From NCBI GenBank assembly GCA_002118135.1, contig BDIU01000052.1, positions 1 through 64,000 of the forward strand: 64,000 nt of DNA, written 5' to 3'. The notes under the pieces were generated by a model that was not told the DNA's origin, did not search any database, and was given only the letters and a program-made list of their open reading frames with translations. A program made the position numbers and the translations under genes. Positions 1 through 64,000 of this stretch are shown here, piece by piece (position 1 is the first letter of the stretch; each line of letters starts with the position of its first letter). This DNA comes from Trebouxia sp. TZW2008 (taxonomy: Eukaryota; Chlorophyta; Trebouxiophyceae; Trebouxiales; Trebouxiaceae).

Positions 1-245
1 CTCCACCATTGTATTGATCCGGGCTTTATCCTCATGAGCGAACGTAGACTTCGACGTCGCTCTTAGAATCCCTTTTAGGGCTGCCCTAATTTCTTGCTAG
101 GGTCCATCTTGCGTCTGAGCGTCGAGCAGCTCAGTGATCAAATGAGAGAGGTCGTTCTCTAGGCTGCAGAACTCTTCTACTTCAAAGGGCTTTTTGGACT
201 GTTTGATGTCCTTGAGTTGCCTGATGGCCAGTTGCAGGTGCTCCA
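1..245 (-). pseudogene. Broken coding fragment at left edge
   Basis: Read on the minus strand, one frame gives protein-like, charged sequence starting LEHLQLAIRQLKDIKQSK, then KPFEVEEFCSLENDLSHL, a TAG stop near 108, and then more protein-like sequence in the same frame (QEIRAALKGILRATSKST) running off the window edge. Another TAG lies just before the LEHLQ segment, where 'tttag' could equally be a 3' splice site. I do not recognise the family. The stop inside otherwise coherent sequence suggests a decayed gene or retroelement open frame. A missed intron is possible but I see no good donor at the internal stop. Confidence 0.35.
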
Positions 246-1455
246 ACTAAATGTCGCGTAAGCGGTAGACATGTTGAGAGTCTCACACTTCCCACAGAAA
301 AAACATACAGAAATCTGTAGAAATCAGAAAGTTGCGCATCTGTACGTAGACCTACACGTGACTGCATCCAGAGTCCCGCCACGTGGACAGAACTCTAGCC
401 ATCACTGCAGCTTCTCTGGGCCAGCGTTCTGCAGCCGTGCGCGCAACTTCTGCAGCATCTGTGTGCAAGGCTCTGCGGCTCTGTGCCAGACCCCTGCGGG
501 CTCTGGGTGAAGCAGGGGGGGTTGTGGGGGGGAGCCCCTGCACAGAGCTGTCCAGCTGTACCGCTGTCCCAGCGACTTCTGCTCCAGAACCTGAATTCTG
601 AAGCATAACTCTGCAGCCACAGCAAGTTGCCAGGACAGCAGGACAGTAGGACACTTTGACGTAATCATTACTAAATTCTTCAAAAATAAGAAGAATGTAC
701 AGTGTAAAGTATTAGGATGTCAGGATGATAGGGAAAATAAGGATAATACTGTTCCTTTGGTAGGTTTGAAATCTGGACAGATGGCTGAGTGTTTTCAGAT
801 TCATAAAACCTAACGTTTGAATCTGCAGGGTTATGTAATGGTTTAGTCACACTCCCGCCTCACACCTGCTTAGTACCTTGACAAACCTTGACAAAACCCT
901 ATGACTCACTGTAATAAACCCTATGGTCAGACGTCAGACATGCAAATATATATATTGAGCCTATTTGGCCTGATGAAATATTAATTACAAGATCATGTTG
1001 ATCAATAACAGAGCAAACTGTTCAGATAGTCTGTAAACCTCAGCTGCCAGAGTTGCAGCTTTCATGTAGCAAATCAGCTCCTGTGTACTCCGTAGCTTTA
1101 CCACAACATGCAACAGAGGATCAGCTGTCATTGCTACATCCAGCCAGAGCCTTAAACCACAAGCCCGATGGTGCCCCAACAAGAGCTCAAATACTGATTT
1201 CACTAAGGAAACTTGCAATGATTGTCAGCTTTGAATATGATAGGTGAACAGCGAGAGATCCTGACTCAGGTGCGGGCAAGCACAGCAGGTAACAAGAAAC
1301 GACAGCACGCACTGACCGCGAGCATTTGAGGTCTTTCTTGACAGGAAAATGCATCATCTTGCATTTCTTGGTTTCAGAGCCGTCACTTCACAACACACAA
1401 CATTTGCCACAACGTCTAACCGACATTGGCATAGCTACGAGCGCTGACAAGTCAC
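246..1455. other. Intergenic, no gene seen
   Basis: Only short unrelated open frames are present, and none has recognisable motifs. The stretch lies upstream of the biotin gene start at 1456, so its right part should contain that gene's promoter and 5' UTR. No clear TATA box or other element could be identified by eye. Confidence 0.5.
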
Positions 1456-4400
1456 ATGCTCAGCAGTTTCCTCAAAGGGTGCGGGATCTGTGAGGTAAAG
1501 TTCCGACAGCTTGCGGATGACCTCCCTTTTGCCCTGCGCTTGTATGCCCGTTCTGTAACGACAGCAGCAGCACAGTCGCCATGTGTGCCAGTGACGCACC
1601 CGTCGTACATGATCTGGGGGGCAAACACCGATGTCGGAAAGACAATGGTTTCTGCTGGCCTAGCCAGATCAGCGCAACGCAACAAGGTCCTTAGCATTGT
1701 TGAGACGCTCCCCTTAACAACACAGGTGGCAAGTGCTGAGAAACACTGTGTCTGCAGCTAAGACTGGACTTCCTCAAACCGGTGCAAACAGGCTTTCCAC
1801 AAGACAGTGATGCCAGGCTAGTGGTACGCGCTGACAACAAGCCTCTGCAAACATCATTCAAAACCACATAGCCCAGCATGCACTTCATGCATGCAGGCTC
1901 TTGCAATCAATGCTAGACACCAGCTTGGCGAGCATGCTGCACAGCTGTTCAAGCAGCAGCCACAGAACCACTTTCAGCCCGTCAAGACCAGTTCAGCCAG
2001 CACCACTTTTGCTTGGAGTCAGCCCGTCAGCCCACATGTGGCAGTGCAGAAAGAAGGTGAGCCCAGTCAGGTCTGAAAGCAACACACTCAGCTAGGTGCA
2101 GAGCCTTGCAGCAGTCAGTGATATGAAAGTGCTTGTGCTTATAGACCTCCCGTCTCACAAAAGAGTGTGCCAACCTGTTGCAAAGATTCGGCGCTTCTTG
2201 ATGTCGACAGCATGGCCTGTGTCCTCTGGCAAATCCATCAATCATTCAGAATCATAGGATATGCGCCACACAAACCTAGCACATGTGCTGGAACGTGTGA
2301 CCTTTTCATATAATTTCATATTATTCATTCTCAAACAGCACTGCCAAGGCTTGGTCAACTCACCAGAACAAGCCATTCACTCAAGTCATGTACGTGGTGC
2401 AGGCAAAAGCACGTATTCGTACACCATATGCATCACTTGTAACATAGCATGCCTCATATCTTTCACATCATTACGCGCTTTGCAGAGTGTCTTAAGCTGC
2501 AAGGCATGCCTTTCAAGGCCATTAGCTGCCACTTTGCGGATTCACAGGTCATCTAGCTTTACATGTCAGTCTGCAAATACATTGTATTGCAGCTTCTTCT
2601 GTATAGCTGCAAGCAGTCTGTGATTTCACAGGTCGCCCAGTGTCAGATTCACAGCTGCAGGCCGCTGTACTGGAGCACCTGAACTCAGCAGCACAACTTG
2701 CTTACGCAGAGCAGTTGCCTAGTTTGACTTTGGTTGAGACAGCTGGGGGCCCTGCCAGCCCGGCCCCTTCTGGCTCCCTTCAGGTAGGGCGCTTTCCAGC
2801 TGTGGCCCTATTCAAGCATAGCATGAGCATGCCACAAGCCACATGGTCTCACGTGTGATAGCTGTGATAGCTGCATATCAGAGCAAGCCTGTATCAGACA
2901 GCAATCTTGACCAGTAGCAAATGTCTTATGAGCAAATCGCTTTGCTATGCTCATACTGAGGCCCATGACTCACGCATCACATGTAAGCATGCTAGGCCAG
3001 AAGAAGGGTAAAATTCCAGTACAGTGCAACTGCTGAGTTGTCATCAAACAAACAGCTCATCAGTCCTCAAGGCTGCCTCTCTGACCTGGCTTTGCTGACT
3101 GATTGGAGACAGTTGCTTGCTTCTGTACGTACCTAGATGGGCCTGCTGAGCCTGCCTAGCCCACGTTTACAATGCATGAATGAATAAATGAATTTGCTGA
3201 CTGCAAGTGCAGTGTGACTGTTGGCGTCTGTTACGACTGCCAGCCATACTAGTCGCTGACAGCAGGCTAGGAGGAATCTCAACCAGCCTGTCTGCCTATG
3301 AGACTCTGTCAACAAGGGGCTATGACGTACCGGTCGTAGTCATGGCTGACAGCCAGCTGGCAGATTCAAACAGCCAAGCCATCAGAGCAAATGTGAAGGC
3401 TGACACAGAGGTTGTGGTTCTGCCAAAGCATCTGCCAGCAGCACCTCAGTCTAGGTGTGCATCCCAAACATTGAACCTATTACGTATATGACACACTAAA
3501 GTTTATAGTTGACATGTCACCGCCAGATGCACTCAGTCAAGCCATCAGAGCAAATGTGGAAGATGACACAGAGGTTGCGGTTCTGCCAAAGCATCTGCCA
3601 GCAGCACTTCAGTCTGGGTCGGCAATGCAATCACTGCACATTGATGCGTGAGCAACTAACAACACATTGGTTTGTATACTGTCTTGACGGGTCATTGATC
3701 ATGAACATTTACAGCATCTTTCCTGATGGTCCATCTGCTGGCAACACAAAACCTGAAAGATGCTGATTGCTGCTGTCAGGATCGCTGCAAGCTGTCGCAG
3801 CATCTACAACCTGGTACGTTATGCACACGCAAGCTGACTGTGAAGTGCTGCTTCACTCAGAGTGACGCTCTGTAAAGCTTGCTTTGTGCAGAGAGCGCAC
3901 GCAACCTGACTTTTGAGCTGCTGCTTGACTCAGAGTGACGCTCTGTAAAGCTTGCTTTGTGCAGAGAGCGCATGCAACCTGACTTTGAGCTGCTGATTGA
4001 CTCAGAGTGACACTCTGTAAAGCTTGCTTTGTGTAGAGAGCGCATGCAACCTGACTTTGAGCCGCTGCTTGACTCAGAGTGACGCTCTGTAAAGCTTGCT
4101 TTGTGCAGAGAGCGCATGCAACCTGACTCTGAGCTGCTGATTGACTCAGAGTGATGCTCTGTAAAGCTTGCTTTGTGCAGAGAGCGCATGCAACCTGACT
4201 CTGAGCTGCTGATTGACTCAGAGGGACGCTCTGCAAAGCTTGCTTTGTGCAGAGAGCCCATACAACACGGCTCTGAGCTGTTGCTTGAGTTGCAGAGACA
4301 TGAATGTGCTGCAAAGCCAGCTTTGTGCGGAAGGTGTGTGCAACATGGCTTGCAGCTATGGCCTGACACGCAAGGATTTAGGGTTTTGGTTTAGGGTTTA

Positions 4401-7400
4401 TAATCTGTATTGCTAGCCTTGTGCAACAAACTGCAAGCAATGTGGCTGTGAAGTATTGTTTTGACCTGCAGGGACATGGACGCTCTGGATCCGGAGCTGC
4501 AGCAGTGGCTTAAGGACTGCGATCCAGCCTTTGATGACCTAATTCAGCATCTGCTTCAAAACCACGCCCAGCGCTGTAAGTTATGTTCTGTGCTGTTCAG
4601 AGTCATGAGTCTTCATACTCTGTCTTTGAAGCATGCCCAGCGCTGTAGCGCCCTTTTCTCCATAACTGCATTGCATGCCTCTGCAATTGTGCCGTAGTCA
4701 CAAGGTTGAGCCATAGTTGTTGCTGACTTTTTGTGCGTCAGTCTTGACCTCTCTGCCTTGTCATGTTTGTCATTTGAAGAGCAGTCGCTGTCTTGGGTGT
4801 TGAATGCCTCTTCTACTTGCGTATATCACAAACTTGATTTCTACCTGCAAACGGGACTGCTGCATTGCATTAGGCTTGCTCATCATCTTCCTAGCTGTTG
4901 CTAACATGCATATGGTAACTCAGTGACAGCCCAATGCTAAGCACCACTCACCAAAACAAGTATGGTCAGCATGAGACAACAACAGTTTTATGCTAAGCAT
5001 GGAAGATCCACACAAGTATGGCTTGCAGCAATCTCAAAAGGCATTGTGCTCAGCCTGTCCCACCAGCACAAGCTTGCCTATCATGCATCTCAACAAGCAC
5101 TGACAGCATCATGCAAAGCAGAAGCCATCAAAAAACGACTAGCATGCATCTGAGTACTCACTGACAGCGTAATGCCAGCAGCATCTTGCAATAAATCAAT
5201 TACTTCCTTTTGCAGTGAAGCTTTTGGACAGCACTCAAGCCGCTGCAAAGCAAACAATCTGGTGGCCATTCACGCAGCACTCCACTGTGCTCACGGCCAA
5301 TGTTACAGTCATTGACTCCAGATGTGGGGAATCCTTTGCTGTGTACAAGCCTAGCAACGAGAGCGGCCCAGCAAGACTGCAAGCACAATATGATGCATGT
5401 GCAAGCTGGTGGACTCAGGTGACACAGCGCCTCAGCGTAGTAGTGTTTTGTCTCAGTGTATCAATGGTTGCTGTGCTCAAAGATAGCGTCACTGTGATTG
5501 ACTCCAGATGTGGGGAGTCCTTTGCTGTGTACCAGCCTAGCAATGAGAACGGCCCAGCAAAACTGCAAGCGCAGTATGATGCATGTGCAAGCTGGTGGAC
5601 TCAGGTGAGCCATGATTTTGATGTTGACTTGTCTGGCTATTACGTGCTTGTGTCTAATGGGCGTTGCATGATGCGTACGCACGCTTCTGGTCTCAATTGA
5701 GATGTGGTCTCAGTGCAATGGTGCTAGATCACAGCGTACTGTGTGTGCTCACAGCATCAAAACTTGGTAGCAGTGTGATGTGTTTGACAGGACGTAAGTG
5801 CAGAATTGCAGTACAAGCTGCTGACCAATCCTGTGGTGCTCTTTGTGGTTTTTGCACTTCAGCCTGTGAACCTATGCCTGTCATGCTACTGGGCTTATTT
5901 GGCCAGCTTGGATTGTGGGCAGCGCTTGCACTCAGCAGTGCAACGCCGATCATTGCACTCTTGGGCTACTCTTCTGTTGTGCCTAGTGTCCATCAGATCT
6001 TGCTTCGTTTGCAGAGCTTGAGTGCAGAGCTGCGGTCTAAGCTAACGAGCAATGTTGTGGTGATCCTGTGTCTCCTCCTAAGCCTGTTTGCCGCCGTCTG
6101 CCATACCACTGTACCCCTTGGCCTGATTGAGAGCTTATGCTTGCTGTGCCCATTCACTCTTGCCTCATCTGCAGGGCTTGAGTGCAGAGCTGCAGCTCAA
6201 ACTGGTGAGCAGCAGAGCTTTATTTCTTGCGCTCCCTGCCTCCCAGTCTGTTCATACTTTCTGTTTCCATCAACAATTGCCTGATCTGCAGGATTTGAGT
6301 GCAGAGCTGCAGCCCAAACTGGTGAGCAGCATGGTGTACGCAGCAGGCCAGTCACATGCCTTCAGTGATTATATTTTCTTTGCCCATCCACTCTTGCTTC
6401 ATCCGCAGGGCTTGAGTGCAGAGCTGCAACCCAAGCTAGTGAGCAGCACAGCTCCTTCCTTGCAGTCCTGTTTGCTCATGCTTTTTGAGCCCATCAAGAT
6501 TTGGCTGATCTGCAGGGTGTAAGCGCAGAGCTGCAGCAACAAAGTTGTGCTGAGTATGCTCCTTGCTCTTGAGCCTGTCTGCTCATGCCTGCTGAACTCA
6601 AGCACTCTGTTGGCCTGCCTAAAAGCATATGCTTTTTGTGCTCATCAGCTTCTGCCTTGCAAGCAGGGCTTGAGCGTAGAGCTGCAGCCTAAGTTAGTGA
6701 GCAGCATGGCGTACGCAGCAGGCCGCTACGGACATGTCATCTTCCCAGAAAACGCTCATCAGCCTGCCCTTGATCTGGCCCAGAAGCTGTTGTCTGGAGT
6801 TGGGCGGGGCTGGGCAGATAGGGTCTTCTTCTCAGACAATGGGTAGGTAATAGTTGCCTGCAGTGGTCTTGCATCTTCACGCACTGCCAGATCTTTACAA
6901 GTGTGGCTGTTGTCATCTTCCCAGAAAATGCCCATTAGCCCGCCCTTGATCTGGCTCAAAAGCTATTGTCTGGAGTTGGGTGTGGATGGGCTGACAGAGT
7001 CTTCTTCTGAGACAATGGGTATGTAACAGTTGCCTGCAGTGGTCTTGCATGAGAGAGAGAGAGATTGCACGCTTTGGCCAGCCAACAAGTCTGATCGTTC
7101 CCATCTTCCCAGAAAATGGCCATCAGCCCGCCCTTGACTTAGCTCAAAAGCTGCTGTCTGGGGTCGGGCGAGGGTGGGCAGACAAGCTCTTCTTCTCAGA
7201 CAATGGGTACATCAAACTCACCTGCAGTAGTGCTTTGAGAGCTGCAATTGCAATGTCTGCTTGCTCTTGCTGGCCGTGGCAATGCTTGGTGCTGGCGTTT
7301 GCAAACCAACAGAAACTTGGTCCACACCAAGGCTGCGCAGACATGGTCACAGATGCCCAGCTGTCTCCATGTCATCTTGTGCACTGTCCAATGTGTTGCT

Positions 7401-10400
7401 CTCTCACAGGCAGAGTTTTCTGTGCTGATGGATGTCTGTTCAGGCCGTCATGAGCAAATGCAAAGCTTTCAGGTGGCAAATGGTCAGCTGACTGGCTGCT
7501 GCAGGTCAACGGCCATTGAAGTTGCCTTGAAGATGGCTATGCGCAAGTATGTGCATGATCGGGCAGGCGTCATCTGGCAGGGGGGACCCGAGCTGCAAGT
7601 GGTGGGTCTCAGCAACGGCTACCATGGAGATACACTGGGCGCTATGGACGCTGTGGCTCAGTCGCCATACAATGACTTCAATCAGACGCCCTGGTGAGTC
7701 AAAAGGCATTTCAGTAAGAAGTTGCAGCGCAACTGATATATAATGAGTTCAGACAGACACCCCTGGTGAGTCAACAGGAGCCTGGGACACATTGGCTCCA
7801 CAGTGATTGGTTCAACTATTTGCTGAACTTCTTGTCTTAAGTGGGTGCCAGCAATGGCTATCATGGAGATACCTTGGGCGCTATGGATACTGTGGCTCAG
7901 TCACCCTACAACGACTTCAATCAGACACCTTGGTAAGTCAAACCCAATTGGTGGAACAGGAAAGTATGATTGCAACTAGACACTGTGACGAATGTTCCAA
8001 ATAAAATGTGGCCTAGTCGCCTTAGCATGGCTTCAATAAAATCATATAAGCCAAAGCAAGCCTGTAGCATATTGGACTCACCAATGGCAATCCACTGGTC
8101 GCTATGGACGCTGTGGCTCAGTCACCCTACGGTGACTTCAGCCAGACACCCTGGTAGAACTTGTTCTGAGATCAAGTTGCTGCAAGAGTTAGAGTAAGTG
8201 AATGGGCGTTTCAGCTCAGTTACCATACAACATTGTCAACCAGACCCTTGGCAAGCCAAAGCCCGCTTATTGCACAGTGAACTCATGAACGGCTGCCATG
8301 GCAACACACTGGATGCTATGGATGCTGTGGCTCAGTCGCCTTCCAATGACTTCAGCCACTCGCCCTGGTAAGACTTGATCTAAGACCAAGTTGATGCAAG
8401 AGTTAGAGCACGTGAATGGGCTTCAACCAGACACCCTGGTGAGTCTTCTTCACCATGGGAATAACAGCAACTGCCTATGTCAAGGCAAGAGTGTCTTCAT
8501 TCTGCATGTCTATAAGGCGTGCATCGTGTTGAGCATCAGGCAATCGTCAGCAGTCTCCCATGCGAGTTGCGTTTGAGGGCTACACGTGCACTCCTTGCTG
8601 ACATGTTCGGGTCTCTGAGACATGCAGCAGTGCTCACCTGTGTCATGCAGCTCATTTTCTGGACCTACAGAAGCACATGCAACATGCAAGCTTCACAAAA
8701 ACAAAATAGATCAAGTAAGTCTGCTACATGGCTTACAGGAACAGGGTAAGGCTTTCCTACCTTGCATTCGCGCAGGCACAGGTGCCAATCAATCAACAAC
8801 GCGTGCCTTGCAGGTTTCAGTCAAGAGGCTTGTTCATTGACCCACCCACGGCGGGCATGACTAAGGGCCAGTGGCAAGTGCACCTGCCGCCGCAGCTGCA
8901 GCAGCATGTATCACAGCACAGCACGGATGTTCAGCTTGCGTTCTCAACCAGAGCAGAGCTTTTCAGCGGCAGGCAGGCGACGCAAGAAGTGTACACTTCT
9001 TACATTGCTGCTGGCATGCGACAGTATGAGGCAGCAGCTGAGAGTGACATGGCGAGGGGCAGACGCATTGCTGCTTGTATCATGGAGCCTGTTATTCAGG
9101 TACTACAGTGAGCTCTCGATATAACGACTGCATTGGTTACCAGGAAATTGTCCTTACATCAAATGGTCCTTACTCAGGAGTACCACTGCAGTCAGAATGC
9201 AGTGCTTGGTTCCCACTTGCATTGTCTTTACGTTGAAATTGTCTTTGTATCGAGTGTCCTTGCGTCAAGAGATCAATGTACCTGCTTCTGCTATCGTCAG
9301 CTATTGAGGCCTTCTGTCCAGTTGAAAGTACGCGGCCCTGCCGGCTCATGGCCATTGCAAGCAGCACACATCACTCAGTGACAAGCTGTCACTGATCGCA
9401 TGCATTGCTGCCTGGTTATGTTCAATGCAAGCTATAGCACAAGGCAGCGGATGAGAGTGAATTGGAGAGGGGCGGACGCATTGCTGCTTGTATCATGGAG
9501 CCTGTCGTTCAGGTATTGCCTGCTTCTGCTGATCTCAAAGATGCAGGCCTGGTAAGAGCCACATGCATTTGCTGCCTACTTATGCTCGATGCATGCAGCA
9601 CTACAGTGTGACAAGCCATCCCTGCTGTTGCCGTCAAAGAATAAGGTCTGCTATGGCAATGGCATCATGCGTTGTCTTGCTTAATGTATGCAATAGCACA
9701 GGATGGTAGAGCAGAGTGAGACAGAGAGGAGGTGATGCATTGCTGCTTGTATCATGAAGCCTGTCATTCAGGTATTGCCTGCTTCTGCTGTTTATAGGGG
9801 TGCAAGGCCTCTGATTGCAGTAACAGTTCCAACTCCTGCCTATGTGTGCCTTTGTAGCCAGCACAGCAGTTTGACAAATCAATGCAACAGTGGCAACAGC
9901 AAGGCGTCATCAAGTCGGTCATTCCTGTGCTGACGCGTCATACACCCAGCGTGTTGTCTGGAACTTGCAGGAAATGTGTTTCGTGTGCTGCAACAGAAGG
10001 AATCCAGTCGTGTCATTCAGATGTTCAAGAGATGTGCTGCTTCAATGCAGGGCGCGGGTGGCATGGTCATGATTGACCCAGCCTTCCAGCAAGCTCTTGC
10101 GCGGCATTGCCAACAGAATGACATGCGTTTCATCTTAAATGGCAGCTTAATAAAGAATCTTGAAAAAAACATGCTAAATATCAAGCAGGGTGCGGGTGGC
10201 GTGTTGGTGATTGACACAGCCTTTCAGCAAGCTCTTGCCCAACACCGTCAACAGAACAACATTCCAGTCATCTCGGACGCGGTTATCAGAATCGGCATCA
10301 TACCCTTCGCAAACTGTTTCTATCATGTCAAAGCATTAACAGGTGGATGACACCTCAAGACATGTGCTTTACTGTTTTGCAGGGCGCAGGTGGCATGGTC

Positions 10401-13400
10401 ATGGTTGACCCAGCCTTCCAGCAAGCTCTTGCCCGGCATTGTCAACAGAACAACATTCCTGTCATCTTGGACGAAGTGTTTAGCGGCATTTGGCGGCTGG
10501 GCCGACTCTCAGCAGCCCACATGCTTGGTATCAAGCCTGACATAGCGTGCTATGCCAAGCTGCTCACAGGTAATGCTGGCATTAGACACAGCATGCTATG
10601 TGAAACTGCTCACGGCTCATGCTGGAACTGAATCTTTCAGCAGCTCACATGCTTGGCAGTAGGTCTGGAATAGCATGCTATGCCAAATGCTCACAGGTAA
10701 AGCTGGGTTAATTGCTGTCAGCAGCCTATATGCTTGATTTCAAACCTGGCATAGCCTGCTACGTAAAGCTGCTTACAGGTAATGCTGGAATTTGACACAG
10801 CGTGCTACATCCAAGTGCTCACGGCTCATGCTGGAATTGAGTTTTTCAGCAGCTCACATGCTTGGCAGTAGGCCTGACTTAGCATGCTATGCCAAACTGC
10901 TCACAGGTAAAGCTGGGTTTATCGCTGTTAGCAGCCTACATGCTTGGTGTCAATCCTGACCTAGCGTGCTAAGCCGAGCTGCTCACAGGTAATGCTGGCA
11001 TTAGACACAGCATGCTATGTGAAACTGCTCACGGCTCATGCTGGAAGTGATGTTTTCAGCCGCTCACATGCTTAGCAGTAGGTCTGGAGTAGCGTGCTAT
11101 ACCGAGTTGCCCATATGTGATGCTGGGATTGGTGTTTCCAGCAGCCTATATGCTTGGTGTCAAAGCTGACATAGCGTGCTAAGCCAAGCTGCTCACAGGT
11201 TGTGCTGTGAATTGACATAGCATGCTTTGCCTTACTGCTCACAGAATTTGCCGGCCAGATGTGTATCCTGCCCACATGTTACTTAACAAGCCTGACATGA
11301 CGTGCTATGCCAGATTAGATTGGGCTGGATGTAGCATGCTATGCTAAGCTGCTCATAGGTGATAGTCTCATTGCAATTCAACAGTTGTGTCAGCATGCTA
11401 TATGCTTGATGCCAAACCTGAGATCGCGTGCTATGCCCAGCTGCTTACAGGTAGTGCTCTGAATCAATGTGGCATGCTACGCCAAAGTGCTCACAGCCAA
11501 TGTGATTTGTACTGCCCACATGCTAGGCATCAAGCCTGACATAGAGTACTATGCCAAAATGTATTAAGCCTGACGTAGCGTGTTACGCCAAACCACTAGT
11601 GATGATCTTGCTATGCCAAGCTGCTCTTAGGTGCATGTCGCATCTCTGGTCCATCATGCCAGCAGCTCAATTGCTCAGCATCAACCTCCATACAATGTGT
11701 GTTAATGAACTGGTGTAAGGCAACAATACTGGCCCTATTGCTAAGCTGCCAATGATTTGCCAAAGCAATTCCGATGGCTGCAGCACATGCTGTCTTGAAC
11801 GCATGCAAGTCAGTGTGGAACACATCCCTGACCTGTACTCATTGCAACATGCCTGGCCATACCGGAGAATCTCCTGTTGTTTCAAACCCTTTGTGTAGTG
11901 TTGATTCTAACTGTTATCATGCTTGCAGGCGGCATGCTGCCCCTCAGCAAGTTTAGCAACCAACAGCATCTTTGAAGCCTTCCAGCACGATTCCAAGCTA
12001 AAGGCTCCGTTGCATGGCCACTCCTACACAGCGCATGCCATTGGCTGCAATGCCACCGTCACAGCACTACAAACAGTATTCTTTGTAGTGTATTTCAACA
12101 CTGAGCTCTTGTTGTAAGAGCTTCTGCATGAATGCAGGCGGCATGCTACCCCTCTCTGCCACTTTAGCAACCAGCAGCATCTTTGAAGCCTTTCAGCACG
12201 ACTCCAAGCTCAAGGCTCTGTTGCACTGTCAACCCTACACAGCTCACGCCATTGGCTGCAATGCTGCCATCACAGCACCAGAGCAATGCTCCTTGTGGTG
12301 TATTTCAACACTTAGCTCTTGTTGTAAGAGCTTTTGCATGACTGCAGGCGGCATGCTGCCCCTCTCAGCGACTTTAGCAACCAACATCATCTTTGAAGCC
12401 TTCCAGGATGATTCCAAGCTCAAGGCGCTTCTTCACGGTCACTCCTACACAGCGCATGCCATTGGCTGCAGCGCTGCCAACACGGCACTAAGACAATATT
12501 TTTGTCGTGTGTTTCAACGCAAAGCTCTTGTTCTGCATGACTGCAGGCGGCATGCTGCCCCTCTCAGCAACCTTAGCAACCAGCAGCATCTTTGATGCCT
12601 TCCAGCATGATTCCAAGCTCAAGGCTCTGCTGCATGGTCACTCCTACACGGCGCATGCCATTGGCTGCAGCGCTGCCAACACAGCATTGGACCTGTACAC
12701 CGATCCAGCCTGCAACCCAAACTTTCCTCAGACTCAGACTCAGACTCAGACTCAGATTCAGGCTGTGACTTTGGCAGAGACTCAGACTCAAGCTGAGACT
12801 GCAGCTGGGACTCAGGCCAAGATCGAGGCTGAGTCTGAGGCCGAGGTGCCCAGCTTGCTGGAACTCTGGGATGAGCAGATTGTTGAGCAGCTCAGCAGGC
12901 ATGACAGAGTACAGAAGGTTGTTGCGTTGGGTAAGCTGCTGTGGCCTGTTTTGAAGTGCTTTTGATGCTGTCATTGATGTCCCTGTTTTGCTTATGCTTT
13001 TGTTGTAGCCATTGTATGCAAGCAGTTTTGTGATCGATACTGCAGGTCTCGCACCGCTTGACTGTCACACCCTGAAGGATGATACCTGCAAAGCATCCCA
13101 GCCTATGCTGGACTGCATGCATGGCAGCGTTTTAGCTACTTCAGTTTGGTCTGCACACATGATATTGCTTGTGAGCACTGCTGTCTTCTTTTCATGCACT
13201 GATGTTGTACTGTCACGCCTTGGCAGATCTATCCCTTACGAACTCTTACTGTTCGGTATTGTTACATTTGGCTTGGCAGCTTGCAAGCACGTGTAAGTTC
13301 AATCAGCAACAAAGGTTTCATCAGTGCGGAGACCTGATTTTGGGAAAGGTATTGACTCTGTTACTGCTGTCTAGCATAAGTACAAGGTGAGTGCATTTAA

Positions 13401-13645
13401 GATATAAAGTCATCTGAGACCTGACTGTGTGCTTTTGTCATACAGGTACAGTTTTTGCTGCTGAGCTGAAGACAAGTGGTGTCTCAGGCTATGGCGCTAC
13501 AGAGGCTGTGCAAGTGGTGAGGGATCTACGGACCGAAGGCATCTATGCCAGGCCGCTCGGCAACGTCGTTTACTTGATGGTCACTCCTGTCACAGCCCCT
13601 CAGACCTGCACAAACCTTCTGCAGCAACTGATGTCCGTGTTGTGA
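1456..13645 (+). CDS. BIO3-BIO1: Bifunctional dethiobiotin synthetase / DAPA aminotransferase
   Basis: The protein catalyses two successive biotin-synthesis steps: 7,8-diaminopelargonate formation by transamination, then ring closure to dethiobiotin. I assign exons 1456-1686, 1758-1823, 1897-2056, 2632-2783, 3213-3454, 4472-4575, 5216-5418, 6667-6842, 7505-7693, 8814-9099, 10383-10569, 12547-12930 and 13446-13645. All phases join, giving about 859 aa against roughly 830 in land plants. The N-terminus resembles a mitochondrial presequence. The synthetase half has the P-loop GANTDVGKT (residues 55-63), KPVQTG and ETAGGPASP. The aminotransferase half has WWPFTQH, GSTAIEVALK, YHGDTLGAM, the cofactor-binding Asp of ILDEVFSG, the Schiff-base Lys of CYAKLLTGG, GHSYTAH and a C-terminal RPLGNVVYLM. 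Exon 1 could instead end at 1725 (13 extra residues). Exon 12 carries a Q/T/E-rich insertion absent from plant homologues. About 79% of the gene is intron, much of it made of exon-edge copies. Confidence 0.93.
3100..3194 (+). mobile_element. 5'-truncated LINE 3' end
   Basis: The segment encodes DWRQLLASVRT followed by TAG, the same C-terminus (WRQLIAxVRT-stop) found at 28276 and 59335. It continues with a shared 3' UTR containing 'gggcctgctgagcctgcc' and ends in GAATGAATAAATGAATT, a simple tail. It lies in intron 4 of the biotin gene, ending only about 18 bases before exon 5. Inference: a heavily 5'-truncated non-LTR retrotransposon insertion. Confidence 0.7.
3538..3618 (+). repeat. Copy of biotin-gene exon 5 3' end
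   Basis: This repeats 3374-3455 nearly base for base, including the part encoding QAIRANVKADTEVVVLPKHL (here with ED for KA), but the junction reads 'tctgggtc' instead of the real 'tctaggtg'. It lies in intron 5, downstream of the true exon. Confidence 0.85.
3850..4330. repeat. 72-bp minisatellite in intron 5
   Basis: About 6.5 head-to-tail copies, with unit starts near 3861, 3934, 4006, 4078, 4150 and 4222 (spacing 73, then 72). Each unit contains 'gtgacgctctgtaaagcttg' or a near variant. As 72 is divisible by three, a minus-strand reading frame stays open through the array, but this is a by-product and not a gene. The last, most diverged unit contains 'gcagagacatgaatgtgctg', which resembles the 5' edge of real exon 6 at 4468 ('gcagggacatggacgctctg'). 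Confidence 0.9.
4378..4400 (+). repeat. Short interstitial telomere-like motif
   Basis: Two TTTAGGG heptamers (4378-4384 and 4390-4396) separated by TTTTGG and followed by TTTA. TTTAGGG is the common plant and green-algal telomere unit. The tract is only about 23 bp and directly follows the 72-bp minisatellite, so it may be chance or a scar of break repair. Confidence 0.5.
5487..5604 (+). repeat. Second copy of biotin-gene exon 7
   Basis: This duplicates the 3' two thirds of exon 7 (5300-5418), encoding VTVIDSRCGESFAVYQPSNE and onward to ASWWTQ, then CAG|GTGAGC. It has no stop and a strong donor. A possible acceptor 'ctcaaag' precedes it. Only 69 bases separate the copies, and the reading frame happens to stay open across both. 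The copy differs by a few conservative changes (Y/Q, S/N, R/K), so it is either recent or still under constraint. Confidence 0.85.
6010..6560 (+). repeat. Five copies of biotin-gene exon 8 5' edge
   Basis: Copies near 6014, 6171, 6290, 6408 and 6513 of the polypyrimidine-CAG acceptor plus the first part of exon 8 precede the true exon at 6667. Each encodes a variant of GLSAELQPKL. Most are followed at once by GTGAGC, a good donor, so each could act as a 30-base phase-0 micro-exon. A still more diverged relative lies near 5795. Spacing is 105-157 bases. Confidence 0.85.
6905..7206 (+). repeat. Two copies of biotin-gene exon 8 3' end
   Basis: Copies at about 6913-7018 and 7097-7206 follow the real exon 8 (6667-6842). 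The first has a TAG where the real exon encodes His-Gln and a TGA near its end. The second is open and encodes IFPENGHQPALDLAQKLLSG and onward to FFSDNG, ending AATGG|GTACAT. The second copy could therefore be spliced to exon 9 in frame if an upstream acceptor is used. A short GA tract (7050-7064) lies between them. Confidence 0.85.
7744..8445 (+). repeat. Copies of biotin-gene exon 9 3' end
   Basis: At least three long copies (about 7842-7934, 8075-8155 and 8279-8371) and two short ones (7744-7768 and 8419-8442) repeat the end of exon 9. That end encodes NGYHGDTLGAMDAVAQSPYN through FNQTPW, with donors such as TTG|GTAAGT and CTG|GTGAGT. The 7842 copy is completely open and nearly identical in protein. 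The others carry substitutions or lose the GYHGDT motif (for example 'aatggcaatccactgg'). Confidence 0.85.
9106..9288 (+). mobile_element. Tc1/pogo-like MITE copy
   Basis: It begins CAGTGAGCTCTCGATATAACG directly after the exon 10 donor, a typical pogo/Tigger-like terminus. It shares its core ('cactgcagtcagaatgcagtg', 'ccttac' blocks, 'ttgaaattgtc') with the better preserved element at 32304-32476. The right end is degraded and its limit is approximate. Confidence 0.6.
9449..9771 (+). repeat. Two copies of biotin-gene exon 10 3' end
   Basis: Segments at 9449-9513 and 9705-9771 repeat the end of exon 10 (RIAACIMEPVIQ|gt) together with about 25 bases of following intron ('gtattgcctgcttctgctg'). 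The second has TGA in place of the ATG-GAG region ('atcatgaagcct') and other changes. Both lie in intron 10. Confidence 0.8.
10050..10292 (+). repeat. Two copies of biotin-gene exon 11 5' edge
   Basis: Copies beginning after 'caatgcag' (about 10051) and 'caagcag' (about 10190) encode GAGGMVMIDPAFQQALARHC and GAGGVLVIDTAFQQALAQHR, close to the true exon 11 at 10383. The first diverges after the NDMRFIL segment. The second continues to PVISDAV, losing the DEVFSG motif and hence the cofactor-binding Asp context. Confidence 0.85.
10626..11635 (+). repeat. About nine-copy array of exon 11 3' end
   Basis: After real exon 11 ends at 10569, its last 60-70 bases plus donor recur through intron 11. 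These encode SAAHMLGIKPDIACYAKLLT, the segment carrying the PLP lysine. Donor-like junctions 'ctcacaggt' or 'cttacaggt' occur near 10688, 10769, 10906, 10979, 11190, 11349, 11441 and 11622, with further partial units. Copies have drifted by substitutions and small deletions. Confidence 0.85.
11929..12495 (+). repeat. Three copies of biotin-gene exon 12 5' part
   Basis: Copies starting after CAG near 11929, 12136 and 12347 encode variants of GGMLPLSATLATSSIFEAFQ and onward to HSYTAHAIGC. They precede the true exon 12 at 12547. The first has a frame disruption ('cccctcagcaagtttagc'). The second and third are open. Each is followed by intron-like DNA with 'ttgttgtaagagctt' or similar, so the repeated unit (about 200 bases) spans exon start and flanking intron. 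Confidence 0.88.
12727..12840 (+). repeat. ACTCAG hexamer tract inside exon 12
   Basis: A run of ACTCAG units (12729-12758) grading into degenerate 'actcag/gctgag' repeats encodes QTQTQTQ and then a Q/T/A/E-rich segment of about 40 residues. It is inserted in the aminotransferase half between the DLYTDPACN and LLELWDEQIVEQ segments. It keeps frame and lies away from the catalytic motifs. Confidence 0.85.
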
Positions 13646-13679
13646 AGCCCCTACCCTTCATGTTAGCGGCTTTGCAAGG

Positions 13680-13955
13680 TAGAGTTGCGAGGCAAAGGCG
13701 TCCATGCCAGGCCGCTCGGCAATGTGGTTTACTTGATGGTCACTCCTATCGCGGCCCCTCAAAACTGCACAAACCTGCTGCAACAGCTACTATCTGTGTT
13801 CTGATCCTGTCGCCCTTTTGATGACAGAATTGTGGGGGCGAAAAGCAGAAATGCCAGGCCATCGGGCACTGTGGTTTATGTGTCGGTCAGTCCTATTACA
13901 GACCCTCAGACCTGCGCAAATCTGCTACAGCAGTTTGCTGTCTGTACTGTAACGC
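13680..13955 (+). repeat. Two copies of the terminal exon of the biotin gene
   Basis: Downstream of the stop at 13643-13645 the final exon's last 100 or so bases recur at about 13685-13803 and 13837-13950. They encode ARPLGNVVYLMVTPIAAPQN and a more diverged ARPSGTVVYVSVSPITDPQT. The first copy ends in its own TGA near the true position. The second ends in a TAA within 'ctgtaac', and that TGTAA could be a polyadenylation signal. Confidence 0.85.
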
Positions 13956-14446
13956 TCTGGAATTTGTGAAGCCATGCAAGGCACCAAGAACAGTTCAACC
14001 TTGTCAACTAGGTGAAGCTTGTTACAATGCCAAAGACATGCATTATCTTGTGCAGCACAGTAATACGTTGAAGTCTGCCACGCAAGGCCAAGGCAACTAT
14101 GCTGTACCTCTGGGCAGTGGCATTAAATTTTGTACAATGCCATGCTGTTGCAAACTCCGTATGCGCTATGATGCATCCCACGCCCGCTCCGGCTTCGGCA
14201 TAAGCCATGTGAGACGCATGACTTCAATGCGCTGAAGAGTGTGATCGACATGGTGTAGCTCGGAGGAGGGCTCAGATCATAACCCAGTGGGATCTGAGCT
14301 GGGGTCTGTGACCAGCCTTACGCACGCACACACGAACTTGTAAGTCCAGATTCTGATGCTGACAGCGTCAAACTCACAGGCATAACCGGCAAATCCTTCC
14401 TCCCACACCAGTTGTCCTCGGTCCTGTAACCGCGAGTGTCTCCAGA
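13956..14446. other. Intergenic between biotin and PWWP genes
   Basis: This stretch runs from the decaying terminal-exon copies to the first PWWP gene's start. It should contain the biotin gene 3' end and the PWWP promoter. No additional gene or clear regulatory motif is visible. Confidence 0.5.
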
Positions 14447-17400
14447 ATGGCTCCGTCTCTTTTTGATAATCTTGAGGGCTCACATTTCGACTTTCAGCTA
14501 GGTCCAGCTCTCGGCATGTGGGACAAGTATGGTGAGCTTGCGCTAGCTTTGACGATTCTTTTGGCAGATTGAATGCTTTGCAGTGCGTTTGTGACACACC
14601 AGCGTCGCAGCAAGTGTGCGTTGCGTGACAAATGCGCAACTCTGTCCTGCAGGCCCTGCTGAGCAGGATGACGACCAGAGCGGACACATACCGGGTGGAG
14701 CCAGCTTTTGGGACGTCGTGGATCAGTGCACTGCGGACAATGTCCAGAATTCATCAGGTGCGCAGCCACGCTTGTGTTTCGACACCTTTCTTGCTCTGAA
14801 TAGCTGCAAAGACATCACAAGACATCTGCTAACATCAGCTGGAACTGCAGGTTCACCAAGCAGACATAGATGGGGGTTTGCACATGACGTTGACGCTGAT
14901 GGTCCCAATCATGCAGCTTTTGCCGCCTTGCCAGCTTTTGGTCAGGCAGCATGGGCATCCAGTCCAGCTGGCAACCCTGCTCAGTTTGCAGACTCACTGC
15001 TCACACCAGACCTGCATTTGCTAGACAACACAGCAGTCTCTGGCTCTCTGGATGTATCTGAATTGGCTGATGGCACTTACCAGGACGCAGCACAGGAGTT
15101 TCAGGCAAATGCACCTTTGCAGCCGGCAGAACAGGCACAGGCTGTCAAGAAGCCTCTTCTGTTTAAGAAGGAAGACCAAGTGGCACTGCAGTCACAGCAG
15201 GGACAGCGCTTGCAAATGTCCTCCTTGGCAAGCCAACTGAACAGTGGCAGCCTGGATATAAACGAGATTGCTGCTGCTGCTGGTGGTGCTGCAATTGCTC
15301 AGGGTGGCAACAGTGATGACGATGGCTTTGACTTTGGGGCACCTTCAGATGAGGAGGAGAGTGATGCTGAAGGTGTGCAGATGCAGCACCCAGATGTTGC
15401 ATCACTCCAGGCCCTTTCAGAGACAGCAACCCACGCTCAGGCAGTGGTCAGGCCTGCAGCTGGTTCAAAGTCATCATTGACAGCGCCAAATCAGCCACCA
15501 TCACCTCAGAATGCCTCTCACCTCATTATTGAGCTTAGCTCTTCCCAATCTGCAGCTGAGGCTGCAGCTGATCCAGTGTCTGCACCGCTTTCAATGCCCG
15601 CTGCCGAGCCACAAAGCCATGCCAACGCAGTCTTGGTCGAATCTGCTGTGCAAGACGCTGAGCAGATTGCACAGTCAGAGGCAACCCCCAAAGCTTCTGC
15701 AGCACTACCAGAGGCTCAAATGGACATTGACATGGCTGATGCAGCTGCAGCCAACAATGAGCAGGCACCACAACCAAATGCACCCTTCCAGGCCTCTGCT
15801 GCAGCGTCAAAAGCGCCAGCCAACATTGACATGGCTGATGCAGCTGTGGCAGACGCTGAGCAAGCAGCACAGCCAATTTCATCCCCAAAGGCACCCGCTG
15901 CATCTCCACAAATCCAAGCCGGACCTATCAACAATGATGCTGACGCAAGCAATGCAGCTGTGGCAAACACTGAGCAAGCAGCACAGCCAGCTGCAGCTCC
16001 TGAGGCACCTGCCCCACCTCCCATGGCTGATGCAGTCATGATGGAGGCTGTTGCAGCAGACTTTGAGCAGCCACCACCAGCCCTGCCACAGTTTGTGGAG
16101 GCAGTGTGCGAGAGAACGCGCTCTAGAAAGCGCACAGCTGAGCCTAACCCTGAGTCAGCCATTCCCCAGGTAGCTGCTGCAGCGGTTCTGGATAGTGGTA
16201 CATTAGCTGCGCCTCAGAGGAAGAGGCAGAAGCGCATTGAGCCTGCTGCCACAGCTGTGCCTGGTGAGACCCTGGCTTTACACAGTGAATTTGCTTTGCG
16301 TCCACTTCATTGTCATCAAGATTAACATTCATGTATCAAGTTGTCCCTACACAGCAATATGTTTGCAGTCAGAATACAGCAGTTGCATATGGAAGATTCC
16401 CAATTGTATTGTCCCTACAGTACAGATGTCCATATTCTCAGTGTCTCTACTGTAGCATCAATAGCTAATATCTTGCACTGGAGGGTGACAGTCTGTACGG
16501 TGGCATTACATTCTGCATGGCAGGGTTCAAAATGCAATGGATTTTGACGCAGGCCCAGCTAAGAGGCCAGCTGTCCCCAAAAGGAAGAAGGCTACCGCTT
16601 CAAGGGCGGCTGCCACAGCTGTGGGCGGTGAGAGGTCAACTGTACCTGGCAGGAAGACCACTGCCTCGAGGCCTGCTGCCACAGCTGCGGCTGCTGAGAG
16701 GCCAGCTGCCCTTCAGAGGCCAGAGCGCTCTAGGCCTGCTGCCACAGCTGTGGCGGATGACAGCTCAGCAGCCCTTCAGCGCAAGAGGCAGCGCTCCCAG
16801 CCTGCTGCCACAGCTGTGCCTGGTGAGGCCCTGGCTTTATCATTCATCAAGTCTTGTGTGCAGCAGTGTGTTCTCCTGCTACCGACTGCTCTAGTCCTCA
16901 GCAACATGTTCTTATATGAAGCTGTTCTTACTCACAGGCAACACTGCAGTCAGATCACAGTGATTGTCCCCCAATTGTGTTGTCCTTACAGCATGAACGT
17001 ACCTGTATTGAGAGATCTTATGAGATTAACACTGTAGCATCAAAAGCTAAACTTTGGCTTGTGATAGGAGAATGAGATAATTTGTAGGGGCAGGGTCAGG
17101 ATTGTACAATGTTGCATGGCAGGCTTCAAATTTGACGAGTGCTTATGCAGGGGCCAATGAGAGGCCAGCTGCCCCTCAGAAGCAGACGACCACCGCCTCA
17201 AGGGCGGCAGCCACAGCTGCGGCTGACAGTGGGGCAAGGGCTGCAAGAGGCAAGGGCCGCAAGCCTGCAACCGCCCCTGCCTGGTCCAAGCCTGTGTTGG
17301 AGAGTGAGCAGTTTGCTCAGGCTGTGAGTGATGGGGTGATGTTTGCCAAGATGGCGGGATACAACCACTGGCCTGCTCAGGTATGCAATACACTTTGGCA

Positions 17401-18014
17401 CTGTGCCATGGTATCAGTCATGTGCAGTGGTCATGCAATGCTTGAGATTGTGCTAAAAAGCCTCCTGTGTCAGTTTTCAAGAAAGCATGGTAGCCCAATA
17501 CTTGAGATTTGATGCTGAGCTGCACATCTTGCATTGACGTCCAGCATGTAAACAAGTCCCAGCAGTGTCACCTTTCAACACCTGGCGTTCACATGTGAGA
17601 TGCACAACTTCCAATTCATGATGCTCGAGACCTTCAGCACAGTAGAACAAGGCGCAAGGCATCACCTCCCGCCATCCTACCACTACCTTGTCAAGTTCTT
17701 TGAAGATGTAATTTCGGTTGCGTTCATTAATGTTTGGCATGTTTACTGTACAGGTGCAGACACCAACAGCGCAGCAGAAGAAGGTATTAGGCATCACCCT
17801 TCTGCCAGCAAATCAGTCATTCGTCATCTTTTTTGGTCCTGAGCACTCTTGCGCAATGGTGAGCAGCAAGCAGCTGCTGTCCTTGGAGGCTGGACTTGGC
17901 AGCATGCAGGCCAGCAAGGCGTCAGCTGGCCTGAAGGCCGCCACTGATGAGGCTGCGGCTTTTGTCAGAAACCGCCTTGCTCGCCCCACCACCACTGCTG
18001 CCAGACTGCAGTGA
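14447..18014 (+). CDS. PWWP-domain protein, copy A
   Basis: Six exons (14447-14531, 14653-14757, 14851-16263, 16553-16822, 17151-17380, 17754-18014) join in phase to about 787 aa. Order: a short N-terminus (MAPSLFDNLEGS); a long low-complexity Ala/Gln/Asp-rich region with acidic FDFGAPSDEEESD; basic modules of the type RKRxxxxRPAATAV repeated across exons 3-5; and a C-terminal PWWP domain beginning FAKMAGYNHWPAQ and continuing VLGITLLPANQSFVIFFGPE. PWWP domains bind methylated histone tails and DNA, so a nuclear chromatin role is likely. The exact partner is unknown. The 93-base second intron is a multiple of three and has no stop, so it could be retained. The paralogue at 22682 confirms the exon structure. 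Confidence 0.85.
16270..16456 (+). mobile_element. MITE relic in PWWP-A intron 3
   Basis: It shares 'gcagtcagaatacagcag', 'ttcccaattgtattgtccct' and the terminal 'tctactgtag' with the family defined by the 32304 element. It occupies most of intron 3. Ends are degraded and approximate. Confidence 0.6.
16900..17036 (+). mobile_element. MITE relic in PWWP-A intron 4
   Basis: Core matches include 'ttactcacaggcaacactgc', 'agtgattgtcccccaattgt' and a right end 'attaacactgtag'. It belongs to the same family as the relic in intron 3. It supports duplication of an exon plus MITE-bearing intron block within this gene. Confidence 0.6.
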
Positions 18015-18297
18015 CTGGGCTCACGCCTAGTCATTGTCCCAGTCTGTCTTCAGTCTCCTCTTCTTTCTTGTCTTCTTCCTCTTCAGCTTTTGTTTTACCT
18101 CTTAACCTTCTTCACCTGCTTCACTGCCTTCCTCTGCTTCACTTTCTGCACCCACTTTGTCTGTGTCTTCTGGTGCAAGTTGGGTATCAGTCCCTCTGTA
18201 CATACCATATCTGTCACCAGTCAGAACCAGCAGCAGCTGCCACTGGGTCTTTACCCAGCTATGCAATTTGCTGCAGCTTCAGATGTCACAATGACGC

Positions 18298-18298
<1 letters not shown>

Positions 18299-18343
<45 letters not shown>
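18299..18343 (+). repeat. (CAG)15 tract
   Basis: Fifteen uninterrupted CAG triplets about 285 bases downstream of the PWWP-A stop, probably in the 3' UTR or flank. The paralogous position at 26722-26752 has about ten units interrupted by TAG. Confidence 0.95.
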
Positions 18344-18346
<3 letters not shown>

Positions 18347-19071
18347 TGCTGCCCACTACAGTATCATCGATTGCAAAACAACAATTTTCCAGCCCTAGTG
18401 CACCAGCATTGTAGCTAAGTTATTTAAGCAGCTCGAAACATCGCCTCCAGCAGCAAGATCATGTTGATCTCTCAGCTGCATTGCGCAGAAGGTTAGCATC
18501 AGCCCTTATATAATCTGCAGCCCAGCTTATGCTACAGCAAAGCAGTGGCAGCTGTCATGCTCCTCATAGGCTGGCGCCAAGACCACCCCCCCCCCCCCTC
18601 AACCCGTCTTGCAGTGTCCCGGGACCCATCAGACTCCCCCAGTAGGCCTGCTTGGACTTTCATATCCACCCACACATACACAGACAGATTTCGAGGGAGC
18701 TGCTCACATGTTCTCCGCACAGGCCAGAGCTGACGGCCTGCCCTTCAGCCCATCTGGCAGTGCCCTGGAGGGGACCCCAGCGCCCTGCAACCCACTTAAC
18801 AGAGCCCAGGAAAACCCCCCTGGGCCTGTAAGTCGACATGCAGTGGCCTGGACCATCCCCACGTGGCCTGCATGGGTAGCTGCCCATCTTATGATCCATA
18901 TACACTGGTAGCTGCCGATGCTGAGATCTGAGTGTAGCATGCCTCCTCTTCCGCCCTTTAGCCTGATCAAACTCCAAGTCCATCTCATACCCAAGAGTCC
19001 TTCAGCACAGCCCCTGTCCACCCCTACTGGGGGCCCTGCCAGGCGCTACATTACCTGAGGTTCACCCGCCG

Positions 19072-19135
<64 letters not shown>

Positions 19136-19164
19136 CCCCCCCCCCCCCCCCGCCGCCCCCTTTC
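19072..19164 (+). repeat. Poly-C run, 63 C then C-rich
   Basis: Sixty-three consecutive C (19072-19134), one G, fifteen C, then CGCCGCCCCC. The other strand would be a very long G run able to form G-quadruplexes. A shorter counterpart with two ambiguous bases lies at 27009-27060 in the other duplicate. Run length may be inexact because sequencing often fails here. Confidence 0.95.
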
Positions 19165-19594
19165 CTGACCCGACACCCCCAGGGTCAGGGCAGACCTTTG
19201 CCTTACTCAGCCCTTCTGATCACCTGGGTTCTACTGCCAGCATGCAATGGCAACAGGCCAGCTTCAGGGGTGATGCTGATGCATCACAGGCATTTAGGCT
19301 CCTGCTGGGAAGCTGACCATTGCCAGGTACTGAGCAATTGTACTATTCATGCTTGTTTATGTAGCATTTTGGCACATGCACATCAATACAAGCAAGACTT
19401 CATAGCTGCACAGTACCCACCCTTGGTCATGGACAAGCACAACTTCAACTTGCTGTGCCTTTGCTATGCCCTATCAAAATTGTATTCTGACCATTACAAT
19501 CAGTATCTGACATTGATCAGAAGATCACTGTGCTAAGCAAAGCACTGCAAGTGTCTTTGATGTAAGGGGCTGAGCTGGCTGTGTTACTTTTCAG

Positions 19595-20140
19595 GTGTTT
19601 GAGTCATCAATGATCCTCCACACACTTTTGCTTCCCCTCTTCATTCCCTCCGACATGACCGCCTTCATCCAGTCACCTCTTCTCTTCGAGCGGCAGAGCA
19701 CAAATATCATGCAGTACATCCAAACTTGCTCATCAGCACAGCAAGCATATCAGCAGCACAGCAACGGCAGGGGTTTGCTCCTCTCATGACCTGCTGGAGC
19801 CCCAGCTTGTTCAGGTAGAACACACAGCACATGCGATCTGTTTTGCTTGAACGCATGCGAGTGCATTGGTCATGCAGCATGCAGACTGTACCAGTTGCAG
19901 CTGTGTTTCATTTCTGCTCACTTTTGTCATACGACTCTGCAGTGTATACGCACTAGTCTCGTGAATGCAACAGCGACTTGCAAGGTCAGGCAGGCTAGTG
20001 TCTGCTGCATAGGTCCAGCACCTGACCCAACTTGCTTGGCACTGCAGGGTTGTGTGTGCTCCTTTTCTGCTCTGCAAGTCTTAGAGCGCTATCAAGGCGG
20101 TGCCTGAACACCATCGGCCAAGTGGTCCAGCATGCAGTTA
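19595..20140 (+). other. Conserved segment of the duplication, gene status unclear
   Basis: The blocks after 'caggtgtttgagt' (19591) and after 'gcactgcagggttgtg' (20040) are shared with 27980 and 28560. In this copy the first block is open (VFESSMILHTLLLPLFIPSD) with a preceding CAG acceptor. In the other copy the same place reads VFE followed by a stop. It may be exons of a gene that has decayed in one copy, or non-coding. I recognise no family. Confidence 0.3.
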
Positions 20141-22681
20141 AGGAGCAAGTGCTGAAACTCTACTTTACTCTCAAATGGCAAATGTGCTGTAGCGATACCT
20201 CATCATTCATCATTCGCACAACAAAGATTGTTCCCAAGGCTTGGCCACGAACCATGCCCATCATCATCAACTAGCCACAGTTCAGCATGCACATATAGAA
20301 ATGACATTTTGCCCTGAACTGAACAGGATCTTGCTCCAGCACAGCAGAATGTTTCACTACTTTGCTTCAACCAACTTACTGACTGTTCAAATCACTTGCA
20401 CACATGCGACCATCAGCAGTCAGCACTCACAAACTGAACTTCGATACGGCATGACAGAATTTATGCCTTACAATCGGACAAGGTGTCACTCTGTTCAACC
20501 TGCACCCCAGAAAGCACGTCAAGTGGGCTGTCAAGCTCAGTGTCATCCTGTGCGCATCAATCTCACAGAGTGCGTGTGAGCTGAAATGCAGCCAGCAAGA
20601 CATCAAATCTCACAGAAGCAGAAGAGTGTACTACAGCAGCTACATGTTACTACAGCATGCAATCCAGAAACATGCTTGAATGCTTCATTCTCATCTGCAA
20701 GATTTGCTGCATCAGGCTCAAAGCAACGATGGCCAGTGCAGTGGCGTACTACAGCTCGGTATGAAGTAGTGCCATTGCTCTGCTGTCATTGTGTGCTGTG
20801 TGAATATGGCTGTGCTGAGCATGCTTCGCATGAACAATTGCCGCAGTAAATCATGTGCGCCAGCCCATCAGTAAGTCAAACAGCTGAGAGTGCGCTACCT
20901 TTTTGCATCACAAAATGCAAATCTGCTGACAGTGCAGATGACTTCGGTTAACTTGACCTTGACCTGCAGTCAGGCATCACATGTTCCAACAGACTTGGAG
21001 GCAGCTCACGAGCGGGAGTATTGCACGCACTGTGCAGCTGCACGTGGATGCAGACCATGCTTTGCAGACCATGACGGATGTTGCGTCATTGACAGCCCTC
21101 TTGATTGCCTCACCTACAGCAGTGTCTGCCTGAGCTTCTGCAATGTCTAGAGAGCTCTGCAAGAGCAAGCTCACACGGCCAGTGTGAGTCTGTGCACTCA
21201 AGGTCGTCAGCACATTTGTGCGTGCAGCCAAACAGCCTTTTACGCCACATCACTGTGACAGTGGCTACGCGCCTTATTTTATCTGTATGGTGAGAGTACA
21301 ATGCTTGCGGCAAACAGACTGCTTATTCGGCCATTTTTCACAAGACTGCCTGTCCGTCTGCCACTCAACATCATAGGACAGAAGCAGGCAAAGATTTGAA
21401 CCTCTGGTCAACACGCTGCACAATTGTATTGGTAAATGTCAGAAGAGCCCTTTCTTGGAGTGCAGCATGTATCAATAGCTTGATGCTGCCAGGTGCTTCA
21501 TATGTGCAGGGCTGCCCTTCCACACAGCAACAGCCCCGCTGCTTGAGTTTTCTCATTGGCAGACAGCGCAGAGCACGACCACTGCTGCCTTGTCGCTCTT
21601 ACTGTGCCAGTGACTGACAATGTACATGCCGACACAAAGCGCCTGCGACATCAACTTGGCCCGCCCACTCGACTAGAGCTATAGCATGCTGCAGCACTGC
21701 TGTTCTTGGAGTACTGCTACACATGGGAGGTCAAGTGGGGCAGGCAGGCAGGCAGACATGAACTCAGCGCTTCAGCTGTTGCTCATGGCATGCATGTATG
21801 ATGTGCGTCACCTGGTGTGCACGGTGGAAACGGCTTGATTGGGCATGCTGAACATGGACAACTGCTGCAGCATGCTGAGTGTGGCAGATCACCACCAAGC
21901 AAGTCAGCTGAGGGCGCACTGCGTCTACTTCGTCAGAAAAAGGCACAAGCTGCTGAGGAAGTCAGATGGCTACCAGCAACTTGACCCTGACACATCACAG
22001 ATCATGATGGGCTTGTAGGTCGCATTTCATGAAAACAGGATCATTTTGCACACGACGCTGCTGCATGTTGAGCATGTCTTTGCCTTGCAGTGCTCTCTGT
22101 GGACTTCCATCAAGTCATTCACAGCCTACATAGACATAATGATTGCTGCGTGATTATTGTATAGCACAGTTGACAGCAGTGTCTGCTTTACATTTATCAC
22201 TGATGATGCAGTACTGGACGATGCAGAGCGACCTAGCTTTGCAAGCATGAGCTGTTGAATCCTGAGCTGTTGAGCTGCATGGACGCAATAAGACGTGTGC
22301 ATCACAACACGCCACTGCCGCATGGCAGTCATTGTGACTGCATATATATAGCGAGACTTCTTGGACAAACCGGCACAGTCAGACTGGGCTTAGTCAACTG
22401 CAATGTGCTCATAGCACTGCCTGTTGTCTGCGATCAGCACAGCCAGTCTGAGCTCCTCAGGACTGACTCAAACAGTTTTGAAATTGATGCATCATGCAGG
22501 CAGGAAGGCAGGCAGGCAGGCAGGCAGTTACGCCCTTCCAGATTCTAAATCTGGACAGTGTCAACTTGACAGTCAAGCAGTGTCAAAGCCCGGAAGCATA
22601 ACCGCTACAGCACAAACCGCCAGATGCCACGCAGCTGAAGCATTCGTTGGTTCAGCTGTTGTGACTAGCATTGTCTTCAGC
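20141..22681. other. Spacer between the two duplicates
   Basis: No gene could be supported. It holds short open frames only, (GGCA)n microsatellites at about 21740-21755 and 22497-22527, and many TGCA/GCATGC-rich stretches. The last few hundred bases should contain the PWWP-B promoter. Confidence 0.45.
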
Positions 22682-25600
22682 ATGGCGCCCGGTCTGCCGC
22701 TTCACGCGACACACCCTTATTCTCAGGCTCTGCGAGAGACAAAGTCCGGCATGTCCGGCAAGTATGGTAAGCTTGCTGCAAATGCAACCAATGTTGAAGT
22801 AGCGGTGCGCGGTCTGTGCCGCATTCATTGCTCCGCATATCCTGCGAATGGGTGACACGAACAGGTCTGCTCTGCAGGGCAGTATGGCCTGCCTGACATG
22901 ACCTTCATACCCACACCGGGTGAAAGGAACCATGTTACCGAGGTAGAGCAGGCTGTCGCAGGGACGCAGCTGCGTAATATGTCAGGTACGAAGCTTTGCC
23001 TGTGCGTGCAAAGCATTGTCTACTTGCCTGCAAAAGCTAAGACACGTCCTGACTGCAGATGACCAGCAAAACAGTCAGGAATTGGCGCATTACCCCTCTG
23101 AATCCTTTCACAGAGAGCTAGCCTCATTGCTAGCTTCTTGGGATGAAGGCAGTGCATTTGATGCAGCTGAGGCTTTTCCTGAGTTTGCACAGCAGTCCTT
23201 CGGTCCTGGCCAAAGTGATATGGCTAACGCAGCCATGTGGGAGGACTTTGATGTGTCTGGATTGCTTGATAGCAGCCCCCAGAGTGCAAGGGCAGGATGC
23301 GAAGTGAGCGCCCCCTTGCAGCCAGCAGAACTGTCAGAGGCTATCAACAAACCTCTTCGCTTTAAGAAAGGAGGCCGAGAGGCATTGCAGACACAGCAGG
23401 GACAGCGCCTCACAATGTCATCCTTGGCAAGCCGGTTGAACAGTGGCAGCCTAGATGTGATCCAGCTTGCTGCTGCTGCTGGTGCTGCTGCAATTGAGGA
23501 TGATGTTGGGTTTGACTTTGGGGCACCATCAGATGAGGAGGAGAGTGACACTGAAGATGTTCAGATGCAGCACCCAGATGTTGCAGTCAGCCAGGCTCAA
23601 GCTGCTGCAGCATTGCAAGCTCAGGGGGTGCCTGCACACATGGCCCAGGGAATTGCACCTCATGCAATTCAGCCTATGACAGGGACCAGCGCTCAGCCTG
23701 TGACAGCTCAGCTGCAGCCTTTGGCCCCGCCAAACAGGTTTCAGCGTGTTGCGCCACGCCAGGACCAGGCAGAGGCAGCAACCCTTGCTCAGGCAAAGGC
23801 CAGGCCTGCAGCCGATTCAGAACCATCACTCACCATGGCAAGTCAGCCACCATCACCTCAGTATGGGGTTCACCGTATGATGGAGCTTAGCCCTTCATCT
23901 CAGGTTCAAGATGCAGCTGAGGCTGCAGCTGCCAATGTGCCTGCATCCCTTGACATGCCCACTGCAGCGCCACACACCAAAGCCACTGTAGTCTTTGCTG
24001 AACCTGCTGTTACATATCTTGAGAAGGCAGCACAGCCAGATGCAGCTACTCAAGCGTCTCTAGCAGTGCTAGACCCCCAAGCTGATGTTGACATGTCTGA
24101 CTCTCCTGTGCCAGATGCTGAGCAGGCAGCACAGCCAGATGCAGCAGCCAAGGCTTCTGCAGCAGCGCCAGAGCCCCACATTGACAGTGACATGCGTGAA
24201 CCTGCTTTGCCAGACTTTGAGCCGGTGCCGCAGCCAGATGCAGTGTCACAAGTGCCATCTGACATTGGCATGGCTGATGCAGCTGTAAAAGGCATTGAAC
24301 AAGCAGCACAGTCAGCTCCATCCCCAAAATCACCTGCTGCGGCGGCACAAATCCAAGCTGGACCTACCTTGAATGATGTTGAGATGACTAGTGCAGCTGT
24401 GGCGAACACTGAGCAAGCAGCACAGCCAGCTGCAGCTCCTGAGGCACCCGCTGCACCTGCAATGGCTGATGCAGTCATGCTAGAGGCACATCAGGCAGAC
24501 TGTGAGCAGCAACCACCGGCCCAGACACAGTTTGTTGAAGCAATCTGTGAAAGGACGCGCTCCAGGAAGCGCACAGCTGAGCCTGAGCCTGAGCCAGCCA
24601 CTCATCTGGCAGCTGCTGCAGCAACTGTGGGTGATGCATCAGCTGCGCCTCAGAAGAAGAGGCAAAAACGCTCCCAGGCTGCTGCCACAGCTGTGCCTGG
24701 TGAGCTCCTAATGTCACACTGACTTTGCTGTGTGACAATTGCATTGTCATAAGAATGATATCCTTTTAATGAAGTTTCCTCAATCAAAGAGATCATTGCA
24801 GTCAGAACACAGTCATTGGTTCCCAATTGCACAGTCTTACTGTGCTCACAGTCAGAATGTCCTCATGTTGACTGTCCTTATAAGCAGAAATTACTGTAGC
24901 ATCAAAAGATGATGTTTTGGGCAACAAATTTAGGCTGTAATCACAATCTGCATGGCAAGCTTCAAAATGCAATGGATGTTGATGCAGGGCCAGCTAAGAG
25001 GCCAGCTGCCCCCAAAAGGAAGAAGGCCACTGCCTCAAGGGCGGCTGCCACAGCTGTGGGCAGTCAGAGGCCAGCTGTTGCTGAGAAGAAGAACACAAGG
25101 TCAAGGGCGGCTGCCACAGCTGTGGCTGCTGAGAGGCCAGCTGCCCTTCAAAGGCCAAAGCGCTCCAGGCCTGCTGCCACAGCTGTGGCTGATGACAGCT
25201 CAGCAGCCCCTCAGAGCAAGAGGCAGCGTCCCCCGCCTGCTGCCACAGCTGTGCCTGGTGAGGCCCTGGCTCTCTCATTCACCAGCTTTTGTGTGCAGCA
25301 GTGTTTTCTCCTGCTAACAACCGCTCTGGTCCCCAGCAAGATCTTCTTATATAAAGCTGTCCTTACTCAGAGGCAACACTGCAGTCAGATTGCAGTGATT
25401 GTCCCCCAATTGTGTTGTCCTACAGCATGAACGTACCTATATTGAGAGATCTTGTGAGATAAACACTGTGGCATCGAAAGCTAAACTTTGGCTTGTGTTA
25501 GAAGAATTGGGTACATTGTAGGGTCAGGGTCCCAGGATTGTACCATGTTGCATGGCAGGCTTCGAACCTGATGCGTGTTTATGCAGAGGCCAGTGTGAGG

Positions 25601-26450
25601 CCAGCTGCCCCTCAGAAGCAGACGACCACTGCCTCAAGGGCAGCAGCCCCAGCTGCGGCCGGCAGTGGGGCAAGGGCTGCAAGGGGCAGGGGGCGCAAGT
25701 CTGCAGCAGCCCCTGCCTGGGCCAAGCCTGTGTTGGAGAGTGAGCAGTTTGCTCAGGCTGTGAGTGATGGGGTGGTGTTTGCTAAGATGGTGGGCTACTC
25801 CCACTGGCCTGCTCAGGTATGCAATACAATTTGGAACTGTGCCATGGTAGCAGTCATGTGCAGTGGTCATGCAATGCTTGAGATTGTGCTAAAAAGCCTC
25901 CTGTGTCAGTTTTCAAGAAAGCATGGTAGCCAAATACTTGAGATTTGACGCTGAGCTGCACATCTTGCATTGACGTCCAGCATGTAAACAAGTCCCAGCA
26001 GTGTCACCTTTCAACACCTGGCGTTCACATGTGAGATGCACAACTTCCAATTCATGATGCTCAAGACCTTCAGCACAGTAGAACAAGGCGCAAGGCATCA
26101 CCTCCTGCCACCCAAACACTACCTTCTCAGGTTCTGTTGAAATGTAATTTCAGTTGCATTCATTGATGTTTGGCATGTTTACTGTACAGGTGCAGACACC
26201 AACAGCGCAGCAGAAGAAGGTGTTAGGCATCACCCGTCTGCCAGCGAATCAGTCATTCGTCATCTTTTTTGGTCCTGAGCACTCTTGCGAAATGGTGAGC
26301 AGCAAGCAGCTGCTGACCTTTGAGGCTGGACTTGGCAGCATGCAAGTCAGCAAGGCGTCAACTGGTATGAAGGCCGCCACTGATGAGGCTGCAGCCTTTG
26401 TGAAGAGCCGCCTTGCTCAGCCCATCACCACTGCTGCCAGACTGCAGTGA
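22682..26450 (+). CDS. PWWP-domain protein, copy B
   Basis: This is the paralogue of the 14447 gene. Exons 22682-22766, 22878-22985, 23059-24699, 24988-25257, 25587-25816 and 26190-26450 join in phase to about 864 aa. It starts MAPGLPLHATHPYSQALRET. It has the same acidic FDFGAPSDEEESD block, a longer Ala/Gln/Asp-rich region, the RxAATAV basic modules and a C-terminal PWWP domain (FAKMVGYSHWPAQ, then VLGITRLPANQSFVIFFGPE). Exon lengths of 85, 270, 230 and 261 bases are identical to copy A, while exons 2 and 3 differ. The PWWP core is more conserved than the disordered part. Both copies are open throughout, so both are probably expressed. A chromatin-reader role is inferred from the domain. 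Confidence 0.85.
24740..24897 (+). mobile_element. MITE relic in PWWP-B intron 3
   Basis: Shares 'cattgcagtcagaacacagt', 'ggttcccaattgcacagtc' and right end 'agaaattactgtag' with the family. It occupies the intron equivalent to that at 16270, so it predates the gene duplication. Confidence 0.6.
25345..25474 (+). mobile_element. MITE relic in PWWP-B intron 4
   Basis: Counterpart of 16900-17036, with 'ttactcagaggcaacactgc', 'attgtcccccaattgtgttg' and right end 'ataaacactgtgg'. Confidence 0.6.
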
Positions 26451-26721
26451 CTGGGCTCACGCCTAGTCACTGTTCCAGTCTGTCTTCAGTCTCCTTCTTT
26501 CTTGCCTGCTTCCTCTTCTTCACCTTCCTGTTCAGCTGCTTCATGTCTTTCTCTTCTTCACCTTCGGCACCTGCCTGATCTAGCTTTGTCTAATGTCTTC
26601 TGGTGCAAGTTGGGCATCAGTCCCGCTGCGCATGTCAATTCTGTGACACAGTGAAGACCAGCAGCAGCTGCCACAGGGTCTTCAGCCAGTCAAGCACCCC
26701 TCAGCAGCTCCAAATGTCATG

Positions 26722-26722
26722 C

Positions 26723-26752
<30 letters not shown>
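26722..26752 (+). repeat. Interrupted CAG tract, copy B
   Basis: About ten triplets, four CAG then TAG then five CAG, at the position paralogous to the pure (CAG)15 at 18299. Confidence 0.9.
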
Positions 26753-26753
<1 letters not shown>

Positions 26754-27008
26754 AATGCTGCCCACTGTTGTTCACCTAACCAATTGCAAAGTAGTCCTGT
26801 TTCAGCACTGTCACACCAGCATTGTAGCTATGATACTCCACCATCTAGCAACATCGCCATCGGCAACAGTATCACGATGACCTCCCAGCTGCATCGCGCA
26901 GAAGCTTGCCATCAGCCCTTATATAATCTGCAGCCCAGCTTATGCTACAGAATGGCGAAGCAGTGGCAGGTGTTATGCTCCTCATAGGCTAGCGCCGAGA
27001 CACACCTT

Positions 27009-27061
27009 CCCCCCCCCCCCCCCCCCCCCCCTCNNCCGCGACCACCCTCCCCCCCCCCCCC
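27009..27061 (+). repeat. C-rich tract with two ambiguous bases
   Basis: Two long C runs flank CTCNNCCGCG, with N at 27034-27035. This is the counterpart of the C-rich region in the first duplicate. The Ns mark a base-calling failure, so local length is uncertain. Confidence 0.95.
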
Positions 27062-29130
27062 ACCTCCCTCTTCAACCCATCTTGCAGTGCCCCGGGACCC
27101 GTCAGACCCCCCCAGTAGGCCTGCTTGAGTTCCACATCCATCCACACATACACAGACAGGTTTAGAGGCAGCTGCTCACTTATGCTGCACAAAGACCAGA
27201 ACTAATCGCCTGCCCTTCAGCCCATCTCGCAGTGCCCTCGAAGGGACCCCAGCGCCCTGCAATCCGCCTAACAGAGCCCAGGAAAACCCCCCTGGGCCTG
27301 TAAGCCAACTTGCAAGGGCCTGGACCATCCCCAAGTGGCCTGCTTTGATACAATTGCAACCCACTATATGCTACAGATACATAGACAGCTGCCGAAGTTA
27401 GGCTGTGAGTGTAGTGTACCTCTCCTTCCACGCTTTAGCCTGGTCAAAAGCTGGGATCCTCTCACATTCTAGAGCGTCAGTGCCCAGTCCAGCCCAGCTC
27501 CTCCAACCCCCAAACCCCAGCCCCCATCACCCCCCTCGCACCTCCCAAACCCAATCACCCAGGGTTGAGGCTGACCCCCATCTTGCTGATCCCTTCTGGC
27601 TACCTGAGTGCCACGTCCAGCATGCAGTGGCTTCACCCCAGCTTCTGAGGTGATGCTGATACGTCACAGGTTTCCAAGATCCCGCTGAGAAGCTTGCCAT
27701 TGCAAGGTATTGCACAACTGAGCAACATATGCTATTTGCATTGCGCTGCAGCCGATGCACATGGCTTCAAGCAACACTTTGAAACTGCACACCACTCAGC
27801 CGTTGCCGTCAGGAAGCATGTACTTGTCTTGATGTGCCATTGCTGTGCTTGATTGTCAATTTGTTCTGTCTACCACACCCAGTACTCAACTTTGTTGCAT
27901 TTCAGAAGATTGTCTTACACAGTAAAGCACTGTAAGTGCTTATGCCATATGGAGTTCAGCTGTCTGTGGTATCTTGCAGGTGTTTGAGTAATCAGTGACC
28001 CTCCTCATACACTCCCTTTCACGCTTCATCCAATATGACAGTACGGCCTTGACCCACCACCCCCTGCTGGTCATTTCAAACCACACGCAGCTCAGCCTCT
28101 TCAATGCTTCACTAGCAGCACAGCAGCTGAACAAAGCCCAACAGCAGGAACCTGCCCCACAAGACGAGCAGGAGCATTGTCTTGTTCAGGTGAGCCACAC
28201 AACAATTGATGTGTTTCTCCCATCTGTTTGCACAATACATGATGGCATTGGGTTAGGTTAGCACATAATCGAATTGTTTGGAGACAGTTGATTGCTTCTG
28301 TACGTACCTAGTTGGGCCTGCTGAGCCTGCCTAGCCCACCTTTATAATAAATAAAATAAGAATAACGATACGAAATAATTGTGCCAGTCACTCAACGCCA
28401 TGCCTGTCATGGCTGCTTTGGGTATGCCTGCTCGTCTTGTTGCATGAATGTGTTGAAATGCATGCACCTGTCTCATTCATGCATGGGCCTTGAAAGTTGT
28501 GGAATACGCCAATAGCGACTGTCTCATATCTCCAGCAACTGAGCTGGCTTGTTTGGCGCTGCAGGGTTGTGAGTGCTCCTTTTCGCTCTACAAGAGCGCT
28601 GTCAGGGCTGTGCCTGAAAAGCATTGGCCAACTCCAGCATGCAGCAACTGGAGCAGACGCCAAGACTCTAGTGTCATCACTTTAGGGGACTACGTTGCTG
28701 TTTGGCGCATGCTGAAACTTACAGCCCATGCTTTTGCCTACTGCTGACTGTCTCCATGCCATAAAGCATGCCGACCATCAATTAGCTCATGTTGAGCAGG
28801 ACTCGGCCTTTGATTTGATCTAGCAGAGCCAGACCATATCACTGCTTTGCTTGACGTCCAGGTATAATTTTTAGTCAGATTTGTAAGGTACAATTTGGTT
28901 TGTCAAATGACCTGCCATCATGGTCAGCAGCCAGTCGCCTTATAGCCGAGTGTGACATGACTCTTTCTACGGTTTAGCCTTGACTGCATCCGTCGAATGC
29001 ACATGAGAAGGCATTGTGAGTGAGCTGCATAGCTCGATAACACATGCTCGCTGACACCTGAAGCAAATTGCATGCAGCTGATAAGAAAGGAAGATCTTTG
29101 ACATCAGACGGCTTTCGCTTGTTCGGAGAC
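27062..29130. other. PWWP-B 3' flank, no supported gene
   Basis: It continues the duplicated flank and then unique DNA. Pieces matching 19595-20107 occur at 27980-28690 but with stops. A LINE end lies at 28276-28375. Nothing else could be supported before the lipase gene. Confidence 0.45.
28276..28375 (+). mobile_element. 5'-truncated LINE 3' end
   Basis: Encodes WRQLIASVRT followed by TAG, then the shared 3' UTR ('gggcctgctgagcctgcctag') and an A-rich tail 'ataataaataaaataag'. Same family as the copies at 3100 and 59120. Confidence 0.75.
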
Positions 29131-29137
29131 ACTGGGC

Positions 29138-32100
29138 TTGAACATTGCTGCCGATGCAACAGCCTGCCTGGAAAGGGCTTGCACCGTGCAAATTCAGCTG
29201 CAAGTTTCACTGCCAACAGCGGTGGGAAGTGGCTGCCGCCCCTTGCTCAGCTCAGGAATCTGGACCAGAGGCGGTACTGAAAAAGATGCTTTGCGATCGT
29301 TGACGAGGCCATTGATGTAAGCCATTAGCTCAGCTTTTCAATCTTTAGTCACGGAACTTTCGGAGCAAGCACTTGCGCTGAAGAGAACTTGTCCGCAATC
29401 AAGGCTTACGTCTGGCATCTGTCTTGGAATAGTCTGAGTCCGGGGAAGACAGCGGCTGCCGTGATCACAAACGTGTTTCGAGACTCGCCGTTTTTGTCGA
29501 TCAAAGCAACAATGCCGCTGCTTCAAATGCTCGCGACTGCACAAGAGGAGGAGAGTCTTGGTCATCTGCAAGACCTGACCAGTCCTGTGTTAGGGAAGCT
29601 GAAGGAGGCACTTATCTTCACGCGACTTGCAAATGCACAGCGGCGAGCTTTCGGAAGTCGGACTGTCGTTTTAGAAGGTCAGAATCTGCCTTTTCACTTG
29701 TCAAGATTGGTCTTGTTCATATTGGCACGTTGGTTACTTCACTTCCATTCTGCAGGTCTGTACGGAGCTGAGCTTCATGTCGGGTGGTTCGAAGAAGCAC
29801 GGCTGTTGCTGTTGGCGTACAAGGCAAGTTCGTCTGGTTTTGGCACGTTGAGCGCACTTATGACGCTGTCAGTAGCGGACGGCGGCTGTGATCTCAAGGC
29901 TGTTTGAGCTTTGACCTCTTGCCACTGCTGAGAATTGCTGTGTCTGCAGAATATCAACTGCAATGCCATGGACGACATGGCTAGACAGCAAGCAGCCAAG
30001 CACTATGTACCAGTTGTACAGCAACATGACGCCATGGTCTCGCCAGAATGGCTCAGAAAGATTTCCCCAGAAGCAGCTGTCCACACAGGCATTTGTCAGA
30101 TTTTTGAGAGCTTCAGAGACGGAGATCAGTGCTTAGCTCAGGTCATGAAGTCTATCACAGGCAAGTGCAGACAATCAGCCATCATGATCTTGCTAACTGC
30201 TTCAATGCAACCTCGTTCACCCGCACAAAGTCTGCAGACTGGTGTTACATCACCTTGTGTCTTACTAATAGTGCCTGAAAAGTCACGATCACTCCGCACT
30301 AAGCATCATTCGATGCCAAAGTCCTTTTCAACGTTGTCTGGCCATGCATAGATCTGCTCTCTGCAGCCATTGTTCATGCACAGAAATTTGTTGTCACAAA
30401 TCAACATATTGACTCAAATTGACTCGAGTCGATCCAGAATGAAAGGGCCTGTTTGTGCAGGTGGCATCACTCCCAGACGCATCACCAACGTGGGTTACTG
30501 TGTTGGGGGTTCTGTTGCCAGCTTAGCCGCAGTCTTCTCAGCTTTGCAATGTCCTACAGCAGATGTGCGCTGCATCACCTTCGGCTCCCAACTGGTCGGC
30601 AATGCTGCTTTTGCTGAGTCATTCAGGTATGTCGCTTCGCTCATAGCTCTTGCTGCATACTTTGTGCAGTATATTGGGTATGCAGTTGCACGACTGAGGG
30701 TCTCACATGGCTCTTCAGTGCCTCTGTGCGCACCTAGCAAGCTTCTGGCATCTCTGCTTGCATGCACCTTACTGTCATGATGATGGCAATAGCCTCAGTG
30801 ATGCCCAGAAGTGCTGTGGATATCATGCTACTCTGTTGTGGGTCTCGTGCGTAATGTGACAGTAGCAACGCTGCTTTGTACTTGAGGAACAGCCAGGTGC
30901 ATATGACACAAGTCTGTGCAGAGTTCCATTCGTGAGCACTGTGACTCAATGCATGGCTTGACTGCAGATGGCTCGTGGGGCTCAGCTATAGGGTAGTCTA
31001 CAGACGAGATCCTATACCCACATACAAACAGCGTAAGCTGATTCCTAATCTCAACAATGGGTTCGTGCACGTTCATGGGGAGATCTACATTGATGATGAA
31101 CAGCTGAAGCCTGGCAAGCAGCCAACTGGTTTTGACAAAGACCCTGATGATCACAGCTTGATGCGCTATGCTGAGGTGATGATCTTGGGAACATCACTCA
31201 TTCTGATTGCATGCTAGACAGGCTCAGCAGGCTCAGCTAGGTATGTACTAGGTGGAGCAATCAACTGTCTCCGACCACTTCGATCCTGTGCTATCCTAAA
31301 CCTTGGCCTGAAGCAGATACATCAGTGGATGATTGCATTGTTTGATGCAGCACTCATGCTTAACTTGCATTCTGAGCACACACTTTTGGTGTGGGCTATT
31401 AAATCTTGAACGCACTATGTCCCGTTGTCTTGCTCATGACTTTCAAAATCTGCAATATCAGTGCATACAGATTGCAGCATTTGCATGACAAAGCTGAGTC
31501 TAATGCTAGGGTTTATGGCTTGTCTTTGTGACATGCACTTTGTGTGCACTGTTTGATTTGCTGTTGCCATTTGCAGGCCATGGATGCCATCTGCCTAGCA
31601 TCATTTGAGCATGATTTTATCAACCTGTCAAATTTGTCAAGCTTAATATTGCCCTTTGCAGGCCATGCATGCCATCTGCCTGGCACACTTTGAGCGTGAC
31701 CGAGCGGCCGGAGGCAACCTGTACGCCAAGTTTGCCAAGTGCTACCTGCAGCTGGCAGGTGTGACACCTAAGCCCAAGGAAGGCGATACTGAGGTGAGTC
31801 ATCACTTAAGTCAATGGTCCCACTCAAAACAACTGCAAATGAGATGACTTGTTTGCAAAATCAATCTGTCGGCTTGTCTCTCTGTCAAAAGCTGACAAGG
31901 ATGCTGTCAGTTTTAGCATTTCCAAATGCAGGCACCACATCTTCCCTTTGTCAATACTGCCTTGATCAGTCACATGCGTTCAATGCATTGCTATGTAATG
32001 TTCATCATTGTTCACTTGAAGCATGCTACATGCAGGCGCCAACACATGACAAGGACACGTCAGCTGAGAACCAGCCTCGTGAAGGGCCATTTGACTTCAA

Positions 32101-35100
32101 GAGCCCTGTCCAGAAGGGCAGGCCCGAGGTGCCCTCTGACCATGGCTACACAGCTCCTTACACTGCTGAGTTCACTGAAGAAGAGAAGGAGCGAGGGCGG
32201 CGGTGTGGCAGAGCCCTCTTGGAACGCGCTATGCTAGGGCCTCCCCTTACAGAGCCAGAAATGGGAGTCAAAGGCAGCTCAGGTACTCAAGGATTGTATT
32301 TTACAGTAAACTCTCTTTGTAATGACTCTTTGGTCACCCAGAAACTTGTGCGTACATTGAATTGTCCTTACTCAGAGGGACTATTGCAGTCGGAATGCAA
32401 TGATTGGGTACCCATGGCGTTAGCCTTACATTGAAATTGTCCTTACATCAAGTGTCCTTACAAAGAGAGTTTACTGTACTGGCTTAGGCATGCAACAGGG
32501 TTTCATGCCGACAATGTCAACTCACTGCTAGCAGCATGATGGCTGACACCCTTCATACAGGCATACTCTGCAGCTGCCAATGCAGCATGCAGCCAAGCAC
32601 TGCTTCTGTTTGCAATCAGCAGGACTTGTGAACCTCAGTAGCAAGCATGTACAGAATGAATGAGGACGATACCTAAGCATACCGGCAATCGACACATTAG
32701 CTGTAGACCATGTGCCATCACAGTACGGCCGTGATGCCAACAGACAGACAATGTCGCATCATCTTGTGCTGCCAAGTTGAGCCTTGTGCTGGCCTAGCAG
32801 TGCAGAAATCCGCAGATTCACACTGCTCCTCCCTCTGAAATGCAGTCAGGCATTGTTGCTTCAGCTTTTGTTGATTGACATGCAGTATGATGTGAACTTG
32901 CAGACATGAGTCGACAATAGCGCAATCAGTGCTTTGCACACATCATCAACAATGCTGCTTTTCTCCTCATGCCGCTCCTTGTTAGTTTTGTGCAACAGTT
33001 GAACTTTGCTTTTCTGGCATGCAGGAGATGCAGAGGCAGTGAGTGCAGATACTGTCAAGCATTCCAACGCCATCAATGACGCCAACTTGGCTCTGCAGAC
33101 CATCAGCAAGGACGCAGATCACAGCAGGCAGGCGCTGTTGTCAGCCATAAAGGCTGATCTGGAAAGTGATGACCAGCCAGAAGCAAGGCAAAGCACTGCT
33201 AAGCCAACAGCGCTTTCACCTCGCAACAGCAGCAGACCAGCAGCTCCAGAGTTGGGCCTCAACGCCAACCTGAACGCTGTCAGCTCTGGTTCCTGGTTTC
33301 CCAACAGGGAGCAAGACCCAAACCATGGCGTGCTGATGTCGCTTCTTGAGGAGGATATGCAGGCCGACAATAAGCAGTCCATCAGGGTGGAGACCCTTGA
33401 GCAGACTGCCAGACAGGCTCCGCTGAGTCAAAGCTCCTTGTCTACAAGCCAGCAAGGCGCACAGACTGCGGCTGAGAGCATCAGTCCCAGATACAGCAGC
33501 CAGCAGAGTCAAGGCACAAACATAGATTGGGACAGCGACGCAGCTGAGGTCAGCAGCAGCCATAGACAGCCAGCTTCATTTCAGCAGCCTGAGCAACAGC
33601 AGCAGGTCACCGTCGCCTCGAACGCCACCGCTTCTGTGGCCGACGTTCCTACCGCCGCACAGAGCGCTTTGGCGGCAAACGACGGCGCGCAAGCCGCCGC
33701 TAGCAACCAAGAGCAGCTGCCGGCACATCACGGCAACACCGTGACACCACCTAGTGCGGTCGGAAACAGGGTGTCCATGTCCAAGAGTGGGCAGCAGGCC
33801 AGCGCAATGCAGGCAGACGTGCAAGGCATGGCTCCAAACCCAGGAGCCATCATGATTGGGGAGGAAGGTGGCGGTCGCCCTTGGCTGAAGAGAGCCTTCA
33901 GCATGGTGGACCAGGAGAACATGAACATGGGCATTGACATGAACCAACAGATGGACAGCTTGGACAAGGTACAGATGCTCCTGACTTCACATGCTCAAGT
34001 GGCCAGTCAAGATCAGCTGTATGGTCAGACTGTGTTCTGTGCTTGGCAACATAGCGTTCAGTATAGTCCCTGACAGCTTGGGTACCCCATGCAAGCAGCC
34101 TACCGATTGCATACAGAGTCATTTAAAGGAACAATGAGCAAAGCTAGGTAGCGCCATCATTCATATATGGATGAAGCAGGACAAGAGCTGATGTAGCCCT
34201 ACCATTATGCATGGCATCAATGATCAATCGTACGACAGCTTCCACCGCCTTGTGTGTATGTCTCCCGCCTGATCACACTTGCTGCAATGCAGGTGCTGAT
34301 TACTGGCAAGATCAGTCAAGCAGTGGTGGTGGCAGCAGCTGCTTACCGCAATGAGGCAGCCTTCAGGGAAAGGACTGGCATTGAGAAAACCAAGCTGATC
34401 ATTGATGAGTTCCACACCAACACTCATGTAGGCTTCATTCGGCGCCTGCTTGCTCTCCATGCCATTTCATGATCATTCATTGTTGTTGAGCGCTTCCCAG
34501 CTTCATGCATGTATGAACGATGGCCCTACCTAGCTTCGCCCATTGTTGCTCTACATGACGCTTGTTGACATGTCGCAGCTGTATTGCATGTCGCAGTAGT
34601 CAAAGCATTAAGTGTGTTTGATGAAAGTGTGAAATGGGCTGCTATGAGGCTGACACTCTGGAGAAACGACTGCAAAATTTCAAGTTGACAAACAGCAGCA
34701 TCTCACCTCTTCTAGAGGATATGCTCAAGCTGTACCCTTTCATTATTAGTCTGGCATAGCTTTGCGTTGGTCTATTTCAGGCAGGAAGAACGCTACAAGG
34801 GCAAGCTGTCAAAAGCACTGCTGCAAGTACCAATGGTTCAAGCATTCTTACATGACATGCCCAGGCGTGAACCTAGCCCGTGACATGCTCTTCTCACTTG
34901 TTGCGCAATCTTGCAGGTGCATGTTGGTTGGCTAGAGGGGGGCACTGCAATTCTGGCTTTCAGAGGCACACAGACTGCTCAAGACGGCCTGCAGGATGTC
35001 AAGATTGTAAGGCAGAGCATAGACCACCTTCAGGGCATGTTCCCTGGCACTCAAGCGCATTCAGGTATGCTGCAATCAATTGTGCTGATCAGTCTGTATA

Positions 35101-37139
35101 ATTGAATCTGGCGCTGCATACTCTTTTTGTTACTGCTTGCAACCTGCTTGCGTAGACCTTGGCATGTTGTGTGGTACTGCATTGCCCTGTTGTCAGTGCA
35201 GTTCTCTCTGATGCTGCAGCACTCTTGACAGATCAAGCTGTAACAGATTTCTGCCTTGTCAACAGCTGGGCTGACCTTTCTGGTCTGCTCAGGACAGAGA
35301 GCTGTGCTGTGGTGTTTTTGCTGTGTTCTTTGGCAAGTCATCATACAATGCAGGCTGCTGTCAGCCTGTTGATAGCACCATTTTGCTGCACTGACCGACT
35401 TGTGCTCCATAATGCAGGCTTCCTGCAGCAATTTGCCGGGGTGTGCCGGCCTGATGAGCCTGAGAAGAATATGGCCACAGTGATTGAGCAGCTGTCTGGA
35501 GGGCGGTCACCTACAAGGGTGCTGTGCTGCGGTCACAGTCTAGGAGGGGCTCTGGCCACACTCGGTACGGTCACGACGCCAGTGTCATACATCCCTGCAT
35601 ACATCTTGACTCCCCAGTGATTGCCCACTGTCCCCAGACTGTCATCTTGTGCCAGCTAGTGATGGACAGAGGGTGTTTGTCCATCCTTGAATGCCTTGGA
35701 ATGGCTTCGAATGCTATGCTGATTTGATCCTGAGACCTGAGTTGATCCCGAGATTTGCTTTGTTGCCATCAAATTATGGTGTGTCCCAATGCATGCACAA
35801 AAGACTTCTGCCTTTGACGGCATCTGCCATTCGCTGCCTTTACCACTTGCAACACCATTTGTGTAGCAGCTGCCAAGTGCAACACCGGCAGTGCAGTACC
35901 CTCAAGACATGATTGTTTGCATCAGCATCGCAAAGCAAGATGAACGTCATGAAAGCCCTAGCTGCACACTTACCATCTTTGTCACATTCAGGTGCCACAT
36001 GGGCAGCACTGCAGTACCCTCAGGCTGACATCAGGTGCATCACCTTTGGCAGCCCTAGAGTGGGGAACAAGGCCTTCAAGCGCGCCTTCCACACCCTGGT
36101 GGGCACCTCCCTGCGCCTTGTCCATGGAGGGGACCCTGTACCTGTGCTCCCCCCTGCCTTTGTGTAAGCCCCCATTCACCCTTGTCCTATTGTTGCAGAT
36201 GCTGATGCATCATCATTGGTTTCTTGTGTGTTTCGGCAGCTTTGCTGGCTTCAGAATTGTTCGCCTTCCACCCAATGGTGGGCACCTCCCTGCATTCTGT
36301 CCATAGGGGAGACCCTGTACCCGTCCTGCCCGCGGTGGAAGCCCTCTTGCCTTTGTCCTGCTTTTGTGTACACGCTCTCATGCATTGACAGCTATACTAG
36401 CTGTAGAAGCTGCTCTTAGTGTCTGCCAGGGAACGTTGTACCTATCATTGCCCCTCCCCTCCGTGAGTGTTTACGTAGCTGTGGCTGGTGCAGGTACCAT
36501 CATGTTAATGGCGCCATTCACATCAGAGGCGGCAAGATCAAGCTTCGCTCCCGCCCCTGGCACTTCAAGCTGCGTCCAAACGTAGCAGACCACCTAGTCG
36601 CCCGCTACAACGCTGGTATCTTCTTACACATGCCTGGAGGCCTCGAAGCAATGCCACTACCCAAGCCGCGCAACATGCGCCGCCTCAACAGCTTAGCCAC
36701 CACTTCCATTGCTGGTGACACCAGCACCAAGGGCAGCCCAGGCATCAAGGGACAGCAATCACAGAGCAGGGGTTTGGAGAATGTGTCACCCACTGAGGCA
36801 GAAGAAGAGCTTGCGCAGGTTGGGGGACCCAGCGCTTACGGTGCGTACGGTGCGGTGTACAACAAGGCGAATGACGCAGTTCAAGAGGCGCGTGGGGTGA
36901 CTGATGCTCTGCATTTGACTAAGCCCAAGTCAGATGGGTTGTTGGGCAGAAGCTTCCGGAAGCTGAAGCGGGATTCTAGTGCATCAGACCAGAGTTCGTC
37001 TGGTGGTTGGACTATGTGGCATATGTTTGGCTGTGTGGCCATGCAGAAAGGTGTCAAGGATGAGAGCAGCAGCAGTGACGAGGATGAGAGCATACACGCT
37101 GTGCCTTCTAGGCATAGTCGCAGCGACCGTGTCAACTGA
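29138..37139 (+). CDS. Two-domain class 3 (alpha/beta-hydrolase) lipase
   Basis: Exons 29349-29677, 29756-29823, 29950-30160, 30461-30626, 30968-31175, 31662-31793, 32036-32282, 33025-33968, 34293-34427, 34917-35064, 35418-35564, 35992-36163 and 36494-37139 join in phase to about 1,180 aa. An upstream exon (about 29138-29316) is likely. Domain 1 has HVGWFEE, then VGYCVGGS where a Ser nucleophile is expected, ITFGSQLVGN, RRDPIP (Asp) and DDHSLMRY (His). A 315-residue disordered Ser/Gln-rich exon links it to domain 2: HVGWLEGG, CCGHSLGG (Ser), ITFGSPRVGN, HGGDPVP (Asp), DHLVARY (His), followed by a Ser-rich tail. Domain 2 has the full triad and should hydrolyse acylglycerols or related lipids. 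Domain 1 is probably altered or inactive. I saw no signal peptide or obvious membrane segment. Confidence 0.82.
31213..31275 (-). mobile_element. LINE 3' end, reverse orientation
   Basis: The reverse complement reads 'ggagacagttgattgctcc', then 'tacctagctgagcctgctga', matching the shared LINE terminus. It lies within a lipase intron. Confidence 0.65.
31570..31630 (+). repeat. Copy of lipase exon 5' edge
   Basis: 'tttgcaggccatggatgcca' and onward repeats the acceptor and start of the exon at 31662 (AMHAICLAHFE), about 85 bases upstream. It has substitutions and lacks a donor. Confidence 0.8.
32304..32476 (+). mobile_element. Intact MITE with perfect 19-bp TIRs
   Basis: CAGTAAACTCTCTTTGTAA (32304-32322) is exactly inverted at 32458-32476. 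The 173-bp element is flanked by TA on both sides (32302-32303 and 32477-32478). CAGT ends and a TA target duplication fit non-autonomous Tc1/mariner-pogo elements. It has no coding capacity. It sits in a lipase intron, starting 21 bases after the donor. Confidence 0.88.
36250..36475 (+). repeat. Copies of lipase exon 3' end
   Basis: 36257-36345 repeats the end of the 35992-36163 exon ('ggtgggcacctccctgc', 'ggagaccctgtacccgtcct'). 36428-36468 is a shorter, more diverged copy. Both follow the real exon inside its intron. The first disrupts the frame around the catalytic Asp motif. Confidence 0.8.
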
Positions 37140-38004
37140 CAAGATTGCCCTGCCAACTGGGAAGCTTTGCCTTAGTCGACGCAAAGCAGCTTGCGTCACT
37201 AGGGCTTGTCTGTAATTCGCAGGTTTGAGACTCAATGGTCACTGTGATTTGAAGGTTGGAGAAGGCATGTTCTCTGCCTTGATTTGAATAGATTTGCCTG
37301 GAGTTTGCCTTTGCTATATAGATGTATTTGCAAACTTTTGGCCCTGCCTTTTGTACCTTTCAGCACAGCAAGATGAGAGGCATATTTTGCTGCATGATAA
37401 GCTTGCTCGTTGCTCAATTTGACTTGCTCTCTGGCTTTTCTGAAAGTTTCAAACTCTTCGATTTTGATAAAACCAAAGACAGTACATTTGGGACAGTAAC
37501 AGGCTTGGATTTACAGCTTGAACTTGATCGCACTGAACTTGTGTTATATCCAATGAATCATGTGAAGCACTGTCCAGTCCTGGTCAATTGCCAATGAAAG
37601 ACAATCTTCTGTCCAATCTGTACACTTGAGTCGATAAATGAGCAGTCATGGTTTGCCTTCAATGCCCCAATACTGCACAGCTACCTCATTCACGACGCAT
37701 GCCAGACAAGCTCAGCAGGCCCTGCTAGGTACATACCCCAGAGCTAGACAAGCCCTTGCCATACCAGCTTGTGTCTGTGCGGTGTGCACTGCGCAAGTCC
37801 TTGCTTGTGGCTCACACACTGTTGAACACACCAAAGTTACTCAATTGGCGGCATCATCAGCACGCTTGCATTTCAATGCTGCTGGGATTCCTTCCACAAC
37901 CTCTACACGTGGCCAATTGGGCGTACCATCACCACCTGTGCACATGTCTAGCTGTAAACCTAGTTGCACACAGCCCCACAGCAACAGTCAGTATGCAGCA
38001 CCAA
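37140..38004. other. Convergent 3' region of lipase and dehydrogenase genes
   Basis: No gene seen. A TGTAA that could act as the lipase polyadenylation signal lies near 37210. A short reverse-orientation piece of the LINE terminus ('ctcagcaggccctgctagg') lies at about 37700-37740. Confidence 0.5.
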
Positions 38005-39477
38005 TCAGTATACAGCACCAGTCTGCTCTGTCATGATCTGCCACAGTTTCCTCCTTGTCTTTGGGTCTTGGGCTGTTGATGCACCCCTTGACTCCCTGCC
38101 GCCAACAAAGTACTTGCCAGTCACCTTGGCCAAGCTTGGGTCTGTTGCCAGCTTGAACTCATTATTGGCATCCTGCAAAACTGATGCGTGTAAATCTTGA
38201 TACACAACATGCTATACGCAACGCTGCGCACACGGTATGCCTGGCTGCAAGCAAAGCAAGCAAACACACAAATAGATGTTTTGGAAAACTTTGTTGTACA
38301 GAATGATTGCACAGGGTCAGTTGATATCTTGCTGTTTCAGCAGCCACAGTATTGCGTCATGCCGCTGACACAATGGCATCAGTGGTCCAGCTGTCTTTGC
38401 AAAGCTGGCGCTTTCATACCTGAACTTCAATGCCACACGCTCCCCATCCTGCGTAATACACAAACATGTCACAATAGACCACAGGCATGTTCACAGACTC
38501 ATATGAGCCTTGGTTCATCACGAAACTCTGCTGCTTGTTTGAAGAGTATACACTCAAGAGCATTTGAGAGATCATTCACACTTCTGCATGCAGTCTGTAC
38601 AGATGATGCTGCAGAGACAATAGACACTGACCTGCTAGCAACATCTTGGTGTTGACAGTTCCAGGGTCTAAGCAGTTCACAACAATGCCTTTAGGCTTCA
38701 TCAGTTCTGCAAGCTCAAACGTGAACATCGGGCTGGCAAGCTTGGACAAAGAATAGCTGTCATGGCTGCTGAATCCTTTCTCCTGTCAAAACATAGCAAA
38801 GCCTTCAAAAGAAGCCCTATGATATGGACTTTGCTGGACCCATTTTCTTGCCACGACACAGCAACAAATTGGCATGCTGCACTTTGTGTAGCACACATTT
38901 GCTGACAATTTGAAATAAGCTGCTGCAGGGGCAAATTCTTTTGCTGGAAAGTGTTTCACCTGCTGTAGATTGTCAAAATCGATTCTGCTACCAGCTGAGA
39001 TAGAGGAGACATTGACGATGCGCTCTGTGACAATGTCTTTCAGAAGTGCTGTCAGCAGAAATGGTGCCAAAACATTAACAGCCCAAGTGAGCTCAAAGCC
39101 ATCCTCTGAAAGGGATTTGCGGGTTTCAAAGACTCCAGCATTGTTGATGAGGACATCAATAGATTTGTGATCAGCTTTGACTGCTTCAGCGAACTGTCTG
39201 ATTTGAGACAAGGATGCAAGGTCACACGTGTATGAGGATATCTGGCTTCCCTGCCGAGCCAACTCTTGTTGCACTTTCTTGATTTTGTCTGCTGATCTGC
39301 CAAACCCAGCAGAGAACACCGTCAATCCACTGAACAACATATGACATGCTCGCAAAAGATAATCATTACCGTCCATGAACAATGACGTCCGCTCCAGCGG
39401 CAGCGAGCCTTCGGGCGGTATGAAGCCCGATGCCGTCGGTGCTGCCGGTTATCAGGTACGTTTTGCCTGACAGATCC
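38005..39477 (-). CDS. Short-chain dehydrogenase/reductase
   Basis: Exons from the 5' side are 39477-39370, 39296-38960, 38782-38632, 38448-38420 and 38172-38005; all phases agree. They give the Rossmann motif TGSTDGIG near the N-terminus, then [21 protein letters not shown], the catalytic YSLSK, the [14 protein letters not shown] segment and a C-terminal [12 protein letters not shown] tail ending in TGAVY. This is a classical NAD(P)H-dependent SDR of the plant TIC32/retinol-dehydrogenase-like type. Its substrate cannot be read from sequence. The first exon with the start codon is not resolved: it must end with two bases of a split codon upstream of 39477, and a stop interrupts simple extension. 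The 29-base exon is unusually small but conserved. Confidence 0.85.
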
Positions 39478-40382
39478 CTACGGAATGGTACGGCTCATCT
39501 CAAGCAGCTGGCGCATCACAGCCATTACTCTTGTGCAGCTTACCCCTGACGCTGAGCCATACACTGCACGGAGCACGAATAGCTCGTCCTCTTAGCCGGT
39601 TGCAAGGCTGCGAGCCTAGCGATCCTGAAGGAACCGGTGCCTAAACTTATGGCATGCTGATGCATGCAGGCAACAAGCGATCTTGTCACTTAGTTGAGAC
39701 CCCACTAGGCGTATGCTGCGCTGAAAATGGGACACAAACACTGCAGCTGTGCATGCATACGTGGTGCCGGAGCTGCTTTAGTTGTGAGGCACGTGACAAT
39801 GTGCAGCTGAGCTTGCAGCTGCTAGCATAACTCAACACAGTTATGCCGACGCCAGTGCATCAGTTGAAACCCATGAAAATGAAGATGTCCTCATTATGCT
39901 GTGCAGCAGACACAATCATCATGACCATGTGAAGGGATAGCATCTGCGCTTCATGTCACTGAAAGGCAGCGCAGCAGGTGACCAGATCAGCATGATGGCA
40001 CATCAGTCAGCACGCCACTGTGTGTGTAGGCACTGGCAATGCCACCTTCGTAAGATCTCACAGTTGTCAGGTTGCTCAGCCTTGCAAAGTCACTGACAAC
40101 AATACTGATGCTCAAACAGTTTCCCTTTCTGAGGTGATACTGATGGGCTTTTTTTCAGCTGCTCAGGCCATTGGCCTGTCTGGATTTCACAGCACATGCT
40201 TGCATTGTTTGCTGTGCATTTGTTGCCTGCTGCTTTAGATGGGCTACCGCTTCTACCCGCTGCTGTATCCCTGTCTGCAGACTGTGTGCAAGCGTTGCAT
40301 AAGCCTGCAGCAAAAGGATACAGGCTCACCTTGATCACAGGCTACACATGATAAACAAATGCAGCGCAGCATCAGGATGGTA
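39478..40382. other. Upstream of dehydrogenase, downstream of MED7
   Basis: It should hold the dehydrogenase's unresolved first exon and promoter and the MED7 3' UTR. No other gene is visible. Confidence 0.4.
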
Positions 40383-40998
40383 TCATGCCTGGTGTGGTCT
40401 AAGTAGGTTCAGTAGATACTGCATCTGCCGCAGAAGGGAGCTAATGTCCGTGACTAGCTGTGGAGCACCGCCTGGCTGGTTGACAAGCACTGTCAGCAAC
40501 TCTTGAAAGCTGATCAGCAGCTCTTGATTCATCCGCAACAGTTCTTCTTTTATGTCTGAGTACACGGAGAGCACTCGCTTGGTGTCAAGTTGATCTGGTC
40601 GCAATCAATAGCACAGAAAAGCAGTAAAAGTTAGATTTACATGCATGCATGCAAGCCTGCAAAAACACACTTGACATGCTGTGCATCTTACCGATGCCTC
40701 CATTGGCTGATCTGTCAAACAGCGGTGCTGTTTGAAGTGCTGGCATGCCAGGCTCAACCTGCACTCACCAGGTGTGACATGCGCCTGACGTGCGCAGACT
40801 CAGTCAATCAGCGTCACCCCAGACCGTGTGCATCTCGCCAAACATCTGGTAATCTTGCTCGACTGGCGCAGGAGGACCAGGTGGCAATGGCCTTTCAGCA
40901 GATCCCTCTGCATCTTCTCTGTATAAACGATAGAAGTCGGGAGGGGGAGGGTACAAAGACTGCTGAGTTGCTGCGACTTGAGCGGAAGCTTCTGCCAT
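40383..40998 (-). CDS. MED7: Mediator of RNA polymerase II transcription subunit 7
   Basis: Three exons (40998-40825, 40758-40692, 40594-40383) join to about 150 aa, slightly shorter than the roughly 170 aa of plants. The N-terminal part has the family signature SLYPPPPDFYRLYRED and a Pro-rich loop. The C-terminal part is a long amphipathic helix (KRVLSVYSDIKEELLRMNQE and onward) ending in the hallmark LLNLLRPHQA just before the stop. MED7 dimerises with MED21 in the Mediator middle module and acts in the nucleus. The exon 1 donor ('cacacg|gtctgg') was chosen because it keeps frame, but it is weak, and a few residues there are uncertain. Confidence 0.85.
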
Positions 40999-42274
40999 CG
41001 TTGCTGGGTGTCAGCGCTTGCCAAGAATGCAGCATCAGCTCCGCAAGCTCGGCTTCAACATGACGATGATGCACAGTAAAGTTGTGCACTGGAATGCTGG
41101 AGCCTACAGCCTTGAAGAAAAATCCCAGATTGTCAAGCAGTCCGAATTGTTTTGCGTGATTAGCGTACACCTATGTTGAGCCTATTTGCTGGCGCTTGAA
41201 ACACATTATTGATAAGCGCACATTCATGCATGTGTGAAGGCAACGATGATCAGTACATTTGGCATGCGTGTAGACAATTTACGCACGAAGCAGGTTGTCT
41301 CGGCCTTTGGTCGCAGGGTAACATCATTATGCTTGTGTGATGCAAGGCATGCAATGCACCTGAGGTGTTGGCTCTTTGTGACATGGCTGCAGCAATCATT
41401 GAGTGTCTTCTCAATTGCATCGTAGTGCAGACCATCACTATAAATCATACATTCCTGCCAAGACTCAGCCTATTGAAAACGGCCCTTTGCCCCTACATGT
41501 TGCCCAAACGGCTCAGACTGCTGCATGAAGGTATTCTATGCTACCACCACTTGAGATTCTACTCAACTGTGCCGGACCATCCACACTTGTGAAACGCGTG
41601 CCCCAAAATACCCAAGTGCTGCTTCTCCTGATAGTACAATCTCTCAAGGTATGGGTCAAATGAAAAGGACAATGAGCTGCAACTGTTTGCTATGCATCAC
41701 ATCGAACACTGCAGCAATCTTGTTTTGCTGCATACATGGCATACAATGTTGTCACTCGACTACCACAGTTTTTTGAATATACTCTGCATGACACACACCA
41801 GCACCACCACAACACCACACCAACTTCAAGACCAACCCCGAACAGTAAGTGTCTGACGCGCTCTCACTGCCAAAACGAAATCAATGCCTCTCAGTCAAGA
41901 GCCCTTGATCACTTGCTACAAGCAAAGCTCATGCTGGCCAAAACCAAAACCTCTCACACTGCTGTTCCTTGAGCTGCACTCTGTAACATACCAACACACC
42001 TTCATCTGCGTCGGATAACAATTCTCAAATCAAGCCTGAGATCCGCCACCCTTCACCTGATTCCAACAGTAGCAAATCACAGTAGCCTTGGTGTTCCCAG
42101 CAAACAGGCATGCCCATGCTGCAATGGCCGTCTTTGCAGCACTGCAGAACTCATTATGACCCCGACATGCGCAGCCACGCACAGGGACCAAACGGACCAC
42201 CAAAGTGAACAATGACATCCTCCTTGAACAGGGGAGATTGAAGCAGCTCCGCCAGACCGCTGTTGCTTTCCTGG
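40999..42274. other. MED7 upstream region, no supported gene
   Basis: Open minus-strand sequence directly upstream of the MED7 ATG is probably 5' UTR. The rest contains only short frames. The stretch 42030-42270 also reads open on the minus strand (ending WNQVKGGGSQA), which might be an alternative 3' exon of the neighbouring gene. Confidence 0.35.
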
Positions 42275-45200
42275 TCACAAGACAGACTGCGCTGAGTTAC
42301 AAAGCAGTCTAGCTGTACACTTTGCAGCAGCAAAGTGATCAGGCAGTTCACGACAAATGACGTCTCGCACCTGGCATTCAGCGTTTGCATATTCCAGCAC
42401 AAGAAGCAGCACACGAGAGCTGTTTCAAAACACTTTTGCAAACACATGTGAGGCTCATGTCCGCGTCACACTGTATGCAGCATGTTCACTGTGGTACACA
42501 CAGTTGCGCACAATGAAAAAGACGATATCAAATCTCTGCAAAAGTAAAAAAAGCAGCAACTTATGCCTAACTAAGCAAGCAGTGCCAAGCCTCCTGTGAT
42601 TGCTGCCAGATCAAGGCTTCATGCAATATACTTTGCAAGCTCAGAAACAGATAGCTGCAATGTCACTTCTCAACATGTCCGATGCTGACAGTTACCATGT
42701 TGCTCTGTAGTCAACTCGTGTGAATGTGTAGGCGATTTCCAACTTACCATGATGACCTGTCTGATGCCGGGAGGCTGCGCAACCTGTTCATCAAGCTCAG
42801 CTACTAGCACTGACGGAGTGCCATCTGTGAAGGCATTGTACAGGTGCGTGATCACATCACGCTTGTACACCAGCCCCTCACGAGCCAGGCCTGTGACTAA
42901 TATGCTGCCATGTGGGCTCACACCAAACAGCCAGGGGCGATTGTGCAGCAAGCCTAGTACCTGTTCCCGCGTGTCACCTGTGCATCACAATCAAGTTGAG
43001 TGAAGTGAGTGTTGAGAGCTGTGTCTAATCAGAGAGGCTCCTGTTTTGATGCTATGTGGGCTCACGCTAAACAGCCAGGGGCAGTGCAACAAGCCGAGCA
43101 CCTGTTCCGGTATGATACCTGCGCAGCACAGCATCATCGTTGAATTGCCACGTATTTAGTTGTTGGCAAGTTGCTATGGTCTACTTTCACAAGCCAGGCC
43201 TGTCACTGATATGCTGCCATGTGGGCTCACCCCAAACAGCTAGGGCGGGTTGTGCATCAGACCCAACACTTGTTCCTGCATATTACCTGCAAAGCACAGC
43301 AATAACGCAAAGTCAATGCTCACATGCTGACAAGGTTCTGTAGTCTGGACCCCATGAACCAGGCCTGTCATTGATGTCCACTCACTCCAAACAGCCAGGG
43401 CTGGATGTGCAGCAGGCCCGGTACTTGTTCCTGCATGTTACCTGAGCAGAAGAGCACAAATATGTAAGTTGGATGGACAAGGAAAGTGATGCAAAGGAGG
43501 GCATTTGAGCAACAGCCCTGATGGCAAACTTCAGGCAGTTCATGTTGGAACAAGGTGTGCTCAAAATGTGGCAGCTTGAGAATCCAAGCCCAACAGGACT
43601 ATTTCAAGCACACTGGCACAGGATAAGCTGCTTGCTGCAACACAGAAACTTGGTCCCGCACAAGGCAAGCAACACTCATTAGATCAAAGACTGCCCAAGG
43701 GCACCCCACATGGCTGCCAACAATGCGATTTAGTAATGATTGAAATCATGAAGCTTGACAACTTACCTGAGGAATGCCGCGCAATTTCAGGAGGCATGAT
43801 GCACTGTGGCTGCATGGCCAAATGCTGGTCAACAGACTCCACAGCGCCAGACAATGCTGAGTGCCTTGTGACAAGCACGTAACCAAACTGACCTGAAAAG
43901 TGCTTGGCAATTTCAGGCGGCATGATGCAGTGCGGCTGCATGGCCAAAAGATGGTCAACAGAATCCACAGCGCCAGTCATCTGCTGAAGCTGCAGCAGCC
44001 CGGCAAGCAGCACCTCTTCATACAGCAGCAATGGGAAAGGAATGTCATCTTGAGAGGGCTCAATAGTGGGCAGAGGATCTGGTCTGAAAGGCAGGGGCTC
44101 TGATCTGAAAGGCAGAGGGTCCTGGCTGAAAGGCAGAGCATCCTGACTGAAAGGCAGAGCCATGGGCTGCCCAACTGGGGATGGTGTGAAATCTGGATGA
44201 CCTGCAGCACGCGTGTAACAGTGACTACAGCAGACAAGCGGCAACGTGTATGAGCTGCGGCACACACGTGACAATGACTCATACTGATGAACTAGATTAA
44301 CGAAGAGCTACAGCACACTTTTGAGACCTACTACTGATTCTGGGTCGCAAGTGAAATGAGTAGCTTGCTGCAATCAAATCACAACATTGACAATAATGCA
44401 TGAGACATTGCCAAGACTTGTTGCCTAAAGAGAGCATTGTGTGGAGTGATTGCATCTGCATCGGGTAAGTCTGCATACCTCAAGAAAGACGCTTGTGTGA
44501 GGGTCATATGCATTGATGAGGGCTGAAGCCCAAGCGCTTGTGTGGCTCAGCTGGGCTCAGACACCATACCCATGCAGATATGACAGCTCACGTGCAAATG
44601 CTGTTTCTCGGTCAAGGCCAGGAAAGCAGCGTGTACAGTCTGCATTCAATCAACCAGGGCTGCATGGCTGGGTACCATGCAGCTGACATCTGGGGAATAC
44701 ACTTCAATGCACACTTGATCCTTGCTAGAATGCAAGCACACTTTTGAGGAGAACAAATGAATGTCACTTGAAACTGATCTGGTTGTCGAGGTACAACACG
44801 CGTCGTGCTGAAAGGACAGGTGAAGTTGCACAATTGCCTGGAGGGTCACAAATTCCCAAAAGCCTTTGCTTCCTTGCCATATCACACAAAACCGCGTTGC
44901 AATCTGGTGTGTGTGCAACACACCTGAGAACATGGGCGCGCTTGCAAAAGGTGGTTCGCTCATTGCCACCTGTGGCATAGGCGCCAGGTCAGGTCCAGGT
45001 GGCACGCTGACCCCTCTGTACCCCGCTGCACCCCCTGCATACCCCTCCTGATCCCGCCCATACCCCTGCTGAGCAGCTTGCACCTGGTTGCAGACATCTT
45101 GCAGCAGCTGGGCTGGATCAAATGTGGGGCCGTGCTCAGCTATGGCCTGCACTGCCTGCAGTCAACGGACAGTACTGAAATCATGATACCTAGCTTGTGC

Positions 45201-45334
45201 TGTTGCTAACATTGAGCTGAAGCAGCAAGTGTGGACAGACGCAAAAGCACCTGATGCTGCAGCCTGATGCACAAAGCAGGGCCAGCACTAACAGTGATAG
45301 CTTGCAAGAAATCAGAGTATGAGCTCTGATGCAT
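42275..45334 (-). CDS. Unrecognised protein, about 315 aa
   Basis: A start at 45334 and exons 45334-45251, 45155-44924, 44201-43893, 42977-42748 and 42370-42275 join in phase. The protein begins MHQSSYSDFLQAITVSAGPA. It has a Gly/Tyr-rich patch, then a Pro-rich repeat ALPFSQDPLPFRSEPLPFRP, helical LLLYEEVLLAGLLQLQQMTG, then LLHNRPWLFGVSPHG, VITHLYNAF and a C-terminal VRDVICRELPDHF. I do not recognise the family. The last segment looks like a small helical or winged-helix fold. The third exon could instead run to about 43770 through a second copy of its own end. The terminal exon is the least certain. Introns hold several copies of exon edges. Confidence 0.5.
43055..43445 (-). repeat. Three copies of an exon 5' edge
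   Basis: Copies at about 43055-43120, 43185-43290 and 43360-43443 repeat the acceptor and start of the 42977-42748 exon (GxxxEQVLGLLHNRPWLFGV). In gene direction they lie upstream of the real exon, as in the biotin gene. They differ by small deletions and substitutions, and the 43360 copy still reads EQVPGLLHIQPWLFGV. Confidence 0.82.
43769..43860 (-). repeat. Copy of an exon 3' end
   Basis: Encodes GAVESVDQHLAMQPQCIMPP then EIARHSSG|GTAAGT, a close copy of the end of the 44201-43893 exon (GAVDSVDHLLAMQPHC and onward). It is open and has a better donor than the first copy, so either or both may be used. Confidence 0.8.
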
Positions 45335-45652
45335 CAGTGGGCCCAGCACTGCACAAGTGAAGCTGCACATGCATTGCATGACCGCACAAAAGGCCACTGC
45401 GTAATGCTGAGGCAAACAGCTAGGGTACTCTGAGGTAGGCTTGCATTAACGCTGAAGCAAGCAAAAGACAAAGCTCCCCAGTAAGACAGACACAGAAAGC
45501 ACTCAGACACTAGTGCATGTCAAGACAGCGGGAAAGATCAGTTCATCACAGTCAGACAATGGGCACAAAAATTGAGATTGATAGTAGCACAGAATGTCAT
45601 TGTAGCAAAGATCATAACAGACCATGCGCTGTTAGCAGCTGCCATGCAAGGA
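45335..45652. other. Spacer between two minus-strand genes
   Basis: It separates the stop of the 45653-50281 gene from the proposed start of the 45334 gene. No gene is seen. It presumably holds the 3' UTR and promoter. Confidence 0.5.
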
Positions 45653-48600
45653 TCATGCCTGCAGCTGCAGCTTGGAATGCTCCCCGCTTGGCTCTTCAAG
45701 GAAACCCAAAGGCCTTAGGTCGCAATCTGTGAAACTGCCCCTGGGCAAGCGCCGCTCTATCATCAGCTTGTTCAAGGCATCCACAGCCATGTCTACTATC
45801 CATCTGTCCCTTCCTGTCGTAGTCCTGAACTTGAGCCCATACGGCACTAGGCCTGTTTGAGCCATAGCTTCAACATATTCTTGATGGGTCCCGTGATAAA
45901 AGTTGCAGTTGTTGTTTCTGCAACCTCCTTCGACGCGGTAGAAGAACTGGCAGTGCCTTGGCCTGCGGGGGCCATGTGACTGTGACTGATGCTGACTGGG
46001 CTGCTGATGACTGTTGGGGAAGGAACGGGGTCGGCCTTGGGGGTCTGGGGACTGCGAGGGGGGTTGCTGGCGGGGGTCACGTCGGCCTGGGGGAACTAAG
46101 TTGGGGTTGCCATCATACTCTGCTGCTGCTGACTGGTGGGCATCTGATCTGAAGCTTGCGCTGCTAGCGTAGACATCATGTGGTTGCTGAGAAGCTGAGC
46201 GGAGAAGTGATGGCGGCCGAGACCTGTCTCTGCGCGTAGGGTCTGCCTCAGGGTCTACCTCTTGAACAATATCCCAGACATAAGCAGCAAAGGCACTCAG
46301 TCCATCTCCTGACCTCAGATCTGACCCTCTGGCACCAATCATGTAGCAAACTGCTGCTGAGTGTAACTCCAGGGGAAGAGCAGCAATCACAGCAGAGTCC
46401 ACATTGTGCTTTGCTAGGATGCCTTTCTCAAATGCTTGATCCAGCAGCACCCGAGCTTGCGAGTTCAGATTTGGGTCTGAGCGCAAGCTTGGCTTGCCAG
46501 TCTGCCGCAACCATGAGTAGTTCTCAGCATTTGCTTGATCAACAGTGTGCTTGCAGACAGTGGTCAGGAAGGCTGAAGCGTTGGAGGACGCTGTTTGCCT
46601 CTGGGAGAACATGGACAGCGCCTTTAGTCGCCATACAGGTTGCAGCTTCTGCAGGAAGTTCCTGCTGACATGGTCCAAGGTGCCATCTCTCAAGCGATTG
46701 CTCAGCACCATGCCTCTGACAACAGCCCTTGTGATGTCGTCAATGTACAACTTGACTGAAGGTGCCGAGGCAGGTGCACCCTGAGACTTTGTGTCACGCA
46801 TTGAAGAGCTATCACGAGCTTGTGAGCTGCTTGGTCCTGCTGCTGTTATCCCCAAAACTTGGTCAGCTGAGCCACCAGCTAACTCCAGGTTGAGTCTTGC
46901 AGTCTGCTTCCACTTAGCAACGGTGTGATTCCTCTCCATAGCAAGTACAACTTGTGCGAGGATGCAGCGAAGCAAGTCGTCTGCAAAGGCCGGCAAGGAC
47001 TGTTTGGCAATGTAGCCTCCAAGACACAACACGTAGGCTGCCTGTAGCGGCAAGGGCAATAACTGGGGCACTTTTGCAGGAACTGCCCCTTGTGCTAGCA
47101 TATCTAGATCTCCTAATCTCTCATACAGCGTTCTAGCTGCAGCACCGAGTCTGTATGAAGTGGGTGTTTCGTCCCTCTCTGCTAGCCACCTGGTGTCCTT
47201 ATGCTTGCTGCTCACATTGGCCACAACACCTTGAAAAAATTTGATCACATTGCCATGGGGCTTGACCTCACTTGCATACTTGGACAGACACCGCAGCTGG
47301 TCCAGCGGTGGCATCTGCTTGAATTTCGTTCTGCTCAGATGCTCCTGGGATAGAACCTCTTTGCCATGCTGCCCATGCCCAACAAGGTGCAGCCGCCGCA
47401 TGCTACGGAAGATGCTGTCAATGGTGCAATGTGGTAGCTCGAAAGACTGGACGTACTGAATCTGCTGCCTGTGTGCTGAGCTGTGTTTCTGTGCAGCAGC
47501 TTTGCCAGGATGACTTATGAGCTCTCTGACTTTGCTTTGATGGGCAGCGGCCGCTTTGTCCGGGGCTGCTGACTTGCCTTGTGTAGCTGACTTGTCCTGC
47601 GCCCTTGGTATGTCCGGAGCCCTTGACCTGTCTTGAGCCTTTGACTCGTCTTGAGCCACTGACTTGTCCTTGGCCTGCTGTGGAGCGGGCTTATGAGCAG
47701 TTCCCTCTGCCTGCTTCTGAGCAGTTCCCTCTGCCTGCTGACTGGTCTCAGGCTCTGCCTTGGCTCTCTTGCGGTCTGGGTTGTCTCGCTCCTCAGCTGA
47801 GGACTGCCTGTGCTGCCGCTTCTGCTTTGGCCTGCTCTGTGTCAGACCCTGCACGAACTCTGCTGCTGCTGTTGCAGCATCTGATGCTGCTGCATCTGTT
47901 GCTACTGCATCTGTAGCCGCTGTGTCTGTGTCTACTGCATCTGTGGCTACTGCATTCACTGCTATTGCATCTGTTGCTTTTGCATCTGTAGCCGCTGTGT
48001 CTGTAGCTACTGCATTCGCCGCTGCAGTATCTTCTGCTGCTTGCAGGTCTGACCCGCCCCGAGCAGCAGCTTGGGTGCCCATTGCTGCTGCATCTGATGC
48101 AGGCAAATCTAATTCATCCTTGGCAGCAGTATGATGAGCAGCTGTTGCTGCAGCATCTGATGCTGTCTGCAGGTCTGACCCACCCTTGGCAGTAGTCATC
48201 GGCTGATGGGCATTAGCATGTGCAGCTTTTGACTCAGTCTCAGCTGCTGTGGTTTGACTTTCTGATTTTGGCATGGGCACAGGCTCAGGCTCAGCTGCAG
48301 GATTCTGTGCGGAGCCCGGATCTGCGGAAGCAGCAGACTTGGCTGAAGCTGTAGCACTGGACTCTTCAGGAGCTTGTGCTGGTGTGTGCAAAGCTTGGAG
48401 AGCCTTGTGGGTGGCCAAGGCAGCAGCGTGACGCCTTGCCAACTTGGGCTTTGTGTCGTAGTTGAACACATCCAGGGTTGTGGATGCTGGTGCCGAGCTT
48501 GACGCTGCAGCAACATCGAGAGGATTGTGACCAAGAGCGCCAACACCTTGCTGCTGCTGCTGAGCAAAGGTGCGTGAATGGGCAAAGTCTGCCAATGAGG

Positions 48601-50281
48601 AGGCTGCCAGAGTCTGCCTTGAAGGTGCCTGTGCCGTCTCTGCAGAGCCCTCAGGGAGTGCAGAGGTCGCTGTTGGCAGTTTAGTGTGTGTGCTGTCATG
48701 AGCAGCTGATGTGCCGGCAGCATTTGCGACTGCAGCTGTGGGCATGTTCAGATCAGGCTGTAGGCTGTCTGCACCTGCAACAGCTTGCAGACCTGTGCCC
48801 CTGTCTGAGTCGGTCACTGCAGCAGTCTGTGCAGCTGTCTCCGACGGCTGATGCCCTTTGAGCTTGTCTGCCTGCCCTTGCATGGCTGCAGTGCCCTCTT
48901 CACTAAGGATAGATGCCAACTGCTGCTGAGATGCTGCCGCCTTGCTGTCAACTGAACCTGTAGTGACCTGCTTGCCAGCTGTGCCCGCTTGGCCTGCTTC
49001 CTTGCCAGCAACAGCAGGCTTGTCAAGGCTGGTAGGTACTACTTTTGATGACAGCTGTGGGGCCTCACTGGATGCAGCTTTTGGCTGCCTGACGGTGACT
49101 CGCACTACCCCATCGCTTCTGTCTGAGCCTGTTTCATCACTGTTGCTGCTGCTGTCTGTATCTTGGCTGGGCTGCTGTGAAACAGCATCAGCTGCAAGCG
49201 GTACTTTGCTCACTGATGCTGCTTGCGCTTCTGCTGTCGCTGCTACTGATGATGGCTTGGCTGCTGCTGCTTCTGTGGCCTGCAGAGGCTGTTGCTGAGC
49301 CTGCTGCCTGCTCATCAGAACATGTGCAAGGAATCTACTAATCCTGTGGTGATTGGCCTGACCATCACCTGCTGCAGCAGACTGCTGGGTTCCTTTATGC
49401 TTTTGCTGAACCAGCAGCAGAAACAGCGCATTGCTGAAGCCGTCACCAAGCTTTTCTACTGCCTTGCCAGTTTCATCCTCCTGTAAGTGCAGGATTCCAT
49501 GAGCATATGCATCTCATGCAAAAGCATGCATACGACTTTGCTAGCTATTGCACAGCAACTTCAGAGACAAAGCAAAATGCAACAAGCACACATGGTCAGC
49601 CAGAGATGCATACAAAGATACATACAAGGATACATATGCAACATGACTGACAGAAAATATGATCTCAAGCAAGGTCGAGGATTTTCTGCAGCTCTGCCTG
49701 TATAGTTACTCGACCTTGGAATGCCAGTCTCATTCAAACCTTCAGGCAAAGATGCATCAAGTGTTCAGGCGGCAGAAGCAACGGCATACCGTTTCAAAAT
49801 TTGACATCCATGTTTTGAGGTGGCTTCCTGCCACCATCAAGATCCTTGACCTTGCACCATAACTACCACCAGATTTGCTGTCTTCTTGTTTGATGACAGT
49901 GTTGTGCTTTGCGACTCCAAGCTGTGCATTACATCCAGGCTCATCATTGGCAGACAGCACTCCAGTCAGTGGCGGAATCTCTGCCATGGTGACGTCAGCG
50001 TCTGTCACAGCAGCTTGGCCTGACAGTGAGTTAGCAGGGGCCTCTGCCTCCATCTCGCTCTTTTGCTCTTTGCTGGCTGGCTGTCCAGTGTGGTCTGGCC
50101 TGTCTGCCTTCGACAAGCATGCGCCGTGTTGTGACCCATCCGTAGCATCAGCGGAGGAAGCATGTGTCGCATCACCCACTGGTGTCCAAAGTGCAGCACC
50201 GCTATGACTGAACAACCACACAGACAAGCGCTTTGAGGCATCATGCAATGCAATTTGTCCAAGCTTGGAGTTGCAAGACAC
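45653..50281 (-). CDS. Large disordered protein with CCCH-like zinc finger
   Basis: The main exon, 49480-45653, is open for 1,275 codons; it extends upstream of its first ATG (49315) to an acceptor before EDETGKAVEKLGDGF. An upstream exon, about 50281-49835 (KLGQIALHDASKRLSVWLFS and onward), can join in phase at ILM|gtggca, but the true start is unknown. The N-terminal half is Ala/Gln/Ser/Asp-rich and includes an Ala-Thr-Asp repeat. The middle contains a folded helical region (FELPHCTIDSIFRSMRRLHL through LEVPLELHSAAVCYMIGARG-like segments, residues roughly 640-1050). Near the C-terminus HCQFFYRVEGGCRNNNCNFY-H forms a C-x9-C-x4-C-x3-H finger, often RNA-binding, followed by GLVPYGLKFRTTTGRDRW and RRLPRGSF. 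The family is not recognised. A nuclear nucleic-acid role is a guess from the finger and basic, disordered composition. Confidence 0.65.
47858..48027 (-). repeat. 18-bp Ala-Thr-Asp coding repeat
   Basis: Degenerate tandem units such as 'gctactgcatctgtagcc' encode (A)xATDAVATDAVxTD-type repeats on the minus strand within the large exon. About nine units. Length polymorphism is likely. Confidence 0.8.
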
Positions 50282-51283
50282 ATGGTGTCAATTTTTCCCC
50301 CAATCAAGAACTCAGATTGTGGATTTTAACGTCTGTACTTGCTGTGAAAGACATGCAATCCTGACACTTGCAGCAAATGTGTGGCACATGTGCAGCAGAC
50401 ATGAGGCAGAAGCGGGACAGATGCATGGCATAGCACTCCAATCAGACCTCTTCAGCAAATGCACAAGATACTGCATAATGGTGCTAAATGTGTTGTTGTG
50501 CCGCATGACATGCTGTGCCAAACGCAATGCAGCAACACTGTAACAATATTGTGTAGATGTGAAAGCTGTGAAGTTTGAGCTTCAGCTGTAGATGACGTCT
50601 GATCAGAACAGATCACAGATGAGACTGAACAAGCAAACCAGCTTTCATTTGTCAGTAAGCAAATCCACCTGTTCAGCTTCACCTTTGATCTGCTATACTT
50701 GAACGGCAGTTACAGCTGAAGCCAGTCAACTAGTAGGTTTTGCAGCAATTGAAGTGTCAAGGAGTAGCCAATGATAGCAATATGTGCCTATGCTGCACAT
50801 GTTTGACAGATGACTCTGCCTTGGAAATGAGCTGAGATTATGCTAAATGCCGAAACGGGTGCCATGGGTTTAGACGGCGGCTAACTGTGATATGGCAGCA
50901 TTGCAACATGACATCAGTTGATTGTAAAGATCTATTGGTCAGAATTTGCACTGCAACTCCTGCAAGGTTCTGACCAGCTATCAGGGTCAAGGTGCCTGGT
51001 CAAGCCCTAGCAGCATGTGAAGTCTTTACGCATGCTCTGATCTATCAGTATCTGACAAATATAAACTGAAACAGGTAACAAACTTCTTGCATAAGCTTGC
51101 AAAATTGACATGGTGATTCTGAAAGTACAAAGCTAGGAGTCTCGGATTGCACACCATGCTGTCTAATAACAAGGAAAGACTGCCCAGAGCAGCAGGGTAA
51201 ATGTGTCAGACTGGTCCAGCAGGCCAACAACAGCAGGGAGTAGTTGTAAGGCTGTGAACACTGTTCAAAGGATCAACAGGGGC
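50282..51283. other. Spacer between two minus-strand genes
   Basis: Only short frames without recognisable motifs. It may contain the true first exon and promoter of the gene that ends at 45653. Confidence 0.4.
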
Positions 51284-54200
51284 TTACTGAAGACAAGACC
51301 AGAGCTGCCAATGCTCCATGAATTGCTTCAATGTGTCAGGATTGGCATCTGCAGGACTGAATGCCCTGCTATTGCTGCTGAGCGTAGAGGCAACATTGGC
51401 TTTGCCCTTGACAAGTGCTGGGGTGCCTGTGCAATGCACCAGGAACACTCTGCAACAGGCATCTGGAGCTGATCCCTTTGGTGTGCTTGGATCTAGAGGG
51501 TCAGAGAGCCAAAGCAATTGTTGCGTGTCTCCTGCGCCTGAGCCAAATGACCCTGCACGCAAGCATGCAGACATGCATGAGACAATGTCGTTGATTGTTA
51601 TGCTTGCTTAGGCTTGCATTGCATCATGTGCAGAGACAGTGCCATCAGCCATGCAACTTTGATTGTTTGACTGGCCAGCTTGCAAGCACACTGTACACAG
51701 CTCCACAGGAGCTGCTATCAGATACAGCATAGACGCCGTGGCTGTGAAGGAGCAACTCAAGCAGTCAATTAACTGAGCGTGGTAGCATCATCACCAAAAG
51801 CACTCTGTAACACACATTGCCAACTGTGCTAGCCGCAGTTAGCCGCAAGACAAAGCTGCCGCCAGACAACAATACTGCTTGAGTGCAGCCACATGCGTGT
51901 CCTGTGACAAGAAAGCTGAGCACCTTCCTGATTGCATGTGTGCTTCAGCATGTATAGCAAGCCAAGTCAACTAGCAATGCACCTGATTTTGTCGCAGGCA
52001 TGGATGTCCTCTTGAGCATGACATCAACCAGAGACACATGGAGCTGTCCGGTCACAGGGGACTCCAGATTCCCCCAACTCCACTTCAGATGCCCACTGCT
52101 GACTGCGTACTTCCTCTGCTCATCTAGCTCTGCTTTTTGAGGGTCCCTATCATCTGCAGGGAGACCTTTATCACCTGGCTGCCTGTTGTTGCTGCCATTA
52201 GGCTGCTTCTGACTCTGTTGTGACTTGTCTTTGCCAGACTGTGACTTGCCTGCTGATGCGCTGGTGGCGGTTTCACCAGGTGCAGCACTTGAGCCTGCCT
52301 TAGCATGGAATCCAGCTTTGGGCGCTGCTGCTGAAGGTTTGCCTCCAGCACCTTTGACAGCAGGGGCAGCTGACGTGGGTTGGGATGCAAGCGCTGCGTG
52401 GGTAGAGCCCTTGTCTGCATCCTTTTGCCATGCTGACGCATTGATTGCCAGGCGCTTTGCTGCTGCAGAAGCAGCTGCAACTGTCTTGGGATCCCACTTG
52501 ATCTGCTTTCTTGTGCCCACTGCACTTGGTGAGAGAGAGTGCTTGCTACCAGGGGGCTGAGGTGCAGACTTGGGGTCTGAGGGGTTAGAGGCGGGGGCTG
52601 TGCTCGCTGCAGGACGCTGCTGAGCAGGCTGTTGAACATGGTCTGATGTCTCCTCAGGGCTCTTGCGCTTGCGTGTTGCTGAAGGGGGGCGTACAAGGAC
52701 GCTGCTCTGACCCCTGGCCTGCTCTGAGCCTTCCTCAGGCAATGCTTTTTCGGGCAGTGGGCCAGCTTTGGAAGTAGCTAATCTGGCAATGGTTGCAGAG
52801 GTGATGATGCTGTCAGAGTTTTCACGTGTCTCAGGCATGAAAAGTGGAGCATGCCTGGGTGGATTTGGTTCAATACTCTGTGCATATGCAGTTCTGACTG
52901 ACTGGTCGGACACCGACACACCCTGACGGACATGGATCCCAGACAAGAGATCTTGAGCAGCACGCACTTTGCTTCTGCTGTTGCAAGTCTCGAGCAGACG
53001 TCTGCTGACCCTGTCCAAGCTGGTGTCAAACTCAGGCGGAATGCATGGATTGGGCATTGCAGGCAAAGGCAGAGCAGACTGAGCCCTTCTCGAGCTGTTT
53101 TTCTGCATGGGCTGAACTGCTGGCTGGGCTGATGCAGGTCTTAGGTTCTTGACCTGCCCATTGGACGGGCCAACAGGCGCAGAGCTGGCAGCAGTCCTCG
53201 GACGCTTGTTGCTGCCCTGAGCGTTTGCCTGCTGTGCTTGATGTGCCTGCCTTGCTTCAGCTTTGGCAGTGGCTGCCTTCAGGGCTGAAATTTCTGCGTC
53301 AATGCTAGTGAAATTTGGCTGAGAAGGAGCATCAGCGCTGCCATTGACACCAATCTTGAGGGGAGCATTTGACTTTTTACGCAGACAAAAGCTGCCATTG
53401 TCTCCATTTGTTGAATGAAGAATTGGCTTTGCACCCTGCTCAGAGCTGACACTGCCTCCATTCTGAGTTGCACTGTTTGACCTTGCACGCTGATCAGCGT
53501 TGCTGTTGACTCCGTTCCCAGTCACAGTGCTTGACTTTGCACGCTGATGCATTTTGTCGTTGACTGTGCTCCCAGCGGCAATGTCTGACTTTGCATGCTG
53601 ACTGGAGTCAGGCTTGGCAGGTGCGGGCTGGGGTTTGCTGGTTTGTGCAGCTGCACGAGGGGCAGCTTTGCTGTTGCGAAGGTAAGCCCGCAGCGCCCTC
53701 CTGCCCTCTGATACCTCACCAGGCTCCTGATGGGCAAGTGCTGCGCCTCAGTCAAGTAGCAATGAAAAAGGCCAGGGCAAAGACAAAGGGACATCTACTT
53801 GTGGGTCATTATGACAGGAGTTTCTGTCAGTGGATGCATCCTGAGACAAACAATGACCAGAGCCAAACTGACAGGCTGCCAACAAGACAAAGCTACAGCA
53901 TGCTGCATAGAAAACCAATGCAAGGCACCACAAGGCACTCCGCACCAATTATAGCATGATGTGAACACAAGGCTAACGCATATCCGAGGCTGTACCTCTT
54001 CTTCACAGCCAGCTTGCACCATTGACACCAGCTCCGGACTAGGGGCAGCTTGCATGCTTTTCAAGCAGGCTGCCATCTGCTCTTGAACAGCAATCTTGCC
54101 TCTGGGTGTCAGGGCAGAGCTGTCATGGGTGTTCTTCAAGGTGCCCCAATAACTGGCCTGCTCAAGCCTATGCAGCATGGTTGCAACCTGCAGTGAAAAT

Positions 54201-55637
54201 TGCAATGTATGTCTGTGCTTGAGCTGCTGAGCTGGAAAAACCCTGCATTCCTGCCACAGGGTGTCAGAGCAGAGACGTCAAGGGCTTTCTCCAAGTTGCC
54301 CCAATCCTTGGCCTGCTCCAGCCTGTGCATCATAGTTGCAAGCTGCAATAAGCCTGTCTTGTTGAAGGAGATGTGTGCTTGAGCTGCTGAGCTGACTGAG
54401 ATGTTTTGATGATCTCTTGACTGAGAGTGCAACAGCAGACAAGCCTGCAGATTGATGTATGTATCTGAGGCAAAACTTACTGATTGTCCCTGAAGTACAT
54501 ATCTACTGGAATGCTTTGTGACAGGAGGCCATGCATTAGCCGTCACATGCCGATTGCACACATAATTTGCAAGTTGATATTGAGCAAGCCCGAGACAAAA
54601 GCCTGTGTCCATGCTTCTTCTGTACAAACTTACACAGGTGTTTTGCATCATGTAGGCTGAACTGCAGCAGCATACCATCTATGTGTCCTATAGCAGCACT
54701 GCCCTGCCACTTGAAGGAGACAAAAGGACAAATGAAATTCTTGCTGAACTTTTGTGTCTTGGTGATCACCTTAATAACGGTCAGGGACCTGAGGCGGCCT
54801 GTGCTCTTGGCGTCTTCAAGAAGCTGCTCAAACACTTGGATTGATTCCTTTCCATTTGGCCAGGGGTTTTCCATAATATCATGAACTGAAGTATCTTTCA
54901 CTCCCTGCAAAACGCGCAAAAGTGCATCCTCGGATATGAGACTGGAAAATTATTCTCAACCTAACCTGTAAACAAGACATGATGCTTATGGTGGAGGAAA
55001 GAAGCATGATGTGCACAGGTACAGCATGCATAGTTGTAGAGCTGTATCTGACTGAAGCTTGTACAATTACAACATACGACAGCATGATCATGCTGGTGAA
55101 TGCACTCAAGACCACAGCAGCAGTGAATTGGCTTCGCAATTCAGAAGGTAGCAAATGACCACCTGTAGCTTGAGCACACGGTGCCCTCTTGGATCCCAAG
55201 CCCCATTACTGATTTGAGCCAACTGTTTTGTAGACGCTAGTCGAACCAATGAACCATTCAGGACGCTTTTGAAAGACTTTGAGGAGGCTCTGCCTGAAGC
55301 AGCAACAGCTTGTAGCTCAACAACACGTACGTATGCCAATGCGTTGTAGTGATGGAGATAACAGGTGCGCAAACTTGTTGAAGGCTCACCATCCTTCACA
55401 ATCAGCTCCTCAGCAGGCCAGTAGTCCAGCAACACGCTTCTACCGATCAAGAAGAGTCTTGCTACATCTGAGGGATAGTCGAAGGCCTGCAAATCATACA
55501 CAGTGGGCTGCAGTGAGCGACCGACAGCCTTGCCCAGCTGCAGCGTGCAGCCCTACCTGACTAGGACTGGGAGGGGTGAAGCTTGGTGGCGACGAGATAT
55601 CCCGTGCAATTTGCGTGTCCTGGCTAGCGTGGACCAT
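51284..55637 (-). CDS. Unrecognised nuclear-type protein, about 914 aa
   Basis: Exons 55637-55557, 55486-55163, 54904-54770, 54187-53996, 53726-51983 and 51552-51284 join in phase from ATG to TAA. The N-terminus (MVHASQDTQIARDISSPPSF) leads to an ordered region: AFDYPSDVARLFLIGRSVLL, LHHYNALAYVRVVELQ, VFEQLLEDAKSTGRL, then MLHRLEQASYWGTL and ALTPRGKIAVQEQMAACLKS. A long Ser/Gln/Ala-rich disordered exon follows, with basic patches (SNKRPRTA, TRKRKSPEE). The C-terminus DTQQLLWLSDPLD through FMEHWQLWSCLQ looks folded. I do not recognise the family. The basic patches suggest nuclear location. The ordered N-terminal helices could be a protein-interaction module. Divergent from the 56404 gene. Confidence 0.65.
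54241..54342 (-). repeat. Copy of an internal exon start
   Basis: LATMMHRLEQAKDWGNLEKA then LDVSALTPCG repeats the start of the real exon at 54187 (VATMLHRLEQASYWGTLKNT) about 155 bases upstream in gene direction, with a CAG acceptor retained. No good donor is seen in the copy. Confidence 0.8.
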
Positions 55638-56403
55638 TAGTCTCAATCATGCATCAAGCTCATCCAGCTCCTTCACCGGCAACAAATTCCGCGGACGTCG
55701 TAGACCACTACCGATCCGCTGTCTCGAATGCGATGAGGCTCTGGGCAGCTACGCAAGCTTGCACAAACACAGATGACTGCTACAAGCTTCGGTTCGATGC
55801 CTTTTTCGATTCATTCTTGCCGCGATACACGCAGCGATTAAACACAAGGGGAAGCCTTGGTCTGGACTCGTGAAGAAGAAGCTCGATCTGGATCATAAAG
55901 TTTTTGCTTGCGCTCAATGCGCGATCTCGCAGCAGGGCGTCAAGCGGTCGAAGAAACCAAGCGTACGTCGCAACTCGTGTTCGGCATTGCTAGCCTGTTG
56001 CTGAGCGTTCACTGTTAACAGCGCCTCAACCCAGGTTGGTCCCGACCAGCTTGACCCGTCAGATGCCGCTGCGCTCGGCATCATCGGCTGCAAACTACGC
56101 TGTATAGTTCATTGGGATTTGCACACGCGCAGTCCAGCTCTGGCATAGCCAACTCAGCAACACTGTGTTGTGTGTTCGAGTCTGATCGCGCATGGATGTT
56201 ACGAGCTGCTCGTTTGTCAGCTCGTCTGTGCCGTTGCCATTCTCGAATAACACCTGGAAGCGGCAATCAAGACGCGCGCCCAGATCTCGAGATCTGTTCG
56301 ATCACGCGTCTCGCCGTGGCGTTCAGTGCAGAGGCTTCTTAGATCAGCTGACTGACTACATAAACGGTACTTCCTGCCGCTGCATCCGGCACAGCTCCCC
56401 GCC
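55638..56403. promoter_or_regulatory. Shared divergent 5' region
   Basis: This 766-base stretch lies between two divergent start codons (minus gene at 55637, plus gene at 56404). It is richer in CpG (cgcgg, gcgat, cgcgcc) than its surroundings. It probably carries both promoters. A 74-codon plus-strand frame at 55649-55873 lies inside, but no homology is recognised. Confidence 0.45.
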
Positions 56404-59400
56404 ATGGCCACAGCTAGCAGAGCTGACACAACTACATGTGGTATAGGCGGCCCCAAGCTTCGCAAATGGTATGGCGAGGGCGAGCTGCCGGCAGACGGTG
56501 GCAGTGCTGTAGTTGAGAAGATGCCAGAGCCTAAGGACATCGCCCCTGAAGATGTCAAGCGAGATGCCATTCTTGTCACAGACGCAGATAGCCCAACCGG
56601 AGAGCAAGTCGTGCTACAACTCATTCTGGCCAGGTACTTATACTGCCTAGTTTTGCGCCTCAGCACGAACAGCTTTGTACACTGCTGTAGGCTATGCCTG
56701 CCAGTTGCTGATGATTGCATACATTACTTGACTGTAGACAGTACATGGCTGTACAATGATTTCTCTCTGTAAGGACACTTGATGTAAGGACACTCTCAAC
56801 GTGAAAACAGTGCAACTGGGAACCCATCACTGCGTTCTGACTGCAGTGGTCCCTCTCAGTAAGGACGGTCTGGTGTAGGGACAAGTTTCTCAATAACCAA
56901 AGCAGTCATTATAAGGGTCAACTCACTGCACTTGACTGCAGACTGTGGCTCACTTTACGACCTGTACTTGTGCATCAACGACCTGTTACGACTTGCTCAA
57001 TGCTTGGCGTCAGCATGGCTCTGCAAGGCGTGCGAGCTGCAATAGGCCCTGGCAAACTTAGTGCTGTGCCTATTGATGCAGCCAAGGCTGGCATTGGCCA
57101 CATTTGACCACAAACACTGACACTCTGCAGGCTACCAGTCAAGATCATCACACAAGATGCAGAAGAGGCAAAGCGCGGCTGGGGCCCGTATGTCACAGCC
57201 TTTGCTGGAGATGTAGGTGTGTTTGCATTCTGACATCAGATGGTACAGCATTCGTCATCAGCATGGCATGCAGCTATTGTGTGCATTGATGTCCTTTTTG
57301 CCCAGCTATGCAAGCAGCTAGTCTGCATGCTTCTCCCTCCCAACTTTGTGAGTTCCTCAGCAGGAGCATTGATTGCTCACGCACAAGAGCACCGTCCTAG
57401 ATGACATGTACCATCAAGCTGACTATATGTAAGGGTCGGTGTTTCTTATGACCGCATTCCTGCTGCATTTGCCTTTGGCATTAGTTTTGAGGCATCACAA
57501 GCATAACATGGCTAACACAATTAGTAGTCACTCAGATGATGAACTATCTGCAGGCGATGCACAAGTGGTGAGCAGAGCCTTGCAAGGAGTGCGAGCTGTG
57601 ATCTGTCCTGGCAAGCTTGGTGCTGTGCCTGCTGCTGCGGCCAAGGCTGGCGTCGACCACATTGTTCTGCTCTCCTCTGCAGGCAGGTGCAGACACTGCT
57701 GCCAATTCACTGCTCTGGTTGTGCTCATGCTACTGCCGCATTACTCTGCTAGTTCTCATGCTGCCGACGCCCATGTCCGCTCTGCCTGTGCTCACGCTGC
57801 CACTGCACTGCTGCAGCCACGGCTGGCAGCAGCCACATTGTTCTTCTCTCCTACTGCTGCCAATGCACGGCGTTGTCAGTGCTCATCATTCACCTTGTGA
57901 CTTGATTCTGATGCTGGCTGTTATTGCTGTGCCTGCTGCTGCGGCCAAGGCTGGCGTCGACCACCTTGTACTGCTCTCCTCTTCAGGCAGGTGCCGACAC
58001 TGCTGCCAATGCACTGCACTGTCATTGTTTTGCTGATGCACTGATCTGCCAGCACTCATGCTGCCAATTCTGATGCTGCTCATGCTGCTGTGACCAAGGC
58101 TGGCGTTGACCACCTTGTACTGCTCTCCTCTGCAGTTATTACACTGCTGCTACTGCTCAAGCTGTCAGTGCTGATGCTGCCAATGCACTGCTGTGTCAGC
58201 GCTCATGCTGCCTGTGCTCCTGCTGCCAGGGCACTGTTCTGCCAGCGCTGATGCTGCCAGTCCTCATGCTGCCACTGCACTGCTCTGCCAGTGCTTGAGC
58301 TGCCAATGCCTTGCTCTGCTCTGCAGACAAGCGCAGACGCTGCTGCCAATGCACTGCCCTGCCAAGTTTTTGCTTTGCATCTGCTCACGCTGCTAATGCA
58401 GTTCTCTGCCAGTGCTGCTGTTCCCAATGTCCATGTTGCAAATGCTGCATGTAAGCATTGCTTCCTCTTCTTGATTGGCGAGCAGCCTCTAGTGTTGTGC
58501 ATTCTCTTTGTGCAGCTATCAAGCAGCCTCAGGCAGTGAACTTTGGCGCCTTCTTTGGCACTGAGCAAGCAGAGTGCAACAATGTGTGTGATTCCTGCAC
58601 AGCTATCAAGCAGCCTCAAACCATGAACTTGGGCGCTTTGTTTGGCACTGAGCACATCCCTAAGCAGAGTCTAATCTTAACCTTGTTGTCCGCAGCTGTC
58701 AAGCAGCCTCAAACAGTGAACTTTGGCGCTTTGTTTGGCACTGAGCAAGGCTTGCTGAGAGACCCAAAGCGGGAGGAAACAGTGCAGCAGAGCGGCATTC
58801 CCTTCACCATAGTGCGAGTGGGCAAAATCCAGAATCAGCCTGGAGCCAATATGACTTTGCAGCTTTCACAGACTGACCAGAGCTCTGGGGACATCAGGTG
58901 ACCTGTTGCATCCAAACACATGCCTGTGCAAGCGTTTCAATGACAGCACAGTAATGACAAGTTGGTCAAAGTCAGTTCTGGACGCTGGATCAACTTTGCA
59001 AAGTTCATGCAACTGTAGTGCATTCGCTGCTCAGAATAGTGTTCAAGCAGCACTTAGGTATGGCAAGCTAGTGCGAATGCAGCAGCTTCAGTGCACTTCT
59101 TTCAGCTGCCTAGCCTTGATCAAGTGGTCACCAATAGGAGACTTAGGTGGCTGGGTCAAACAGCACGCATGCCACAGGACAAGACTGCCCTTTCAGTGCA
59201 TGTTTGGACAGCTCTCAGGCACAAATGCAAAAGGTAGACCCAGGGACACTTGGCAGTCGACCGTGTACAACAGTCTCTCCACCCTCCGCTGTCAGTTTGA
59301 ATGGCTTAGATTAGCACAAGACAGAACTGGTTGGAGACAGTTGATTGCACCTGTACGTACCTAGCTGGGCCTGCTGAGCCTGCCTAGAATGCGTGTGAAA

Positions 59401-60118
59401 TGAATGAATGAATTTCTTTCTGCTCAGGATCAATGCTCAAGCAGCAATGAGCTATGGCAAGACCATGCAACTGCAGTAGCTTCACTTCATGTCAACGTAG
59501 CTTCGGTATTTGCTCAAGCAGCACTCTACTGAAGGCTGAACATCTGCAGCATACATGATTGACACACATGCCCCCAAGCGCTCATATATGACCCAACTGC
59601 ATGATGCCCACTCTCGTTGAGGGATCTTTCTGTTGACTTGCAGTCGCGAAGATGTTGCTAGAGTACTTGCTGGCGCCCTACAAGCCCCACCCAAGCAAGG
59701 CCTGGAGTTTCAGGTGACATGAGTGCTCAAAGCACATAATGTGATTTCCTGAATTTACACATGCTGCACAAAAGGTTTGCATTGTGTGTCCTTTTGCATG
59801 GACCAGATTTGCATGGTGACATTCTAATAACATGCTGAAATGCTGCGCCTGTTGGCATTGACTTATTGACTCCATCAATATTGACTGCATCACTATGCGT
59901 CGCTCGCACTTCAGGCACTGGCAGTACAGACTTTGCAGCTCAATGTGCAGCAGTTGTTCCATTGGGTCAATTTGCAGGCCAAGAAGCACAATGAGACATT
60001 TTTCCAGATTGTCTCCAAAGTAGTTGCATTGCAGGTGGCAGCCAGTGGACCTGGCAGACCACCTGAGGATTGGGTTTCCACTTTGAATCAGTTGACAGCT
60101 ACAAAAGTGACCAAATAA
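56404..60118 (+). CDS. Atypical SDR, NAD(P)-binding Rossmann protein
   Basis: Exons 56404-56633, 57131-57216, 57554-57682, 58696-58897, 59644-59713 and 59915-60118 join in phase to 306 aa. The order fits the NAD(P)-binding 'NmrA/NAD_binding_10' type: AILVTDADSPTGEQVVLQLI (glycine-rich turn partly altered from the usual GATGxxG), PVKIITQDAEEA, AFAGDVGDAQVVSRALQGVR, VDHIVLLSSA, EETVQQSGIPFTIVRVGKI, then SREDVARVLAGAL. A C-terminal helix ends the protein. Plant relatives are often plastid-located. No transit peptide is clear here, and the substrate is unknown. Intron 3 needs a GC donor (CAG|GCAGGT) to keep phase. Introns 2-3 contain repeated copies of exon edges, and intron 1 contains a MITE. 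Confidence 0.8.
56748..56960 (-). mobile_element. MITE copy, reverse orientation
   Basis: Reverse-complement matches to the family core: 'taaggacacttgatgtaagg', 'ctgactgcagtggtccctct', 'cagtaaggac'. The right end reads 'ggtcaactcactg' in the plus strand, a TIR-like terminus. Boundaries are approximate. Confidence 0.6.
56998..57108 (+). repeat. Degenerate copy of NAD(P)-gene exon 3
   Basis: 'atggctctgcaaggcgtgcg' and onward repeats the ALQGVRAVICPGKLGAVPAA segment of the 57554 exon, but lies before exon 2, 550 bases upstream. It carries substitutions (AIGPGKLSAVPID) and no donor. Confidence 0.75.
57795..58365 (+). repeat. Array of copies of NAD(P)-gene exon 3 end
   Basis: Copies at about 57928-58020 and 58079-58145 reproduce the exon 3 end (AVPAAAAKAGVDHIVLLSSA) plus about 40 bases of intron ('gacactgctgccaatgcact'). 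More diverged units (57800-57860, 58190-58360) consist mostly of the intron part. Some copies retain the ctgcag junction; others read 'cttcag'. Confidence 0.82.
58515..58652 (+). repeat. Two copies of NAD(P)-gene exon 4 start
   Basis: 58515-58568 and 58600-58652 repeat the acceptor and first part of exon 4 (AVKQPQTVNFGALFGTEQ), reading AIKQPQAVNFGAFFGTEQ and AIKQPQTMNLGALFGTEH. Both precede the real exon at 58696 and are open. Confidence 0.85.
59120..59415 (+). mobile_element. LINE fragment: RT C-terminus and 3' end
   Basis: RWLGQTARMPQDK in one frame is followed after a one-base shift by LPFQCMFGQLSGTNAKGRPR and DTWQSTVYNSL, then GWRQLIAPVRT and TAG. The RWLG...RMP...GRPR.TW pattern is the known C-terminal segment of non-LTR retrotransposon polyproteins. 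The shared 3' UTR and a GAATGAATGAATT tail follow. The copy is truncated at its 5' end and frameshifted, and lies inside an intron of the NAD(P)-binding gene. Confidence 0.8.
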
Positions 60119-60283
60119 GCTGCGTTGTGAGAGGAAACTCTTAAGCCACCGGGCGCCTCGACATGGGCCTTTGTGAGCACAAGTAGCCACTCAACTGTGC
60201 GTCCCATGTACATGAGCCACAGCGATTTTTGCAGTGTCAATTTCCAGTGCTGCTGGGGTCAGAGGGTTAGGCTTGTACCCAGC

Positions 60284-61659
60284 TTAGGCAGCTGTCTTTA
60301 TCATGCCAGTTTGTCGCGCATACTCAAATATACCACCAGCATCCACAACAGGCCCAGCCTGCAGAAAGTAACAGATGCTTCTGAACATTGCTTGTCATGC
60401 TGACAACATTTCAAGCTTGATGGACATAGACCATGACACTCACCTCTCCAATTGATTTCAGTGGATACTGCTTTCCGCTGTCAATGACAGTGAGAACGTC
60501 CTTCTCCAGGTCGACCTCGACCTCTTGACCTGCAGCACGTTCCACCAGACTGAACAGCATATGCATATGAAATTAAGCACACACTCAGGCACTTGCATAT
60601 TTCACCTGAGCCATGCAAGAGCCTGAAGTGTAAGTGCGAGTGAACTTTACACTTTATACCTGTTTGTAGCTCGTCACATAATCGCTCATCTGTCTCGACA
60701 GGGTAGATCTCACCTCTGCAGCAGGCAGACAGAGCCTGTCAGTCGCTGCCAGTCAAACTGTCTTGCAGAAGCAATGCCTGCTTACGTTGAGACACAATTC
60801 CTGAAGAAGATTCTGGCATACGACTGGGAGACCACCATCTTTGCACCTGTTTGCACACACCCTGTGCTGAACATCAGGAACAGCTTGTGGCACAGTGACC
60901 TGTACTGGGCAAATCAGCGACAGCAACAGGATGCTCTCAGCTGTCATTCCTGCACTTGCTGAAATTTTATACCTGCTGCACCCATGCAAACAGGAGCATG
61001 TTCTCGCGAGGAGCCACAGCCGAAATTGTCCCCGCCAATCACTATGGGATACTGTGTCTTCGTTTCACCGTCTTCAATGAACCTGCATGTGTGCCATGTG
61101 GCAATGAAACATTGCTAGTATAACCTTTGTGTTGCTACAGGTTCAAGGACATGTGACATCCAGCAAGCATGCAAGTGTTTCTCATTGTTCTGAAGCTTAT
61201 GTTTCCTTTTAAAGGAAGCTTGCCTTGTTTTATACAGTTCTGTTGGCAGTCCAATAAGCGCATAGCTACCAAGCTTCTCATATTCATCTTTCTGCATCCA
61301 GTTCCCCGAATCATAGCATATGTAATTATAGTTGTGAGCAGTGTATCAGCAGACCTGAATCTTGCAAAGTTTACCTTGGAAGGGACGAGTGTCAGGTACT
61401 CTGCAGGAATGATCTGATCCGTATCGATGTTCTGCAGCACCATTGTCCTTGGCTGAGCATGTCCGAATTTGTTTCACAACTTAGACAAAACCGCAGGGAA
61501 ACTTACGTCCTTTGTCACGTAGCATTTCCCACGAACGACACGAGTTTTCTGGGCAGCATGTACCACCACACTTCGCCTTGATTGTCGAGGACGCGTACTG
61601 TGCGCAGCGCGTCTTGCCCCGAGCGGAAGTGTGCGCGTGCTAGTGAGCACACTTTGCAT
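60284..61659 (-). CDS. LEUD: 3-isopropylmalate dehydratase small subunit
   Basis: Eight exons (61659-61507, 61452-61375, 61291-61224, 61082-60973, 60846-60786, 60715-60660, 60529-60444, 60358-60284) join in phase to about 228 aa. It is the small subunit of isopropylmalate isomerase, acting with an Fe-S large subunit in leucine synthesis. An N-terminal Arg/Ser-rich extension (about 40 residues) looks like a chloroplast transit peptide. The mature part has [50 protein letters not shown] (substrate loop), [20 protein letters not shown] and a terminal [19 protein letters not shown]. Intron 3 uses a GC donor (AAG|GCAAGC), needed for frame. It is divergent from the eL21 gene and has no exon-edge copies in its introns. 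Confidence 0.92.
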
Positions 61660-62099
61660 GTCGACCTGACGTGACCAATCCCGACACAGCTGACCTCAGG
61701 CGGGGTATGCTGCGATTGCCACACAAGCCGAGCGATCTATGCAGAAGAGCTGCGTGTATAGTTGCATGTACGAGAGGGGCAAAGCCGATCGCGCATTGCC
61801 GAAGCTAAACTTGGCGTTATGCCTTTGCGGCTTCGCGATTAGGCATCCGGCACATCATGACTAATGAAAAGGAACGACACCATTCGATCCCGAGTAAAGC
61901 CGCCGTGACGACCTAGCTCAGTGCGCAAGGCTGGCTCTTTCTCTCCGACGATAGCTTGCTCATCGCGAAGTGCAGGGTGAGTTTCAGATCCACGCGCACG
62001 CGTGCAAACCTGCAAAGCACTTGGTGTTGTGCTTGTCGAATTCAAAGCTTAAGATCTAAAGACACTGACCTTTGCTGCAGCTCAAGCTAGGCAGACGCA
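61660..62099. promoter_or_regulatory. Shared divergent 5' region of LEUD and eL21
   Basis: 440 bases separate the two start codons. Like the other divergent region it is relatively CpG-rich (gcgcgtc, cgcgcacgcg). Both promoters must lie here. No specific motif could be assigned with confidence. Confidence 0.5.
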
Positions 62100-62695
62100 A
62101 TGCCTGCCGGACATGGTACCCGTGCACGTACCAGGGATTCCTTCTCGAGGGGTTTCAGGCAAAAGGGTTACATCCCTTTGTCAACATACCTGACAACTTA
62201 CAGACTTGGTGACTATGTTGACATCAAGGTCAACTCAGCTGTGCAGAAGGTGCGCTTATAGTTTTCAGAAAAGTCACCTTTAGCATGCCATTGGCAGTAG
62301 ATGCAGCCACTCTTACAGTGCAGTCAGCAGCAAAGCTCAATTGCTTGTTTTCCTTTTGCAGGGTATGCCACACAAGGTGTACCACGGCCGCACTGGCAAG
62401 GTGTGGAATGTGACGAAGAGGGCTGTTGGTGTTGTTGTCAACAAGCAGGTATCTTCTTGTCAAAAGTAATGGCCTTTACATATCCTTGTGCATTGCAGTT
62501 TGCATGCAACAGCGAGCAAAGACACTGTAACCTGGTACTGATTTGCCATTGTGTGTCTGCAGCTAAATGGCAGAATCATTCCCAAGCGCATCCATGTCCG
62601 CGTTGAGCACGTCAGACCCTCAAGATGTAAGGAGGAGTTTTTGAAGAGGAGCAAGGAGAACGATGAGATCAAGCATGAGGCAAAGCAAAGAGGCG
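62100..62695 (+). CDS. RPL21: 60S ribosomal protein eL21, partial
   Basis: Exons 62100-62249, 62362-62448 and 62563-62695 join in phase: [80 protein letters not shown], then [20 protein letters not shown]. This is the first 123 or so residues of about 160 expected. Family members end with a further segment after the Lys/Glu-rich helix. The third exon ends GGC G|GTAAGG, phase 1, and no matching final exon is visible before 64000, so the last intron exceeds 1.3 kb or the exon lies outside. Introns 1 and 2 are short and clean. Confidence 0.9.
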
Positions 62696-64000
62696 GTAAG
62701 GCTCTGCCTGACTCTCGCTACCAATGCTAGCCTGCGCTGCTCAGCAAATCTCTGATGCTAGCCTGCGCAGCTCAGCAAGCGTAATGAGTAGCTTTCAAGT
62801 CAGCTGCAAGCATAATTCAACACTTGCATTATATTTAAGGGCAGTGACAATTGGAGCGCAACTATATCTTGAGGACAGGTCTTGTGTGGGGGAAATGACT
62901 GTTTGAGAGTTGACAGCAGCATTCAAACAAAGGTTTCGCCATTTGCTGGCAAGTGGGCACAGCATAATGACCGGAGGCCTGGATTTTTGGAAGTGACAAT
63001 TCAGCAATGCAGCGTCACTGCCATACCAAAGACCTGAACAGTCCTCAGCAGGATTGCAGATCCGGCACAATATATCATTTGAGTAGCTGTCTCCTCATGC
63101 ACAGTTGTCAGCAGTATGCTCAGGCACTGTATACAGCATATCTGCAAAGCTGCACAAAGAGGGTTGTGTTACTTTGACAGTGTCCCTGATTTCGGCCAGC
63201 TTATCAGCCTGTGCTGTTGTTTTCTGCTCTTGCTGCAGAGATGTGTGCAGAGAACTTGAGCAACTGATGCGCAAGACCTCTGCACACAAAGGTCTTGCGT
63301 ACCAGCTTTTCTCAAGGTCTCTGAGTCCACTTTTGCAGTGGGAGCAAGAAGCATGGCATTCTGGGCAATAGTTGCCGGCCTTATGAAAAACCTGATACAC
63401 TTTTAGAGGGTTGCTGCATTTGCTATCATAGGCTGCAGTCACTCCTGTTTGGGAGCTTGGTTCTGCAGCATAGCTACTCCTCACCAATGCTGTCATGACT
63501 GCTCTTGTCACATCTTAACTTTGACCAATGACCAATGCACAGTCTTGAGCGGTACAGACGTATTAGATGTATTTTTGTCATTGGCAGTTCTTGCTGCTTT
63601 GCAGAGAATCTTTCTGAATGCACTAGTACAGTCAAATTGCTCAAGTCATCATGCATTTGCCTCAGCAATTCTTGTTTTGAGGCAGAAAGACAGGTACTCT
63701 GCAAGATGTTGCTGTGTTCATCCGCTGTGAAAAAGGAATCTTGCAGCTATGCAGCAATCAATTCAGCCATTTCTGCTGTGATGTAGCGAAGTCTGCCCTC
63801 TGCAAGATCTTGCTGTGTCTCACTGCTGCGCAAAGGAGTTTTTGCAGCCAATTCACAAACAAATCAGCAATGTTGATGTTTTGCAGAGAATCTTTCTGAC
63901 TGCACTAGTACTGCAGACAGGTGTTTAGTCATTCAGCAGTCACCTCAGCAATTGTGCTGCTGTGCAGAGAAGCCTGCACGCTGCAAACTTCTGCTGTGTC
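62696..64000. other. Probable last intron of eL21, repeat-bearing
   Basis: No eL21 exon or other gene could be supported. A minus-strand stretch near 63330-63420 encodes YCPECHASCSHC-like cysteine-rich sequence without clear splice sites. The right part is made of local repeats (see 63600-64000). Confidence 0.4.
63600..64000 (+). repeat. Local tandem repeats in eL21 intron
   Basis: 'ttgcagagaatctttctga' plus 'gcactagta' recurs at 63599 and 63882 (unit about 283 bases). Within it 'ctctgcaagatgttgctgtg' (63699) recurs as 'ctctgcaagatcttgctgtg' (63799) and, more diverged, near 63978. The array runs off the window and could be exon-edge copies of the unseen last exon, but this cannot be tested here. 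Confidence 0.65.

Follow-up and report, generated by a model that had tools for sequence, protein, structure and literature searches.

Local tandem copies of exon–intron junctions in the introns of a fused biotin-synthesis gene and other genes of Trebouxia sp. TZW2008

Intron length is often put down to transposons. A biotin-synthesis gene of the green alga Trebouxia sp. TZW2008 raises the question of a more local source, in that the DNA of its exon–intron junctions recurs, from exon 5 onward, within the adjoining introns. How do these junction copies (here termed echoes) arise, what fixes their position relative to the exon, and are they maintained? The window, i.e., the whole 64,000-nucleotide stretch of contig BDIU01000052.1 that was analysed, has a GC content of 51% and belongs to an assembly of 68.5 Mb in 527 contigs; published Trebouxia genomes are given as 62–71 Mb with a GC content of about 50% in the parts of the reports drawn on here.

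The gene occupies 1456..13645 on the forward strand and encodes a fused dethiobiotin synthetase/DAPA (7,8-diaminopelargonic acid) aminotransferase in 13 exons. The predicted spliced product is a single open frame of 858 amino acids, not the 859 given in the original prediction, with GT-AG introns throughout; splicing in this model follows from frame and conservation only. For the first intron, a 71-base version was preferred to one of 32 bases. The exons, placed by frame and homology, are as follows.

Exons 1–5, forward strand: 1456-1686, 1758-1820, 1897-2056, 2632-2783, 3213-3454
Exons 6–9, forward strand: 4472-4575, 5216-5418, 6667-6842, 7505-7693
Exons 10–13, forward strand: 8814-9099, 10383-10569, 12547-12930, 13446-13645

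A protein search with the enzyme gave 2328 matches in 8000 scored candidates. Among the best 120 of the 2328, the closest are the contig protein P0001 and proteins of Trebouxia sp. C0010 and C0004 (each 65% identity), followed by those of other green algae, protists, and plants. The alignment of P0001 is collinear with the gene model over 12/12 junctions; in the other five of the six aligned relatives, one or both ends, or an inner piece, are absent. No repeated segment is present in the six aligned proteins, including full-length P0001.

Self-comparison of the gene region by self-BLAST makes the arrays visible: it yields 51 direct pairs and 0 inverted pairs, and 40 first-order Markov shuffles yield 0 repeat pairs within 1 kb at the same threshold. 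Under an echo rule applied to all genes (E 1e-4, within 700 bp), 10 of the 26 exon ends are echoed, namely the 3′ ends of exons 5, 7, 8, 9, 10, 11, and 13 and the 5′ ends of exons 8, 11, and 12. Every edge named in the original prediction (3′ edges of exons 5, 8, 9, 10, 11, and the terminal exon; 5′ edges of exons 8, 11, and 12) was thus re-found, but the exon 7 3′-edge echo had been overlooked. All echoes are intron-side or post-stop: copies of 3′ ends lie downstream of the exon and copies of 5′ ends upstream, as had been proposed, with no exception at the 10 echoed ends. The copies also share the orientation of the gene and have diverged unequally (differences of about 5–35%), again as first described. 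Only some of the echo spacings are multiples of three.

3505..3639, forward strand: exon 5 3′-edge echo (true copy 3342-3476), 80% identical ungapped, with a 96-bp core at 90%
5471..5608, forward strand: exon 7 3′-edge echo (true copy 5285-5422), 186-bp unit, 88% identical over 138 bp
5987..6558, forward strand: five exon 8 5′-edge echoes, each with an acceptor AG (sequence alignment)
6911..7238, forward strand: two exon 8 3′-edge echoes (sequence alignment)
7841..8377, forward strand: three exon 9 3′-edge echoes (sequence alignment)
9427..9790, forward strand: two exon 10 3′-edge echoes (sequence alignment)
10025..10279, forward strand: two exon 11 5′-edge echoes (self-BLAST and alignment)
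10570..11650, forward strand: exon 11 3′-edge echo array with units of differing length (TRF: 82 and 210 bp), intron sequence included
11912..12487, forward strand: three exon 12 5′-edge echoes, unit about 210 bp (TRF and alignment)
13695..13955, forward strand: two terminal-exon 3′-end echoes, beyond the stop codon (sequence alignment)

The earlier statement that such arrays fill nearly every intron is too broad, as copies lie in six of the 12 introns (5, 7, 8, 9, 10, and 11); introns 1–4, 6, and 12 contain no copies at E 1e-3 within 1 kb. All repeat types together make up 36–84% of each of the six repeat-bearing introns and 45% of all intron bases of the gene. When the 21 non-redundant pairs of the gene are classified, 10 involve an exon edge and the other 11 lie wholly in introns. 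The latter include one array without an exon edge.

3829..4288, forward strand: intron-only tandem array, 72-bp unit, 6.4 copies (TRF)

Echoes are not peculiar to the biotin gene but also occur in chaperonin and HSP70 genes. Profile searches of the genome gave 63 exon matches for chaperonin (PF00118) and 54 matches for HSP70 (PF00012). The chaperonin sample comprises all 12 loci, chosen irrespective of repeats, of which 10 have usable exons; the HSP70 sample comprises five of ten contigs, two of them picked since repeats were already visible. In the chaperonin genes, 9/118 exon ends are echoed, in 6 of the 10 genes, and in the HSP70 genes 9/76, in 3 of the 5. The HSP70 echoes surfaced as surplus matches to identical profile positions; one gene (C150), for example, has two additional exon-start copies upstream of the exon, in steps of about 172 bp. 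Six to seven of the 15 chaperonin and HSP70 genes have no echo under the same rule, and no echo with the wrong polarity was found in the chaperonin, HSP70, or biotin genes.

The 57 non-redundant pairs in the 16 genes (a count made after four profile matches, regarded as echoes, had been struck from the exon list) consist of 26 echoes, 27 intron-only pairs, and four pairs touching exon interiors. None has the wrong polarity, against about 2.9 expected under random placement; none has both copies in exons, against about 8.2 expected; and none covers a whole exon. Placement and repeat density were both assessed in this genome only.

These features are very probably explained by frequent short tandem duplication of DNA that is filtered afterwards by splicing. 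The nuclear genome would undergo short-range tandem duplications, mostly with units of 60–270 bp, at many places and times. A duplication internal to an exon would last only where the protein tolerates the change, and one internal to an intron would persist freely, whereas a duplication that spans a junction would be tolerated only if the splice site nearest the exon core stays in use. With two donors after such an event, use of the second would add the exon end and intron DNA to the mRNA, whereas use of the first would leave the mRNA unchanged; acceptors would behave as the mirror image of donors, so that mainly the observed order would survive. The surplus piece of exon would turn into intron, decay nearly unconstrained, and lengthen the intron. 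If the inner splice site is the one used, 3′-edge copies follow the used exon and 5′-edge copies precede it. The order noted at the outset, in which the first copy serves as the 3′ edge and the last copy as the 5′ edge, therefore holds, but a separate mechanism for it is unneeded, because with any other choice of site the mRNA would gain intron DNA. The terminal exon follows the same order, with a stop codon in place of the splice site, and its copies past the stop codon, where splicing plays no part, support a polarity based on selection.

An alternative is that duplication is itself directed to junctions, with R-loops, splicing-coupled breaks, or border sequence biasing its starts or ends. 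In keeping with this, the share of junction echoes among viable pairs is about twice that expected at random in all three gene sets (biotin gene, 0.48 vs. 0.20, P 0.005; HSP70, 0.53 vs. 0.19, P 0.0035; chaperonin, 0.37 vs. 0.21, P 0.065), and the biotin gene is richer in echoed ends than the chaperonin genes (10/26 vs. 9/118, Fisher P 2e-4). However, the chaperonin set does not by itself depart clearly from random, intron-only pairs are as frequent as echoes (27 vs. 26), and the exon ends derived from profiles are approximate and the repeat arrays are not independent events. Echoes also stay detectable longer, one member being constrained; this is estimated to keep a pair detectable about 1.5 times longer and accounts for part of the junction excess. 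Direction to junctions is therefore an unlikely addition to the scheme. Equally doubtful is its stronger form, a generator of tandem duplications of nucleosome or Okazaki-fragment length that favors exon–intron borders, in which splicing and duplication would be coupled and introns would grow outward from exons; if it did exist, spare splice sites would pile up as a by-product over gene families, together with fossil exon ends.

The filtered-duplication account predicts decay of the surplus copies, and the pattern of substitution bears on this. Differences between used exons and echoes fall at the three codon positions as 96/82/193 (30 alignments). When changes are assigned to one copy (eight families with at least two echoes), those private to the used exon number 8/3/21 and those private to echoes 53/37/68, which indicates that echoes are nearly free of coding constraint; a mild third-position excess in echoes is expected where the private branch includes part of the history of the used exon. 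Where the two copies differ, relatives match the used copy at 101 residues and the echo at 18, and 26 are uninformative; these totals are drawn from 26 overlapping comparisons, and the 18 represent 10 different positions. Most of the 18 are most simply read as changes in the used exon, with the older state kept in the echo; at residues 389, 610, 677, and 681, for instance, the echo holds the residue of the relatives and the used exon has apparently changed.

The copies include intron DNA. In exon 8, 32 intron sites show two differences, and in two exon 11 copies 22 intron sites show two and zero differences; in the remaining copies, the intron portion is short or more diverged.

Echoes might instead be alternative or mutually exclusive partial exons, retained for protein or regulatory variety. 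Third-position-heavy differences between used exon and echo in exons 8 (2/1/11), 12 (3/2/14), and 9 (3/1/9), the GT or AG retained in most echoes, and the open, in-frame 186-bp unit of exon 7 would all suit such a role. Against it, in-frame stops occur in 5/30 aligned echoes and frame-breaking gaps in several, the private changes of echoes lean only mildly to third positions (68/158), a whole exon with both splice sites is copied in 0/57 pairs, and full-length P0001 has no repeated segment. Retention for variety is accordingly improbable, and more so than direction of duplication to junctions.

Exon 7 is an exception to the general agreement of relatives with the used copy. The exon, its echo, and the spacer share one open frame (5173-5700), with a repeat step of 62 codons, and the echo beats the used copy in its match to relatives at four of six informative residues, being closer to them at residues 344–346 and 362. 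The copy used in the model is therefore a provisional choice, since the echo fits the relatives better and the 186-bp unit is open in frame, and either copy or a combination of the two may be spliced.

When the splice sites carried by the echoes of the biotin gene were initially scored, GT or AG was kept at a fixed register at 25/26 sites, the 26th being intact after a one-base shift, a result at first suggestive of selection on spare sites. Sub-copies of the exon 11 array add two more intact sites, five lost sites, and two alignments that stop short of the junction, which brings the gene to 28 kept, five lost, and two not scorable (28/33). In the echoes of the other genes, 27 rows judged by eye give 18 kept, six lost, and three not scorable, one of the last through overlapping windows. 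Given a neutral expectation of 0.71–0.76, the chance of such retention is 0.05–0.15 for the biotin gene and 0.41–0.64 for the other genes; pooled (46/57 sites kept), it is 0.06–0.24 when shared history is ignored. Selection to retain spare splice sites was accordingly dropped as an explanation, retention being not clearly above the neutral level, although in the biotin gene alone it may operate. Spare sites are thus present in most echoes, as had been suggested, but they appear to be inherited passively, and upkeep above the neutral level is unsupported.

Mobile elements, such as introners or other dispersed repeats, could also have carried the copies. Dispersed families do occur within these introns, and one element, with approximate ends, lies just inside intron 10 after the donor.

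9103..9281, no strand assigned: dispersed element of about 180 bp (genome matches)

This element has at least 43 matches on at least 39 other contigs, on both strands, at 78–85% identity, and it fills the list of genome matches for 9100-10382 (40 of 1372 candidates scored). Both exon 10 echoes keep the start of the intron without the element (one shown as an aligned empty site, the other as the printed echo). Because both echoes show the empty site, the insertion most simply came after the exon 10 duplication, so that the echoes would record the site before it was occupied. The intron stretches 7050-7097 and 8704-8806 likewise have many genome-wide matches on both strands. By contrast, the exon 11–12 stretch has no match at any other genome locus, and for 6100-9100 no outside match falls in an echo among 40 scored of 98 candidates. 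Transport by mobile elements is therefore very unlikely, on a comparison that was full for exons 11–12 and covered the other echoes in part. Weaker copies of the intron 10 element (69–78%) are found elsewhere in the window at 16864-16989, 25315-25419, 32302-32485, and 56751-56913. Copies of another short dispersed family, up to 93% identical to one another and in both orientations, lie at 3098-3185, 28249-28348, 31209-31302, and 59302-59413.

Local duplication also has a characteristic geometry. In 219.3 kb, consisting of the window and the gene loci without one overlapping locus (L006, which overlaps L004) and thus not a random sample, 200 local pairs are direct and three inverted; an inverted origin of the copies was ruled out on this count. 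The spacing to the nearest copy is 60–270 bp in 100/114 pairs, with a median of 150 bp, and is wider in 13; the comparison allowed distances of up to 3 kb, and the lower limit of spacing is partly set by detection. A unit near the length of a nucleosome or an Okazaki fragment points to replication or its repair, which may be the step that generates the duplications. The literature search returned no direct report on duplication units of nucleosome or Okazaki size.

The share of repeats rises with intron length (Spearman 0.62; 94 introns or inter-match gaps in 16 genes), and 9/10 of these in the longest class bear repeats, against 0/15 of those under 200 bp. This correlation is not in itself proof of growth, because longer introns give more room. 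Array content is also underestimated by TRF, since the tandem-repeat scan of locus L052 was empty despite arrays visible by BLAST. The central proposal of the original prediction, that tandem duplications across junctions recur and lengthen introns, is nevertheless supported by the copied intron sequence, the varied divergence, the direct orientation, the local spacing, and the correlation with length taken together.

The possibility that pieces of the contig were falsely duplicated during assembly can be judged from the same divergence. Nothing was found that favors such an artefact: copies differ by about 5–35% plus indels, no HSP of at least 40 bp reaches 92% identity, and the closest single units inside arrays reach no more than 94–95% (HSPs average over units). 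An artefact of this kind is the least credible of the explanations; assembly may instead have erred in the other direction, by collapsing young copies that were identical. The absence of HSPs at or above 92% also counts against the preferred account of frequent duplication, being unlike a steady process; the scarcity of young copies may reflect a burst long ago, instability of copies that are identical, or their collapse during assembly.

That introns can be gained through tandem genomic duplication is well established, according to the part of the review drawn on here (PMC3443670), and in Drosophila some novel introns are traced, in the portion of the work cited, to tandem duplication of coding sequence. 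The closest published case is potato RdRp, in which, as far as the cited part of the report describes it, the tandem unit contains the last part of an intron together with the first part of the exon that follows (PMC4974935); the 5′-edge echoes described here are the same type of unit. In both settings, on the evidence of these partial sources, a short stretch of a gene is copied directly and in tandem with its splice signals ready-made. The Trebouxia loci have such direct, adjacent DNA copies (200:3, with intron sequence and the empty site) and keep a workable coding sequence (12 collinear junctions; 0/57 pairs with both copies exonic), with exon 7 provisional. The difference lies in the outcome and the recurrence: elsewhere, to judge from the cited sections, tandem duplication yields a new intron and a piece of exon, whereas here an existing intron would lengthen and the surplus exon fragment be discarded, and, unlike the potato case as excerpted (PMC4974935), the event recurs, both within a single gene and among the three families examined. 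Internal gene duplication, as described in work citing Gao and Lynch (2009), likewise involves duplication of part of a gene including introns.

Tandem or mutually exclusive exons resemble the echoes, in the accounts drawn on in part here, in having exon sequence repeated alongside in the same orientation. Unlike mutually exclusive exons as there described, however, the copies here are partial, have one splice site, and are decaying, with a whole exon in 0/57 pairs; constraint on every copy is not seen (53/37/68; stops in 5/30). Introners share with the echoes that repeated sequence forms intron DNA but are dispersed families, in the cited part of PMC9860276, whereas the exon 11–12 copies are confined to a single locus; copies at many unrelated loci are thus not found for exons 11–12, and the search covers the other echoes in part.

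The earlier remark that no named system of this kind is known in algae must be amended in part, in that tandem genomic duplication is published, including the junction-spanning potato case. No dense array of this type in green algae was seen in the literature searched, which is weak evidence because most subscription journals lie outside that search. The event type is therefore known, whereas its density and its tie to intron length look new, with existing introns lengthened by junction-spanning duplication that recurs within a gene and over the three families examined.

Several consequences follow for how such introns are read. Part of intron growth becomes readable as local copies, and pieces derived from exons act as fossils that preserve older residues and, in intron 10, the empty site of an element. 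The arrays provide a natural set of duplicated splice sites for testing site choice and exon definition. Echoes could also mislead gene predictors, as the surplus HSP70 profile matches illustrate.

Repeats of other kinds are found elsewhere in the window. The neighboring stretches 15111-20137 and 23310-28644 are paralogous, about 67–80% identical by segment, and both contain coding-looking repeats of 63–99 bp. Each includes one long poly-C run, at 19072-19160 and 27009-27061, respectively, and the only two N of the window (27034-27035) lie inside the latter. Of 20 TRF rows with a period of at least 12, 16 have an open frame, and 14 of these 16 have a period divisible by three, a count given little weight because the rows overlap and such periods favor open frames.
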